Source: Tubulanus polymorphus (Eukaryota > Nemertea > Palaeonemertea > Tubulaniformes > Tubulanidae). Taken from it: 64,000 nt of DNA. Below the pieces are notes generated by a model, which saw only the letters and a list, made by a program, of their open reading frames with translations, had not been told where the DNA came from and did not search any database. Position 1 is the stretch's first letter. The number at the start of each line of letters is the position of its first letter. Position numbers and translations under genes: made by a program. The stretch covers positions 13,696,275-13,760,274 of the forward strand of contig NC_134032.1 of the NCBI RefSeq assembly GCF_964204645.1. Direction: 5' to 3'. Positions 1 through 64,000 of this stretch are shown in pieces.

Positions 1-2099
1 GATAGGTACGGGTTTTCAATAATTACACTTCTACTCACATACTGCAGCACTAAAATACCAAGTTCACCACATATTGTCTCAGTAGGGGTCGATTCTGTAG
101 GTGATTCTGTATCCATCTTACTAACATGGTACTGAACATAGAATAAGAGAGTCTTTACGAATTTATTTTCAAACAAAGAAACCAATAGGATGGATTTCGA
201 ATTTATTGCAATTCTACTCACATTCTGCAGTACATGGATGCAATGCATACCAGAAATAGTCTTGGGGGTTGATTCCGCAGCACTTGGAATCCATTTCACA
301 CGGCATTGACAACTGAAAATAAAATCAAAGATTCATTTTGCATTTATTCTCAAACTTAGAAAACAAAAGGGAGAATTTTCAAATTACACGTTTCTCCTCA
401 CATTCTGTGGCATTTTGTCACATGAATAATCTGTTTGTGAATAGATGATGATATCGCACCTCATCTGAAAGAAACAAATAAATGAAAAATACACACTTCA
501 ATCAGATGATTAATAATTTCTGTTAAAACAAAATTGATTTCGGTCTGAATACAAACCACATTTCTATGGTAATCAACAATGGACAGTAAGAGTCGGGGGC
601 TGCTGCTGCTGCTCAGGCCAGGTCAAAATGACGTTCTTTATGGACTTGTTCATTACGAAGAGAGGATCAACCTTTTACATGATGTTGAACTGAAAATAAA
701 ACGAATCATTTTTCATTAATTTTCAAGCATAGAAACCAATAGGAAGATATTCCAGTTTCACACTTTTCTACTCACATTCTACAGCACTTGGATATCAAGT
801 TTAATAAATACATTTTAAATTCAGAAACTGACGAGAAGGATTTTCCAATATTACACTTCTACTCACATTCTGCAGTACTAAAATACCAAGTTCACCAAAT
901 ATTGTCTCAGCAGGGGTCGATTCTGTAGGAGATTCTGTACTAATCTTACATGGTACTGAAAATGGAATAAGAGTCACTTAGAATTTCTTGCAATTCAACT
1001 CACATTCTGCAACACTTGGATGTAATGCATACCAGACAGTCTCACTTGGGTAGATTCTGCAGCACTTGGAATCTATTTCAAATGGCAATGAACTGAAAAT
1101 ATAATGAAAGATTCATCACAAATATATTTTCACACCTATAAAACAAAAGTGGGTCCAAGATTACACATTTTTTCTCACATACTGTAACACTCCGATGCTG
1201 AGTTCACCAATCTCTAACTGATGGTAGATTCCAAACACTTGCATATCAACGTTGATCAGACAGCGTCTCACCAGTAACAGATTCTGCAGCACCCTGAATC
1301 CAATTGTGGAATTTGTGAACCATTCTACACCAGACATTTCTAAATCAGTACAAAATTATATAGAAGGTGAGTATTAGCTAAAAGTGGCGGCCAAAAGCGG
1401 GCATAATTAATGATGGATATCAAACTTATATGATTTACTTGGAATCAATGTCACATAAATGATCTGTTTGTGAATAGATGATGATATTGCACCTCATCTG
1501 AAAGAACACAAATAAATGAAAAATACACTTCAACACATGATTAATGATTTCTTTAAAAGAAAATTGATTTCGGTCTGAATACAAACCACATTTCTATCGT
1601 AATCAACAATGGACAGTAAGAGTCGGGGGCTGCTGCTGCTGCTGCTCAGGCCAGGAAGATATTCCAGTTTCACATTTTTCTACTCACATTCTACAGCACT
1701 TGGATATCAAGTTTACCAGAAAGTGTTTCCCTAGGGGTAAATTCTGTAGCACTTGGAATTCATCTCTCATAGGAATGAACTGTAAATATAATGAAAGACT
1801 CATTTTTCACACCTTGTTAACTAAATGGTGGATTCTGAATTTCCATTTAAAAATTCCTTCTCACATTCTGTAGTGCTTAGATGCTGAGTTCACCAGTCAA
1901 AGTCTCCCCGACGATTGATTCTACAATACTTTGATATGAAAGTTGCTAAGACAGCTTCTCACCAGTGACAGATTCTGCAGCACTCTGAATCCAATTGTGG
2001 AATTGTGAATGATTCCACACCAGGCATTTCTAAATGAGTACAAAATCATATAGAAGATGAGTATTAGCTAAAAGTGGCGGCCAAAAGAGGACATAATTG

Positions 2100-4310
2100 T
2101 TAATGGATATCAAATTCATATATGATTTACTTGCAATCAATGTCACATGAATGATTTGTTTGTGAATAGATGATGATATTGCACCTCATCTGAAAGAAAC
2201 AAATAGATGAAAAATACACACTTCAAAAGATGATTAATAATTTCTTAAAGATGGAATTGAATTTCGGTCTGAACACAAACCAGTTATATTTCTATCACAA
2301 TCAACAATGGACTGTAAGTGTCGAGGGCTGCTGCTGTTAAGGTCCCATTGATCAAAATAAAGCTTTCATGCTTTCATGGTACTGAACTGAAAATATGAAA
2401 ATAAAAGGAAAGATTCCTAATAAATACATTTTCAAATTAAGAAACCGATAAGTAGGGCTTTTTCCAATAATAACACTTCCACTCACATACTGCAGTACTG
2501 AAATACCAAGTTCACCACAGATTGTCTCAGTAGGGGTCCATTCTGTAGGACATTCTATTTACATCTTGGTACTGAACATAGAATAAGAGTCTGCATGCAT
2601 TTCATTTTCAAACATAGAAACAAATAGGATGGATTTCGAATTCTTTGCAATTCTACTCACATTCTACAGCACTGGGGATAGATTTTGTAGCACTTGAAAT
2701 CCATCTTTCACAGGAATGGACTGTAAATATAATGAAAGATTCATTTTCACACCTTGTAAACAAAAGGGTGGATTCTAAATTTGCAATTTAACATTTCTTC
2801 TCACATTCTGTAGCACTTGGATGCTGAGTTCACCAGACAAAGTCTCCCTGACAATTGATTCTACGATACTTAGACATAAAAGTTGATCAGACAGCCTCTC
2901 ACCAGTGACAGATTCTGCACACTCTGAATCCAATTGTTGAATTTGTGAATGATTCTACACCAGGTTTTTCTAGATAAGTACAAAATTATATAGAAGGCGA
3001 GTATTAGCTAAATGGGGCAGCCAAAAACGGGCATAATTGATTATGAATATCAAATTCATATATGATTTACTTGCAATCAATGTGGCATGAATGGTCTGTT
3101 TGTGAATAGATGGTGATATTGCACCTCATCTGAAAGAAACAAATAGATGAAAAATACACACTTCAATCAGATGATTAATAATTTCTTTAAAATGAAATTG
3201 AATTTTGGTCTGAACACAAACCAGTTATATTTCTATCATAATCAACAATGGGCTGTAAGTGTCAAGGGCTGCTGCTGTTGAGGTCCCATTGATCAAAATA
3301 AAAATCTCTGTTGACTTGAAAGAATCAGCATCTTTCATGGAATTGAACTGAAAATCTGGAAATAAAAGATAAATACATTTTCAAATTTAGAAACAGATAG
3401 GGAGGATGGATTTTCCAATAATTACACTTTTACTCACATCTATACTGCAGTACTAAAATACCAAGTTCATCGCACATTGTCTCAGTAGGGGTCGATTCCG
3501 TACTTGAAATCTAAACATGGCAATGAACTGAAAATAAAATGAAAGATTCATTTTGAATATATTTTCAAACTTAGAAAATAAAAGGAAGAGTTTTTAATTT
3601 CTAATTTTACACATTTCTCCTCACATTCTGTGGCACTTCCATGCTGAGTTCCTCAGACAGTCTCACTGAGGGTCGAGTCTACAATAGTTGCATATTGTTG
3701 ATCAGTCAGCGAGTTGCAAGTTGATCAGCTTCTCACCAGTGACAGATTCTGCAGCACTCTTGAATCCAATTGTGGAATTTGTGAACGATTCTACGTTACA
3801 CCAGGCATTTCTAAATCAGAACAAAATTGTATAGAAGGCGAGTATTTGCCAAAGAGGAAGCCAAAAATGGGAATAATTGATAATGGCTGATATCAAAATA
3901 TGCTTTACTTTATCGGAATCAATGTTGAAGGAATGATCTGTTTGTGAAGAGATGTTGAGAGAAGATATTTCAGCATCTAAAAACACAAAAGAGATGGAAA
4001 ACTCATTTCTAAAAATAATTGATGACTGCTTTAAAAGAAAATTGAATTTTGGTCTGAATATACATACCGCTTATATTTTGATTGTAATCAATGATGAACT
4101 GTAAGTGTCAGGGTCTGCTGCTGCGCGGACTAGATCAAAATTGATGTTCTTCATGGACTTGTTCATTTCTTAGAGGATCAACCCTTAACATGGTGTTGAA
4201 CTGAAAATAAAATAAATCATTTTTCATTAATTCATTTTCAAACATAGAAACCAATAGGGAGATATTCCAGTTTCACACTTTTCTACTCACATTCTGCAGC
4301 ACTTGGATAT
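2100..4310. repeat. Higher-order duplication, copy 1
   Basis: This stretch matches 6480-8715 almost base for base over about 2.2 kb at an offset close to 4.38 kb. Paired landmarks are the AGGTCCCATTGATCAAAATA segments near 2341 and 6717 and the GAGTATTTGCCAAAGAGG segments near 3840 and 8229. The high identity compared with other modules shows the array was also amplified in blocks of several modules, more recently than the single modules. Confidence 0.7.
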
Positions 4311-6061
4311 CAAGTTCACCAGAAAGTAGGGGAAAATTCTGTAGCACTTGGAATACATCTCTAATAGGAATGAACTGTAAATACAATGAAAGATTCATTT
4401 TTCACACCTTGTAAACGAAATGGTGGATTCTAAATTTCCAATTAAACATTTCTTCTCACATACTGCAGCACTCCGACGCTGAGCTCACCAGTTTCACTGA
4501 AGGTTGATTCTACAATACTTTGATATCAAAGTTGATCAGACAGCGTCTCACCAGTGACAGATTCTGCAGCACACTGAATCCAATTGTGGAATTTGCGAAC
4601 GATTCTACACCAGGCATTTCTAAATCAGTACAAAAATATATAGAAGGTGAGTATTAGCTAAAAGTGGTGGCCAAAAGCGGGCATAATTGATAATGGATAT
4701 CAAACTTATATATGATTTACTTGGATTCAATGTCACATGAATGTTCTGTTTGTGAATAGATGATGATATTGCACCTCATCTGAAAGAACACAAATAGATG
4801 GAAAATACACTTCAAAAGATGATTAATAATTTCTTCAAAATGAAATTGAATTTCGGTCTGAATACAAACCACTTATATTTTCATCATAATCAACAATGGA
4901 CTGTAAGTGTCAAGGGCTGCCAGTGTTCAGGTCCCATGGATTGAAATAAAAATCTCTGTTGACTTGAGAGAATTAACCTCTTTCATGGTACTGAACTGAA
5001 AATCTGAAAATAAAAGAAAAGATTCTCAATAAATACATTTTCAAATTCAGAAACCGATAGGGAGGATTTTCCAATATTACAATACTACTCACATTCTGCA
5101 GTACTAAAATACCAAGTTCACCACACATTGTCTCAGTAGGGGTCCATTCTGTAGGAGATTCTGTATCCATCTTGGTACTGAAAATGGAATAAGAGAGTCT
5201 TCATGAATTTATTTTCAAACATAGAAACAAATAGGATGGATTTCGAATTTATTGCATTTCTACTCACATTCTGCAGCACTTGGGATGCAATGCATACCAG
5301 AAATAGTCTTGGGGGTTGATTCCGCAGCACTTGGAATCCATTTCACACGGCAATGAAAACTGAAAATAAAATGAAAGATTCATTTTGAATATATTTTCAA
5401 ACTTAGAAAACATAAGGGGAGTTTATGATTTCCTAATTACACGTTTCTCCTCACATTCTGTATCACTACAATGCTGAGGTCACCAGTCTACAATAGTCGC
5501 ATGTCAAGTTGATCAGACAGCATCTCACCAGTGACAGATTCTGCAGCACTCTGATTCCAATTGTTGAATTTGTGAACGATACCACATCAGGCGTTTCTAA
5601 AGTACAAAATTATATATGGAAGATGAGTATTAGCTAAAAGTGGAAAAATTGGAATAATTGCTAATGGCTGATATCAAACTTTGAATGTGTTTTACTCACT
5701 AGGACTCAACGTCAAATGAATGTCTGTTTGTGACGAGATATTGAGAGAAAAGATTTCAGCATCTAAATACATAAAATAGATTTAAAAAACTCCTTTCTAA
5801 AAAGATGATTGATAATTTTGGTGTGAATACATACCACTTATAATTTCGATTGTAATCAACAATGGACTGTAAGTGTCAGGGCTGCTGAAGCTGCTGCAAG
5901 CTAAATCAAAATGATGTTCTTCATGGACTTGTTCATCGCATAAAGGATCGATCTTTTACATGGTTTTGAACTGAAAATAAGATAAAACATACTCTTTTCA
6001 AGTCATTTTGAAGCATAGAAACAAATAGGTTAGATTTCCAATTTGACACTTTTCTACTCAC

Positions 6062-6154
6062 ATTCTGAAGCGCTTGGACGTCAAGTTTACCAGACAGTGT
6101 TTCACAAGGGGTTGGATTCTGCAGCACTTGGAATTCATCTCTTATGGGAATGAA
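6062..6154 (-). other. Best-preserved exon-like module of the array
   Basis: On the minus strand this 93-base segment is preceded by a TTTTCAG acceptor and followed by GTGAGTAG, a near-consensus donor. It is open through 31 codons in phase 0 at both ends, so inclusion, skipping or duplication of it would keep frame. The peptide contains two variants of one motif (ending FQVLQN and VQALQN) separated by CETLSGKLD, so the module itself is an internal duplication. No domain is recognised. It could be a real exon or a chance survivor in a decayed repeat. Confidence 0.4.
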
Positions 6155-6479
6155 CTGAAAATACAATGAAAGATTCATCGTGAATACATTTTCACACCTA
6201 GGAAACAAAATGGAGTATTTCAATTTCCAATTTTACACATTTTTTCTCACATTCTGCAGCACTTTGATGCTGAGCTCACCAATCTCTAACTGATGGTAGA
6301 TTCCAAAATACTTGCATATCAACATTGATCAGACAGCGTTTCACCAGTTACAGATGCAGCACCCTGAACCCAATCGTGGAATTTGTGAATGATACCACAT
6401 CAGGTTTTTCTAGATGGGAACAAAATTATATAGAAGGTGAGTATGAATCAACAATGCCAGCCAAAAATGAGCATGATTA

Positions 6480-8715
6480 ATAATGGATATCAAAGTCATA
6501 TATGATTTACTTGGAATCAATATCGCATGAATGGTCTGTTTGCAAATAGATGATGATATTGCACCTCATCTGAAAGAAACAAATAGATGAAAAATACTCT
6601 TCAAAAGATAATTAATAATTTCTATAAACTGAATTTGAATTTCGGTCGGAATACAAACCAGTTAAATTTCTATCATAATCAACAATGGACTGTAAGTGTC
6701 AAGGGCTGCTGCTGTTAAGGTCCCTTTGATCAAAATAAAACTCTTGTCGACTCGCGACAATCAAACTCATTCATGGTACTGAACTGAAAATATGAAAATA
6801 AAAGGAAAGATTCCTAATAAAAACATTTTCAAATTAAGAAGCCGATAGGTAGGGCTTTTTCCAATAATAACACTTCCACTCACATACTGCAGTACTGAAA
6901 TACCAAGTTCACCACAGATTGTCTCAGTAGGGGTCCATTCTGTAGGAGATTCTATTTACATCTTGGTACTGAACATAGAATAAGAGTCTTCATGCATTTC
7001 ATTTTCAAACATAGAAACAAATAGGATGGATTTCGAATTCTTTGCAATTCTACTCACATTCTACAGCACTGGGGATAGATTTTGTAGCACTTGAAATCCA
7101 TCTTTCATAGGAATGAACTGTAAATATAATGAAAGATTCATTTTTCACACCTTGTAAACAAAAGGGTGGAATTTGCAATTTAAAAATTTCTTCTCACATT
7201 CTGTAGTACTTAGATGCTGAGTTCACCAGACAAAGTCTTCCTGACAATTGATTCTATGATGCTTAGATATGAAAGTTGATCAGACAGCGTCTCACCAGTG
7301 ACAGATTCTGCACACTCTGAATCCAATTGTTGAATTTGTGAATGATTCTACACCAGGTGTTTCTAGATAAGTACAAAATTATATAGAAGGCGAGTATTAG
7401 CTAAATGGGGCAGCCAAAAACGGGCATAATTAATAATGGATATCAAATTCATATATGATTTACTTGCAATCAATGTCGCATGAATGATCTGTTTGTGAAT
7501 AGATGATGATATTGCACCTCATCTGAAAGAAACAAATAGATGAAAAATACACACTTCAATCAGATGATTAATAATTTCTTTAAAATGAAATTGAATTTTG
7601 GTCTGAACACAAACCAGTTATATTTCTATCATAATCAACAATGGACTGTAAGTGTCAAGGGCTGCTGCTGTTGAGGTCCCATTGATCAAAATAAAAATCT
7701 CTGTTGACTTGAGAGAATCAGCATCTTTCATGGAATTGAACTGAAAATCTGGAAATAAAAGATAAATACATTTTCAAATTTAGAAACAGATAGGGAGGAT
7801 GGATTTTCCAATAATTACACTTCTACTCACATACTGCAGTACTAAAATACCAAGTTCATCACACATTGTCTCAGTAGGGGTCGATTCTGTACTTGAAATC
7901 TAAACATGGCAATGAACTGAAAATAAAATGAAAGATTCATTTTGAATATATTTTCAAACTTAGAAAAGAAAAGGGAGAGTTTTTAATTTCTAATTTTACA
8001 CATTTCTCCTCACATTCTGTGGCACTTCCATGCTGAGTTCCTCAGACAGTCTCACCGAGGGTCGAGTCTACAGTAGTTGCATATTGTTGATCAGTCAGCG
8101 AGTTGCAAGTTGATCAGCTTCTCACCAGTGACAGATTCTGCAGCACTCTTGAATCCAATTGTGGAATTTGTGAACGATTCTACGTTACACCAGGCATTTC
8201 TAAATCAGAACAAAATTGTATAAAAGGCGAGTATTTGCCAAAGAGGAAGCCAAAAATGGGAATAATTGATAATGGATGATATCAAAATATGCTTTACTTT
8301 ATCGGAATCAATAATGAAGGAATGTTCTGTTTGTGAAGAGATGTTGAGAGAAGATATTTTAGCATCTGAAAACATGTAATAGATGGAAAACTTATATCTA
8401 AAGATAATTGATGACTGCTTTAGAATAAAATTGAATTTTGGTCTGAATATACATACCACTTATATTTTGATTGTAATCAACGATGGACTGTAAGTGTCGG
8501 GGGCTGCTGCTGCTGCGGCTGCTCGGACTAGATCAAAATTGATGTTTTTCATGGACTTGTTCATTACCGGTTCTTAGAGGATCAACCTTTAACATGGTGT
8601 TGAACTGAAAATAAAATAAACCATTTTTCATTAATTCATTTTCAAACATAGGAACCAATAGGAAGATATTCCAGTTTCACACTTTTCTACTCACATTCTG
8701 CAGCACTTGGACGTC
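6480..8715. repeat. Higher-order duplication, copy 2
   Basis: Second copy of the 2100-4310 block. Differences are mostly single bases and short indels. It ends in a truncated module near 8700, where the sequence jumps from one module start directly into the tail of another. Confidence 0.7.
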
Positions 8716-9869
8716 TGTAGCACTCTGATTCCAATTGTGGTATTTGTGAACAATTCTACACCAATAAGTACAAAATTAAATAGAAGGTGAGTATTAGCTA
8801 AATGTGGCGGCCAAAAGCGGGCATAATTTATAATGGATATCAAACTTATTTATGATTTACTTGGAATCAATGTTGTATGAATGTTCTGTTTGTGAATAGA
8901 TGCTTATATTGCACCTCATCTGAAAGAACACAAATAGATGAAAATTACTTTTCAAAAGTTGAGTTATAATTTCTTTAAAATGAAATTGAATTTTGGTCTG
9001 AATACAAACCACTTATATTTCTAATCAACGATTGACTGTAAGTGTGAAGGGCTTCCAGTGTTCAGGTCCCTCGGATTAGAATAAAAATCTCTGTGGATTT
9101 GCGATTATCAACCTCTTACAACCTGGTACTGAACTGAAAATAAGTGAAAATAATAAATACATTTTCAAATTTAGAAAGCGATAGGCAGGATTTCTAATCT
9201 TACACGTTCTGCAGCACTAAAATCCCAAGTTCACCAAACATTGTCTCAGTAGGGTCGATTCACTAGGAGTTTCCATCCATTTTATTTGGTACTGAACATA
9301 GAATAAGAGAGTCTTCATGAATTAATTTTCAAACACAGAAACAAATAGGATGGATTTGGAATTTCTTGCAATTCTACTCACATTCTGCAGTACATGGATG
9401 CAATGCATACCAGACAGTCACTTGGGTAAATTCTGCAGCACAATGGATGTTCACCAGACGGTGAGTTTCACTGGGGAAAGACTCTGTAGTACTTGCAATC
9501 CTTTTTTCATGGCGCTGATCTATGAAATAGAATTCAAAATTCTTCATGAATACATTTTCAAACATAGAAACCAATACGGAGGATTTCCAATTTTACACAA
9601 TTCTACTCCTCTCCTCACATTCTACAGCACTTGGACATCAAGTGCACCAGAAAGTGTTTCACTAGGGGTAGATTCTGCAGTACTTGGAATCCATCTCTTA
9701 TGGGAATTAGCTGAAAATATAATGAAGGATTCATCAAGATTATATTTCCATATCTTGAAGACAATAGCAAGCATTTTCAATTTCCAATTTTACACATTTC
9801 TTTTCACATTCTACTAAATTCATTTTTCAAACAGTTAGGGCGGATTTCCTATCTCCAGTTTGACTCAGT

Positions 9870-10440
9870 TCTACTCACATTATGCAGCACTTTGAAGTCA
9901 AGTCCACCAGACAGTGTCTCGCTGGGGATAGATTCTGCAGTACTTGGATGTCAAGTTCACCAGACAGTGTCTCACTGGTGGTAGATTCTGCAGCACTTGA
10001 AAGTCAAGTTCACCAGACAGTGTCTCACTGGGAGTTGATTCTGCAGTACTTGGATGTCAAGTTCACCAGACAGTGTCTCACTGGGGGTAGATTCTGCAGC
10101 ACTTGGATGTCAAGTTCACCAGACAGTGTCTCACTGGGGGTTGATTCTGAGCACTTGGATGTCAAGTTCACTGGACAGTGTCTCAATAGGGGTAGATTCT
10201 ATAGCACTTGGATGTCAAGTTCACCAGACAGTGTCTCACTGGGGGTTGATTCTGAGCACTTGGATGTCAAGTTCACCAGACAGTGTCTCACTGGGGGTTG
10301 ATTCTGAGCACTTGGATGTCAAGTTCACTGGACAGTGTCTCAATAGGGGTAGATTCTGCAGCACTTGGATGTCAAGTTCACCGGACAGTGTTTCACTTGG
10401 GGTAGATTCTGCATCAGTCAAGTTCACCGCACAGTGTCTT
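9870..10440. repeat. Homogeneous 54-60 bp tandem repeat at array edge
   Basis: About ten near-identical units built on GCACTTGGATGTCAAGTTC and GACAGTGTCTCACTGGGGGT. They are the central part of the exon-like module of 1-9830, amplified without the flanking splice-like borders and intron-like spacers. Some units lack the CA of CTGCAGCAC and read CTGAGCAC, giving a 54 versus 60 base alternation. Reading frames run through it on both strands because of the repeat; none is accepted as a gene by itself. Confidence 0.85.
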
Positions 10441-11170
10441 ATTTAGAACAAATTCTGTACTTCGGATGTCTCATCAGCGTTGATTGCATCATCAGAAATT
10501 TCACAATTTGCAATTTTTCGCCGTGAATGAAATAAACGGAAGAGAAATCATGTAATAAAATCACAATCAATAAATATCCCAAGACTTTATAAGTGAACAG
10601 TAAAACTAAGTCAAGTTTGAATCCTTTAGCGCTAGAAGTAAGTCTCAAATATACAAAATGTCTGAATATCTGAAAAAGCCGACAATATGGATCGACAGAA
10701 CATTTTGAGACGTGCATATTTTTAGCAGTTTTAAAACAAGTAAAAAGCATCACTCTGGTACATCCCATCCCAGGAATTGTCAAAATTTCTGACTGTTAAG
10801 TGTCAGTTCTTATAAATCTTGAGTTTTATTCCAACGAAAATACATTACACTGAGGCCACAATTTTGAATTGGATCACATAAAATATTCAAATATTTCTCC
10901 CTATGATTTTTATCCGTTATAACTTAGAAATTTCGAATATTCATCTAACATTCCAAATTCCTCGTCCGAGCTAAACTTATTCCAGTGGTTTACAAAGACG
11001 GCCGACACCTCTTTCTTTCTGTTTTGTTCTTTTTTGCGCCCGTGAATTACGCTTAAACATGTTCGAGGTGATTTTTTCAAACTGTTTTAAGGTGCGTCCC
11101 CGCAGACAACTGAGGCTAGGATAGAAATGCCCGTATCCCTTGACGCACAGGACTACCCTATCGAGTAAGT
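10441..11170. other. AT-rich stretch, no feature seen
   Basis: No coding potential, tandem repeat or paired terminal repeat was recognised here. A 114-codon minus-strand frame at 10439-10783 has no recognisable domain or neighbouring splice structure that supports it. Confidence 0.4.
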
Positions 11171-11470
11171 GATCATACACACGATACTCTCAGGCCCCGG
11201 AGTCCGCGGTTCAGTAAAGGAGCGTCCGATGCCCTGATGCTATCGTCCTCCCCGGGCGGCCTTTCGCCATCCCTGTCACCGAGCATATTCACTTTAAGGG
11301 CTACCACCCCCCTTACCGCCACCGCTATTTTTCTTCCCGCCGACTCGCAACCACAGAAATTAAGTTTAGCTCGGAAAAGGAAGAACCCGAATGGATTCAA
11401 TCGGATTTATACGTGTGGTCAGGTTTGGGTTCGTATCCCGAGGCACCGAGCACGACGTATTTCGATGTGA
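11170..11470. other. GC-rich, CpG-containing island
   Basis: The stretch is much more GC-rich than its surroundings and contains a short GGTTCGTATCCC segment near 11430 that resembles a pol III B box. Frames of 75-77 codons exist on both strands but neither resembles a known domain. It may be a fragment of an old mobile element or a promoter-like island; the sequence does not decide. Confidence 0.3.
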
Positions 11471-11874
11471 CCAGTTTGTCACTAACGTCACTGATTCTGA
11501 ATAAGTTCCCGAAGTGAGATTAGAAATGAATCAGCGAAAATAGAGAATTTTGAAATCATAAGAATAAATATCTGCATTTTTATGTATCCAAAATAGAAAC
11601 CAGTATTATTAGACCTCGTGATTGAACAAATGAATTTTGAATTTTGATAGTTATAAATTGGAAAAAGGTTTAGAATATTGAGCTATTTGACAACCACACG
11701 TGTGTCGATGTATTTAGTTAGAATTCACTCAAAAACAGTCAAAACACCTCATCGACAACTGGTCAAATTGTTGTCTTCACAGCATATCTTTTGATTCCTA
11801 GGTATTCGAAATCAAAAGGATTCAAACCTGACAGAGAAATTTATATCAATGATTCTTTGAATGATTTTACTCAC

Positions 11875-11982
11875 CTTCTGCAGCACCTGGATGTCGAGTT
11901 TTCCAGTTCATCAGAGTTTAGCATCACACTGGAGGTAGATTCTTTAGCACTTTGGATGCCAGGTCAATCAGCAGTAAGTTCA
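11875..11982 (-). pseudogene. Outlying exon-like module with a stop
   Basis: Minus-strand segment bounded by a CCACCAG acceptor and a GTGAGTAA donor, 108 bases, phase 1 at both ends if read in frame with the exon at 12073-12147. The first codons give NLLLIDLASKVLKNLPPV and then an in-frame TGA. The second half is clearly the 1-10 kb module (CTGCAGAAG before the donor). The LLID start resembles the exon at 23910-23984, which links that distant exon to the array. The stop suggests a broken exon, or that this frame is not the one used. Confidence 0.35.
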
Positions 11983-12072
11983 CTGGTGGAATAGAAATAG
12001 AAAAAAAGCTTAATAGAATTCAATATCTTGGAAATCTGGAAATTTTCACCAGATTTCACTGCATATACTCAC

Positions 12073-12147
12073 CAGCTCTGGAGTCAGCTAGGGCTGTGGA
12101 TGTATGACTCGAGGTCATATTGTTCAAAATGTGGACAAGTCCATACT
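12073..12147 (-). other. Candidate 75-nt exon, phase 1-1
   Basis: Minus-strand segment of 75 bases preceded by GGCATTTCAG and followed by GTGAGTAT. In phase 1 it is open throughout and ends ALADSRAG. Length and phase are the same as the candidate exon at 23910-23984. No domain is recognised; the residues are rich in Ser, Thr and Asn. It would be upstream of the 11875-11982 module and the 1-10 kb array in one minus-strand transcript. Confidence 0.35.
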
Positions 12148-12239
12148 CTGAAATGCCAAAAATACATTGGTTCAAATGTAAATATTTCTTGAGTCTGATT
12201 AGGGTATGCCCTTAAGAGTACCTATAGTATTTCGAACCT

Positions 12240-12990
12240 ACACTAAGCATGAGTAATTTGTTCACTTATTTCTCCACAGTTTGAAGAATGTTTGTTCTCT
12301 CATCTTCGTTAGTAATGAAAAGCGTTCCCATCCGCGTAACTACGACATCACTACATTCCCACTTCTCTGACTGTAGTGTGGATTAGGAGAGGGAGGTTTT
12401 GGTTTGGAATGGGGAAGGGTACAGGGAGTTCACAGGTAGGGTAGAATGGGGCAATGTGATAAGGTTAGGTCTGGGTTGGATAATGCAGGGTGTTTGGTAT
12501 GGCTGGGTTGTCGGATGATGAGTTTGCTAGAACTGATCGGGGGCGGTGTATATGGTAGGATAGTTTAGTGTAGTTAAGTAGGTGTGTGATAAGAGAGAAA
12601 GGGTGATGTTAAGGCAGTACAGAAGTGATGGTGGTAGGGTTAGGGTAGAAGGATGAAGCGGGGTAGGGTAATAGGATAGAGTAGGACAGGATGTGGTAGG
12701 GTAAGGTCTATTTTGGATGGAGTAGGGTATTTTTGGTTTAGTTGAGGAGAGGAACGAGTTTTCTGTGGTTGGGTTGGGATGATTGGGCCGTATTCAGCAG
12801 GGGGCAGGGATGGGGACCATTTTTTTCCCTTTTGGGTTCCTCTGCCCCCTATAAGTCAAAATCTTTGTACGGCCCTGGATGAATGGAGTCCTTAGAAGGG
12901 TATAGGGTAGTGATATTTGATAGGCATACGGTAAGAGGCAGTGTAAGGGTGTTCAGGGAGTGAAAGCACTGTGTGTTATGGGGCAGGGTT
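12240..12990. repeat. Left arm of large inverted repeat, G-rich
   Basis: A purine-biased stretch with many irregular TAGGGTA/GGGTAGG words. It is the diverged reverse complement of 22240-22910: the outer border near 12260-12320 (TGTTCACTTATTTCTCC and TTCTCTCATCTTCGTTAGTA) matches the reverse of 22841-22905, and the inner part (GGTACAGGGAGTTCACA) matches the reverse of 22725-22745. The arms enclose about 9.3 kb holding the GGCCCGGGCC array and a Penelope-like element. Confidence 0.75.
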
Positions 12991-14218
12991 TGTCGATGGA
13001 ACACAAATAGCATCTTGCACGCGAGTAGCAGAGGAGATCGCTGTATGAGGGTCCTCTGTGGATAGAATCACCACAAACGAAGTAGCTAACACAAAACCAA
13101 AGGAACCGGAGGGAATGGAGGGTGTATGGTAGGCACCTTTACCCTCAGACCAAGAGCTTATCTCGACACAAAGGAACACGCAAGATATCAAGAGATGATC
13201 CCTGGAAGATTCTGAATTCAGAGGCATAAAGAAACACCAGGAATTGACAACAGGAGAATCGACATCACTCATTGAGGCAAGTGAAGGATTTTTGAAGCAA
13301 TGACGACGCAGATCTAAATATCCGAATATCTTTTATCCAACCCTATTACAAGCCTTGTAAGCAGCAAATGTTGAGAAAGAGAATTTCATAAGCCAAATAT
13401 AGATTGGTTGTTTCGTTCAAGGTTTAACGCATAGAATGATTGATAACATCATTCAATTTATTTCTACCACTTCCATCCAGTGGAACATGAATCGCTCTCC
13501 GCTCTCATTCTATCTCATTTGTCATGCCATTTTTCAGCACATCGTGAAGAGGCAGAAGTACGCAGACCACTGCCCGCCATCTTAGCCTAGAGGGGACTAC
13601 CCCACTTTTGTGCTTGGTGGCTTTAAGCTCACCTTTTTTTGAGTCGAGGTAGGAATAGACCACTGCCTACCCGCTAGGCGGACATTGCACTAAACCTTCG
13701 AATTGCTCTCGGACCCCACTCTTTATATTTTCCTTTTTTCATTTTCCTTTCATGGCTGGCATTCCTCGCTATGCATCAGTACCAACTGGCAGTAGTGTAT
13801 AGAAATAGATTGAAGATGTTTGATACCAGAAAGAGAACTTGGCTTGAAATCCCCCTCAACAATTTTCTAAAATCAGTAATAGAGTTATCGTGAATAAATC
13901 ATTGCCGATCAGAATCACTGGCTGCTGATATTTTTTGCATTTGCGGCATCATTGCTCCAACAAAAAAAGTCTCCATAACTTATTAATGAACTTATGAATT
14001 CAGCCTACTTATAATATATTCATCATCTGAATAGCCAACCTTCAAGAGCATCATTCTCAGCTTATCTTGCATGCTGTGTGTAACTAGAAAGGACTCAGGT
14101 TTCTAGATCATACTCGAGATATAGTTTATGAAATATTACGAGTAATGGAAACTTTTACAAATTAAACTCTAAAGACAATCAAAAAGCTCTGATCACTTAG
14201 TCAAATAAATTGAACTAT
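12991..14218. other. No clear gene; possible old repeat pieces
   Basis: A minus-strand frame of 98 codons (12976-13272) has no recognisable domain. Around 13560-13700 the phrase GACCACTGCC occurs twice about 95 bases apart next to G/C-rich words, suggesting a short internal repeat. Nothing else is supported. Confidence 0.3.
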
Positions 14219-14530
14219 ACCAGTGGCAGATCCAGACGTGCAACCCGCCCCCTCATATTTTTTGCCGAGCAAAGAATTTTTTCAAGCCGCTATATAGATG
14301 TATATGAAAAAACTATATTTGCTGGATGTACCCGCAAATGTATGCGTTACGGAGGATTAACCGAATGAATCATTTTCTTTCTATTATATTGCAAAAGTAC
14401 TGAATGCACCTCATTGCATCTATTTTTCCAAAATTTTCTGGGGTAGGGCCCCAGACCCCCCTAAATCGCTTTGGATTGGCTTCGCCATCCTGTTGTTGCT
14501 TTAATTTGTGCCAGCTTCCGCCTCTATCTT
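14219..14530. mobile_element. Non-autonomous element (MITE-like)
   Basis: Begins AGTGGCAGATCCAGAC and ends with GCCAGCTTCCGCCTCT, whose reverse complement (AGAGGCGGAAGCTGGC) is an imperfect match to the start. Inside it has the GGGCCCCAGACCCCCC word common in such invertebrate elements. No coding capacity. The terminal match is imperfect, so the exact ends are uncertain. Confidence 0.5.
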
Positions 14531-14734
14531 TATGCTCCATCGACTGTTGTGGTGATTTCCAAGTTATGGAAACTTTTACAAATCACCTCTAGACAATCAA
14601 AAAGCCACATTTAGAACGCGATGAACTCGAACAAACAATATATCTACTAGTAGTCGAATAAACACGCGTGTATACTGTATCATAATTGTATCATAAGAAA
14701 TCCCGTTATTCGAATATTAAATAAAATCTGTTAT

Positions 14735-14790
14735 TTTGAAACCACAATGTTTCGGATATTGACTAACAGCCATCGTCAGGTGGAATGATC
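14735..14790 (-). ncRNA. Hammerhead-like core, Penelope-type repeat end
   Basis: On the minus strand the order CTGACGA, a short hairpin-forming segment (GGCTGTTAGTCAATATC) and GAAAC fits the conserved core of a hammerhead ribozyme (CUGANGA, stem II, GAAA). Penelope-like elements are known to carry such ribozymes in their terminal repeats, and one such element lies at 19.25-21.3 kb. A related segment occurs on the plus strand near 49780. Stem I cannot be drawn convincingly by eye, so activity is not claimed. Confidence 0.4.
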
Positions 14791-14949
14791 AGAAACACAA
14801 GTAACAAAGTATATATAAACTCACAGAATGAAAAGTAGTAGAAGCTATGCGTCAGAATCAAAGAATAACAGACCAAGCAATAAAAACACAAGGGATACAC
14901 CGTAGAAACCACAGAAATTCTAAACAGTTCGGAAAGTGTACAAATTATA

Positions 14950-17900
14950 AAACTAAAGCTGCGATCACACTAAGCGTTTTTGGCCTCAGCCAAATTTTAG
15001 CACTTTTAGCCTCTTTACACGGGTACCAGTTGCAATTCAAACACAATCATTTATCTCTATACTTTGGCTCGAGCCTGGTCAGTCGTTTAAGGCCCGGGCC
15101 AAATTTAGCTCGAGTCTGATCCATGCCAATTTGGCCCGGGCCAAATTGTCTCCGTGTGATCGCAGCTATAAGCCGCGATCACATGAGCATTTCTAGCCCG
15201 GGCCAAATTTGGCCTAGAACAACTGTTCACATGGGTGCCAAATGGGCTGAGCCTGTTTGGCCCAGGCCAAAGAGGTTGGACCAGGCCCGAGCCAAATTTT
15301 AGCACGAGACTACCGTGTGAACAGTTGTCCCGGGCCAAAAACGCTCATGCGATCGCGGCTATAACTTAGCACGAGACAATAGCCACGATCACACGAGGAT
15401 TTTTAGCCCGGGCCAAATTTGGCCCAGAACAACTATTCAAACGGATGCCAAATGGGCCGAGCCTGTTTGGCCCAGGCCAAAAAGGTCAGACCAGGCCCGA
15501 GCCAATTTTCAGCACAAGACACCCGTGTGAACAGTTGCCCCGGGCCAAAAACGCTCGTGGGATCGCGGCTATAATCTAGCATGAGACAATAGCCACGATC
15601 ACACAAGCATTTTTGACTCAGGCCAAATTTGCCCGAGCCTGTTTGGCCCGGGCCAAATTTGACCGGACCAAAAACATTGGACCAGGCCGGAGCCAAATTT
15701 TAGCATGGGACAAATGATTGCGTTTGAATTACAACTGGTTCAGGAAATGACCGACTTTGTTTCTGTGTGATCGCAGCAATAAGCCGCGATCACACGAGCA
15801 AATTTGTCCTGTTCACACGGGAACCAGTTGCAATTCAAATGCAATCATTTGTCACGAGCTAAATTTTAGCTCGGGCCTGGTCAGTCGTTTTAGGCCCGGG
15901 TCAAATTTGGCTTGAGTCTTGTCTGAGTCAATTTGGCCCGGGCCAAATCACCTCCGTGTGATCATAGCTATTAGCCGCGATCACAGGAGCATTTTTAGCC
16001 CGGGCCAAATTTGGCCCAGAACAACTGTTCACACGGGTGCCAAATGGGCCGAGCCTGTTTGGCCCAGGCCAAAAAGGTCGGACCAGGCCCGAGCCAAATT
16101 TTAGCAAAAGACACCTGTGTGAACAGTTGTCCCGGGCCAAAAACGCTCGTGCGATCGCGGCTATAATTTAGCACGAGACAATAGCCACGATCACACGAGC
16201 ATTTTTGGCTCAGGCCAAATTTGCCCGAGCCTGTTTGGCCCGCGCCAAATTTGACCGGACCAAAAACAATGGATCGGGCCCGAGCCAAATTTTAGCATGG
16301 GACAAATGATTGCGTTTGAATTACAACTGGTTCAGGAAATGACTGACTTTGTTTCTGCGTGATCGCAGCAATTAGCCGCAATCACACGAGCAAATTTGTC
16401 CTGTTCACACGGGTACCAGTTGCAATTCAAACGCAATCATTTTTCACATCTAAACTTTGGCTCGGGCCTGGTCAGTAGTTTTAGGCCCTCGCCAAATTTG
16501 GCTCGAGTCTAATCTGAGCCAATTTGGCCCGGGCCAAATCGTCTCCGTGTGATCGCGGCTCAAACATTTGTCTCGTGCTAAAACTTGGCCCAGAACGAGG
16601 GTGCCACATCGGCCCGAGCCTGTTTGGCTCGGGCCCATTTTTCAGACAGGCCTGAACCAAATTTAGCACGAGACATTAGCCGCGATCACACAAGTATTTT
16701 TGGCCCAGAACAACTGTTCACTCGGATGACAAATGGGCCCAAGCCAAACAGGCTCGGGCCGATGTGGCACCCTCGTTCTGGGCCAAGTTTTAGCACGAGA
16801 CAAATGTTTTTTGGCCCAGGCCAAAAAGGTCAGACCAGGCCCGAGCCAATTTTTAGCACAAGACACCCGTGTGAACAGTTGCCCCGGGCCAAAAACGCTC
16901 GTGCGATCGCGGCTATAATCTAGCATGAGACAATAGCCACAATCACACGAGCATTTTTGGCTCAGGCCAAATTGCCCGAGCCTATTTGGCCCGGGCCAAA
17001 TTTGACCGGACCAAAAACATTGGACCAGGCCCGAGCCTTAGCATGGGACAAATGATTGCGTTTGAATTACAACTGGTTCAGGAAATGATCCACTTCACTT
17101 CTGTGTGATCGCAGCAATAAGCCGCGATCACACGAGCAAATTTGCCCTGTTCACACGGCTACCAGTTGCAATTCAAACGCAATCATTTTTCACATCTAAA
17201 CTTTGGCTCGGGCCTGGTCAGTCGTTTTAGGCCCGGGCCAAATTTGGCTCGAGTCTAATCTGAGCCAATTTGGCCCGGGCCAAACCATCTCCGTGTGATC
17301 GCGGCTCAAACATTTGTCTCGTGCTAAAATTTGGCCCAGAACGAGGGTGCCACATCGGCCCGAGCCTGTTTGGCTCGGGCCCATTTTTCAGACAGGCCTG
17401 AACCAAATTTAGCACGAGACATTAGCCGCGATCGCACAAGTATTTTTGGCCCAGAACAACTGTTCACTCGGATGACAAATGGGCCCAAGCCTGTTGGGCC
17501 CAGGCCAAAGAGGTCGGACCAGGCCCGAGCCAAATTTTAGCACGAGACTACAGAGTGAACAGTTGTCCCGGGCCAAAAACGCTCATGCGATCACGGCTAT
17601 AACTTAGCACGAGACAATAGCCACGATCACACGAGCTTTTTTAGCCCGGGCCAAATTTGGCCCAGAACAACTATTCAAACGGGTGCCAAATGGGCCGAGC
17701 CTGTTTGGCCCAGGCCAAAAAGGTCAGACAAGGCCCGAGCCAATTTTTAGCACAAGACACCCGTGTGAACAGTTGCCCCGGGCCAAAAACGCTCGTGCGA
17801 TCGCGGCTATAATCTAGCATGAGACAATAGCCACAATCACACGAGCATTTTTGGCTCAGGCCAAATTGCCCGAGCCTGTTTGGCCCGGGCCAAATTTGAC

Positions 17901-19010
17901 CGGACCAAAAACATTGGACCAGGCCCGAGTCTTAGCATGGGACAAATGATTGCGTTTGAATTACAACTGGTTCAGGAAATGATCCACTTCGCTTCTGTGT
18001 GATCGCAGCAATAAGCCGCGATCACACGAGCAAATTTGCCCTGTTCACACGGCTACCAGTTGCAATTCAAACGCAATCATTTTTCACATCTAAACTTTGG
18101 CTCGGGCCTGGTCAGTCGTTTTAGGCCCGGGCCAAATTTGGCTCGAGTCTAATCTGAGCCAATTTGGCCCGGGCCAAACTGCCTCCGTGTGATCGCGGCT
18201 CAAACATTTGTCTCGTGCTAAAATTTGGCCCAGAACAAGGGTGCCACATGGGCCCGAGCCTGTTTGGCTCAGGCCCATTTTTCAGACAGGCCTGAACCAA
18301 ATTTAGCACGAGACATTAGCCGCGATCACACAAGTATTTTTGGCCCAGAACAACTGTTCACACGGATGACAAATGGGCCCGAGCCTGTTGGGCCCAGGCC
18401 AATGAGGTCAGACCAGGCCCGAGCCAAATTTTAGCACGAGACTACCGAGTGAACAGTTGTCCTGGGCCAAAAACGCTCGTGGGATCGCGGCAATAATCTA
18501 GCACGAGACAATAGCCACGATCACACGAGCATTTTTGGCTCAGGCCATTTGACCGGACCAAAAACATCGGACCAGGCCCGAGCCAAATCATCTCCGTGTG
18601 ATCGTGGCTCAAACATTTGTCTCGTGCTAAAATTTGGCCCAGAATAAGGGTGCCATTTTTCAGACAGGCCTGAACCAAATTTAGCACGAGACATAGCCGC
18701 GATCACACGAGTATTTCTGGCCCAGAACAACTGTTCACTCGGATGACAAATGGGCCCGAGCCTGTTTGGCCCAGACCAAAAACGTCGGACCAGGCTCGAG
18801 CTTAATTTAGCAGTAGACAAATGATTGCGTTTGAATTGCATCTGGTACCGGAAATGACCCACTTTGCTTTATTTAGTATCAAGTGAGTGCATGCATGTGG
18901 GCGCGCTCGGTCTTATTAGGCACAGGCCAAATTTGGCTCGGGCCTAATACGCGCCAATTTGGCCCGGGCCAAATCGGTTCTGTGTGATCACGACACTAAC
19001 CAAAATCTAA
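14950..19010. repeat. GGCCCGGGCC foldback array (about 4 kb)
   Basis: Dozens of copies of GGCCCGGGCCAAAT, GGCCCAGAACAACTGTTCAC, TTTAGCACGAGAC and GCCGCGATCACACGAGCA in both orientations. The outer edges are also related in reverse (GCGATCACACTAAGC near 14960; TGTGTGATCACGACAC near 18980), so the array looks like a foldback element that grew by internal duplication. Block periodicity is visible: the segment beginning TGTGTGATCGCAGCAATAAG recurs near 17100 and 17995, about 895 bases apart, with earlier counterparts near 15766 and 16360. Almost any single strand of this region could form long GC-rich hairpins. Short frames on both strands rich in Pro, Gly, Arg and Ala are by-products. Confidence 0.9.
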
Positions 19011-19249
19011 TAGAGAGTTGATAATAATTGCTTATGTGGAGAAAAACCAGTATTTAAATTAGTAGATAAGTTGGATTTCGAAAGTTTAGAAATAAGGGCT
19101 GATTGCACAATTAGTCTCCTATGAATGTCTTTACAGGGATAAAACAAGTTGGCTATATTTCGAATTCTGAAAGTCAAATCGGTGATTAGATTAGTTGTTG
19201 AAACATGATTTGCTATCCTACCCTTCCTGTCTCTGGCTTAGGTTGGTTA

Positions 19250-21260
19250 TGAATCAATTTCTTCTTCAATAAGCTGATTAAGATTACGTCCCGTCTCAAC
19301 GGTGTACATCATATTGCAGTCTTTATACGGTAGGCCTATCTTATAGACCCCAGCCTCAATTAGCTCTATGTGGGGTGGGTTTTTTGGTTAAAACCCATCA
19401 GGTGGCGTGGTCACTTGGGGCGTGACGGCGAAAATTTTGAGATATCAATATTGTCACCTCAGGCGTGACTGACCTACTGACCTAATTGTCCGCTAGATGG
19501 CGAACTAGTTGTATGTGCACTATAGCATGCTTTAGAGCTGTCTTACGGTCGTTGAGATGCCCAAACACTGATGAAAGGTGGCGGGAATTTTTGTGCCAAA
19601 AATATTAAGAGTTTTTCTTTATTCCCCACCGAAAGCGATTTATGAAAAATTGGTGAGTTTCTTCCTGTGCCGATGGTGCTTAATGTGGATTTAAAGCGTT
19701 CCAAAGTAGGTAAATACGGGATTATTCTTTTGAGCTCTGCGTTTTGCCTAAGGTCATATTACCTCCAAAGTGAAAAATTCGGGCTGCGAAATAAGCTTTA
19801 TTCAAAATTTTGTCTGGATAAGCTAGTTTCTTGACGGCAGTTGCCATGTGTTTGATTTTTTCATCTGAAAACATTTGATCTCAAATACGTAGAGCTCGAA
19901 GATATAATCCTGGGGCTATTCAAATGGCAATGTTCAAAGGAGTAAATGAGAAAAAATGAAGATAAGCTTCAGCATTAGTCGGTTTTCGATATAAAGAGAA
20001 TTTCAAATTTGTTTTGAAAATATGAGTACATCGAGAAACGGGATGCGGTTATTTTCTTCCCACTCAAAATCGAAATTTAAAGTAGGATATGAAGAGTTCA
20101 AATAATGTAAGAACCCGTTCAAATTGAAATCGAGGGCAACTAAACAGAGATATCACCAACGTAACCGCGCAAAAGTTTGGATTTGCAATCAGTGTAAAGA
20201 GGAAGAATTTCACTTTCAACGTATTCCAAAAATAAACCAGCTAAAACAGGGGAGAGTGGATTCCCCATAGCCATACTAAGGTATGTTCAAAGAAATTAGA
20301 ACCAAATTGAAAATGTAAGTTTTTTGTACGAAGTTCGATTAAATCCAAGAGACTATCAAAATCTGTGGTTTCTAGAGTATCCCTTGTGTTTTTTTTCGAA
20401 ATGAAAATCAGAAGTAGGTTTCAACTCTCTCCTAAGAAAATCCAAAGTAATATAAGAGAATAGCTCGCAACATCAAAAGATATAGATAATTTATCATGCC
20501 CAGGACTAAGATTTTTTGACATTCTAAATCCTGATTATGACGCAAGTGGGCATTCGAAAATGAGCCAAGAACCGGTGAAAGCGTTCTAGCCAAATATTTA
20601 GAAAGTCCTAAGATGGTGAATCGCAATTAGATATGATCGGTCGAAGTGAATACGCCCAACATCAAAAGATATAAATCTATCATGCCCAGGAATAACTTTT
20701 TTTTACGGATCCTGATTATGACGCAAGTGGGCATTCGAAAATGAGCCAAGAACTGATGAAAGAGTTCTAGCCAAATATTTAGAAAGTCTATAAGATGGTG
20801 AATCGCAATTCGATATCATCGGTCGAAGTGAATACGCCCAACATCAAAAGAGATAAATCTATCATGCCCAGGAATAACATTTTTTTTACGGATCCTGACT
20901 ATGACGCAAGTGGGCATTCAAAAATTAGCCAACAACCGGTGAAAGCGTTCTAGCCAAATATTTAGATAGTCTATAAGATGGTGAACCGCGATTCGAGATG
21001 ATCGTTCGAAGTGAATACGCCCAACATCATTCGATATAAATCTATCATGCCCAGGAATAAAATTTTTTTACATTCTAATAAATCCTGATTATGACGCAAG
21101 TGGGCATTCGAAAATTAGCCAAGAACCGGTGAAAGCGTTCTAGCCAAATATTTAGAAAGTCTATAAGATTGGTGAGTCCCAATTCGATCCGTCGTAGCGG
21201 AGTTATCCTTCTTGTGAATTTTTTGAAGTCCACAGAGATAAGGAAGCGACGGTAACCGTT
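19250..21260 (-). mobile_element. Decayed Penelope-like retroelement (RT + GIY-YIG)
   Basis: Read on the minus strand, pieces of a Penelope-like element appear in the right order though in several frames. A GLQKIHKK-like segment lies near 21230 and LSKYLARTLSPVLG repeats lie at 21150-20560. Then come a FDVAS piece near 20470, GNPLSPVLAGLFLEYVE near 20250, YVGD near 20155 where an active element has YxDD, and FLDVLI near 20050. YRKPTNAEAYLHFFS follows near 19975, then a basic ICDQMFSDEKIKHMAT segment near 19870. At the 3' end GVYKI and YTVETGRNLNQLI near 19350-19270 match the GIY-YIG nuclease domain typical of these elements (with YTVETG where YIGETG is usual). Stops, frameshifts and the altered catalytic motif show it is inactive. 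Confidence 0.85.
20460..21170. repeat. About 183-bp tandem repeat inside the Penelope-like RT
   Basis: Four copies of one segment, marked by CATGCCCAGG near 20496, 20681, 20863 and 21048 and by GACGCAAGTGGGCATTC downstream of each. The unit is the reverse transcriptase segment that encodes LSKYLARTLSPVLG on the minus strand, so the coding sequence itself was tandemly duplicated after insertion. Confidence 0.9.
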
Positions 21261-22150
21261 TTTGAAACATCGTAATCTTTGTAATTCGCAATAATGTCCG
21301 AAAGTCCTTTATTGAATTTGCTTTGCATAATTTCTGAGTTATTAGTATACGTCTTGGTTACTGAGGAGATCTCGTATTTTAGAATCATATGATTCAATAT
21401 CCATAAGCACATTGCGGTTTCAAAATAATAAATTCTATCATATAGAATTAGAATTGTGGGATTTCTTCAATTATTAAGTTATCCACTTTTTACAGATTCT
21501 ACAATTTGAACTGTAGCCAAAGATCTCCATTTCCAAAATAGGATCGTTTCCAAAACAGGTAAACCTGCTTAACTGAAAGCAATCATATCAAAACAATCAA
21601 AACGATTTTGATACTTCATTTCCCTTTCTGTCTTCAAGATGCGGAAAGAGTTTATACATCCAACAAAAGATGCGCCAATGAGTTTGATCTTGATTGTCGA
21701 ATCGCGTTAAGACTATTCAAAGCAATAGTATTTCGACCTATTGCATACTTTGGAAATATGGCCCAGTTGATATCAAACTCTGGGAAAACCTGGGTCTCAA
21801 AATCCTTGGTATTAGTATAACATGCTAACTTGGTATTAGCGGCATTTACTATCTGTATTTCAAAAGGTTGTTCGTAACTTTTTGTGGCCAACCTTCCTTT
21901 TCAAAATTTGTGGCTTAAACTTTAAAAGCTATGAGTCCTTCTTGAAAGTATTGAGAGCAGATCCAGATACGTGCTGTACCAGTCATCATACTATATCGAA
22001 ATGGTTGATGCTGGTACTAAACTATTTGAAATGACAATTTATGGCAACGTCTGACTTTCAAAAACATTGCCACAGTAAGGTTCCATGCGTTAGATAGCAT
22101 TTCAAATTGCTATAGCATTTACACGTTCACTAATTAAAGAGCAAAATAGT
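21261..22150 (-). other. Possible 5' remnant of the Penelope-like element
   Basis: Minus-strand frames at 21203-21412 and 21652-21891 lie directly upstream of the recognised RT pieces and are in the same orientation. The first runs into the GLQKIHKK-like segment. The second (79 codons) is not recognised. They may be the element's N-terminal region; the boundary is not visible. Confidence 0.35.
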
Positions 22151-22239
22151 ATGAAATGATTAGATTTTCTGCGTTATTTTATTTTCATCTCTTTCATTTT
22201 TCGGTGATAGCAAAATCTATGATTTTCTCATTGCGTAAT

Positions 22240-22910
22240 TTCTTTTTTGATCAGATATCTGAGTTCGGTCCATTCAAGTTCAACACGTTCTACCCTGCCC
22301 CATTTCACCTGGTCCTACAATGTCCTACCACCACTTACACTGCCTATTACCATACACCTATCAAACATTGTACTAGCATACCCTTCCAAGAACTACACCC
22401 ATCCCAAACCCAACCACACGACCCTACCCCACCCAGAGACCTTACCCTATCGCATCCTCTCCTACTCTATCCTATCACCATACCCCACCTCACCCTCCTA
22501 TCCGAACCCTACCACCGTCACTTCTGTACTGCCTTAACACCAGCCTTTCTATCTCTTATCACAGACCTACCGAACTACACTACCCTATCCTACCACATAC
22601 ACCACGCACCCCGTTATCAGTTCTACCAAACTCACCATCCAACCCAACCACACCAACGCACCCTGCACCATCCAACACTCGACCTAACCTTATCACATTG
22701 TCCTATATATCTTACCCTACGTGTGAACTACCTCTGTACCCTTCCCCATTCCAAACCAAAACCTACCTCTCCTAATCTATACTACATTCAGAGAGGTAGA
22801 AATGCTATGATGTCGCGGTTAAACGGATGGGAGTGATTATCAATACTAATGAAGATGAGAGAACAAACATTCTTCCAAATGAGGAGGAATAAGTGAACAA
22901 ATGACTGTGA
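22240..22910. repeat. Right arm of large inverted repeat, C-rich
   Basis: Pyrimidine-biased counterpart of 12240-12990 in opposite orientation. A 226-codon plus-strand frame here (His, Pro, Thr, Tyr-rich) comes from the low-complexity composition and is not accepted as a gene. Confidence 0.75.
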
Positions 22911-23460
22911 AGGCAATCAGTGTGACATGTACATCAACAATGAGTGTGAAACTTCTACACGTAAAATCTTACACAAATCAGACTGCATTGAAAACCTTTA
23001 CAGCTCCTAGTGATAAATATAACTCTACTTATCTTTTTTTGAGCGATTCATTTTCTGTTGCTTCTTTTTGCTCCTTTTTTGCTCCTCTGTCGCTCCTGTA
23101 CTGCTCTTGTTGCTCCTATGTTGCTGAAAATGTTTGAATGAATTAATTGGCTTGAATGGCATCATTGGCAAAAACAAATTAGTTTGTGAATCTATTATAC
23201 TGCGCATTAACGAAAGCTATGAAGCGATCTCTATCGTTTACCGAAAAATTTTACAAAAAAACGATGTATAAAAGACTATCGAAATAGAAATTACTGAATT
23301 ATATAAACCACTGTTTGGGGATGTCAGGAGCTCCTGGTGGTATCATCTCGCGGTGGAACTAAATCCCGGACCTCTGTAAAGGTTGCCAATATTTTCTCCA
23401 GTCATAATCTTGGGAAAATCCTCACGCTCTGAAAAATCTTGACAGTTGCCGGTTCTGTAT
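22911..23460. other. No gene recognised
   Basis: Contains a TTGCTCCT-type short repeat near 23050-23125 and no convincing exon. Frames here are short and unsupported. Confidence 0.3.
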
Positions 23461-23498
23461 TTTTAGCTAAGGGGTGAGAAACTTATCTTTGAACTTAC

Positions 23499-23701
23499 TT
23501 ATCTTTAAACTTTTGATGCTGCTTGGATCCCATGTTCCCATGTTGATACCATATTTTACTAATTTCGTGCTGCTGTTGCTGTTGCTGCTCCAAAGTCGAC
23601 AGATGCTGCTCCTATTGACAGACCACTTGCAGATCCTGTTACACATGATGAATACCCTTAGTGAAACGATACCAGAAAACTCAATTAATTATTTCGATTT
23701 T
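23499..23701 (-). other. Weak candidate exon with CAG repeat
   Basis: On the minus strand the segment follows CCATTACAG and ends before GTAAGTTC. One frame encodes a Gln-rich run followed by HEISKIWYQHGNMGSKQH but has an in-frame TAG just before it. The trinucleotide run (CTGCTGTTGCTGTTGCTG on the plus strand) is seen directly. Support is only the splice-like edges and strand agreement with 23753-24258. Confidence 0.2.
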
Positions 23702-23752
23702 CTGTAATGGTTGAAAGATCTTAATTCATTCTGATATGAAATGAATACTCAC

Positions 23753-23828
23753 CAAACCATTCAGATTAAATGAAGATGCTGTTTTAATGTTAACTATTCA
23801 ATCGATTTTGTTTCCAGTGGCTATCAAT
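23753..23828 (-). pseudogene. Exon-like segment, frame lost
   Basis: Bounded on the minus strand by TATTTCAG and GTGAGTAT, 76 bases, one base more than the two 75-base candidate exons at 23910-23984 and 12073-12147. Read in phase after 23910-23984 it stops at its first full codon (TGA). It may be the terminal coding exon of a short protein or a copy broken by a one-base insertion. Confidence 0.25.
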
Positions 23829-23909
23829 CTGAAATAGAGATACAAATTATTCTAAAAAAAGAAATCTTCACACTTAGAACTAACGGCAATGAAGACAATG
23901 AATACTTAC

Positions 23910-23984
23910 TGTTATAACCTAAAAGTTTTTCGAAAATACCTTTCAGACTTGTCGAGACATCTATCAGTAGGGCGTTTTTGGTAT
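23910..23984 (-). other. Candidate 75-nt exon, phase 1-1 (LLID motif)
   Basis: Minus-strand segment preceded by CGTTTTCAG and followed by GTAAGTAT. In phase 1 it is open: TKNALLIDVSTSLKGIFEKL and four further residues ending LGYN. It joins in phase with the segment upstream at 24258-24325 (ends after TCT G before GTAAGT). Its NALLID start resembles NLLLID in the array-linked module at 11875-11982. No domain recognised. Confidence 0.45.
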
Positions 23985-24257
23985 CTGAAAACGAAAATTA
24001 AAGATTTTAAGATTTCCAAACGAAAATGTCAATTATCAGAATGAAATCAATTGAACTTAATGAGCAATTAAACTAGGCCAGAAATACAAGATTTGAAAAC
24101 AAAATTCATTTCAGTTTTTCAGGAATGGTACTTTACACCTCCAACAAAATCTTACTACAAAATCATTAATTGTCACTTAAAATGAAAAAAAATTCACGAA
24201 GACACTGTTTTTAATACATTTCATATTCGTTGTATCTTAATTATATCTAAAACTTAC

Positions 24258-24325
24258 CAGATATGTTAAGATTTTCTGACTTGGCTTTTGGCGGGTAATT
24301 ATTTCTCACTACAGACTCTTCGCTG
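24258..24325 (-). other. Candidate upstream exon
   Basis: Minus strand, ends at a GTAAGTTT donor at 24258 in phase 1. The frame is open upstream as SVVRNNYPPKAKSENLNIS until a stop just beyond 24330; no ATG is in the open part and the upstream border is not clear. Phase matches 23910-23984. It would be near the 5' end of the hypothetical minus-strand gene that continues to 23.5 kb and perhaps to the 1-12 kb array. Confidence 0.35.
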
Positions 24326-24529
24326 TTGTACGTGCGTTATACGTGGTGGCTGGTCGTCGAATGAAGCGGTGCGCTCTAACCATGCGTTACGATAAATCCG
24401 CTGTTGGCACAATACAATTTGGGCCGCGGCTATTGTGCGGAAAGTCGATCAAATCGTGACCCAAAATGGACACAATGATCGGACCGAAGGAGTGCCAAAC
24501 TGTTCGAATTCTATTGGCAAACTATCTGT

Positions 24530-24610
24530 TTCATTATTTTATGCTACGGACGGATTTGATAAACCAGCTTCAGCCGGTTCAGAACTCGGCTGCAAGACTG
24601 AATAAAGAGG
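24530..24610 (+). mobile_element. Fragment of non-LTR retrotransposon RT C-terminus
   Basis: The plus strand encodes LINQLQPVQNSAARL, which matches the conserved (K/R)LQxVQNxAARL motif near the C-terminal end of reverse transcriptase in CR1/L2/Jockey-type LINEs. The flanking codons (RTD before) fit too, but the frame ends soon after and the rest of the element is absent. A short decayed fragment. Confidence 0.5.
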
Positions 24611-25309
24611 CAGAAATAAATATATTCACATCACTCTTTTTTCTAATAACTATATGTATTCTAGATTTTATGATATTGCATAAATAAGGCCTTATTAAAT
24701 TGTGGTCGTTTTACATAAAACAATGTAATTAGTTACTTTATGCAACGGCACGAAAATTGACGGCCATCCTCGGATCAAGGTCTCCTTAATGCCAAATGTT
24801 ATCGTACAAAAATATATGATGGTTTCTATATTTGCCTCTGTTTTGTCAGTGAAATAGTGTTCTCAGTTTTATTTGGTGGCTGTGGTAGTGTTTTCAAAAC
24901 TCATTTCTATAAAAGACAAAACTGTATGTTGCCGTGTGTGTGAATAGTCAAGTTTTTCAAATGCTGCAGGGCCGAGACCCCGGCGGGATAATCGGATGGG
25001 AATGGGATAATCGGAATTTCTTAGGTTCATCCTGGGACTTAGGTCTCATGGGTCCGTTTCCACGTAAGGAAATTAGAATTCTAAATTGTTTTTGTTTGTT
25101 TGAGTGAGGATTACTAATTACTCGGCAGCCGTAGAACCTAAAGTCCAAACTACGTGATTTATTGTTAACAATTTAGTCCGAAAAGCGCGATTTAGTGTAT
25201 AAGAATTCCCAGGGATACCGGAAGCGATCGAATTACGGTTGTTAGGGTAGTGCGTTTCGATTATTGCAATCAAGGATCAGATTCAGTTTTAGTCACAAAT
25301 TCGAGCGAA

Positions 25310-28300
25310 ATGTCGAGAACGTCATCAACTTTCCGCAAGCAGTCGCCTCTTAGGTCTTCCAAATCTGCACAGAAATCATTAGGAGGTCAGTAATTAGTCT
25401 AATCAACAGTTTTAACACACGTTTAAACCCCGTTTCTAAGGAGTACTTGACACAAAACGGGAACCTGCTCGGGCACCTGCTAGCTATACGATTTGACAGA
25501 TCGCGAGAATTCGGGTTAAAAATATTCGATAACTGTCGTTAGAATAGTGGTTGCGATCTGATAGAGCGATTAAAGCGATTAAAATGCCAATAACCAGAGA
25601 GATTTCGCAACCAATCGGGGACAAGAGTCCCGATGTTTTGCAGTGGAAGGAGACTTTAAGGTCGCCTTCCCCGACACCGAAAATGGATCAAAAACTTCGT
25701 TCTTCATCGAGATCTGGTAAGAATTAATTCAAGCTGGCAAATCTTTCACCATCAATAGATTATCACTGCTGTATAAAAAACAATAGTTAAAGAAATTATA
25801 ACAGATTTTGTCGCTATTATACTAACCATGTCACTTTTATAATACAGATAATAGTTTTGCCATCACAAATCTATTTTTCTAATAGATGTCGTAGGCCCTA
25901 TAATAGTAGATTTCTCTTAATTGTTGGGATCATCAGAGGGCCCACATCGATGGACAGGGGATAGCAATTAGGTTTTATTTAATAAAACACATTGCTTTCT
26001 ATTAAGATGCTCTGATGGGTGCATGGGTGTGTCCACTCACTCAAATGATCAGGTCTTTAACAATAAGTTGAAGAAATGGTGACTGACTAAAACTTCCGAG
26101 TTATCCTCATTTTCACTCCCCTCTTCCTCTAGCCTTTTCTCTGCCTCCTGGCCTGCACATTCAAGTTTTTCTCACTCCCTATGGGTCCAGTACCACAATT
26201 AGGCCCTATGGCTTAGTCCAAAAGAAGTCCACAAAGTTGGTCTTAATTGTAAGATTGGCTTAATACTAAGAATGCTCCGCTAATCCATAGCTGTTTGCTG
26301 GTCGTTAAATAGTGCTAGTTGCGTGATCAGTATTTGAGGTGCTGGTTTTCTATATGTGTTTATATTGAAGGTACATATTCCACTGATGTAGGTTTAAGAC
26401 GCAGCAACAGCTTTGGAAGTCTGAAACGCAGCAACAGCAACGGAAATCTGAGAAAATCGGCTGCTTCGTTCAACGGTAGCAGGTCAGTATCGAAAACTGT
26501 TCATCTTTAAATTGTTCCGCAATTAATTTCTTCAAAAATTTTGAAAATTTGTTCTTCTTCAAAGCTGCAGGATTTTCATAGATCAGGGAATTTCGGATTT
26601 ATTTAGCCTATTTTTCCTGCAGGAAATTCTGACTTTTCTTGAAAATCAGGGAATGCGAATATTTGGTGTCTCGTTATTCATGTGGGGAAACTCTTGATAA
26701 AAACAGCCCCTATCTCGTAATTCAATCGGGGAATTTTGGAATCCCTGATCTGTAAGAACCTTGCTTAACCTTTTTTATTCCAAAACCAAAATTTCAAAAA
26801 GAAAAACATCACTTTTTTAAATTTTGTATTATTTGTAGCGGTAAACTGAATAAGTCGATGGAGTTGTCGAACATCGAAGGGGAATACATCAAAAACCTTC
26901 AGAAACAAATCTATTTCCTCGAACTGGAATCAAACTATCTATATCCTTTTACCGATAAACGACTTCACAACTATCTCCACAACCTTACGAAATCTATAAA
27001 ACATCGAAAATATTCACAAGTTTGTTTCCTTGACCGAGAATATCTACGCGGGAACAAGCTCGTAAAGCGACCAGCATGCATCCGATAATGACATCGGAGG
27101 CAGAGAGAATGCTTAGTAAACTCAGAGTAAGTAAATCAACAAGACTTTCCGTGTATATAGAAACTATTCTTCATATGGAAATATTTTTCTGACCTTCCAA
27201 ATTATATACAAACTCTCAGTTATCAAATCATAAAAATTGTGTCCTGTCCAAAAGGATACATGTAATCAATAGCTCAATATTTATTGTACCTTAATGGTTT
27301 TTAGGCTAAAATAAAATGATATCTTGTTTCCTCTAATCGGCCGGTCATTTTGTAAACTGCAATAAAATCAGTTCATTTCCTATAACTGCCGGGTCTGTTA
27401 TCGTAAAGCTTGATCATGATTGAAAAAAAAGTAATGTACAGGTTATAAAGGTGGCCAGCAGTGTCAACTGTTAAGCCCAGCATAAATGAGAAACAAGGTA
27501 TCAATTTCCTTTAGCCTTACTTTGTCATCTTCACCCGTCAAGGGATTCGAACCCACTACGCTAAACCTGTTCGCCGAACCCCTTGACCTCACGAGTCGTT
27601 GGAGTCGTTACTAGCCGACCAGAATCCGGTTGTACCAATCACAGCGTTTGTAACAAACGATTTAAGGCTTCTATTGGGTTTCCCGTTAAATAGACCAATC
27701 AGCGAACGTTTTACTGAACAAGGAAGCATTTCGCAAATCGATATATGACGTCATGCGCAACAGCGCCAGTAATGAAATCACGCTTCGTTAGGCCAGGGGG
27801 CTGGTGGAAGCGAGTTCGGGAGTGATGCCGGTACCTGGCAAGCGAGGATGTACTTTCTGTGAAGAGCTGTGATGAAATTCATCTAGAACAGCGCTATGAG
27901 AAAATAATTTACTCTCACAGGGTCCCTACAACTACTTGAATCCTTGAAAACTCCTTGATTTTTGAATATACTTTTCAAGGTCCTTGAAAATCCTTTAATT
28001 TTGAGAAATATCCATAAACTCCTTGAAACTCCTTAAATTCTGGGAAAGTCCTATTGAAAATTTTCAAAAGGTCCTTTTCAGAAGACAGTGTATTCTATTA
28101 TTCTTCATTGTGTGACTTGTGAGTGAAAGTTGTTTCACTTTGAGATTTAAAACATTTAAACATGTAAAACCAAAACGGCATACACAACAACTGATCAAAA
28201 TTTGAGAAAAACATGGATTTTGTTTTTGAATTTTCGACTTTTTTTCCTTATATATGACCGCGAAAACCTCCTTGAATTTTGAAAATTACTCCTTGAAAAT

Positions 28301-28363
28301 TCCTTGAAAAGTCCTTGAATTCTGGATACCAGGAATTGTAGGAACCTTGTCTCATATATTATT

Positions 28364-28395
<32 letters not shown>

Positions 28396-31300
28396 GTAGA
28401 TTAAATGAAATATACTCATGTCGTATAATTGATTTATGTTCAGACAATGCAGACAGAGTTAGACGGGTTACACCTGGAGAATCAGCGCAAAGAATCGAAC
28501 CTCGATCAGCTCGGAACGGAGAAATACCGTCTGATGGACCGAATCAAAATCGACACGAGCACTTTCGCTAAAGAGCGCCGCCTATTGACCGAGGAGATCA
28601 TCCAATTGAAGAAAGATAATAACGCGTTGGAACGCGAACTATCGCAGAGAGACGCTCAGATCGGTTTGCAACGCGACGAGTTGGAGAAAAACTCGACCGC
28701 GATTCGAGCCTCGGACGAGAGAGTTACTCTACTCCGTAACCAGGTAACAGGCAATAATCATTACTCTACTCCGTAACCAGGTAACAGGCAATAATCAATC
28801 GATGTTACAATGAATCAATTAGCTGTTGATCTGTAGGTTAATTAATTACCCATCAATTAGTCTGTAAATGAAAATCAATTGGATAGCTAATTACTCATCA
28901 ATGAGTGACTAAATGATAATCAATTGTGGATTGCTAATTACTCAATGTTAGTAAGGTGAATTGACCTTGCTTAAGTCGGACAATCTGGCGAAAGTGATCC
29001 AAGTTAAGTGAAAGTTTTGTTTAAGAAACGAAAGAAAAATGTCAGGAAGTCGGAAAATAATTTTGTTTTGTCTGAATAAGTCAAAAGTCAAAGTTGGCCA
29101 TATCTGAGTTAGGTGAGATTTACTGTATGTGAAATTATATTGTGAATGTCAATTATAATTGTGCATATTTATTCGTAGCTGGATCAAAGAATCGAACAAC
29201 ACAAAATGACGCAGTTAGCTTTAGAAGAGAAGAGAGCGGAATGTTTGAGAGTCGAAGCTCAACTGCGAGAAATAGAGGAGAAATACTACAGCAGTAGTTC
29301 AGCGTTAGCCGATAAAGCTACGAAAGATCTGAGGGTAAGCGATGAATCTCTTGTCCCACCCCATTAGAATTTCATACACACCGCTGCCAACCTCTGCATT
29401 CGGCAACGAATTGAATCGGTAACATTTGAATGAAATATGTTTGAATTATCAGAAATGAAAGTTATGATAACCATTGAAGAAACACTATTCCGTGTTGTAA
29501 CGATATAGTAGAGAATCCCACACTGATAAAACGAAAGCCTATAACCTAATAGTCATCTTGATGACAATGAGGTTATAGTCGAAACGTCAAATGAATAAAA
29601 ACACATCAGCTATATAGGAAACATTTTTCGGACTTCATCTTTCGTTTCATCAGTGTGGGATTCTCTACTATAGAAAGTTATGATCTTCGGTTACATATTT
29701 CTCATTTCCTACACATCAAACGTCTGAATCACATCAGTATTTTTTGGGACAAAATACTGAAAATCAGGAACAGTTGGCAGCTGCGCATACCCGGTACTCC
29801 CTCGGCAGTGCACTGGTCCACTAGGGCAGAGTTAGTCTCATGATGTCATCAGGTTCAAATCCCTGTGAGGAAGGATCTGTCTATGAAGGCAGAGTCTCAT
29901 GACGTCCCTATAAAGGAGGTTATATTGACTAGAACAGTCTCAATATGTCATCAGGTTTGAATCCCTGCTGAGGGAGGATGTGTCTACTAGGGGCAGCAGT
30001 TTGTACTGTGACAGAATCTCACGATGTCATCAGGTTTGAATCCCTGCTGAGGGAGGATGTGTCTACTAGGGGCAGTTTGTACTGTGACAGAATCTCACGA
30101 TGTCATCAGGTTTGAATCCCTGTTGAGGGAGGATGTGTCTACTAGGGGCAGCGGTTTGTACTGTGACAGAATCTCACGATGTCATCAGGTTTGAATCCCT
30201 GCTGAGGGAGGATGTGTCTACTAGGGGCAGTTTGTACTGTGACAGAATCTCACGATGTCATCAGGTTTGAATCCCTGCTGAGGAAGGATGTGCAGGGGTT
30301 TGTACTCGGGGCCTATTCTTGCGATGTCATCGGGTTAAAAATATCGAAATTCTAAATTGTCTAATTTTTCGACAGGACGAAATTCGAATGTTGCGACAGA
30401 AAATGAAGGAGACAGAAATGGCAGCCGATCAGGATCGGTATCTACGCACTAAACTGACCGATGACAGCAGCCATCTTGTACAAGAGAACGCTTTACTGAA
30501 TCAACAAGTTATCGAACTAACTCGAACTATCGATCGCGTAAGAATCTGGGAAAAACTTTTTTTCAAATCACAAAGTTAGGCGAAATCTCTTAATTTAAGA
30601 TTTGAGATGTCATTTATTTGACGAGATCGATGAAATTTGAATGATTTATTTCGATCTGATTCGATATTTTGTAGGAGCGTGATTTGAGAGAGAGTCAGGA
30701 GACTCGACGCAGCGCCGATTTCACCGAGTTATTGTCGGCTAAAGACGGTCAGAAACATTTACAACTGGAGATGAATCAAATGAGGGACGAGTTACAACGC
30801 GAACGAGAACTCAGTAAACACTACCGAGAACAGGTACGTAAGGTCGCGTGGAGCTCAAAACCTTTTATACCGACTAAAAGCTGCTACAGGGTCCCTATAG
30901 ATCGGTCATTCCTGGATATAAGGAGTCCCTACAGATCGGTCATTCCTGGATATAAGAAGTCCCTACAAATCGGTCATTCCTGGATATAAGGAGTCCCTAC
31001 AGATCGGTCATTCCTGGATATAAGAAGTCCCTACAGATCGGTCATTCCTGGATATAAGGAGTCCCTACAGATCGGTCATTCCTGGATATAAGGAGTCCCT
31101 ACAGATCGGTCATTCCTGGATATAAGGAGTCCCTACAGATCGGTCATTCCTGGATATAAGGAGTCCCTACAGATCGGTCATTCCTGGATATAAGGAGTCC
31201 CTACAGATCGGTCATTCCTGGATATAAGGAGTCCCTACAGATCGGTCATTCCTGGATATAAGGAGTTAACAAGCAGGGTCCCTATAGATCGGTCATTTCT

Positions 31301-32850
31301 GGATATAAGTTTTCAAAGAGAAAATTTCAAATCACTTTCATATCCCGATTACAGCAGACTCCTGAATCAGTACGGTTTATCTCGGTAGACTGATAATTCG
31401 GTGGTTTTGTAAGCAGATTTTTATCCTATACACTACTTGAATTCAGTTTCTAATTCGGTAACTGTCTGATTTGGTTTAAATGGATATACTCGATCTTCTA
31501 ATTCCCTATTTATATATCTTTCCAAATCACTTTCATATTCCTATTACTGTAGACTCCTCTCAGTAAACCATTAATTCAGTGGTTTTGTAAGCGGATTTTA
31601 TACACCCGACTTGAACTCATTCTGTTTCTTATTTGGTAACTGCCTGATTTGGTTCAAAAGAATAGACTCGTTCCTCAGCGTCTAATTCCTTATTTATATA
31701 TCTTGCGAAGTGCAGCTCTACAGAAAAATATTATCACACCTGCTTTGCAGCTATATTTATAACGATATCATTTTCTAGTTGGCGAAACAGGAACATTTAT
31801 CGACGTCGACCGAATTGAACGCATCGACGACTCGATCCCGTCTGAACGAAATCGAGGCTCTACATCAGAACGCTGAAACCGAGAATACTCAGCTACGCAG
31901 AGATAAAATGTTGTTGGTCGATCATGTTGCCGATTTACAAAAACAGGTACAGCGCCATCTATAGTCTATAAATGACATCCCCTACATTACCGGTACATCA
32001 TCCCTGTTCTTGTAAATGCATGACAGCGCCCTCTGTTGTCTGATGAATTTAATTCAGCACCCTCTGCTGTCCCCCAAATACAACATAACCCTGTATTTTC
32101 TTCTAAATGTGCTAAAGCGCCCTCTGTTGTCCCCCAAAATACAACAGATAACCTTGTATTTTCTTCTAAATGTGCTAAAGTGCCCTCTGCTGTCCCCCAA
32201 ATACAACATAACCCTGTATTTTCTTCTAAATGTGCTAAAGTGCCCTCTGTTGTCCCCTAAAATACAACAGATAACCATGTATTTTCTTCTAAATGTGCTA
32301 AAGTGCCCTCTGTTGTCCCCTAAATACAACATAACCCTGTATTTTCTTCTAAATGTGCTAAAGTGCCCTCTGTTGTCCCCTAAAATACAACAGATAACCT
32401 TGTATTTTCTTCTAAATGTGCTAAAGTGCCCTCTGTTGTCCCCCAAATACAACATAACCCTGTATTTTGTTCTAAATGTGCTAAAGTGCCCTCTGTTGTC
32501 CCCTAAAATACAACATAACCCTGTATTTTGTTCTAAATGTGCTAAAGTGCCCTCTGTTGTCCCCTAAAATACAACAGATAACCTTGTATTTGTTCTAAAT
32601 GTGCTAAAGCGCCCTCTGTTGTTGTTTTTTATAGATAAGAGATAAAGACGATGAAGTGTTGAAACTGAGAGCGATGTGCGGCACTGTCAGTCATCGGTTG
32701 GAAGATTTAGATCATCTCCAAACGCTCGATAACATCCGTCAATCACAGAAATGGGAGGAGTTTGAGAAATTAGCCGATACGATGAGATCATTGTCGCATT
32801 CGATGGCACTCGCGTCGAGTCCGAGACCAGCGAAATATGCAGAGTATTAA
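25310..32850 (+). CDS. Coiled-coil protein, about 537 residues, ~10 exons
   Basis: Exons by splice signals and phase: 25310-25385, 26392-26482, 26839-27126, 28444-28743, 29179-29334, 30376-30537, 30675-30833, 31779-31946, 32635-32850 (TAA). From 28444 on, every exon is a whole number of codons. A further segment 25576-25716 (with its own ATG at 25584, ending at GTAAGAA) ends in the same phase as exon 1 and is either an in-frame cassette or an alternative first exon. The N-terminus is Ser/Arg/Lys-rich with two RRSNSFGSLK-like repeats (RRSNS, KRSNS). Then comes EYIKNLQKQIYFLELESNYL, and after that nearly all of the protein is heptad-type coiled coil rich in Glu, Arg, Leu and Gln. The C-terminus is LSHSMALASSPRPAKYAEY. 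No enzyme domain. Such proteins are often centrosomal, ciliary or cytoskeletal, but I do not recognise the family. Exon 26839-27126 changes frame near 27050. Confidence 0.85.
27046..27053 (+). other. Apparent 2-nt frameshift in a coiled-coil exon
   Basis: Exon 26839-27126 enters in the frame of SGKLNKSMELS and FLELESNYL but must leave in another frame (REQARKATSMHPIMTSEAER) to join the next exon in phase. The shift falls at CTACGCGGGAACAAG: with two bases fewer it would read through as one protein. It may be an assembly error, a polymorphism, or a real lesion. Confidence 0.7.
27535..27855 (-). mobile_element. tRNA-like SINE or related element
   Basis: On the minus strand the lower end carries GGGTTCGAATCCC, a perfect pol III B-box, preceded by a tRNA-like GCGAACAGGTTTAGCG segment. 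The other end has CCTGGCAAGCGAGGATG, which also forms both ends of the palindrome at 46458-46557. It lies in the intron of the coiled-coil gene. Precise ends are not certain. Confidence 0.45.
27915..28352. mobile_element. Foldback element, CCTTGAAAA family
   Basis: Starts AGGGTCCCTACAACTAC and ends GGATACCAGGAATTGTAGGAACC, whose reverse complement gives GGTTCCTACAATTCCTGG, so the ends are inverted repeats. Internally CTCCTTGAAAAT and GTCCTTGAA words recur in both halves. Related copies are at 62855-63470 and, as amplified end fragments, at 30880-31310 and 36786-37400. Intron of the coiled-coil gene. Confidence 0.65.
28362..28396. repeat. (ATT)n microsatellite
   Basis: An uninterrupted run of ATT/TTA triplets just upstream of the branch/acceptor region of the exon at 28444. 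Confidence 0.9.
29505..29672. mobile_element. Short element with 30-bp inverted ends
   Basis: TAGTAGAGAATCCCACACTG at the left and its reverse complement CAGTGTGGGATTCTCTACTA at the right bound about 166 bases. The inside has CATCTTGATGACAATGAGG and TAGTCGAAACGTC, an arrangement like the CTGATGA-hairpin-GAAAC motif at 49780, and a hairpin (CTATAACCT / AGGTTATAG). Intron of the coiled-coil gene. Confidence 0.65.
29810..30300 (+). repeat. Tandem repeat, ~93-99 bp, tRNA-like unit
   Basis: About four to five units with TCACGATGTCATCAGGTTTG and AATCCCTGCTGAGGGAGGAT. The first unit is preceded by GCACTGGTCCACTAGGGCAG, which resembles an A box, and each unit holds GGTTTGAATCCCT, like a B box, so the array probably grew from the head of a tRNA-derived SINE. 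Intron of the coiled-coil gene. Confidence 0.8.
30880..31310 (+). repeat. 34-bp minisatellite (ATCGGTCATTCCTGGATATA)
   Basis: Eleven or more nearly perfect units of GTCCCTACAGATCGGTCATT plus CCTGGATATAAGGA, directly after the donor of exon 30675-30833. The same unit makes the intronic array of ECHDC3 at 36786-37400 and occurs once, reversed, near 63428-63460. Confidence 0.95.
32040..32625 (+). repeat. ~62/65-bp minisatellite in last intron
   Basis: About nine units of GTGCTAAAGTGCCCTCTGTT, GTCCCCTAAAATACAACA and TAACCCTGTATTTTCTTC, alternating between a longer form with CAGATAACC and a shorter one with ATAACCC. The array runs almost up to the acceptor of the final coding exon (32635). Long frames through it on both strands are repeat artefacts. 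Confidence 0.95.
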
Positions 32851-33121
32851 TTACCAATAATAGGTGGCGTTAGTAGGTAAACCTACAGGGGTTTTATATT
32901 TACGAATTACAATCTATTTTTATCATTAGATTTTGAGGTTTTAGAAAATATAGAAATTTAATCTTAAAATATTAAGAAAATTGTATAGAATTTGAAAGGT
33001 GTTAATGTTTATTGTATTAAAACAGGGGCCACAGTTTCATAGACTTATATCGCGTGAATCATTTTGAAAATAAATTCAGCCGATAATTAGGCCAACTGGA
33101 TTCAATTTGGTCCCCTTGCCT

Positions 33122-33220
33122 GTTTAGGTCTGGTTTCACAAAAATGATTAATGCCTTGAATCAATTATCAACAGTTGAAACTTTTTTTTTGTGAAACTGG
33201 ACGCAGACCACTCTCACAAT
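33122..33220. mobile_element. Small palindromic element (GTTTCACAAAA ends)
   Basis: TCTGGTTTCACAAAAATG at the left and TTTTTTGTGAAACTGGACG at the right are inverted copies around a short centre. It belongs in style with the other CAGTT-ended palindromes listed below. Confidence 0.6.
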
Positions 33221-33786
33221 TCGAGGTGAAAATTTGGCTAGGGTCGAAACCGTCAAATTGAACAGGAAACTGCGGTCCTTATGTTTATAACGTTGTTTTT
33301 GTTGGTGCTTGTTTTATTGTAACCCGTCCAACTGTTAAGTAGTAACCAGTCCAATTTATTATTTACCATCCAGTTTTAATAAAAATATATAATTATCTGT
33401 TTATATCGATACATAGCTTGTCTTCTATGTAGTATATTGTATTAGTTTTATTGAAATCTATATCGAATCTTTACATCCTTTTAAACAGCTGAAAAATTTA
33501 TTTATTTCAAAGTGGATGCTATTTTACTTGAGAGTCAAAAATATGACGTCAAAATTTGTTCGATTGAGAATTTAAATAAATTATTTGAATCGTGAATTTA
33601 TTTCTTTGTAATCGTGGATATTATTCATATTAATATAGATTTATATTTTACGATAAAAAAAATTGTTGTTTCAAGAAGTTGTTTTTGGTCTTTGGAGAGG
33701 AAAAATATGTTCAACGTTTCAACGAAACGGCTCCGACTGAAGACATCTACAGAAATTTGAACTTTTGGTGTCTTGTTTTTACTCAT

Positions 33787-33956
33787 TAGGGATCATTCAT
33801 TTATTACGTACGCATAAAATTTGAATTTTTCCAACCCCCCTCCCCTCTGTACGCAAAATCGGCCATTCTTTCATATTCATTAAGCATTACAATACGCAAT
33901 TGCACTTAACCCTACCCCTCCCCTAATGCATACGTAATATATAAATGATCCCTTAG
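33787..33956. mobile_element. MITE with TTA target-site duplication
   Basis: GGGATCATTCATTTATTACG at the left and CGTAATATATAAATGATCCC at the right are inverted copies of about 25 bases, and both ends are flanked by TTA. A 3-bp TTA duplication is typical of PIF/Harbinger elements; that class call is inference because there is no transposase. It lies between the 3' ends of the coiled-coil gene and ECHDC3. Confidence 0.75.
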
Positions 33957-34321
33957 TGGATAAGAAACAGCCCCCACTGAAGATATCTTACAATTTAATC
34001 AGGGAATATTTGGTCATCGACGGTCAGAGAATTATCAGGGAAACTGCATTCTCTATTCTGTAAGAACCATGAGTATATATGGCACCAGTCACGAGGAGAC
34101 GAGCAACAACAACAGAAAATAAAAGTGCTTTTGATTCCTTTTATTCTTTGCATGATTCATTGTTAATATCATGATCAAGATCACTTTCGATCATCGCGAT
34201 TAAAAAAAATATTCCACTAAAACGAGTCCCTGGCAAATACGCACCAGATTATAGTTTATCACAGAACTAACTACACGCGCGAGGGGTGTTTATTCTCCCA
34301 AATAAACACCAGAGGGCGCTA

Positions 34322-37300
34322 TTACGATACAGTCTCGGGTCCGTGAGTCCAGTTCGGAGGTCGTTTCTCTAAGAAAGCTTTGATTCCTTCCTGACCATCT
34401 TTCAAGGACAGATTCGAAACCATAACTTGCTCAGCAGTTCTATAGAAAATATGATTTTTTAGATTTTAACAACGACCGACGGGCGGGAAGAGGGCAGGAG
34501 TAGGAGAGGGGTTTACCTGTAAGCTGATTCCCGATCGAGTCCGACCTGGGAGTAGAATGTAGCTTTACCCAACGCGACGACCATTCGACTCGTTTCACAA
34601 ATACGATCGGCGATTTTCATCGTCTGAAATATCGTGAAAAATATCCATTTATCGCAAATGAATAAAATATCAACGACTTCTGTAATATCAATATTCGTAT
34701 TTCACATATACCTCTGCATCTAATCTATCATTAGGGACGACTTTGTTGACCAAACCATGAATTAAAGCTTCTAAAAAAGAATTTCAACAATTTCGTCATC
34801 ATTAAAGTCTAATGATGAGCGGTAAATGGCGCAAGTTCGATTTAATACCAACCCTGAGCTGTAATCGGTGTACCGGTCAGTAACATCTCCATGGCAACCT
34901 TACGCGGTACAGCGCGAGCGATGGCGACACCTGGCGTCGAACAGAATAAACCGATATTCACTCTTAAAAAAAAAAAACAGAAAAAAAGCGCTACTGTACA
35001 AAACCGCTGAAATAAATACTACAGGACTAAACTAAACATGGCAATTCAGAGGCGTAGTGTTGCAGAGATATGTGACTCTTAAGACCAAAAGTGGTCTTAA
35101 CTTAATCGGGTCTTAACTTTTTAGATTGTTTATAGAACCAAAATGAACTTAGACTGGTCTTAAGTTGTTAGATTTGTTAGGATTAAGATGAGCCTAGACT
35201 GGGCTTAAGTTAAAGGATTAAGATGAGCTTTAAACTGGCCTTAAATCTTAAAACCATGACTGCATGCCCTCGACTGAATTTCGGACTATATCTTCGGAAG
35301 GATTTCGGGGTAGTAGTGTCTACGACAGCCACTGGGGGTCGCTAGTGTGAATACTAACCCCGGAGTCGCGAATTGAGCTGATTCCGAAACGACGGCCAAA
35401 TCACAACTAGCGACGAGTTGACAACCGGCGGCTGTGGCTAAACCACGTACCTGAGCTATAACTGGAACCGTCACATCCTGTCAATAGATGAACATAAAAT
35501 ACAACACTATCGGTCTTCTAAACACCCTCCCCCTAATCACCACCCCCTAATGAATCATGAATCATGGCAGAATACCTGGACTAACTTCATTAATTCCGTA
35601 CATCTCTGAAACAATTTCACGTGGAATCCTTTCCCTGATTCTGAAGTCTGAAAATAATTTTTTTTTAAATATATCATATTGAATATCAACCTCCAGGGTT
35701 CTATCTAAGGAATGAAAGCCACTTGCCCGGGGGCAAGCATATCTGGAATTTCGCTTGCCCCCTCCAAAAGCCACTTGCCCTTCACAGGCAGTCCGATTGG
35801 TGGCACTATCATCCGTTGTATCAAGTGGGGAAAAGGCTTTGTGACAACTTTTGCACGACTAGCCCTGCGGACAAGTGATAATGATTACCTACTTGCCCTG
35901 ATGAGAATATACTTGTCCCGGGCGATCGGACAAGTGCTTAGATCGGACCCAGGCCTCAGTCAAGCATGTAAAGGGCAGAGCAAGAGACTAGGAAAAGTAT
36001 ATCGCTTTAAGGATGCATTCTAGGGTGGCTATTTCAACATAATTTCGAAACATCTCTTCAAAATTGAGGTCTGTTTAGACATAAATCACCCGTCCATTTA
36101 TTAATCAAGGGAGCACATGAAATTTCAAAGTTGTGATAGACGTCTCAAAAGATCTATCGCCAGACCTGAGTACCTGATATCTCTAATTTGGGAAATTTTC
36201 ACCAAAATTGAGACTCAAATAGTTGTTTGATTGAAAATGAACCGATGAAATAAAAACCCGACCGATTTCGAGAGTAGGACACATATTAGTACAATATCCA
36301 TACTCAAACGTGGTAAACAGATAATAAGATAAAAACCCACAATGCACTAGTTACACCTGAAGATGATGTCTAGGGTGTCTATTTTATATTCTAGATTTTT
36401 TGAATAAATAAATTCTCGATTCTAAAATTCTTTTAACTTGCACATAGTGAGTTTTTATCTTAGTACACACAAATTATGATATTTTGGGGGAAGTTGGGCT
36501 GTTAAAATTAAACTACTCTTGAATAGCAGTTGTACTGGCGTCTGCTTTGCTAGATCCCCGGCCCTAAATCTCGGATATCTCAAATATTTACGATTACCAA
36601 TTCTCTGAGATCGTGCCCCGATGAAAAAACATTCTCTTCAGCTTTGATAATGATCACTCTCAATTCCTCGCTGTCCATATTCTTCCGTATGTCGGCGATT
36701 AACGCCTCGATCATCGCTATCGACAACGCGTTCCTAAAATACAACAATACCATCCATCAATCAACCAACAAGATCATTGTCTGTGCAGATCGGTCATTCC
36801 TGGATATAAGGAGTTTACAAGCAGGGTCCCTACAGATCGGTCATTCCTGGATATAAGGAGTTTACAAGCAGGGCCCCTACAGAACGGTCATTCCTGGATA
36901 TAAGGAGTTTACAAGCAGGGCCCCTACAGATCGGTCATTCCTGGATACAAGGAATTTTCAAGCCAGGTCCCTATAGATCGGTCAATCCTGGATATAAGGA
37001 GTCCCTACAGATCGGTCATTCCTGGATATAAGGAGTTTTCAAGTCAGGTCCCTATAGATCGGTCATTCCTGGATATAAGGAGTTTTCAAGCCAGGTCCCT
37101 ATAGATCGGTCAATCCTGGATATAAGTTGTCCCTACAGATCGGTCATTCCTGGATATAAGGAGTCCCTACAGATCGGTCATTCCTGGATATAAGGAGTTT
37201 TCAAGTCAGGTCCCTATAGATCGGTCATTCCTGGATATAAGGAGTTTTCAAGCCAGGTCCCTATAGATCGGTCAATCCTGGATATAAGTTGTCCCTACAG

Positions 37301-39771
37301 ATCGGTCATTCCTGGATATAAGGAGTCCCTACAGATCGGTCATTACGGCATATAAGGAGTCCCTACAGATTGGTCATTCCTGGATATAAGGAGTTTTCAG
37401 TGTCGTAAGGCGCTTATATCGCTATTAGCAACCAGTTTGACAACCAGTGGATGCATTGTTGAACCGAAATCTAAGGAATTTTGTGATGAGTGCTGACCTT
37501 TTCTTAGGGTTATTCAAAGTGATAGTTCGGATGCCATTTTTTTCAGTTGTCAAGACGATGGGTTCTTGTTTCGTAGTTTCGGCAGTTGACATCGTTCTGA
37601 CTGCGCTTGTGGGACCGGCCGCCCGACTTGCCGGGCCTGCCGCCCGATACCAACCTCCAACAACTACCTAGATATTCACAAAAAACACAGCTTTTAACAA
37701 GGACTGTTTAGCAATCCCCGGAAATAGTGAAAAATGAATTAACAATGGACGTTTTTGTTCAACTGCGTGTCGTCCATTCTAATGTCTATTTCAACCTGAC
37801 TTGAGAGCATTCCGGGTGGCCTAACTCGCTAATCTCTGGTAGTACATACCTGATAAAGGTCTTAGTGGGACCAGAAAGGACAGGCAGTCGACCTAAACCA
37901 TCACTTTTTAATCCATTTGCAACTGTATTGAAGGATATCCAAAAAGTCTTCACTGAAAGGGGTTAAATGAAGAGAAGTGACTCCATGATTTGAAAGTTTA
38001 ACAATATGTTTCCATGCCTACATACCAAATTTCAGTTGGTAGGCATGGAAACATATTGTTAAACTTTCAGATCATGGAGTCTCTTTTCTCTCATGAACCC
38101 CTTTCAGTGAAGACTTTTTGGATATCCTTCAATACAGTTTCAAATGATTAAATAATTTTGATTTAGGTCCACTGCCAGTCCTTTCCTGGTCTTACTAAGA
38201 CCTTTATCAGGTATGTACTACCAAAACTGAGCGAGCTAGGCCACCAGGAATGCTCTCAAGTCAGGTTGAAATAGACATAAGTCAATGATCAATGGAAAAT
38301 TTGATCATTACTTGTCGCTCTCCCCCTAGACTAGTAGAATGATGATGTCAACTTTGAATGTGGCTTTCCAGGCAATGTGTAGTAACAAGTTGAAATAGAC
38401 ATATGAAGTATCTAATTATCAGATGTTGTAAATGTAAAGGACCACGTCTTGGGGTCCCCTTATTACCGAGATGACGTAATTTACCAAGATGAACCGAGAT
38501 GACATATTTATTTATTCCTAATCGATTTTTAACAATTGAAATCATATTATATCAGTAATTAATACCTTCTAGAGTCATACTTTTCCGGATATACATATTT
38601 ATTTATTCCTTATCGATTTTAACAATTGAAATCATATTATATCAGTAATAAATACCTTCTAGAATCATTTTTTTCCGGATATTTTGTAAAAAAAACTTTG
38701 ACTTCAAATACGTCATCTCGGTTAGCAATAAAATTTCAATGAATTTGATTGATCGATGATCTCATCTCGGTAAAGTTAAAAGTTATTTTTCTACAAAAAT
38801 ATCCGACAAAATATGTAAAATATGACTCCAGCAGGCATTTATTATTGATATTATATGATTACAAGTGTTAAAATCGGTAAGGAATAAATAAATATGTTAT
38901 ATTTCATGTCATCTCGGTTGATCTCGGTTCATTTCGGTAAATTACGTCATCTTGGAGGACCGCGTCTGGTATTCAGACTAAATGTGTTTCCTCGAACACT
39001 CAGGCTATTTTTACGACCCTGTAAACGGACGACACTAGCTATATTTACGACGTTTCATTCTGATTGGCTATTTCACGTTGCGCATGCGCACTAGGGTGCA
39101 TGACTTAGAAAAATCAAGAGTTAGAGAAAATAGAGCGGATAGAGCGAGACTCGAACCCGGGCCAGTAAATTACTAGCACAGCATCATACCACTAGACCAC
39201 CGAGCTCGCTGAAAACCACTCGAATGTTTTAACTAAATATAGCCTCACCTTACCCTAATCCTATCCCGAGGGGGTAAAACGGACCCTTACCCTAACCCTA
39301 AAACCCTCTGGACCCTCTTCTCACCCTCTTGACACTAATCCTCTCCTCTCTAGACCATAATCCTAAATTCAATATAAAACCGTCGTAAATATAGAATTTA
39401 CGACCGCTTTACGACGCCGTAATATAATATAGCCACTTTGTTCCTCGAAACTGCTCTTCTATTCAATGGCAACTCCTCTTCCTTTCAGTTTAACTCGCAC
39501 TCTCTCATTCCGTTGCCCTAGATGCCAAATATTGGCCATGCAACGTAGGTAACTAGAACTTGAACTTGAACTTGCTGCAAGTGCAAACAACCGGCGGTAC
39601 CATATTTTCATTGAATTGATTATTAAATCAATTTTATTTCGTCTAATTACACAACATTTCGAAGCGGTTTTTGACTCGAAAGATTCTTCGATAGTTCAGA
39701 CTTACATTGAATTTATCTACTTGAGTTGTCAAGCGCCTCAAACTTCGTAAACTCGCGGAGAAAAAAGACAT
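34322..39771 (-). CDS. ECHDC3: Enoyl-CoA hydratase domain-containing protein 3, mitochondrial
   Basis: Nine exons, all with GT-AG borders and matching phases: 39771-39706, 37667-37498, 36733-36598, 35647-35576, 35477-35359, 34962-34853, 34770-34712, 34623-34517, 34439-34322 (TAA). The sum is 957 bases, 318 residues, close to the ~300 of the family. The start [17 protein letters not shown] is basic and hydroxylated with no acidic residue, as expected for a mitochondrial presequence. The crotonase fold is clear: [24 protein letters not shown] (first oxyanion-hole segment), [20 protein letters not shown] (second), [29 protein letters not shown] and the C-terminal [13 protein letters not shown]. 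The two glutamates used by true enoyl-CoA hydratases are not at the usual places (GCQ instead of GCE, TPG instead of PE), as in this family generally, so hydratase activity is doubtful. Exon 2 carries a small repeat ([14 protein letters not shown]). Family known; partner and substrate unknown here. Confidence 0.95.
35050..35255. repeat. GTCTTAA-rich short inverted repeats
   Basis: TCTTAAGACC and GGTCTTAAC words repeat on both strands in the ECHDC3 intron between exons 35359-35477 and 34853-34962, forming several short hairpins. Probably an old foldback element; ends not defined. Confidence 0.5.
35700..35960. mobile_element. Dispersed repeat (CACTTGCCC element)
   Basis: Contains CACTTGCCC words in several copies and the segment CTACTTGCCCTGATGAGAAT ... 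CTTGTCCCGGGC ... GTGCTTAGATCGGACCC, which is found almost unchanged at 62462-62526 in a KDM1B intron. So two unrelated genes share pieces of one dispersed element. Confidence 0.7.
36786..37400 (+). repeat. Minisatellite of the ATCGGTCATTCCTGGATATA unit
   Basis: About sixteen units in the intron between ECHDC3 exons 2 and 3. Some units carry the extra segment AGTTTTCAAGTCAGGTCCCT. Several groups repeat as blocks (for example 36990-37120 and 37160-37290), showing higher-order growth. Same unit as 30880-31310, but here read in the antisense direction of its host gene. Confidence 0.95.
37788..38284. mobile_element. ~490-bp foldback element, copy 1
   Basis: Left end AATGTCTATTTCAACCTGAC and right end GTCAGGTTGAAATAGACAT are inverted, and almost the whole element is two complementary arms around a centre near 38025-38045 (TACCAAATTTCAGTTGGTA). 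A second copy is at 55619-56114. A further right end (GTTGAAATAGACATATG) lies near 38390. It sits in ECHDC3 intron 1 and has no coding capacity. Confidence 0.9.
38437..38972. mobile_element. ~530-bp foldback element (GACGTAATTTACC ends)
   Basis: GGACCACGTCTTGGGG, then CCGAGATGACGTAATTTACC at the left, against GGTAAATTACGTCATCTTGG and GGACCGCGTC at the right. The inner part also repeats: the TATTTATTTATTCCTAATCG segment near 38508 recurs near 38588 and, reversed, near 38880. Intron 1 of ECHDC3. Confidence 0.8.
39005..39470. mobile_element. Repeat-rich stretch with TTTACGAC inverted ends
   Basis: CTATTTTTACGACCCTGTAA / CTATATTTACGACG near 39005-39050 and TATAGAATTTACGACCGC / ACGCCGTAATATAATATAGC near 39395-39440 are inverted and share short words, suggesting an element that spans the tRNA-like segment at 39130-39212. 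A CCCTAACCCTAAAACCC run near 39290 is low-complexity filler. Confidence 0.4.
39130..39212 (-). mobile_element. tRNA-Gly-like sequence, probably SINE head
   Basis: Minus strand has TGGTCTAGTGGTATGATG, matching the A box and D arm of a tRNA-Gly type sequence, and GGCCCGGGTTCGAGTC, matching the T arm. The segment expected to form the anticodon stem and the acceptor stem does not pair, so it is not a functional tRNA. It lies in ECHDC3 intron 1. Confidence 0.6.
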
Positions 39772-40489
39772 TTTCTCTTGCTGTATGACCTGCTGTGTGT
39801 GATTGAGTTGACATCGATTGATTTGATCCAAACAACTAAAACGCGTATGACGGACTTTAAGTCCACGATCGGAGTTTTAGTGTCGGCTGGCAGTGCCAGT
39901 AGTCCGACGTCATTGTAACGGCGGGGATAATAAAACATTAAATCTGAAGAAATCCATTGCCATTTTCTATCATCTCCTTCTCTCAATTCTCCATCTCTAC
40001 AATCTCAAGCTTCCCGGCTTTCACTTTTTTGAACGACTTGAAGAAATGTAACGGGCTCCTGGACTCGCTTTAAACCCAGGGGCGTGGGCGTACGCCCAAA
40101 GTGGGCCATGAGTTGGAGATCCTTGCATATTTGTGGATATATTTCTAATTTAGGTGGGGCGGCCTATCGGTGTCGTTGCTGCTCTATCCTCATTCTGAGT
40201 TTCCGCGTTCGATCCATCCTGGTATTGAAAGTTTTTTCAAAAACGAGTCGCGTCGTCGGCCGAATTAAAGTTAACCCGTCGCCACAGACGTCTTACTCAG
40301 CCTAATAGTTCCATTGCTAAGTGCCTTACTACCTACCGGTACATTGGTTAACAACCAACTAATACGTAAGCTTTATGAATATGGCTGCCGGCCTTCAGTT
40401 AAAATCTTTTGCTTCCTTATTGCCTCGAGTGCGCCATAACCAAATGACGTTTGATCGTGTCGTTCCTTAGCTTTTATGCAGGACCCAGT

Positions 40490-40592
40490 TCCACAGTTGT
40501 GAGTTAGAGTTAACTCCGAGTTAAAACTAGTTTATTTTCAATTAGTTGACTCTGAGTTAAATCTTAACTCAGAACTGTGGAACTGGCTCCAG
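40490..40592. mobile_element. Palindromic MITE, CAGTTCCACAGTTGTGAG family
   Basis: ACCCAGTTCCACAGTTGTGA and GAGTTAGAGTTAACTC at the left, against GAGTTAAATCTTAACTCAGA and ACTGTGGAACTGGCTCC at the right, around an AT-rich centre. Further members: 46629-46736 and 57935-58046. The ends also match the unit of the tandem arrays at 43950-44410 and 51755-52095. Confidence 0.85.
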
Positions 40593-41124
40593 ATTAGCAA
40601 ACCATCGAAAAAGCGTTAAATTGCACGGTCAATGAAAAATCGTTAGAATGATCATTTCGAATCAGAAATTGTCGTTTTATTTTTCGATCAAATACTTCAT
40701 CAATGAAACTGGATCAAATTTTTCACGATCAGAATTTATTTCAAGATATTCGGATGATTTTTTGTTGATTCAAACATATGTAGACTCTGATTTATGTACT
40801 TATAATATCGAACTTTCTCATAAAGATCCTGTAAAGAAAATAGTTTCCGTTTTCGTTACTTCGCCAGTTACTCGAAATTTCGAGATATCGTTTACAAGTT
40901 TCATCTTGGGTTTTCCCCGCGCAATGCGCGCTCCATGTTCAAGTTTCAAAAATCCCGGAGATCGACGCTCATGATTTGCGAAGGCTTATATTCACTAAGC
41001 GTTTTTCGAAGTTCAGTAAGCCCCCCCCCCTTGCCAAGAAATTTGTTAAAAGTAGATGTTTATAAGTGATACCCTTGTTTCTTTGGACAATCATCTATGT
41101 CAAAAGGTAATAGAAATTGTGCTT

Positions 41125-41200
41125 GGTGAAAAATACGAATACGAATACGAATATTTATTACACTCCAACCATTCCCATGGTATATGGAGGAAAAAAAGTA
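41125..41200 (-). mobile_element. LINE-type 3' tail (ATTCGT)n
   Basis: On the minus strand CATGGGAATGGTTGGAGTGT is followed by AATAAATATTCGTATTCGTA and more copies of the hexamer. A short tail of simple repeats after AATAAA is typical of the 3' ends of some non-LTR elements. Only the tail is present. Confidence 0.45.
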
Positions 41201-41289
41201 TTTACAATTATTTACAAAAACAGTAGATAAAAGCACTTTGAAACATAACAAACGTTATTACAACATACTATTTACACACTACCGGAGGG

Positions 41290-41372
41290 CCCCATATTTT
41301 CTTCAAATGTGCTAAAGCACCCTCTGTTGTTGTTTTTTTTTTTATAGATAAGAGATAGAGACGATAGGAGGC
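41290..41372 (+). repeat. Stray copy of the coiled-coil gene's last splice acceptor
   Basis: CTTCAAATGTGCTAAAGC, ACCCTCTGTTGTTGTTTTTT, TATAGATAAGAGATAGAGACG repeats, with few changes, 32598-32651: the end of the minisatellite, the polypyrimidine tract, the acceptor and the first codons of the final coding exon. It is inserted about 8.7 kb away, just downstream of the peptide gene at 41423. The exon part ends within about 20 bases of the acceptor. Confidence 0.85.
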
Positions 41373-41422
41373 CCGGGATACTTGCGCCCCCTGGATTTGT
41401 TTGTGTCTAGCTTTGATTCGAC

Positions 41423-41665
41423 TTACTTTTCACAACTTGAATCGCATCTTGGGCAGATACAACATTTACTACCCGGGGTAGTGCATGTTTCAGAATCGCG
41501 TGATTTACCATCACCAAAACAGTCAAGATTTTCTCTTCTACAATAATAGTAGTTATCGTCATCCTGGTAATTACATTCTTCACCGTCGACTTCAACGATA
41601 CCACATTGCAACAATGTAATCATCATTACTAAACCAATCACCGTCGTCAGTTGGTAACTAACCAT
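41423..41665 (-). CDS. Secreted cysteine-rich peptide A
   Basis: An 80-residue product. It starts MVSYQLTTVIGLVMMITLLQ, a hydrophobic signal peptide, followed by GEECNYQDDDNYYYCRRENL and a tail with TPGSKCCICPRCDSSCEK. Nine cysteines after the signal with spacing C-x10-C-x6-C-x10-C-x6-CC-x-C. The ATG lies one base after a TTTTCAG acceptor (minus strand), so the 5' UTR has an intron. The matching 5' UTR exon and TATA box are at 43381-43503. The stop TAA overlaps a perfect donor (AAAAGTAAGT), so the last codons may be spliced to an unseen exon. Its paralogue is at 50238-50480 and a broken relative at 48914-49141. Such small secreted peptides are often defence or signalling molecules, but the family is not recognised. 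Confidence 0.75.
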   Translation of the reverse strand: MVSYQLTTVIGLVMMITLLQCGIVEVDGEECNYQDDDNYYYCRRENLDCFGDGKSRDSETCTTPGSKCCICPRCDSSCEK

Positions 41666-41689
41666 TCTGAAAAGAGAAAACACACATGG

Positions 41690-41965
41690 CTGCCAACCTC
41701 TGAAAAGTGCTATCAGTAAAAAATTGAATTTTTTTCAGGAAGATTTCATTGAAATATGAAAGAAAATGTTCAAATTAATCAGTAATCAACAGTGAGACCC
41801 TCAGTAACATTCATATATCTGTTCAAATTAATCAGTAATCAGCAGTAAGACCCTCAGTATCATCTTCCATATTTCTAATCTGCATCAAAAAAATCTAATC
41901 AGTATTTTCTTTTATAAAAAAGTAACAAATACTGCAAATCAGGAACTGATGGCAACTCTGAATAC
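41690..41965 (-). mobile_element. Dispersed repeat, GCTGCCAAC ends
   Basis: Left ATGGCTGCCAACCTCTG, right CAGGAACTGATGGCAACTC. Inside, AATTAATCAGTAATCA and GACCCTCAGTA occur twice. The reverse complement of this element is at 59935-60268 in a KDM1B intron; fragments are at 29380-29470 and 29735-29790. It is inserted in the 5' UTR intron of peptide A and explains most of the extra intron length compared with B. Confidence 0.7.
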
Positions 41966-42227
41966 GTTAAGCTTGACGAAGGTTTAAATCCATAAACCAG
42001 CGCTCGATAATAATTCACCACTCCAATTTCTAATCAGTCGCTTTCATCGGTTTTTATCGTTTTGACTGTGTGTCAGTACTGTGCACGGAAACACGGAAAT
42101 GTGGAAACAAACATCCATGCTTGGAAACTTTAATTGTTCCCGAAGAAACTATGTTTCTCGTTGCGCGAAAACGCACACGCCACAGGGAAACGCTCGCAAA
42201 CATAGTCGACAAAAACCCACGATAAAA

Positions 42228-42378
42228 AAAAAACTATCTGGTAGCTTAACGTTTCAACTCAATTCTATGAGCCATTTTCAAAAACAGTATTTGAAAATGG
42301 TATTTGAAAAAAATATACAGTTTTTGAAAATGGCTCATAGAATTGAGTTGAAACGTTAAGCTACCAGATAGTTTTTCT
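42228..42378. mobile_element. Near-perfect 60-bp-arm palindrome
   Basis: AAACTATCTGGTAGCTTAAC and CTCAATTCTATGAGCC at the left are followed by the reverse complements GGCTCATAGAATTGAG and GTTAAGCTACCAGATAG at the right. Few mismatches, so a recent insertion. Confidence 0.9.
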
Positions 42379-43380
42379 TTTTATTGTGGGTTTTTGTCTA
42401 CTATTGATATTGGACAGCCACTTGTCTATGGAAACCCAACTCGGAAACATATAACTGTTTCCGCGTTTCCTTGACTTAATGAAATAGGAGATGAGTATCA
42501 CTTTATTTTACAACGTCCTGTTTTAAAAGATTTAAGAACGCAATTCATACCGAATTTATTTGTTTACCAGACATCCACAAATATCATGTATTCAATTGTT
42601 CACGCAAGTCAGTAAGAAAACTAGTTATGTACATGAGAACATGTTCAAAACTACTATTATAAGATATTGTTATCCTTTTCTTTTCCTGTTTTATATGTAA
42701 GGAAATATTGTAAGAAATTTTATCTGTGCTCATATGTGGAGCAAATAAAATCTGAATTTGAATCTGAAATAGTTGACAGATTCTTTATTGCTACGGATTC
42801 TTATCGCGCGATAGCGATAGTCCGGGCCGATAGTCGTACTACCGAAAAAAACTTTCTCGAGTCACCGACCTGTGTAGACGGTGCACGATATAAATACCGC
42901 ATTAGCGAAAGGCGGCTTTCCGAAAAGCGGCTTATCTGGTTAAAATGTAGATTAAGTAAGTGACAAATAGTGTCTGTCAAGAACGACCTTAGAAGAATCG
43001 TATCAACCAGGTTCAACTGTACAAAGCTCTTTTATACAAAAAAGAGACAGAATAGGAAATAATTCAATAAGTTACACCGATTAACAGCAAAATTATCATA
43101 ATTTCACCCCTAAAAATTGTCATACCATTTTCATTGAAGTTAACGGTCATCATAAGGGATTGACAAAATTTAAGACCTCGTCAGAAAAAAATACAGAACG
43201 GTTTCCCGACTGCTGAGTGCGGAGTCTGGTTTTTAGAAAAATAAACAGATTGATTGCAAAGTTGTTGATTGACTAAAATGAACGCAGAATCGTCACTTCA
43301 TAAGTTTACCATATACGTGAGCTTGTCGCGCACTCAAATTCAGTTACATACGGCGCCAGTCTCAGTAAAAATGGACCTAC

Positions 43381-43503
43381 CTGCTTAATATTTCGTCGTC
43401 GTCGAAATGTTTTCAGTGATGAACGAGAGAGAGTCTTCCTGCGTCAAACGGCTTTCTCGATTTACACCGAAATACGACGCCTTCTTATACACATTGGCGA
43501 ACA
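43381..43503 (-). promoter_or_regulatory. Promoter and 5' UTR exon for peptide A
   Basis: Minus strand: TATAAGAAGGCG at 43491-43500 resembles a TATA box; 30-100 bases downstream comes a segment ending ATTAAGCAG at 43381, followed by GTAGGTCC, a donor. The same arrangement at 51281-51393 stands before peptide B, where the TATA box is TATAAAAAGGCG. The intron to the ATG would be about 1.7 kb here and 0.8 kb in B. Confidence 0.6.
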
Positions 43504-43949
43504 ATCATGATTTTTGGTGTCAATATCTTGATTTCTGATTTATGTCAGTTGCTCCGCCTCCAGATGACAGATCATAAAATGACACGAAACACACTCACAG
43601 AATAATTTTCACCATTCATTCGATATGAATCAATTTTCTAAAATTCATTATTTCATATATTTACAGTAAAATGTTCACGAAAAAGAAATGTACACTCTTA
43701 TATGCAATTATGAATAATGCATGTAGATAATATGGCATTTGTATATTTTTATATCATTCTGTGGTCTTGCAATGGCGAATATAACAAATTAATTTCTGTA
43801 AAGGCCCTCGGATCTTCCAGTGGATCCGCTCATATTGCCGAATCAGTTTTTAGATTAGTTCATTTTGACTGTTTGGAACTGAGAGTCAAATTTAACTCAA
43901 AACGGTAGAACCGAGGCCTTGAACCAGTTGTATGTACGGTTTCATCCAA

Positions 43950-44412
43950 ATTTTATGAGTTAGAGTTAACTCTGAACTCATGATCCAGTTCTACAGTTAT
44001 GAGTTTGAATTAACTCTGAACTCATTATCCAGTTCTACAGTTATGAGTTAGAGTTAACTCTGAACTCATGATCCAGTTTCACAGTTATGAGTTTGAATTA
44101 ACTCTGAACTCATGATCCAGTCCCACAGTTGTGAGTTAGAATTAACTCTGAACTCATGATCCAGTTCTACGAGTTTGAGTTGACGCTGAATTCATGATCC
44201 AGTTCTACAGTTGTGAGTTAGAGTTAACTCTGAAGTCAGGACCAAGTTCTACAGTTATGAGTTAGAGTTAACTCTGAACTCAGGATCCAGTTCTACGGTT
44301 GTGAGTTAGAGTTAACTCTGAAGTCAGGATCCAGTTCTACAGTTATGAATTAGAGTGAACTCTGAACTCAGGACCCAGTTCTACAGTTATGAGTTTGAGT
44401 TAACTCTGAACT
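43950..44412. repeat. ~44-bp tandem repeat (GAGTTAACTCTGAACTCA)
   Basis: About ten units of ATCCAGTTCTACAGTTATGA and GTTAGAGTTAACTCTGAACT. Each unit contains the self-complementary word GAGTTAACTC and one end of the palindromic MITE at 40490-40592, so the array was probably produced from such an element. Confidence 0.9.
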
Positions 44413-44581
44413 CAGGAAAAATTCATTTTGCGAATTATTCGTTCGTTCGTGCACATCGCAGTCCGAGAGAATCCGGAACAGCACACAACATACAGTATAC
44501 ACTTAGTAACCGAGTTGTGCTAAGGATTTCCATAACTTAATCAAAAATCTAGAAATTTTTTGAAAATAATTTGTTTTATCT

Positions 44582-44848
44582 TCATCATCTTAAATCTTCT
44601 TTTACTCGGTCACTCGATCGGTTCTTACTGGCCTGATTCGTATCGCTCAGGACAAGTTTGACCAAGAAAGCGCAATAGCCGTGTGGTAAAAGCCATCGGT
44701 CAAAGGTTTTAACAAAGTCTACATCTGTTTTCAAAACTAACAACAAACACAAAATGCAAAAGCGAAATCTGAAAATGGCGATCAGGTACATTTCTTCGCA
44801 AGGAAAAGGAACTTTCTTCTGACAAAACTTGGATGATATCATTTTCAA
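44582..44848 (-). other. 87-codon frame, unsupported
   Basis: Minus-strand frame with KTDVDFVKTFDRWLLPHGYC and a charged tail. It could be a 3' coding exon (a TTGTTGTTAG acceptor-like site is at its hydrophobic start). In the duplicate at 52265-52440 two small deletions shift the frame, so either B decayed or the frame was never coding. No domain recognised. Confidence 0.25.
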
Positions 44849-45096
44849 ATTAGTTTCCGTAAAAAGGCCCTCAGATCGTGCCGTGGATTCCCGGGTTCAG
44901 TTTTCAAATTAGTTCATTTTCACTGTTTGGAACCGAGAGTCAAATTTAACTGAAAACTGTTGAACCGAGGCCTTGAACCAGTTGTACGGCTGTGAGTTAG
45001 AGCAGTGTCGTATAGAAGAGTTAGTTAGTTGTGAGTAAGAGTTAATTCCGCGCGAAAAATTCGTTCGATAGGTCATCTCTTACTGTGGAATTTGAT

Positions 45097-45170
45097 CCAG
45101 GGATAGAATAGAATAGAATATATTCTATTGCTCACAAAAATACATTTGCTAAGATCGCAAAAAGACAATG
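45097..45170 (-). mobile_element. LINE-type 3' tail (TATTC)n
   Basis: The plus strand has GATAGAATAGAATAGAATAT followed by ATTCTATTGCTCACAAAAAT. Read on the minus strand this is a sequence ending in a simple pentamer tail, like the tail at 41125-41200. Only a short piece is present. Confidence 0.35.
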
Positions 45171-45574
45171 CAACATGTTATACATTATCAGAAACAAAAT
45201 TCTGTGTTATATTGGATAGATGATAGCTAAGGCTAATATTTATCCAAGAATTCACAAACTTTGGGATGTCTGTCGTGAAATCACTTCATTGTGTTTGGCC
45301 ACCAATATGACACGTAGTCACTTGGTTAAAGCACATAAGCCTGTATATAGCAGGCCTATAGTTCTCTGGGAGCGCTAGAAAAATCGATGCAGTAAATGAC
45401 AGTGACAAGTAATCGAATTGCGGAGATAGAAAATCAGAAAACACCTGTTTTTGTTTTTCATCGTCGCTAACTGATGATGTAGGCTTTTATCGCAGAGATC
45501 GAAATCATTCCCCGATTTCCAGTAAACGCCGGTCGATTGGGCCGCTCTGTACCGCTCAATACCAGCCCGGTGGA

Positions 45575-46045
45575 TTGCTGCTACCAGCCCGGGTGGATTG
45601 CTGCTACCAGCCCGGGTGGATTGCTGCTACCAGCCCGGGTTGATTGCTTGCTACCAGCCCGGGTGGATTGCTGCTACCAGCCCGGGTGGATTGCGGCTAC
45701 CAGCCCGGGTGGATTGCGGCTACCAGCCCGGGTGGATTGCTGCTACCAGCCCGGGTGGATTGCGGCTACCAGCCCGGGTGGATTGCTGCTACCAGCCCGG
45801 GTGGATTGCGGCTACCAGCCCGGGTGGATTGCTGCTACCAGCCCGGGTGGATCGCCGCTACCAGCCCGGGTGGATCGCTGCTACCAGCCCGGGTGGATCG
45901 CTGCTACCAGCCCGTGTGGATTGTGGCTACCAGCCCGGGTGGATTGCTGCTACCAGCCCAGGTGGATTGCCGCTACCAGCCCGGGTGGATCGCTGCTACC
46001 AGCCCGGGTAGATCGCTGCTACCAGCTCGGGTGGATTGCTGCTCC
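45575..46045 (+). repeat. 23-bp minisatellite (CTACCAGCCCGGGTGGATTG)
   Basis: About twenty units of 23 bases. All three plus-strand frames stay open because 23 is not a multiple of three and the unit has no stop, giving a 69-base super-period. This is an artefact of composition, not a gene. The unit contains the palindrome CCCGGG. Confidence 0.95.
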
Positions 46046-46186
46046 GATTTCAATCACTCGTGAAATGAGAAACATGGTTTCGGGAAACTTAATGATCCAA
46101 GATCAAAAATGTTTGATTCCGTGTTCTGTTTTCGTGAGTCATGTGCGTTTGAACGAAGTCATCATCATCTTTTTGCAGTTCAACTT

Positions 46187-46395
46187 ACATTAATCGCCAT
46201 TTCTAAATGTCTTCTGATTTGATCAGTATCATAACTGTATAAAGATTGAGAAAATATTCTCATGAGACAGAATATAAGTCGTAAGTCATGTTCGGATTCG
46301 AAGAGTTCTAACACATGCCTATACGTGTACATATAATTGTGATGACACTTTGACAGGTGCACGTCACATTCTTTCGTTTTCAGTAAATCGATTTC
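46187..46395 (-). other. Candidate coding exon
   Basis: Minus strand open for over 65 codons and ending at AATGTAAGTT, a strong donor. The product has KTKECDVHLSKCHHNYMYTY, ESEHDLRLIFCLMRIFSQSL and DTDQIRRHLEMAIN: helical, with spaced cysteines and no low-complexity. The composition is convincing for a coding exon of a small, possibly secreted protein, but no other exon was found with confidence. Confidence 0.4.
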
Positions 46396-46457
46396 GAAGC
46401 GAATTGTAAATGAATTTATGAAATGACATGCGCTTCCATTAGAGGAGAATGCATATT

Positions 46458-46557
46458 GCATCCTCGCTTGCCAGGGTTTGATTGTCGCCCGTTAGGCCTG
46501 GGGTTGTGTTGGCGTGAGCTTAGCGGGCGCAATCAAACCCTGGCAAGCGAGGATGGC
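46458..46557. mobile_element. GC-rich palindrome (CTGGCAAGCGAGGATG ends)
   Basis: GCATCCTCGCTTGCCAGG and GTTTGATTGTCGCCCG at the left, reverse complements CGGGCGCAATCAAACC and CTGGCAAGCGAGGATG at the right. The end word recurs at 27836-27851. Confidence 0.85.
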
Positions 46558-46628
46558 ATATCGTCGATTGATGAACTATACAGTGACGATATTAATCGGC
46601 CGCATATCTACCAAGTGAATAACATCTC

Positions 46629-46736
46629 TTGACCCAGTTCCACAGAAGTGAGTTAGGATTTGACTCATTGAAAATGAGCTGATTCTAACTCAGACTTAAC
46701 TCCAACTCACAAATGTTGAACTGGGTACCTTCAGAT
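46629..46736. mobile_element. Palindromic MITE, CAGTTCCACAG family
   Basis: ACCCAGTTCCACAGAAGTGA at the left and TTGAACTGGGTACC at the right, with GAGTTAGGATTTGACTCA against CTCAGACTTAACTCC inside. Confidence 0.75.
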
Positions 46737-46759
46737 TTAACTCACAACAGTGGAACTGG

Positions 46760-47860
46760 AACCAATTGTTAAGAATTGGTTAATTCAACCGTTTTGTGAT
46801 TAAATTTCTTTTTCACATGAAAGTGGACCCTGCTGGATACCCACAAGAAACGTACGTAAAGGTCCTGCCATCAGTCATGCCATATATGCGCCTTACCTAC
46901 CCCACCCCCATATGAGATCATGGGCGGAACATGCACAGGCATACGAGTAAATGCGGCTCCCCTCCCCGTCCACGTAAGAATGAAATTGACGGCCATTTGA
47001 ATTCGGCCAGACGAATTTGTGATCTTCGATGACTGATTCAAAAAAGGTATAGCATATTTTCAAATTGTTTCCAAAGCAACATAAAGCGAAAAAGAGATAT
47101 TAATTTCAATGATTAAAAAATGGAGAAAAAAAAATTCGACAATTAATCTTGAAATTTCGACGGCTGAAAAAATGACTTGGAGTTTTGCCATAAAATGATA
47201 ACAAAAATGAAAATAATTTTCTTTTCAGAGGATGGATGAAACAGGCGTTTTATTAACCTCGATGATATCTAGTTTATTTGCAATTAGTCAACCGATGTGG
47301 TGGCGCTCATGGCATCATTCGTAACGGCGGAAATATTTACTATAACATTGTTATTTTGCTAATCTGGTATCTATCGGATGTAAATTGGTCAAGAAATAAA
47401 TGAAATTAATTTCATCGCTTTCTGCAAATCCTCTCCGTCTCCACAGCCTCCATCTCTACAGCCTCCATCTTATACAACCTCCATCTTTACAGCCTTTATC
47501 TCTACTGTCTTTGATCGATTTACTTGAATTGTGATGATCCCTAAATAAACCCTAAAAATCTGTTGTGACAATTCTGTCAGAAATGCAGACGCTCACGATG
47601 GACAGCTGTGCAAAGTGAAAAACAACGGCTACTTTACAAAATCTGATGATAAAATAAATTGAATTGATTCCGGGTTTAGAAGCTTCCAGTTGATGTAAAT
47701 CGAATAGAGTCGTAATACTTGGTTCCTCATTGCTTCTGTTACAGAGTTGAGCTATGATTATATAATCATTAGTGCATGTTTAAACATAATTTCGCTTCAG
47801 TTTTAAATATAGACCTCTAGAGTAGCCAGTAATCCTATAGCTGACCATATTTAGTTACGC
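46760..47860. other. No gene recognised
   Basis: Holds a TCTCCATCTCTACAGCCTCC tract (47420-47500) that is related to 39990-40010 and 49140-49170, near the peptide genes. No convincing exon. Confidence 0.35.
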
Positions 47861-47868
47861 AGTACAGT

Positions 47869-47985
47869 ATGAGTACTGTTATTATACGACTCGTGTTGTT
47901 GACGCTGATAGCCGCTTCGGTCGTACTTCTTCTGAAACCTTTGACAGGTTTGGAAAGTCCAGAGAGACAAGATGATTTGCTCTAA
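47869..47985 (+). CDS. Possible 38-residue microprotein or first exon
   Basis: Short frame with a hydrophobic start (STVIIRLVLLTLIAASVVLL) then LKPLTGLESPERQDDLL. The hydrophobic part fits a signal peptide or a single membrane segment. An AT-rich TTTAAATATAGACC lies about 65 bases upstream and could serve as a TATA box. A GACAGGTTTGG donor-like site inside would allow it to be the first exon of a longer secreted protein. Nothing else supports it. Confidence 0.3.
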   Translation: MSTVIIRLVLLTLIAASVVLLLKPLTGLESPERQDDLL

Positions 47986-47989
47986 ATTG

Positions 47990-48900
47990 CGTATCGTAGT
48001 TTATTTCCAACTTGGAACTCCAAACGGTGTATGCTAGCTTGTAGCTAAGACATATATTCATCTTCTGTTTACATTTTTAGTTATATTTATATGTACAAGA
48101 ATAAGTGATGAGTGCAAAACTATAACAAAGGTTGTCGGGTGACGAGACATGACATGTTTTTCACAGGTGCAACAGATAGAACAGTTTGAGCAAGACAGAG
48201 ACATAGTTGGACAAAGACAATGAATGAGGTGCGACAGACAGATAAATAACAGGCTAATTAATAATTCACAGGCAACATGTAACAACAACTATAGACAAAG
48301 AAAATATGAATCTTACACTATAATACTGAGTCATGTAGTTTACCTCGGGAGTTGCGTAACCATCAGGCTCCGGGGAGAGATCTTACATCGAGTCTCTCCT
48401 CGTAAATAATCGGTCAAATGAAATACTAGTATGTAGAAACCAAAATGGAATACTTATGTGTTGTTTCTCACGGAGATGGCATCGGATTATTAATATATAC
48501 ACGATAAATGCGCATTTAAAGAGAATGAAAAGTCATCTTTAACAAAACCAATTCGATACAGAAATACTCTATAAACATTTCTCGGTCAAGTAGGTCTTCA
48601 AAAAATAGTTTTGATGATTCGATAAGATCGTAGATTGTTTACTTTATTTCAAGATATTCGAAAGATTTGTGTGTGATTTTCAGATTTTTCTTAATTCGGA
48701 GGTTACTTAAGAGGTCTCTTCCTCCATCCATCCTCTGAATAGAAAATAATATCCATTTTCGTTATTTTTCAATAATCGAAATTTCCGATAATTTTCTTAA
48801 ATTTGGGAACCGCGCTTTGTTGTTCTGTGTCTGCGTAGCTGCGAATCTGACAAATTTGATTGTAAAGTGATCGAAAACGAAATTCACGGAATAAAGCGTT
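47990..48900. other. No gene recognised
   Basis: AT-rich sequence with short unsupported frames only. Confidence 0.3.
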
Positions 48901-48913
48901 GACTTGACTTTAC

Positions 48914-49141
48914 TTTACACAACCTGTTCCTTTCGGACATATATAACATTGACCAGGCTTGCTAGTATCACAGTAGTTAGCATCGAACTTTTCATGTTTA
49001 AGCTCATCAGTGTCCAATAACAATCACCTTTTTAACAAACATAGTAGTTTTTCCATCTTCATAGAAACAATCTCTTTTGGCTTCAACGATGCCAGATTGC
49101 AACACACATATCACCATTACTAAACCGATCACCGTTGTCAG
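48914..49141 (-). pseudogene. Broken cysteine-rich peptide copy
   Basis: On the minus strand the signal-peptide part (TVIGLVMVICVLQSGIVEAK) and the following first cysteine are in one frame and related to peptides A and B. The remaining cysteine positions are then found in other frames, so at least one small indel and a stop break it. Its 5' end is replaced at 49140 by a TCTCCATCACAGTCTCC tract, so the ATG is missing as well. It is a third member of the family, lying 1.1 kb downstream of B. Confidence 0.75.
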
Positions 49142-49770
49142 TCTCCATCACAGTCTCCATCTCTCCAGGCTCTGGTAGATTTACTTAAAAATTGCGAAGA
49201 CCCTTAAATGAAAATGCCCTACAAGTCTGTGACAGTGATTGTTGATAGACGGCCACCCCGTTCGCCCAGGGATTCTTCTCTCTTCGCACGTATTTTTAAT
49301 TTAGGGGCTGCCTTTCTGCGTTGCTGTTCCAACTCCATCCACGCTTACCAGGTTTCCCAAAAACCTTGTGTTTAGATAATCCGCGTCACTACTTTTACAT
49401 TTTTTTGAAAGGTTTTTCTCAAAACAGTTTGATAGATAAGTTATTTTAACTGAAACCAAAATCTTGTAACTAAAATTCTGTAACAAAGGTTGTAACGACT
49501 ATGATGAAATCTAAATCCGAAATCTAATGATGAGTAATTAGTATAGTTTTCATTGGTGATTGATTAATTCCAAAAAATTAATTCTTCTCTAATTGAAATG
49601 TAGAAGAAATTAAATGCAGAAGACTGAATAAGAACTAGTGAACATTCTATGTATAACTATTGTTTGTTGCATCGGTCTATGTTGATGTCATTAACTTTTC
49701 GCCGATTAGAAAATTATTTTAAAAACCGGTAAAATACATTTCCATGACATTCGAATACATTAGAATAAAT

Positions 49771-49830
49771 TTCCATTCCACCTGATGATGGCTGTTAGTC
49801 AACAGCCAAAACGTTGTGGTTTCGTTCTAA
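49771..49830 (+). ncRNA. Hammerhead-like core in a repeat end
   Basis: Plus strand CTGATGA, perfect hairpin TGGCTGTT-AGTC-AACAGCCA, then AAAACG where a hammerhead needs GAAAC. The sequence is close to the minus-strand motif at 14735-14790, which keeps GAAAC. Probably a decayed Penelope-type terminal segment. Confidence 0.4.
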
Positions 49831-50237
49831 CAAATTATCTCATATAAAATTGGAATTGTGGGACTTATTCAATTCAGGTAAAATACCCTTGTTCGAACGT
49901 CAAAAATAACGAATACTCTACACCTTGAAAATACCATTTGGGTTCAGACATTGCTTTTTTTATTTTTCAGTCAAGTTCTTCGATAATACGATAACACCAA
50001 TTACACCAATTATCAGATTATTCGTTCGAAGTCTTTTTTAATTTCGTCATGAAATGTCTGAAAAAAAAAGTCTTTCGTTTAAGGTTTATTTGTCGGTGAG
50101 TCGAGCTATTTTTGTCAAATTTATGTTGTTTTATTTTGCTGACCACGCGATGCTCTTTCGTCTCTAACGCGGTTGCGCTGACAACCACAAACGTAAAGAA
50201 ATGTAAAGTTCACATAGAATACAATGTTTGACTTGAC

Positions 50238-50480
50238 TTACCTTTTACAGCTTGCGCCTATAGGACAGATACAACATTGATCTCCGTAGGAATCGCAATC
50301 GCCCTCCCTAGTTTCATATTTATGTTCCTCCGAGTCCCCATAACAATCACCGTTTTTACAAACATAGTAGTTATCATCATCCTGATAATTGCAAGGTGCT
50401 TTGGCTTCAACGCTGCCACATTGCAACAATGATAACACTATGACGATACCGATCACCATCGCCAGTCGATAACTAACCAT
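50238..50480 (-). CDS. Secreted cysteine-rich peptide B
   Basis: An 80-residue paralogue of peptide A. Start MVSYRLAMVIGIVIVLSLLQ is a signal peptide; the mature part begins near KAPCNYQDDDNYYVCKNGDC and ends GDQCCICPIGASCKR. Eight cysteines: C-x10-C-x4-C-x15-C-x6-CC-x-C-x5-C. The two paralogues are nearly identical around NYQDDDNYY and CCICP but differ in the middle and at the end, where A has one more cysteine. As in A the ATG follows a TTTTCAG acceptor by one base and the TAA overlaps an AAAGGTAAGT donor. The promoter and 5' UTR exon are about 0.8 kb upstream. Function not recognised; extracellular location is inferred from the signal peptide. Confidence 0.8.
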   Translation of the reverse strand: MVSYRLAMVIGIVIVLSLLQCGSVEAKAPCNYQDDDNYYVCKNGDCYGDSEEHKYETREGDCDSYGDQCCICPIGASCKR

Positions 50481-51280
50481 TCTGAAAAAAAACTGAAATG
50501 ATTAAGTCAGTAAGAAAACTAGTTATGTGCACGAGAACATGTTCAAAACTACTATTATAAGATATTGTTATCCTTTTCTTTTCCTGTTTTATATGTAAGG
50601 AAATATTGTAAGAAATTTTATCTGTGCTCATATGTGGAGCAAATAAAATCTGAATTTGAATCTGAATTAGTTGACAGATTCTTTATTGCTACGGATTCTT
50701 ATCGCGCGATAGCGATAGTCCGGGCCGATAGTCGTACTACCGAAAAAAACTTTCTCGAGTCACCGACCAGTGTAGACGGTGCACGATATAAATACCGCAT
50801 TAGCGAAAGGCGGCTTTCCAAAAAGCGGCTTATCTGGTTTAAGTGTAGATGAATTAAGTGACAAATAGTGTCGGCCAAGAACGACCTTAGAAGAATCGTA
50901 TCACCTAGGTTCAACTGTACAAAGCTCTTTTATACAAAAAAGAGACAGAATAGGAAATAATTCAATAAATTTACACCGGTTAACAGCAAAATTATCATAA
51001 TTTCACCCCTAAAAATTGTCATACCATTTTCATTGAAGTTAACGGTCATCATAAGGGATTGTCAAAATCTAAGACCTCGTCAGAAAAAAAATACAGAACG
51101 GTTTGCCGACTGCTGAGTGCGGAGTCTGGTTTTAAAAAAAATAAACAGATTGATTGCGAAGTTGTTGATTGACTAAAATGAACGCAGAATCGTCACTTCA
51201 TAAGTTTACCAAATACGTGAGCTTGTCGCGCACTCAAATTCAGTTACATACGGCGCCAGTCTCAGTAAAAATGGACCTAC

Positions 51281-51393
51281 CTGCTTAATATTTCGTCGTC
51301 GTAGAAATGTTTTCAGTGATGAACGAGAGAGAATCTTCACTGCGTCAAACGGCTTTCTCGATTTACACCGAAATACGACGCCTTTTTATACAC
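51281..51393 (-). promoter_or_regulatory. Promoter and 5' UTR exon for peptide B
   Basis: Minus strand TATAAAAAGGCG at 51382-51390, then an untranslated exon ending ATTAAGCAG at 51281 before GTAGGTCC. Almost identical to 43381-43503. Confidence 0.6.
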
Positions 51394-51754
51394 ATTGGCG
51401 AACAATCATGATTTATGGTGTCAATATCTTGATTTCTGATTTATGTCAGTTGCTCCGCCTCCAGATGACAGATCATAAAATGACACGAAAAACAGACACA
51501 GAATAATGTTCACCATTCATTCGATATGAATCAATTTTCTAAAATTCATTATTTCATATATTTACAGTAAAATGTACACGAAAAAGATACTCTTACATGC
51601 AATTATGAATAATGCATGTAGATAATATGGCATTTGTATATTTTTATTTCATTCTGTGGTCTTGCAATGGCGAATATAACAAATTGATTTCTGTAAAGGC
51701 CCTCGGATCTTTCAGTGGATCCGCTCATATTGCCGAGTTAATATTGCCATATTA

Positions 51755-52095
51755 TCCAGTTCTACAGTAATGAGTTTGAGTTAACTCTGAACTCAGGATC
51801 CAGTTCTACAGTTATTAGTTTGAGTTAACTCTGAACTCAGGATCCAGTTCTACAGTTATGAGTTTGAGTTAACTCTGAACTCAGGATCCAGTTCTACAGT
51901 CATGAGTTTGAGTTAACTCTTAACTCAGAATCCAGTTCCACAGTTTGTGAGTTTGAGTTAACTCTGAATTCTTAATCCAGTTCTACGGTTGTGCTGAACT
52001 CAGGATCCAGTTCCACAGTTATGAGTTTGAATTAACTCTGAACTCTTAATCCAGTCCTACGGTTGTGAGCTAGAGTTAACTCTGGACTCAGGAAG
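51755..52095. repeat. ~44-bp tandem repeat, copy in duplication B
   Basis: About eight units of the same repeat as 43950-44412, with fewer copies and one truncated unit near 51990. The copy-number difference shows that the array changed length after the segmental duplication. Confidence 0.9.
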
Positions 52096-52689
52096 AATCC
52101 ATTTTGCGAATCGTTCGTTCGTTTGTTCGTACGTGCACATCGCAGTCCAAGAGAATCCGGAACAGCACACAACATACAGTATACAGCTAGTTATCGAGTT
52201 GTCCTAAGGATTTCCATAACTTAATCAAAAATCTAGAAATTTTTGAACATAATTTGTTTTATCTTCATCATCTTAAATCTTCTTTTACTCGGTCACTCGG
52301 CTCTTACTGGCCTGATTCGTATCGCTCAGGACAAGCTTGAAATAGCCGTGTGGTAAAAGCCATCGGTCAAAGGTTTTAACAAAGTCTACATCTGTTTTCA
52401 AAACTAACAACAAACACAAAATGCAAAAGCACAACGTAATCAAACTATTCGCTGTGATTTAGGTTCTCGTTGAAATCTTGAACACCTAATTCTTTTCGAG
52501 CGGATCCAGTGTCAACTAAAGGGGACCAAAAAGTGTCCATTTAAGAAATAAAGAACCTTTTTCTTAGCTTCATCGCGATTCCGTTCACACGTTCATGATG
52601 ACTGTTTAAACTTCTTTGATAGTAAAACAGCTAATTAGAGCGACTATCAAATCTAAAAATGAATATCAAATGCGTAAAAACCTCACAAT

Positions 52690-52770
52690 TTATGATTGAA
52701 TCTAAAAAGTTTATTCAAACATTAGAAATATTTCGGGTGGATGCTACCACCCATCTTCAGTCTAAAAATA
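52690..52770 (-). ncRNA. CTGAAGA-hairpin-GAAA motif
   Basis: Minus strand: CTGAAGA, a hairpin GGGTGG-TAGCAT-CCACCC, then GAAATATTTC. Arrangement as at 14735 and 49771 but with a different stem. A repeat-end motif; ribozyme activity not claimed. Confidence 0.35.
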
Positions 52771-53159
52771 TATCGTCCAAGCTATAGTTTGACTTTTCTG
52801 CTGAAATTATTCAGTTAGGAATGTTTGGGGATGGAATTTTCAAGGGTCGTCCAATTTTTAAGGGTGTTCGGGTCCCCATGGTCACCCCTGTACCGCCACT
52901 AGGGCATCTTCTGAAGAACAAAGGCATAATTTCAAATATTCTGGAAAATGACCACTATATTTTCTGCGAATCTGACCTTTGATTCAAATTTCATCTGTGG
53001 AGCTGTGCCACGCCATATTGTTTTCAGTTTGAGTTACTTTTAAGCGTCGGGTAAGTTTTTTCTCAATGGATTGAACTATCGAATCAAATCTCAACTCAGA
53101 ATTAGGAACCGGGTCTAGGGAGTTTACAAACTTCGAGGGTCTGACACGTTAATTATTTA

Positions 53160-54910
53160 TCGTGTTAGTCAAAATTTTGCTCAACTACATATTTCATATT
53201 GCTATGGAGAACTGCTAACATTTGCAATAAAATGACAGTGACAATAAATCGAAAACGAGATATGACTAGATATGAGGACACGGATAGAATTAAAATCAGA
53301 AAAGACCCGATGTATCCACGAAGGGTACTTGAACAATTAGCTAGCTCCACCCTACGTACTTAACACTGACAGGAGAATTATTTTTTTTGCCGCAGTAAAT
53401 CGATATAATCGTACTAGGCGACCCAGTACGATGTGGAAAAAGCTGATTATAGGCGCCCTCGAGCATGTTCCAACATCAGCAATGCCACACCACACGGCAA
53501 CATAATCCCAGGACCCGGTTTTATAGACTGGTATTAACCCAGGGGCTAACTCAATTCATTTTCAATTGAGTTAACCCCTGGGTTAAAAGATAATACCAGT
53601 CTACAAAACATGGGCCCAGGATGATATTATTTTGATTGTGTTCGTTAAAGGCGTTCATGATTTTTGGCGGCCGTTTGGAAATGTGGCTCAAGTCTCCGAG
53701 TGCCCAAACGGCCGATTACTACTAAAATACGAAATCATTGCAATCATGTGAAGATATTCATTAAATCCACATATAAAAAGAAAGGGCTGTGATTGGTATT
53801 AAAGCATGTTATAAAAGTAATTGAAAGATTCCTGAAAGATAGTGGAGATGGTGAAGTGTGCACAGGGAGGCGAACTGACCCGTTCGTGAAACCGGGCCCA
53901 GTGGATAGATACCATAGCAAATATGGACTTTCAATTGTCACCATGGTTAACTATAACCAATTTCTTTAGCAACTGACCGCTGTTCCGAAGACTTCCCAAA
54001 AGATACTACGGCAAAGGATGATCAGGAACCAGTCCAAAAGTTAGGAGTAGTTCATTTCAATGGATCATGAATTCTAGAATCAAATATCAACTCAAAAGTG
54101 CGGATCTGGGTCCAGGGAATTCACAATTCGATGGTCTTACACGTAAATCGCTTATTGCGTTTGCAAACCAATATGAGTTATGCATGTCGAAAAAGCACAT
54201 GGTTGCAAGAATAAATGGAACTGATACCCGAGCGTTGGAATAATCTCTGCACACATTGACAGTGGAATCAAACGATGTATCTGCTCAGATAGAAAATCAG
54301 AAAACACCTGATTTATATCAATACACGTAAAGGATACTTAAACAATTAGCTAGCTACAACTACATGGACAGGTGGATTGTTTCACTGCGAGCTAGTAAAA
54401 TCGATACAATCGTACTAGGCGACCCGGCATGATCGAATGATTAATCTAAAAAAGATTGTTGGTATCCACGACACACCACAAAATATCCCCAGGATGATAC
54501 TATTTTACTTGCATTCGTTAAAAGGCCGCATTCATCACATCGGCGGCCGCGTCTGGTGCCAGGCCAAGGTTCGGGACACCGAGTATACGTCTCCACTGAA
54601 TGAGAGGCACGAAATAAATCATGCAATATGTGAAGATATTCATTAAATCCACTTATGACAATACAATAGAATTGGTTGGATTGGTATTAAAGCGAGTTAT
54701 AACGCAATCGCAAAGTTATCGAAGGATCCCACAAGCGCCGGACGACATGGTGATCAGGAGCTGACGAAGTGTGCACAGGGAAGCGAGTAAAATGGAGCAG
54801 CATAGTGTGCACAGGGAAGCGAGTGAAGTAGACGGCGCTACTGGATAATTTCGTCTGTTTCCGGGAAAATTTAAATTCACTCAAAATCCTCGTTTTAAAC
54901 CTCATTTTAC
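53160..54910. repeat. Diverged ~1-kb tandem duplication, no gene
   Basis: Two halves share landmarks in order: ACAATTAGCTAGCT near 53333 and 54342, ATCGTACTAGGCGACCC near 53408 and 54411, ATGTGAAGATATTCATTAAA near 53748 and 54629, and GTGTGCACAGGGA near 53856 and 54769. A third, partial relative is at 45290-45450 (AGATAGAAAATCAGAAAACACCTG-type end). Only short frames are present. Copy 1 also holds the palindrome at 53512-53616. Confidence 0.7.
53512..53616. mobile_element. Palindromic MITE (TAGACTGGTATTAACCC)
   Basis: ATAGACTGGTATTAACCCAG and GGGGCTAACTCAATTC at the left against GAATTGAGTTAACCCC and GGGTTAAAAGATAATACCAG / TCTAC at the right. It interrupts copy 1 of the 1-kb duplication and is absent from copy 2. 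Confidence 0.85.
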
Positions 54911-55123
54911 TCGTAATTAAGTGGCCTTTAATTCTTAATAAGCTCGATATTTAATTCGACCCTGTGTTTTTGATAAATTGAATTATGCTTCAATCGAAAA
55001 TATGCAGTAAATCGCTTTGAAAATCACGAAAAGTAGAAAAACAAGAAGGCCAAATATCAATCATCGTACTACCTAATTTTATTGAATCGGTGACCGCGTC
55101 GCTCCGGCTGTTGTGCGGTGAAG

Positions 55124-57438
55124 ATGGCAGTCAGTAGTGGAAGAATCAAAAGGAAATCTCTAAAACTTCTCGAAGCAGAAGGTCTTGGAGTTGAAGACAT
55201 TTTCAGTACAGTAAAGTGAGTGCAATGTCGATGATGTTGTTTCCGCCGGTTGTTTTCAGTTTTGCAGTAGGCCTTGTTGCCTACCTGAGCTGAGTTTGAG
55301 AATGCACAACCTAATCGCAGCACCTTTCCCACTACTAGGTTCAGATGCTGTATCCTGAGGATTTTCAAAAAAAATACACCTACACTTCATCTAGAGGCGA
55401 CCCTACACAGGCTACATATTGTAGTAGGGTGTATTTCAACTTTTACTTAGGCTGTTACCTGTCTCTGGTTTAGTTTTATGAACCGATATTTTCATTGGTA
55501 AAGACTCATCCAATTATAAAAGCTTACCACCAACGATTATGTTAATAATTTCAACTTAGCTTAAGAGAACGTTGAATGTTGCCCTTGCTCAGTCAGTTTC
55601 TGATTAGTCTTGTACCTAATGTCTATTTCAACCTGACTTGAGAGCATTCCGGGTGGCCTAGCTCAGTCAGTTTTGGTAGTACATACCTGATAGAAGTCTT
55701 ATTAGGACCAGAAAGGACAGGCAGTCAACCTAAATCATCAGTTTTTAATCCATTTGAAACTGTATTGAAGGATCCAAAAAGTCTTCACTGAAGGGGTTAA
55801 ATGAAGAGAAGTGACTCCATGATTTGAAAGTTTAACAATATGTTTCCATGCCTACGTACCAACTTCAACTTGGTAGGCATGGAGACATATTGTAAAACTT
55901 TCAAATCATGGAGTCTCTTTTCTCTCAGGAACCCCTCTCAATGCAGATTTTTTGGATATCCTTCAATACAGTTTAAAGTGGATTAAAAAACGATATTTTA
56001 GTTCAGCTGCCAATGCATTCTGTTCCTAATAAGACTTCTATCAGGTAGTTACTACCAAAACTGACTGAGCTAGGCCACCCAGAATGCTCTCAAGTCAGTT
56101 TGAAATAGACATTGGCCGTTATTCTCAAACAAACGGTGGTCAAAGTGCAGATCCGCACCTCTCGTGATTGAAGCAATCTGCTGAATGACAGAATCCAGGC
56201 TAAAATCTTTCTACTCTCTCTAGTGAAGATATCTTAAAATTAGCCGATGGCAATGTACTGAATTGCTGATGACATTTTGAATCTGAAACAATGATATTTC
56301 GTGTAATTGATTGAACCGTTTACGCGGAGAGGTGCGGATCTGCACTTTTACCCAAACGGTTGTAGGGAACCCGTAACAATAACTGGTATTCAGACTTCAT
56401 ACCCGTCTTAATGGGACCAGTGGGCAGTTGAGTTAAAGCATCGATTTTCAATCCATTTTACACACTGTATTTAAGGATTGCCAAAATATCTTGTTGAAAT
56501 ATGTGGTGGCTTTTTTGAGATTTTACCTGTGACCGTTTGAATATTTCAGGAAAGACGCGAATAAATCGCCCGCTGCGAAAAAACCGATCACAATCGCGTC
56601 GAAATCATCGGAACCGGAGCGAAAAAAACTGAAAATCAAATTGACACCGACGACGCCGAAACAACAACCGACTGCGGCGAGCGAGGATTCGGGTAAAAAA
56701 TCGGCCGAGAAAAAAACGACGAAGAAAGTTAAATTGAATAAAGACGGTACGCCTAAAGTGCGCGGGGCAGAGGGCGCCGCGTGTTCGAATTTGAAATGTA
56801 GTATAGCGCCGACGTGTGGAGCAGCAGCCGTTCCTAGGTATCTATCTCTCCATCGATCTATCTCCCTCTCTTCCATATCTCTGATTTGAATGTGATGATT
56901 ATATTTCCGTTGTTGTTTTAGTTGTTGTGGAAGTGGAAAGACGTCTCGATGGTATCACATCTCGTCCACCGATCATTATTGTAACATGTGTTTCGAGTAT
57001 TTCTACCGACCGTAAGTCTCTTCAGCGTCAAATTGAAATTTTACGTGAAATCTTTTTCTGCTCGATTGATCTGATAAAGACCATGCTCGATTCAATATGG
57101 CCGCTTTAATATTGAATGGGTAGAAAATCGAGGTTGGGTGTAACAAATTTGACTACGACTTCTATTTGAGAGTCTGTATAAGAGGTCCAGACATCAAACT
57201 GCTCCCAAAAAATACAAATATGAGACCTGGGACCAGTTGCTCAAAAGTTGGTTAGAGTTAACCATTGGATAGTTGACATAGTGACAATTAAAAGTTCATT
57301 GTTACTTTGGTATTTATCTGCCGGTTATCTTTAACCAACTTTTGAGCAACCGGCCCCAGTAGTACTTTATAGGTTAACCATGTATGGAAAGTGTGTAGTA
57401 GCTTCAGCAGGTGATGAAAAGCTACTACAGTAGAACCT

Positions 57439-57478
<40 letters not shown>

Positions 57479-60400
57479 GTAATAATAATAAACACGAATT
57501 TGTAAAGCGCCTCTTTCCCTGTGTACAAAGTTCAGCTGTGCTGTCAAACCTGATTATTATTACCCAGCTTCTGTTACCATTCCATAGCAGTCTTACTCTC
57601 TCTGGGGAGATACAACACCGATCAGCAAATCACGATCAGGCGTCGTCAGCCGGTAGCAAGTGTGAATTAATGCCTTGCCTAAGGACACTACAGCATAGCC
57701 GGGGTTCGAACACTGGACATCTCGATTGAGAAGGCAACGCCTTTAACCTTTAGGCCATGCCACTCCACTATAACCAACTCGGATACAACGATTCATCGGA
57801 TTCTAACAAATATGAAATTTCGTCCTTAGTAAGACTAATTTCATACTGGATATAACGAACGTATCGGTTATAGCGAACATATTTTCTGGTCCTGTAAAGT
57901 TCGATGTAACGAGGTACAACTACACTAATACTATGGGTCTAGTTCCACAGTTCTGAGTTAGGATTTGACCCTGGGTTAAAACATTGAAAGTGAACTAACT
58001 TTAACTCAGAGTTAACTCTAACTCACAACTGTGGAACTGGGTCCTGGTAGTGTCTGAACTTAGTACTATTCGTCTGGTTGTATTTTTTGTAGGAATAAAC
58101 GTGGTTATCAGGAGTATCTAGACTGGGTTCAGTTGTGGTGTAAAACGGCTAAGGCCGACGCTTCGCTTCGTATGTACATGACCGATCAGTTACTGTTAGA
58201 ATGGATCCGCTGTACGCGCTGTAACAAGTGGCGCCGTCTGTCTAAACATAACGAACTAACCGAGCAGTTGATTCGTACGTACGTCTGTGAGGAACCGGAG
58301 AGGCAGGCGGGCGCTAAAACAACGGATTCATCACCGTGTGATACTCCGGAAAGCAAGGTAAGGAGAGTCAGGGGCAGGTGTACATATTATAGGAGTCAGC
58401 GGAAGGTGTACATATTGGAGTCAGGGGAAGGTGTATATATTATTGGAGTCAGGGGAAGGTGTACATATTATTGGAGTCAGGGGAAGGTGTATATATTATT
58501 GGAGTTAAAAGGTGTTATGTTATCAGCTTGGCAGGGTTTAGTGTTTAGTCTGAGCAGGTTCTGTAAAGAATCGGGGGAAAGGTGTACAGAGAGTCAGGCG
58601 ATGGTGTAAATTGATGTAATTATCTGTATATTTTCAGTTTGTGCAATATTGTAAGGAACCCAGTTGGTTGAAGGGGTTGAATTTACCGTTACTTCTACAC
58701 TATTCGCCGGCAGCGCCGTTCGTTACTAGCTACAAACCGGATCTAATTGGACTCAGTGCGACGTCTAATAACTATACCACCGCGCTGAAAAATGGTCACT
58801 TAACCAAAGGTACGTATGAGGGTGTATCATACAGTAAAACCTCCCTTTGTGAACACCTCCTGTTGTAAAAACTCTCTTTGCCTGGCACCAAATTTTCCTT
58901 AATCATTTTCAATAGAGCAGAACCTCCATTTAATGAACAGTGAACACCAATTTCTAGTACCACATGTGCATTTTACGTACCGGCACCTCTCTATAGTGAA
59001 CAGTGGCGGTCCCATTCCAGAATGTCTACACCGTTAAAATTTGTGAATAGCTAAGGCTATCAGTATAGGTGTCATATACCATATGTGCATAACTGATGGT
59101 CATTTCTGTTTCTGTATCAACAGTTGTGAGTTTGTCCTGATGAGGCACTTGGCAACGAGGAGGAGAACCGTTAATCAAATTACATGGTTCCCACAGAACA
59201 GGGAAATTGGGAAAACCTTTGGGAATTTTGAAATAATAATTCCCAATTTGGGAATTTGAGAAATTTTCCTCAAATTAGGGAAATTCATTTACTTTTCACG
59301 TATTGCATTTGGCAAGAGCAACTTACTTCAGCGATTTCCTTTGAAAATCACCATTACCAACCAGTCACCGCTAAAATGTTGACTAAGATGATGGTATCTG
59401 TTCGTTTTATGAAGGTCTGATTTTCCATTTGGGAAAATTGAAAAATCACCTGTGAAATACTTGGGAAAAACCTGGGAATTTTAATTGATGTAACCGTGGG
59501 AACCATGAAATTAATCATTCTTACTGAATAGCGTCGAGTGACGTGGATATTAACCACTGAAATGTTGTCTATTTTTAGAATCGGGATTAAGTCCGTATTT
59601 CAAACCGTTTAACAAAGAGAACGAAACGGAGAAAGCTTTACGTTTAAAACCCGATAAACTTCACATAGAGGAATTGATGGAGTTTCCCGAGTACGAGAAA
59701 TATCCGACCGTATACCTCGGCGTACGTAATTTAGTGTTATCCCTCTGGAATCTGAACTGTAAGGTAAGTTAGTTGTCGAGTCCACTCTCTTATGATTTAT
59801 CTGTCAATCATTAGTTTTGTCATCAATAGTTCCGTCAATAGTCTCATGGTATAGTCTCAGGGAATAGCAAATCATAGTGGCCACCCCATGGTTGTGTCAT
59901 GTGCTGTCATTCATTTTGAAGCTCCACCCACTTGTCGTCCAGAACTGCTGCCAACAGTTCCTGATTTTCAGTTTTTGTTATTATTATTTTGTTACATCGA
60001 CAAGAAATACTGATTTGTTTGATGCGTACAGAAATATGAAAGATGTTACTGAGGGTCTTAATGTTGATTACTGATTAATTTGAACAGAAATATGAAACAT
60101 GTTACTGAGGGTCTTACTGTTGATTACTGATTAATTTGAACAGAAATATGAAACATGTTACTGAGGGTCTTACTGTTGATTACTGATTAATCTGAACATT
60201 TTCATTCATTTACTGAAAAAGATTTAATTTATTACATATAGCACTTTTCAGAGGTCGGCAGCCATGCAATTATTGGTATGGTTAGCTCTACCATGTGTCA
60301 TTCATTATTAAGCTCCGCCCACTGGTTGTATTTGTAGGAGTGGTTAACGGCCGAGGCGTGTGAACCGTATCTGATTTGCGGCGGTACCGTGCGTATTCAC

Positions 60401-63400
60401 GTGTGTACGATACTGTTAGAGCGTATTGTACGATACCTCACGTATCGAGGTATCATCAATACGGGCGTGTTGATACCGCCGTCGTCGTGGTCACCGGTAT
60501 TAACCGCAGATACGAGAAAGCGCCACCGTGTGGTGATAATCGGAGCCGGTGCGGCGGGACTCGGAGCCGCAAGACATTTACAGAATTTAGGAGCCGAGGT
60601 AAAACATTTGATTTAGAGATGGATATTTAATTTGATTTAGAGATGGATATTTAATTTGATTTAGAGATGGATATTTAATTTGATTTAGAGATGGGTATTT
60701 AATTTGATTTAGAGATGGGTATTTAATTTGATTTAGAGATGGGTATTTAATTTGATTTAGAGATGGATATTTAATTTGATTTAGAGATGGATATTTAATT
60801 TGATTTAGAGATGGGTATTTAATTTGATTTAGAGATGGATATTTAATTTGATTTGGAGATTTGATTTCTGGAGATTATTTAATTTGATTTCAAGATGGAA
60901 ATTTAATTTGATTTAGAGATGGATATTTGATTTGATTTAGAGATGGATATTTAATTTGATTCAGAGATGGATATTTAATTTGATTTAGAGATGAATATTT
61001 GATTCTCTGCATTGATTCTCTGTGAAGAAAAACACAACACATGAGGTGGAATTTTTGAAATTTTCAAATCATCTCCAGGGCCCAGTTTCATGAAAAAGCG
61101 TAAACCTAAAACGGTTTAGTTTGAATTGTCGTCCTCATTGAAGACATTAAGTAGCCAATAACGATTACACCAAAAATTTGTATTAAACTTTTTTATGAAA
61201 CCCAGCGTTTACAGGTATCAATCAATCAGCACTGAAAGGGTTAATTTTTCTATTGATGTTGCAGGTGCTGGTGTTGGAGGCACAGGATCGAATCGGAGGA
61301 CGAGTTCACGACGATCAATCGCTCGGAGTCTGCGTCGGACGTGGAGCTCAAATAATCATCTGTTGCATTAATAATCCATTCTCAATGATGACCGAACAGG
61401 TAATTATCATTATATCTACTGCGGCAAGTGAGGATCCACCAGGTGGTGCTAGTGTGCAGTAGGACATTAGAAGCCTTTTTATGAACCAGCATAATCAGAA
61501 TAGATTAGCTATTTAGATTATATAGCCGATTAGTATCAATTATCATAACCGGCTATGTTGGTTGATAAAAACACGAGGTAGAAATTATCCAATTATGGTG
61601 CACTCAGCAGCAACTCACTACGGAGAACACCATCTTGGTTGGATTAGATAATCGGCATGCTTGCTCGCCGAGCGAGTATGCTGGGTATGCTAATCGATTA
61701 TGATAACCAATGTTCATAAAAATGACAGATTATGACATAATCCATGCTCATAAAAACGTTTGCATAATCGTGTACACTAATCGAGTGTTCATAAAAAGGC
61801 CTCAACTACTGTGGAAATAGAGGATTTTACTTGTAGATAGTGAAGATCCACCAGGTGTCGCTAGTGTGCAGTAGGACATCAACTACTGCGGCATTTGAGG
61901 ATTCCACTTGTGTCAGGTGGCGCTGATAGTCTTCAATTTCTTCTACATTGCAAATTAATTAAATCAAACCAAAGATTGTCACGAGTGTTAAACCAACCGT
62001 CAGTCACCCCATCTGGTGTTACTGACACCAATTAAACCAATTAATTCTAGGTTGAAAGATAACTAGTTTGTAATTGATGTAATTGTTTGTAGTTGGATTT
62101 ACCGATGAAACATATCCGCGAGAAATGCGATCTGATCGATGACAAAGGGAACGTGGTCGGCGATACGATCGATCGACGAGTTGATTTCCATTTCAACGCC
62201 ATGTTAGACATCGTCGCCGATTGGAGGAGAGATAAACGTTTAAACGATGATTCAAATCTTTACGGTGATTATAACCTTTAATCATTACCTTCGTTAATCA
62301 ATGACTATATATTTGATAAACCTTAATCCATTAATTGTTTGTTTCATCGATCAGATAAAATTGAAGAGATGCATAAAGATTTCCTATCAGAATCGCAGTT
62401 GAGTTTCTCAGAGGTGAGTTTCTTCTTATTGGAGTCAGGGAAAGGTGTACATATTATTGGAGTACCTACTTGCCCTGATGAGAATATACTTGTCCCGGGC
62501 AATAGGACACGTGCTTAGATCGGACCCTGTGTCATCTTTATTTTAACTCTTTGTAGGAAGAGCGTCAACTGTTTCAGTTTCACATCGGTAATTTAGAATA
62601 CGCGTGCGGCACCGACTTGCACAACGTCTCCGCGATTCACTGGGATCAGAACGAAAGGTATCCGCAGTTCACCGGCGAACACGTTTTACTCGTTAACGGA
62701 TACTCGCCGATACTCGATAAACTCGCCGCCGAGATCAACATCGAACGCGGGTGCCGAGTAACCGATATCGATTATACCGGCTCTGTTACCGTAGTAACGA
62801 CAGCAGACGGCAAAGAATATAAAGCAGACAAGGTAAAAGATTCATCGGTATTCAGGTTCCCTACGACTCCTTGGTTCCTTTAAAACTCTGTCAGACAGAA
62901 AATACTTTCAGCGGTCCTTTCAAGTACTTCTTTGTCCTTCTTATGGAAAAGGTTTGGGCAAACATCATCTTTGTCCTTCTTGGAGTAATTTGCAAAAGAA
63001 AATGGTCCGCGAAAAATACATAAAAATGAAATTTGGAAGAACTTTTTCATCTTAAGGAAGGACTTGCGATCATAAAGAAGGAATTTGTGAAGTACCGCTG
63101 GAAACCCTGAGGGTGCTTGAAACTCCTTTGAATTTAACAAAATGCTCGAGACTCCTTCAATTTTGAGAAATAGGCAGTTAGAAATGTTTGTCATTTTTGT
63201 AATTGTACAGTAGACTTCGCCAAAATCTGTTCAGTTGAGATCAGGATTATTTTCAATACCCAATTAGGCGGTTACCAAATTAGAAAACGAGTTAATTGTG
63301 TAAAGGATAAAAATTTGGTTATGAAAGCTCTGAATTCTGAAAATTACTGAGATAGAGTACTGATTTAGGAGGAGTGATGAAAGTGATGCAAACTCTTCTC

Positions 63401-64000
63401 TAAATTTCGAAATTTTCTCCTTGAAAACTCCTTATATCCAGGAATGACTGATCTGTATAGATACTAAACACTAGAAACTGTTTATCTATTGTTGTTGTAA
63501 TTATTAGGTGTTAGTGACGGTTCCCGTGACGATACTGAAACAACGAATGATTAAATTCAATCCCGAACTACCGAAACATAAACTGAAGGCTATTGATCAG
63601 ATTGGAGCTGGAATTATCGAGAAGGTAATAAGATAGCGTCAGCCCTGGAGAAATTTGGGGAGATTGGGTGTTGGACCCTAATACTCGGGAGAAGGGGTTA
63701 CCGTCCTTGAGGATCAAGGACAAATCTAGGAATTTGGGATTTAAAAAAAACTGGGAATTTTTTTTTTTGTTCGTCGGGGTTTTGTTTTTTTATAACATGG
63801 AAAAATCAGGGAAAGTTTTGAATTTTTGAATGGGAGGTAAAAGTGGCGCCGTCCTGTGATAGCTGTAGTTGTGTATGTATTATTTATTTCAGGTCGGGTT
63901 ACAGTTCAGTAAGAGATTCTGGACGGTGAAAGACGGCGATTTCTTCGGTTATTTACAATCGCAGCAGTCTCATCGCGGTCTGTTCAACGTGTTCTGGGAT
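55124..64000 (+). CDS. KDM1B: Lysine-specific histone demethylase 1B (LSD2), 5' part
   Basis: Thirteen exons with consistent phases: 55124-55215, 56550-56837, 56922-57011, 58093-58357, 58638-58809, 59579-59763, 60338-60598, 61265-61399, 62093-62264, 62355-62413, 62557-62832, 63508-63624, 63893 to the window end; 740 codons so far. Start [20 protein letters not shown] has a good context (AAGATGG). After a Lys/Ser-rich stretch come a zinc finger (CSNLKC, CC, SRWYH, YCNMCF, residues ~115-155) and a CW-type zinc finger ([23 protein letters not shown], ~185-235). A SWIRM domain follows ([20 protein letters not shown] to ~420), then the FAD-binding start of the amine oxidase ([29 protein letters not shown] from ~430) and [16 protein letters not shown]. 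The CW finger and N-terminal finger separate LSD2 from LSD1. It removes methyl groups from H3K4me1/2 in the nucleus using FAD. The C-terminal oxidase half lies beyond the window. Confidence 0.97.
55619..56114. mobile_element. ~490-bp foldback element, copy 2
   Basis: Same family as 37788-38284: AATGTCTATTTCAACCTGAC at the left, CAGTTTGAAATAGACATT at the right, centre near 55860 (CAACTTCAACTTGG). In KDM1B intron 1. The two copies differ at scattered positions, so they are separate old insertions. Confidence 0.9.
57225..57362. mobile_element. Palindromic MITE (CAGTTGCTCAAAAGTTGG)
   Basis: GACCAGTTGCTCAAAAGTTG and GTTAGAGTTAACC at the left, GGTTATCTTTAACC and CAACTTTTGAGCAACCGGCC at the right. 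KDM1B intron 3. Confidence 0.85.
57415..57930 (-). mobile_element. tRNA-derived SINE nested in a MITE
   Basis: Outer element: CTACAGTAGAACCTTATA at the left and AGGTACAACTACACTA at the right, with TATAACGAACGTATCGG inside, as in TATAACGAAC-type MITEs. Nested in it, on the minus strand, is a SINE. Its tRNA-like head near 57700-57775 has TGGCCTAAAGGTTAAAGGCG for the A box and GTGTTCGAACCCCGGC for the B box. A body with CTTTACAAATTC follows, and the tail is a long (TTA)n run (57437-57490). All in KDM1B intron 3. Confidence 0.7.
57935..58046. mobile_element. Palindromic MITE, CAGTTCCACAG family
   Basis: GTCTAGTTCCACAGTTCTGA at the left, CACAACTGTGGAACTGGGTC at the right, same family as 40490-40592. 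It ends about 45 bases before the acceptor of KDM1B exon 4. Confidence 0.85.
58362..58515 (+). repeat. ~28-bp tandem repeat after KDM1B exon 4
   Basis: Units of GGAGTCAGGGGAAGGTGTA and CATATTATT; about five copies starting at the donor GTAAGGAGAGTCAGGGG, which itself resembles the unit. One copy of the unit also occurs at 62430-62462 (GGAGTCAGGGAAAGGTGTAC) after exon 10. Confidence 0.9.
59935..60268 (+). mobile_element. Dispersed repeat, GCTGCCAAC ends, with internal tandem
   Basis: AGAACTGCTGCCAACAGTTC at the left and GAGGTCGGCAGCCATGC at the right. Three copies of a 57-base unit (AACAGAAATATGAAACATGT, TACTGAGGGTCTTACTGTTG) lie inside. Reverse-complement relative of 41690-41965. KDM1B intron 6. 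Confidence 0.75.
60603..61015 (+). repeat. 24-bp minisatellite after KDM1B exon 7
   Basis: About sixteen units of TTTGATTTAGAGATGGATATTTAA (given here in two parts: TTTGATTTAGAG, ATGGATATTTAA). The array begins within ten bases of the exon 7 donor (GTAAAACATTTGATTTAGAG), as if the start of the intron had been the seed. Confidence 0.95.
61079..61208. mobile_element. Palindromic element (CAGTTTCATGAAAAA ends)
   Basis: GGGCCCAGTTTCATGAAAAA at the left against TTTTTTATGAAACCCAGCG at the right; inner parts complementary in places (CTAAAACGGTTTAG). KDM1B intron 7. Confidence 0.6.
61429..61882. mobile_element. MITE flanked by a 38-bp local repeat
   Basis: GAAGCCTTTTTATGAACC near 61470 and GTTCATAAAAAGGCCTC near 61787 are inverted ends of a ~330-bp element. 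Outside it GATCCACCAGGTG and GCTAGTGTGCAGTAGGACAT occur on both sides (61430-61466 and 61845-61880), so either the element inserted within a tandem repeat or the flank was duplicated with it. KDM1B intron 8. Confidence 0.7.
62855..63470. mobile_element. Foldback element, CCTTGAAAA family, second copy
   Basis: GGTTCCCTACGACTCC at the left and CTTATATCCAGGAATGACTG plus ATCTGTATAG at the right; inside CTTTGTCCTTCTT and its complements. The right end, reversed, is exactly the unit of the minisatellites at 30880-31310 and 36786-37400. KDM1B intron 11. Confidence 0.65.

Follow-up and report, generated by a model that had tools for sequence, protein, structure and literature searches.

A minus-strand tandem array of exon-like modules with kept splice borders in Tubulanus polymorphus

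What does a long array of short modules represent when each of them appears to be bounded by a splice acceptor and a splice donor: a repetitive-exon gene, a spliced non-coding RNA, or a tandem repeat carrying the marks of one ancestral exon? The window, i.e., the whole stretch of 64,000 nucleotides analyzed here (C8:13696275-13760274 of the 267.8 Mb genome), raises this question at its left end, where a preliminary description had placed about 30 such repeats at 1-9830. A search profile was grown from one module (6062-6154) with its flanks and run with nhmmer on a region of 150 kb (C8:13610001-13760274). This search returned 363 module matches, all of them on the minus strand, covering 84 kb (C8:13624381-13708298). 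The presence of the array was thereby confirmed and its limits were revised, as it goes on leftward beyond the window to C8:13624381 and rightward to approximately 12024, the window hosting its last 12 kb (1..12024, minus strand). The number of about 30 repeats agrees with the 23 acceptors and 27 donors spanned by alignments in 1-9830. A whole-genome DNA search with window positions 6000-6400, in which 40 of 108 candidates were scored, gave at least 56 matches. All of those listed lie inside the array, and among them the full module together with its intron was matched nowhere else.

The module measures ~180 bp and is composed of an exon of mostly 89-95 nt and an intron with a median length of 90 nt. 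Its minus-strand consensus leads from the intron (GTGAGTAG...TTTTATTTTCAG) into the exon (TTCAATACCATG...GATTCCAAGTGCTGCAGAAT CTACCCCCAGTGAGACACTGTCTGGTGAACTTGACATCCAAGTGCTGCAGAAT) and ends on the donor GTGAGT. The second, inner half of the exon equals one unit of a 53-bp minisatellite seen at 9879-10413 (minus strand, 10.2 copies), the last copy of which adjoins a GTGAGTAG donor; the profile search revealed runs of this minisatellite at further places in the array. Modules are grouped in super-units of ~900 bp, which in turn are duplicated in multi-kb blocks of a single orientation. Besides the main exon, the super-unit contains a second exon type of 59 nt (6511..6569, minus strand; TTTCTTTCAG / GTAAAT) and a third of 68 nt (4552..4619, minus strand; acceptor TTTAG, donor GTGAGA), with the coordinates of both read by eye. 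The most upstream module (11831..12024, minus strand) shows the exon end CAGAAG / GTGAGTAA. Blocks of 5-6 kb recur at offsets of 10.1 and 20.9 kb with 97.7-98.2% identity (6.2 kb at 97.7%, 5.0 kb at 98.2%). These large, near-identical block duplications indicate that turnover of the array is continuing, which bears out the earlier proposal of an array in turnover. Head to tail in one orientation and homogenised via multi-kb block duplication, the array resembles macrosatellites and higher-order tandem arrays, from which it differs in the splice sites preserved, on one strand, at the borders of its modules.

The module borders had been described as consistently TTTTCAG and GTGAGT. Counts were restricted to copies whose alignment spans the border. 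Under this restriction, the acceptor reads AG in 163/167 and the donor GT in 158/166 cases over the whole array, and in window positions 1-9830 all 23 acceptors and all 27 donors carry AG and GT, respectively. The tandem duplication of modules with real-looking splice borders was hence borne out, and the AG and GT core of the described motifs was upheld; their remaining bases vary. Among 138 unique array copies, position -3 of the acceptor is C in 112, T in 18, and A in 8 copies and never G, and the sixth donor base of 137 unique copies is T in 92, A in 32, and G in 13. A looser count with extrapolated exon borders, which takes in minisatellite continuations and offset errors not sorted individually, gave GT behind 169/244 exon ends and AG in front of 161/236 exon starts. 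A strict donor context was counted 80 times over 76.8 kb inside the array versus once over 73.5 kb of flank, and a TTTTCAGTTC-like acceptor 88 times versus once in the same stretches. This excess of both contexts indicates that the borders are more than chance. Pairing of the border-spanning sites yielded 86 exons.

Lengths of these 86 paired exons range from 82 to 196 nt, the commonest being 92 nt (27 exons) and 93 nt (18 exons), and division by three leaves remainders of 0, 1, and 2 in 27, 20, and 39 exons. Phase-0 open modules had been proposed on the example of 6062..6154 (minus strand), and this exon is indeed 93 nt long, preceded by AG, followed by GTGAGT and open, reading FIPIRDEFQVLQNPTPCETLSGKLDVQALQN; a 97% identical copy is located at C8:13691362-13691454. 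As a general rule the proposal failed (27/86). On the minus strand of the window, the exon at 39..131 (93 nt) is likewise open in phase 0 and that at 4291..4374 (84 nt) is open. The lengths of 222..312 (91 nt), 867..955 (89 nt), and 1688..1779 (92 nt) are not divisible by three, and the 92-nt exons at 5268..5359 and 9619..9710 contain a stop codon in the donor frame. Across 74 unique exons, the three sense frames are open in 26, 9, and 33 cases versus 29, 19, and 15 for the antisense frames. For the three codon positions, exon columns showed 9.5, 7.15, and 9.0 changes and intron columns 6.9, 6.7, and 6.8; the exons accordingly change faster than the introns, and do so without a codon rhythm. 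Furthermore, the minisatellite, within which ETLSGELDIQVLQN starts the frame at 10080-10029, has a period of 53 and not 54 bp, moving the frame at each copy. On the basis of lengths, frames, codon phase, and the 53-bp period, the array was judged non-coding, and the idea of a repetitive protein gene was not sustained. The array shares tandem exons and conserved borders with repetitive-exon protein genes, whereas it lacks their frame and their symmetric phase, with neither lengths generally divisible by three (27/86) nor a coding pattern over the codon positions.

No match to known RNA families at gathering score was obtained in the window or in loci L001-L018, and no tRNA was found in the window. 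Among six chosen open frames compared with Pfam, only window 58064-58609 (plus strand) scored above cut-off, representing an exon that contains a zinc finger of the CW type (PF07496; 34.2 bits against a cut-off of 27.5); this exon runs into a 28-bp minisatellite at 58365-58505. Tandem repeats are present at further places: at 15171-17867, a ~210-bp unit with many TTTGGCC/GGCCAAA motifs forms two arrays, a 34/47-bp minisatellite (CAGATCGGTCATTCCTGGATATAAGGA) occurs at both 30891-31266 and 36786-37394, 6 kb apart, and one 44-bp minisatellite at both 43953-44414 and 51754-52091, 7 kb apart.

Whether the borders are kept, as had been claimed, was evaluated by counting changes by parsimony on trees, with the expectation taken from base-matched columns. 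In the profile alignment (138 and 137 unique copies), the two bases of AG changed 1 and 3 times versus 6.5 and 10.0 expected, and those of GT 3 and 4 times versus 8.5 and 5.4. Acceptor position -4 changed 12 times versus 5.9 expected and position -3 nine times versus 8.6. A homology filter was then applied that demanded homologous sequence to either side of the border (129/166 unique copies for donors, 64/191 for acceptors). Under it, none of 104 other windows had as few changes as the donor hexamer, and none of 81 as few as the acceptor hexamer. Without this filter, the donor GT had 8 and 6 changes at a mean of 10.3, with 44 of 120 columns being as low or lower. The quietest 6-nt window after base correction was TGTGAG, overlapping the donor; before correction, the intron-internal GAAAAT was quieter than the donor. 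Among the module's 7 AG dinucleotides the splice AG ranks second for low change, and among its 11 GT dinucleotides the splice GT ranks third. The splice AG and GT thus changed less than comparable columns, in line with the claim, and we regard this as moderate evidence: the signal is present, and it is not overwhelming, since comparably quiet AG/GT dinucleotides and windows exist within the module.

The super-unit was analyzed in 54 copies out of 187 matches. The six sites delimiting its exons of 59, ~68, and ~93 nt had 0, 0, 0, 0, 0, and 1 changes, the AG and GT of both the 59-nt exon (6511..6569 type) and the 68-nt exon (4552..4619 type) remaining without any change over the 54 copies. An adjacent pair taken at random has on average 4.23 changes, and 21% of pairs have one change at most. 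Comparison of the nine best-scoring sense sites with 86 other GT/AG dinucleotides resulted in p = 0.0019, a value that depends on the splice matrices used and on a site list cut after the ranking had been seen. On the opposite strand, the strongest look-alike of a donor changed 9 times. Weak sites were those of a further exon-like unit, with its donor at 610, and of a decoy acceptor at 661 (4 and 5 changes).

The CpG content separates the array from its surroundings, with a median observed/expected ratio of 0.44 within the array (81 bins, 11 of them exceeding 0.8) and of 1.26 and 0.95 in the flanks. At window 10.7 kb, a 1-kb bin of 1.18 lies between bins of 0.31 and 0.36. The CpG-intact block at 10501-11500 (1.03 and 1.17) is partly GC-rich, is located directly upstream of the array in the minus-strand sense, and may be considered a candidate promoter region. 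Related spacers elsewhere in the genome showed ratios of 0.89-1.0 in 7/7 measured. In animals with gene-body methylation, such a CpG pattern would be expected of an unmethylated promoter followed by a methylated body that is transcribed, and the depletion of the array is also compatible with a methylated silent repeat.

The 53-bp half-module and a ~1.2-kb spacer, which in the dispersed loci lies between minisatellite blocks, have relatives on C1, C2, C3, C6, C10, and elsewhere on C8. Many of these relatives are ~1.7 Mb or less away from the end of a contig (C3 at 0.43-1.30 Mb, C6 at 0.64-1.60 Mb, C8 at 15.58-16.41 of 16.68 Mb, and C2 at 30.17 of 31.90 Mb), and others are internal (C10:8.46 and C8:11.88 Mb). 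Nine dispersed loci carry blocks of the 53-bp minisatellite in one orientation. The spacer follows the first exon of the array, where window 10.8-11.85 kb is an 84% identical copy of it (10819..11848, minus strand; C8:13707093-13708122). The order of upstream stretch, exon, spacer, and minisatellite is common to the array end and the dispersed loci, and the right end of the array joins a stretch colinear with this dispersed minisatellite-bearing repeat family. In the dispersed loci, the first block begins after TTTACAG (4/4 shown) or AATAG (3/3 shown), and an acceptor of this kind is missing from the border in L017 and in the other block type (9 starts shown). Border drift in copies elsewhere had been set beforehand as a test of the exon reading. 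The result was mixed, as a donor (GTGAGT or GTAAGC, the latter twice) is present in 6/16 and absent from 10/16 of the three-prime block ends shown. The older spacer copies L025-L027 had no module match at E 0.01 and are consequently silent on the borders. Four dispersed loci have a common left homology edge, CTGTTTACAGATTATAT. Locus L019 (C2:31863501-31873000) contains an inverted repeat (1245-2011 versus 6729-5967) of 93.9% identity. The family it belongs to (L019-L022) is characterized by ~770-bp inverted repeats ~4-5 kb apart, often near contig ends, each copy being filled with different minisatellites. At C3:434-759 kb, the downstream part of the dispersed element is repeated at ~44-kb steps with 98-99% identity, which suggests that a large segment close to the end of this contig has been duplicated in tandem.

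Which reading accommodates these observations best? At roughly even odds (probability about 0.5), judged from the DNA, the array would represent the tandem amplification of a non-coding exon with short introns, i.e., a spliced non-coding array. A living or dying coding gene built of tandem 18-residue repeats (ETLSGELDIQVLQN...) is very improbable. Some modules are open and symmetric, such as 6062-6154 (two near-identical copies), and within exons the fewest changes fall on the second codon position; against this stand the exon lengths (59/86 not multiples of 3), sense frames no more open than antisense ones, the period of the minisatellite, and exons that outpace their introns. Only slightly less remote is a mobile element family with long inverted repeats and internal minisatellites, in which the exon look would stem from the element's own RNA or be incidental. 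The dispersed relatives do have, next to them, a 500-800 bp stretch in two inverted copies separated by several kb, yet no Pfam match was obtained in the three open frames tested from the dispersed elements, a limited comparison of their copies brought to light neither defined ends nor a target-site duplication, and the array is without those inverted repeats as far as seen.

A far more serious competitor, which we hold possible at somewhat less than even odds, is an untranscribed macrosatellite or relic whose splice borders derive from one ancestral copy multiplied via unequal exchange, apparent constraint then being homogenisation and chance. The large recent block duplications, the other short module windows that are just as quiet, a CpG depletion as expected for a silenced repeat, and the dispersed block ends without a donor (10/16) all point this way. 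Against it, the tree counts, which allow for shared descent, still place AG and GT below base-matched columns, the acceptor positions -3 and -4 vary within splice rules, and the individual exons of the super-unit behave likewise. The spliced non-coding array that we favor would have originated from an exon and intron inside a dispersed minisatellite-bearing repeat, amplified into a tandem array. Its minus strand would be, or would have been, transcribed leftwards, perhaps from the CpG-intact block at 10.5-11.5 kb, and the predicted transcript would be spliced into a long non-coding RNA of many copies of the 53-nt motif, the ~160 usable donors and acceptors making many isoforms or circles possible. 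The splice sites, rather than the exon sequence, would be the part kept; the 53-nt motif might then function as a recurrent RNA domain, or the act of splicing might be what matters to the locus. The more specific version remains tentative, and we rate it a shade below the relic: a putative single non-coding RNA gene, derived from a minisatellite repeat enriched at chromosome ends and comprising well over 100 short exons in tandem. Its splice sites would be held by selection, its exon sequence would drift, and splicing (through products, circles, or a chromatin effect) would be the function.

Among known systems, the closest organization is that of FIRRE, to which no sequence relation is claimed. 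Its repeated domain RRD is reported to provide 7/13 human and 11/23 mouse exons and to be rare outside its own locus (PMC4820808), and its many exons are combined into many isoforms and circles (PMC5910558; for background, see PMC7734150). The array, as a DNA sequence, resembles FIRRE as so described in being a non-coding locus with exons that are copies of one repeat, with intact splice sites in 86 paired exons. It differs by its ~90-nt exons and ~90-nt introns, with more than 160 alignable sites in 84 kb, and by its repeat not being local to one locus, as half-module and spacer have relatives elsewhere in the genome. That the exons would serve as RNA domains as in FIRRE is, by analogy, an even bet. 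Human lincRNAs are reported to be constrained at their splicing signals and only little in the cores of their exons, a pattern not witnessed in Drosophila (PMC4245815). The array would be alike in that its constraint would lie mainly at splice signals; the lincRNA comparison was made between species and over many genes, whereas ours is among paralogous copies within one array.

If the array is transcribed, it would offer dozens of paralogous exons in one gene for measuring the pull of splicing separately from that of coding, and would document how a minisatellite, together with its flanks, turned into a repeat-exon RNA. If it is untranscribed, it would stand as a warning that tandem arrays can hold long-lived splice signals that gene predictors call exons.
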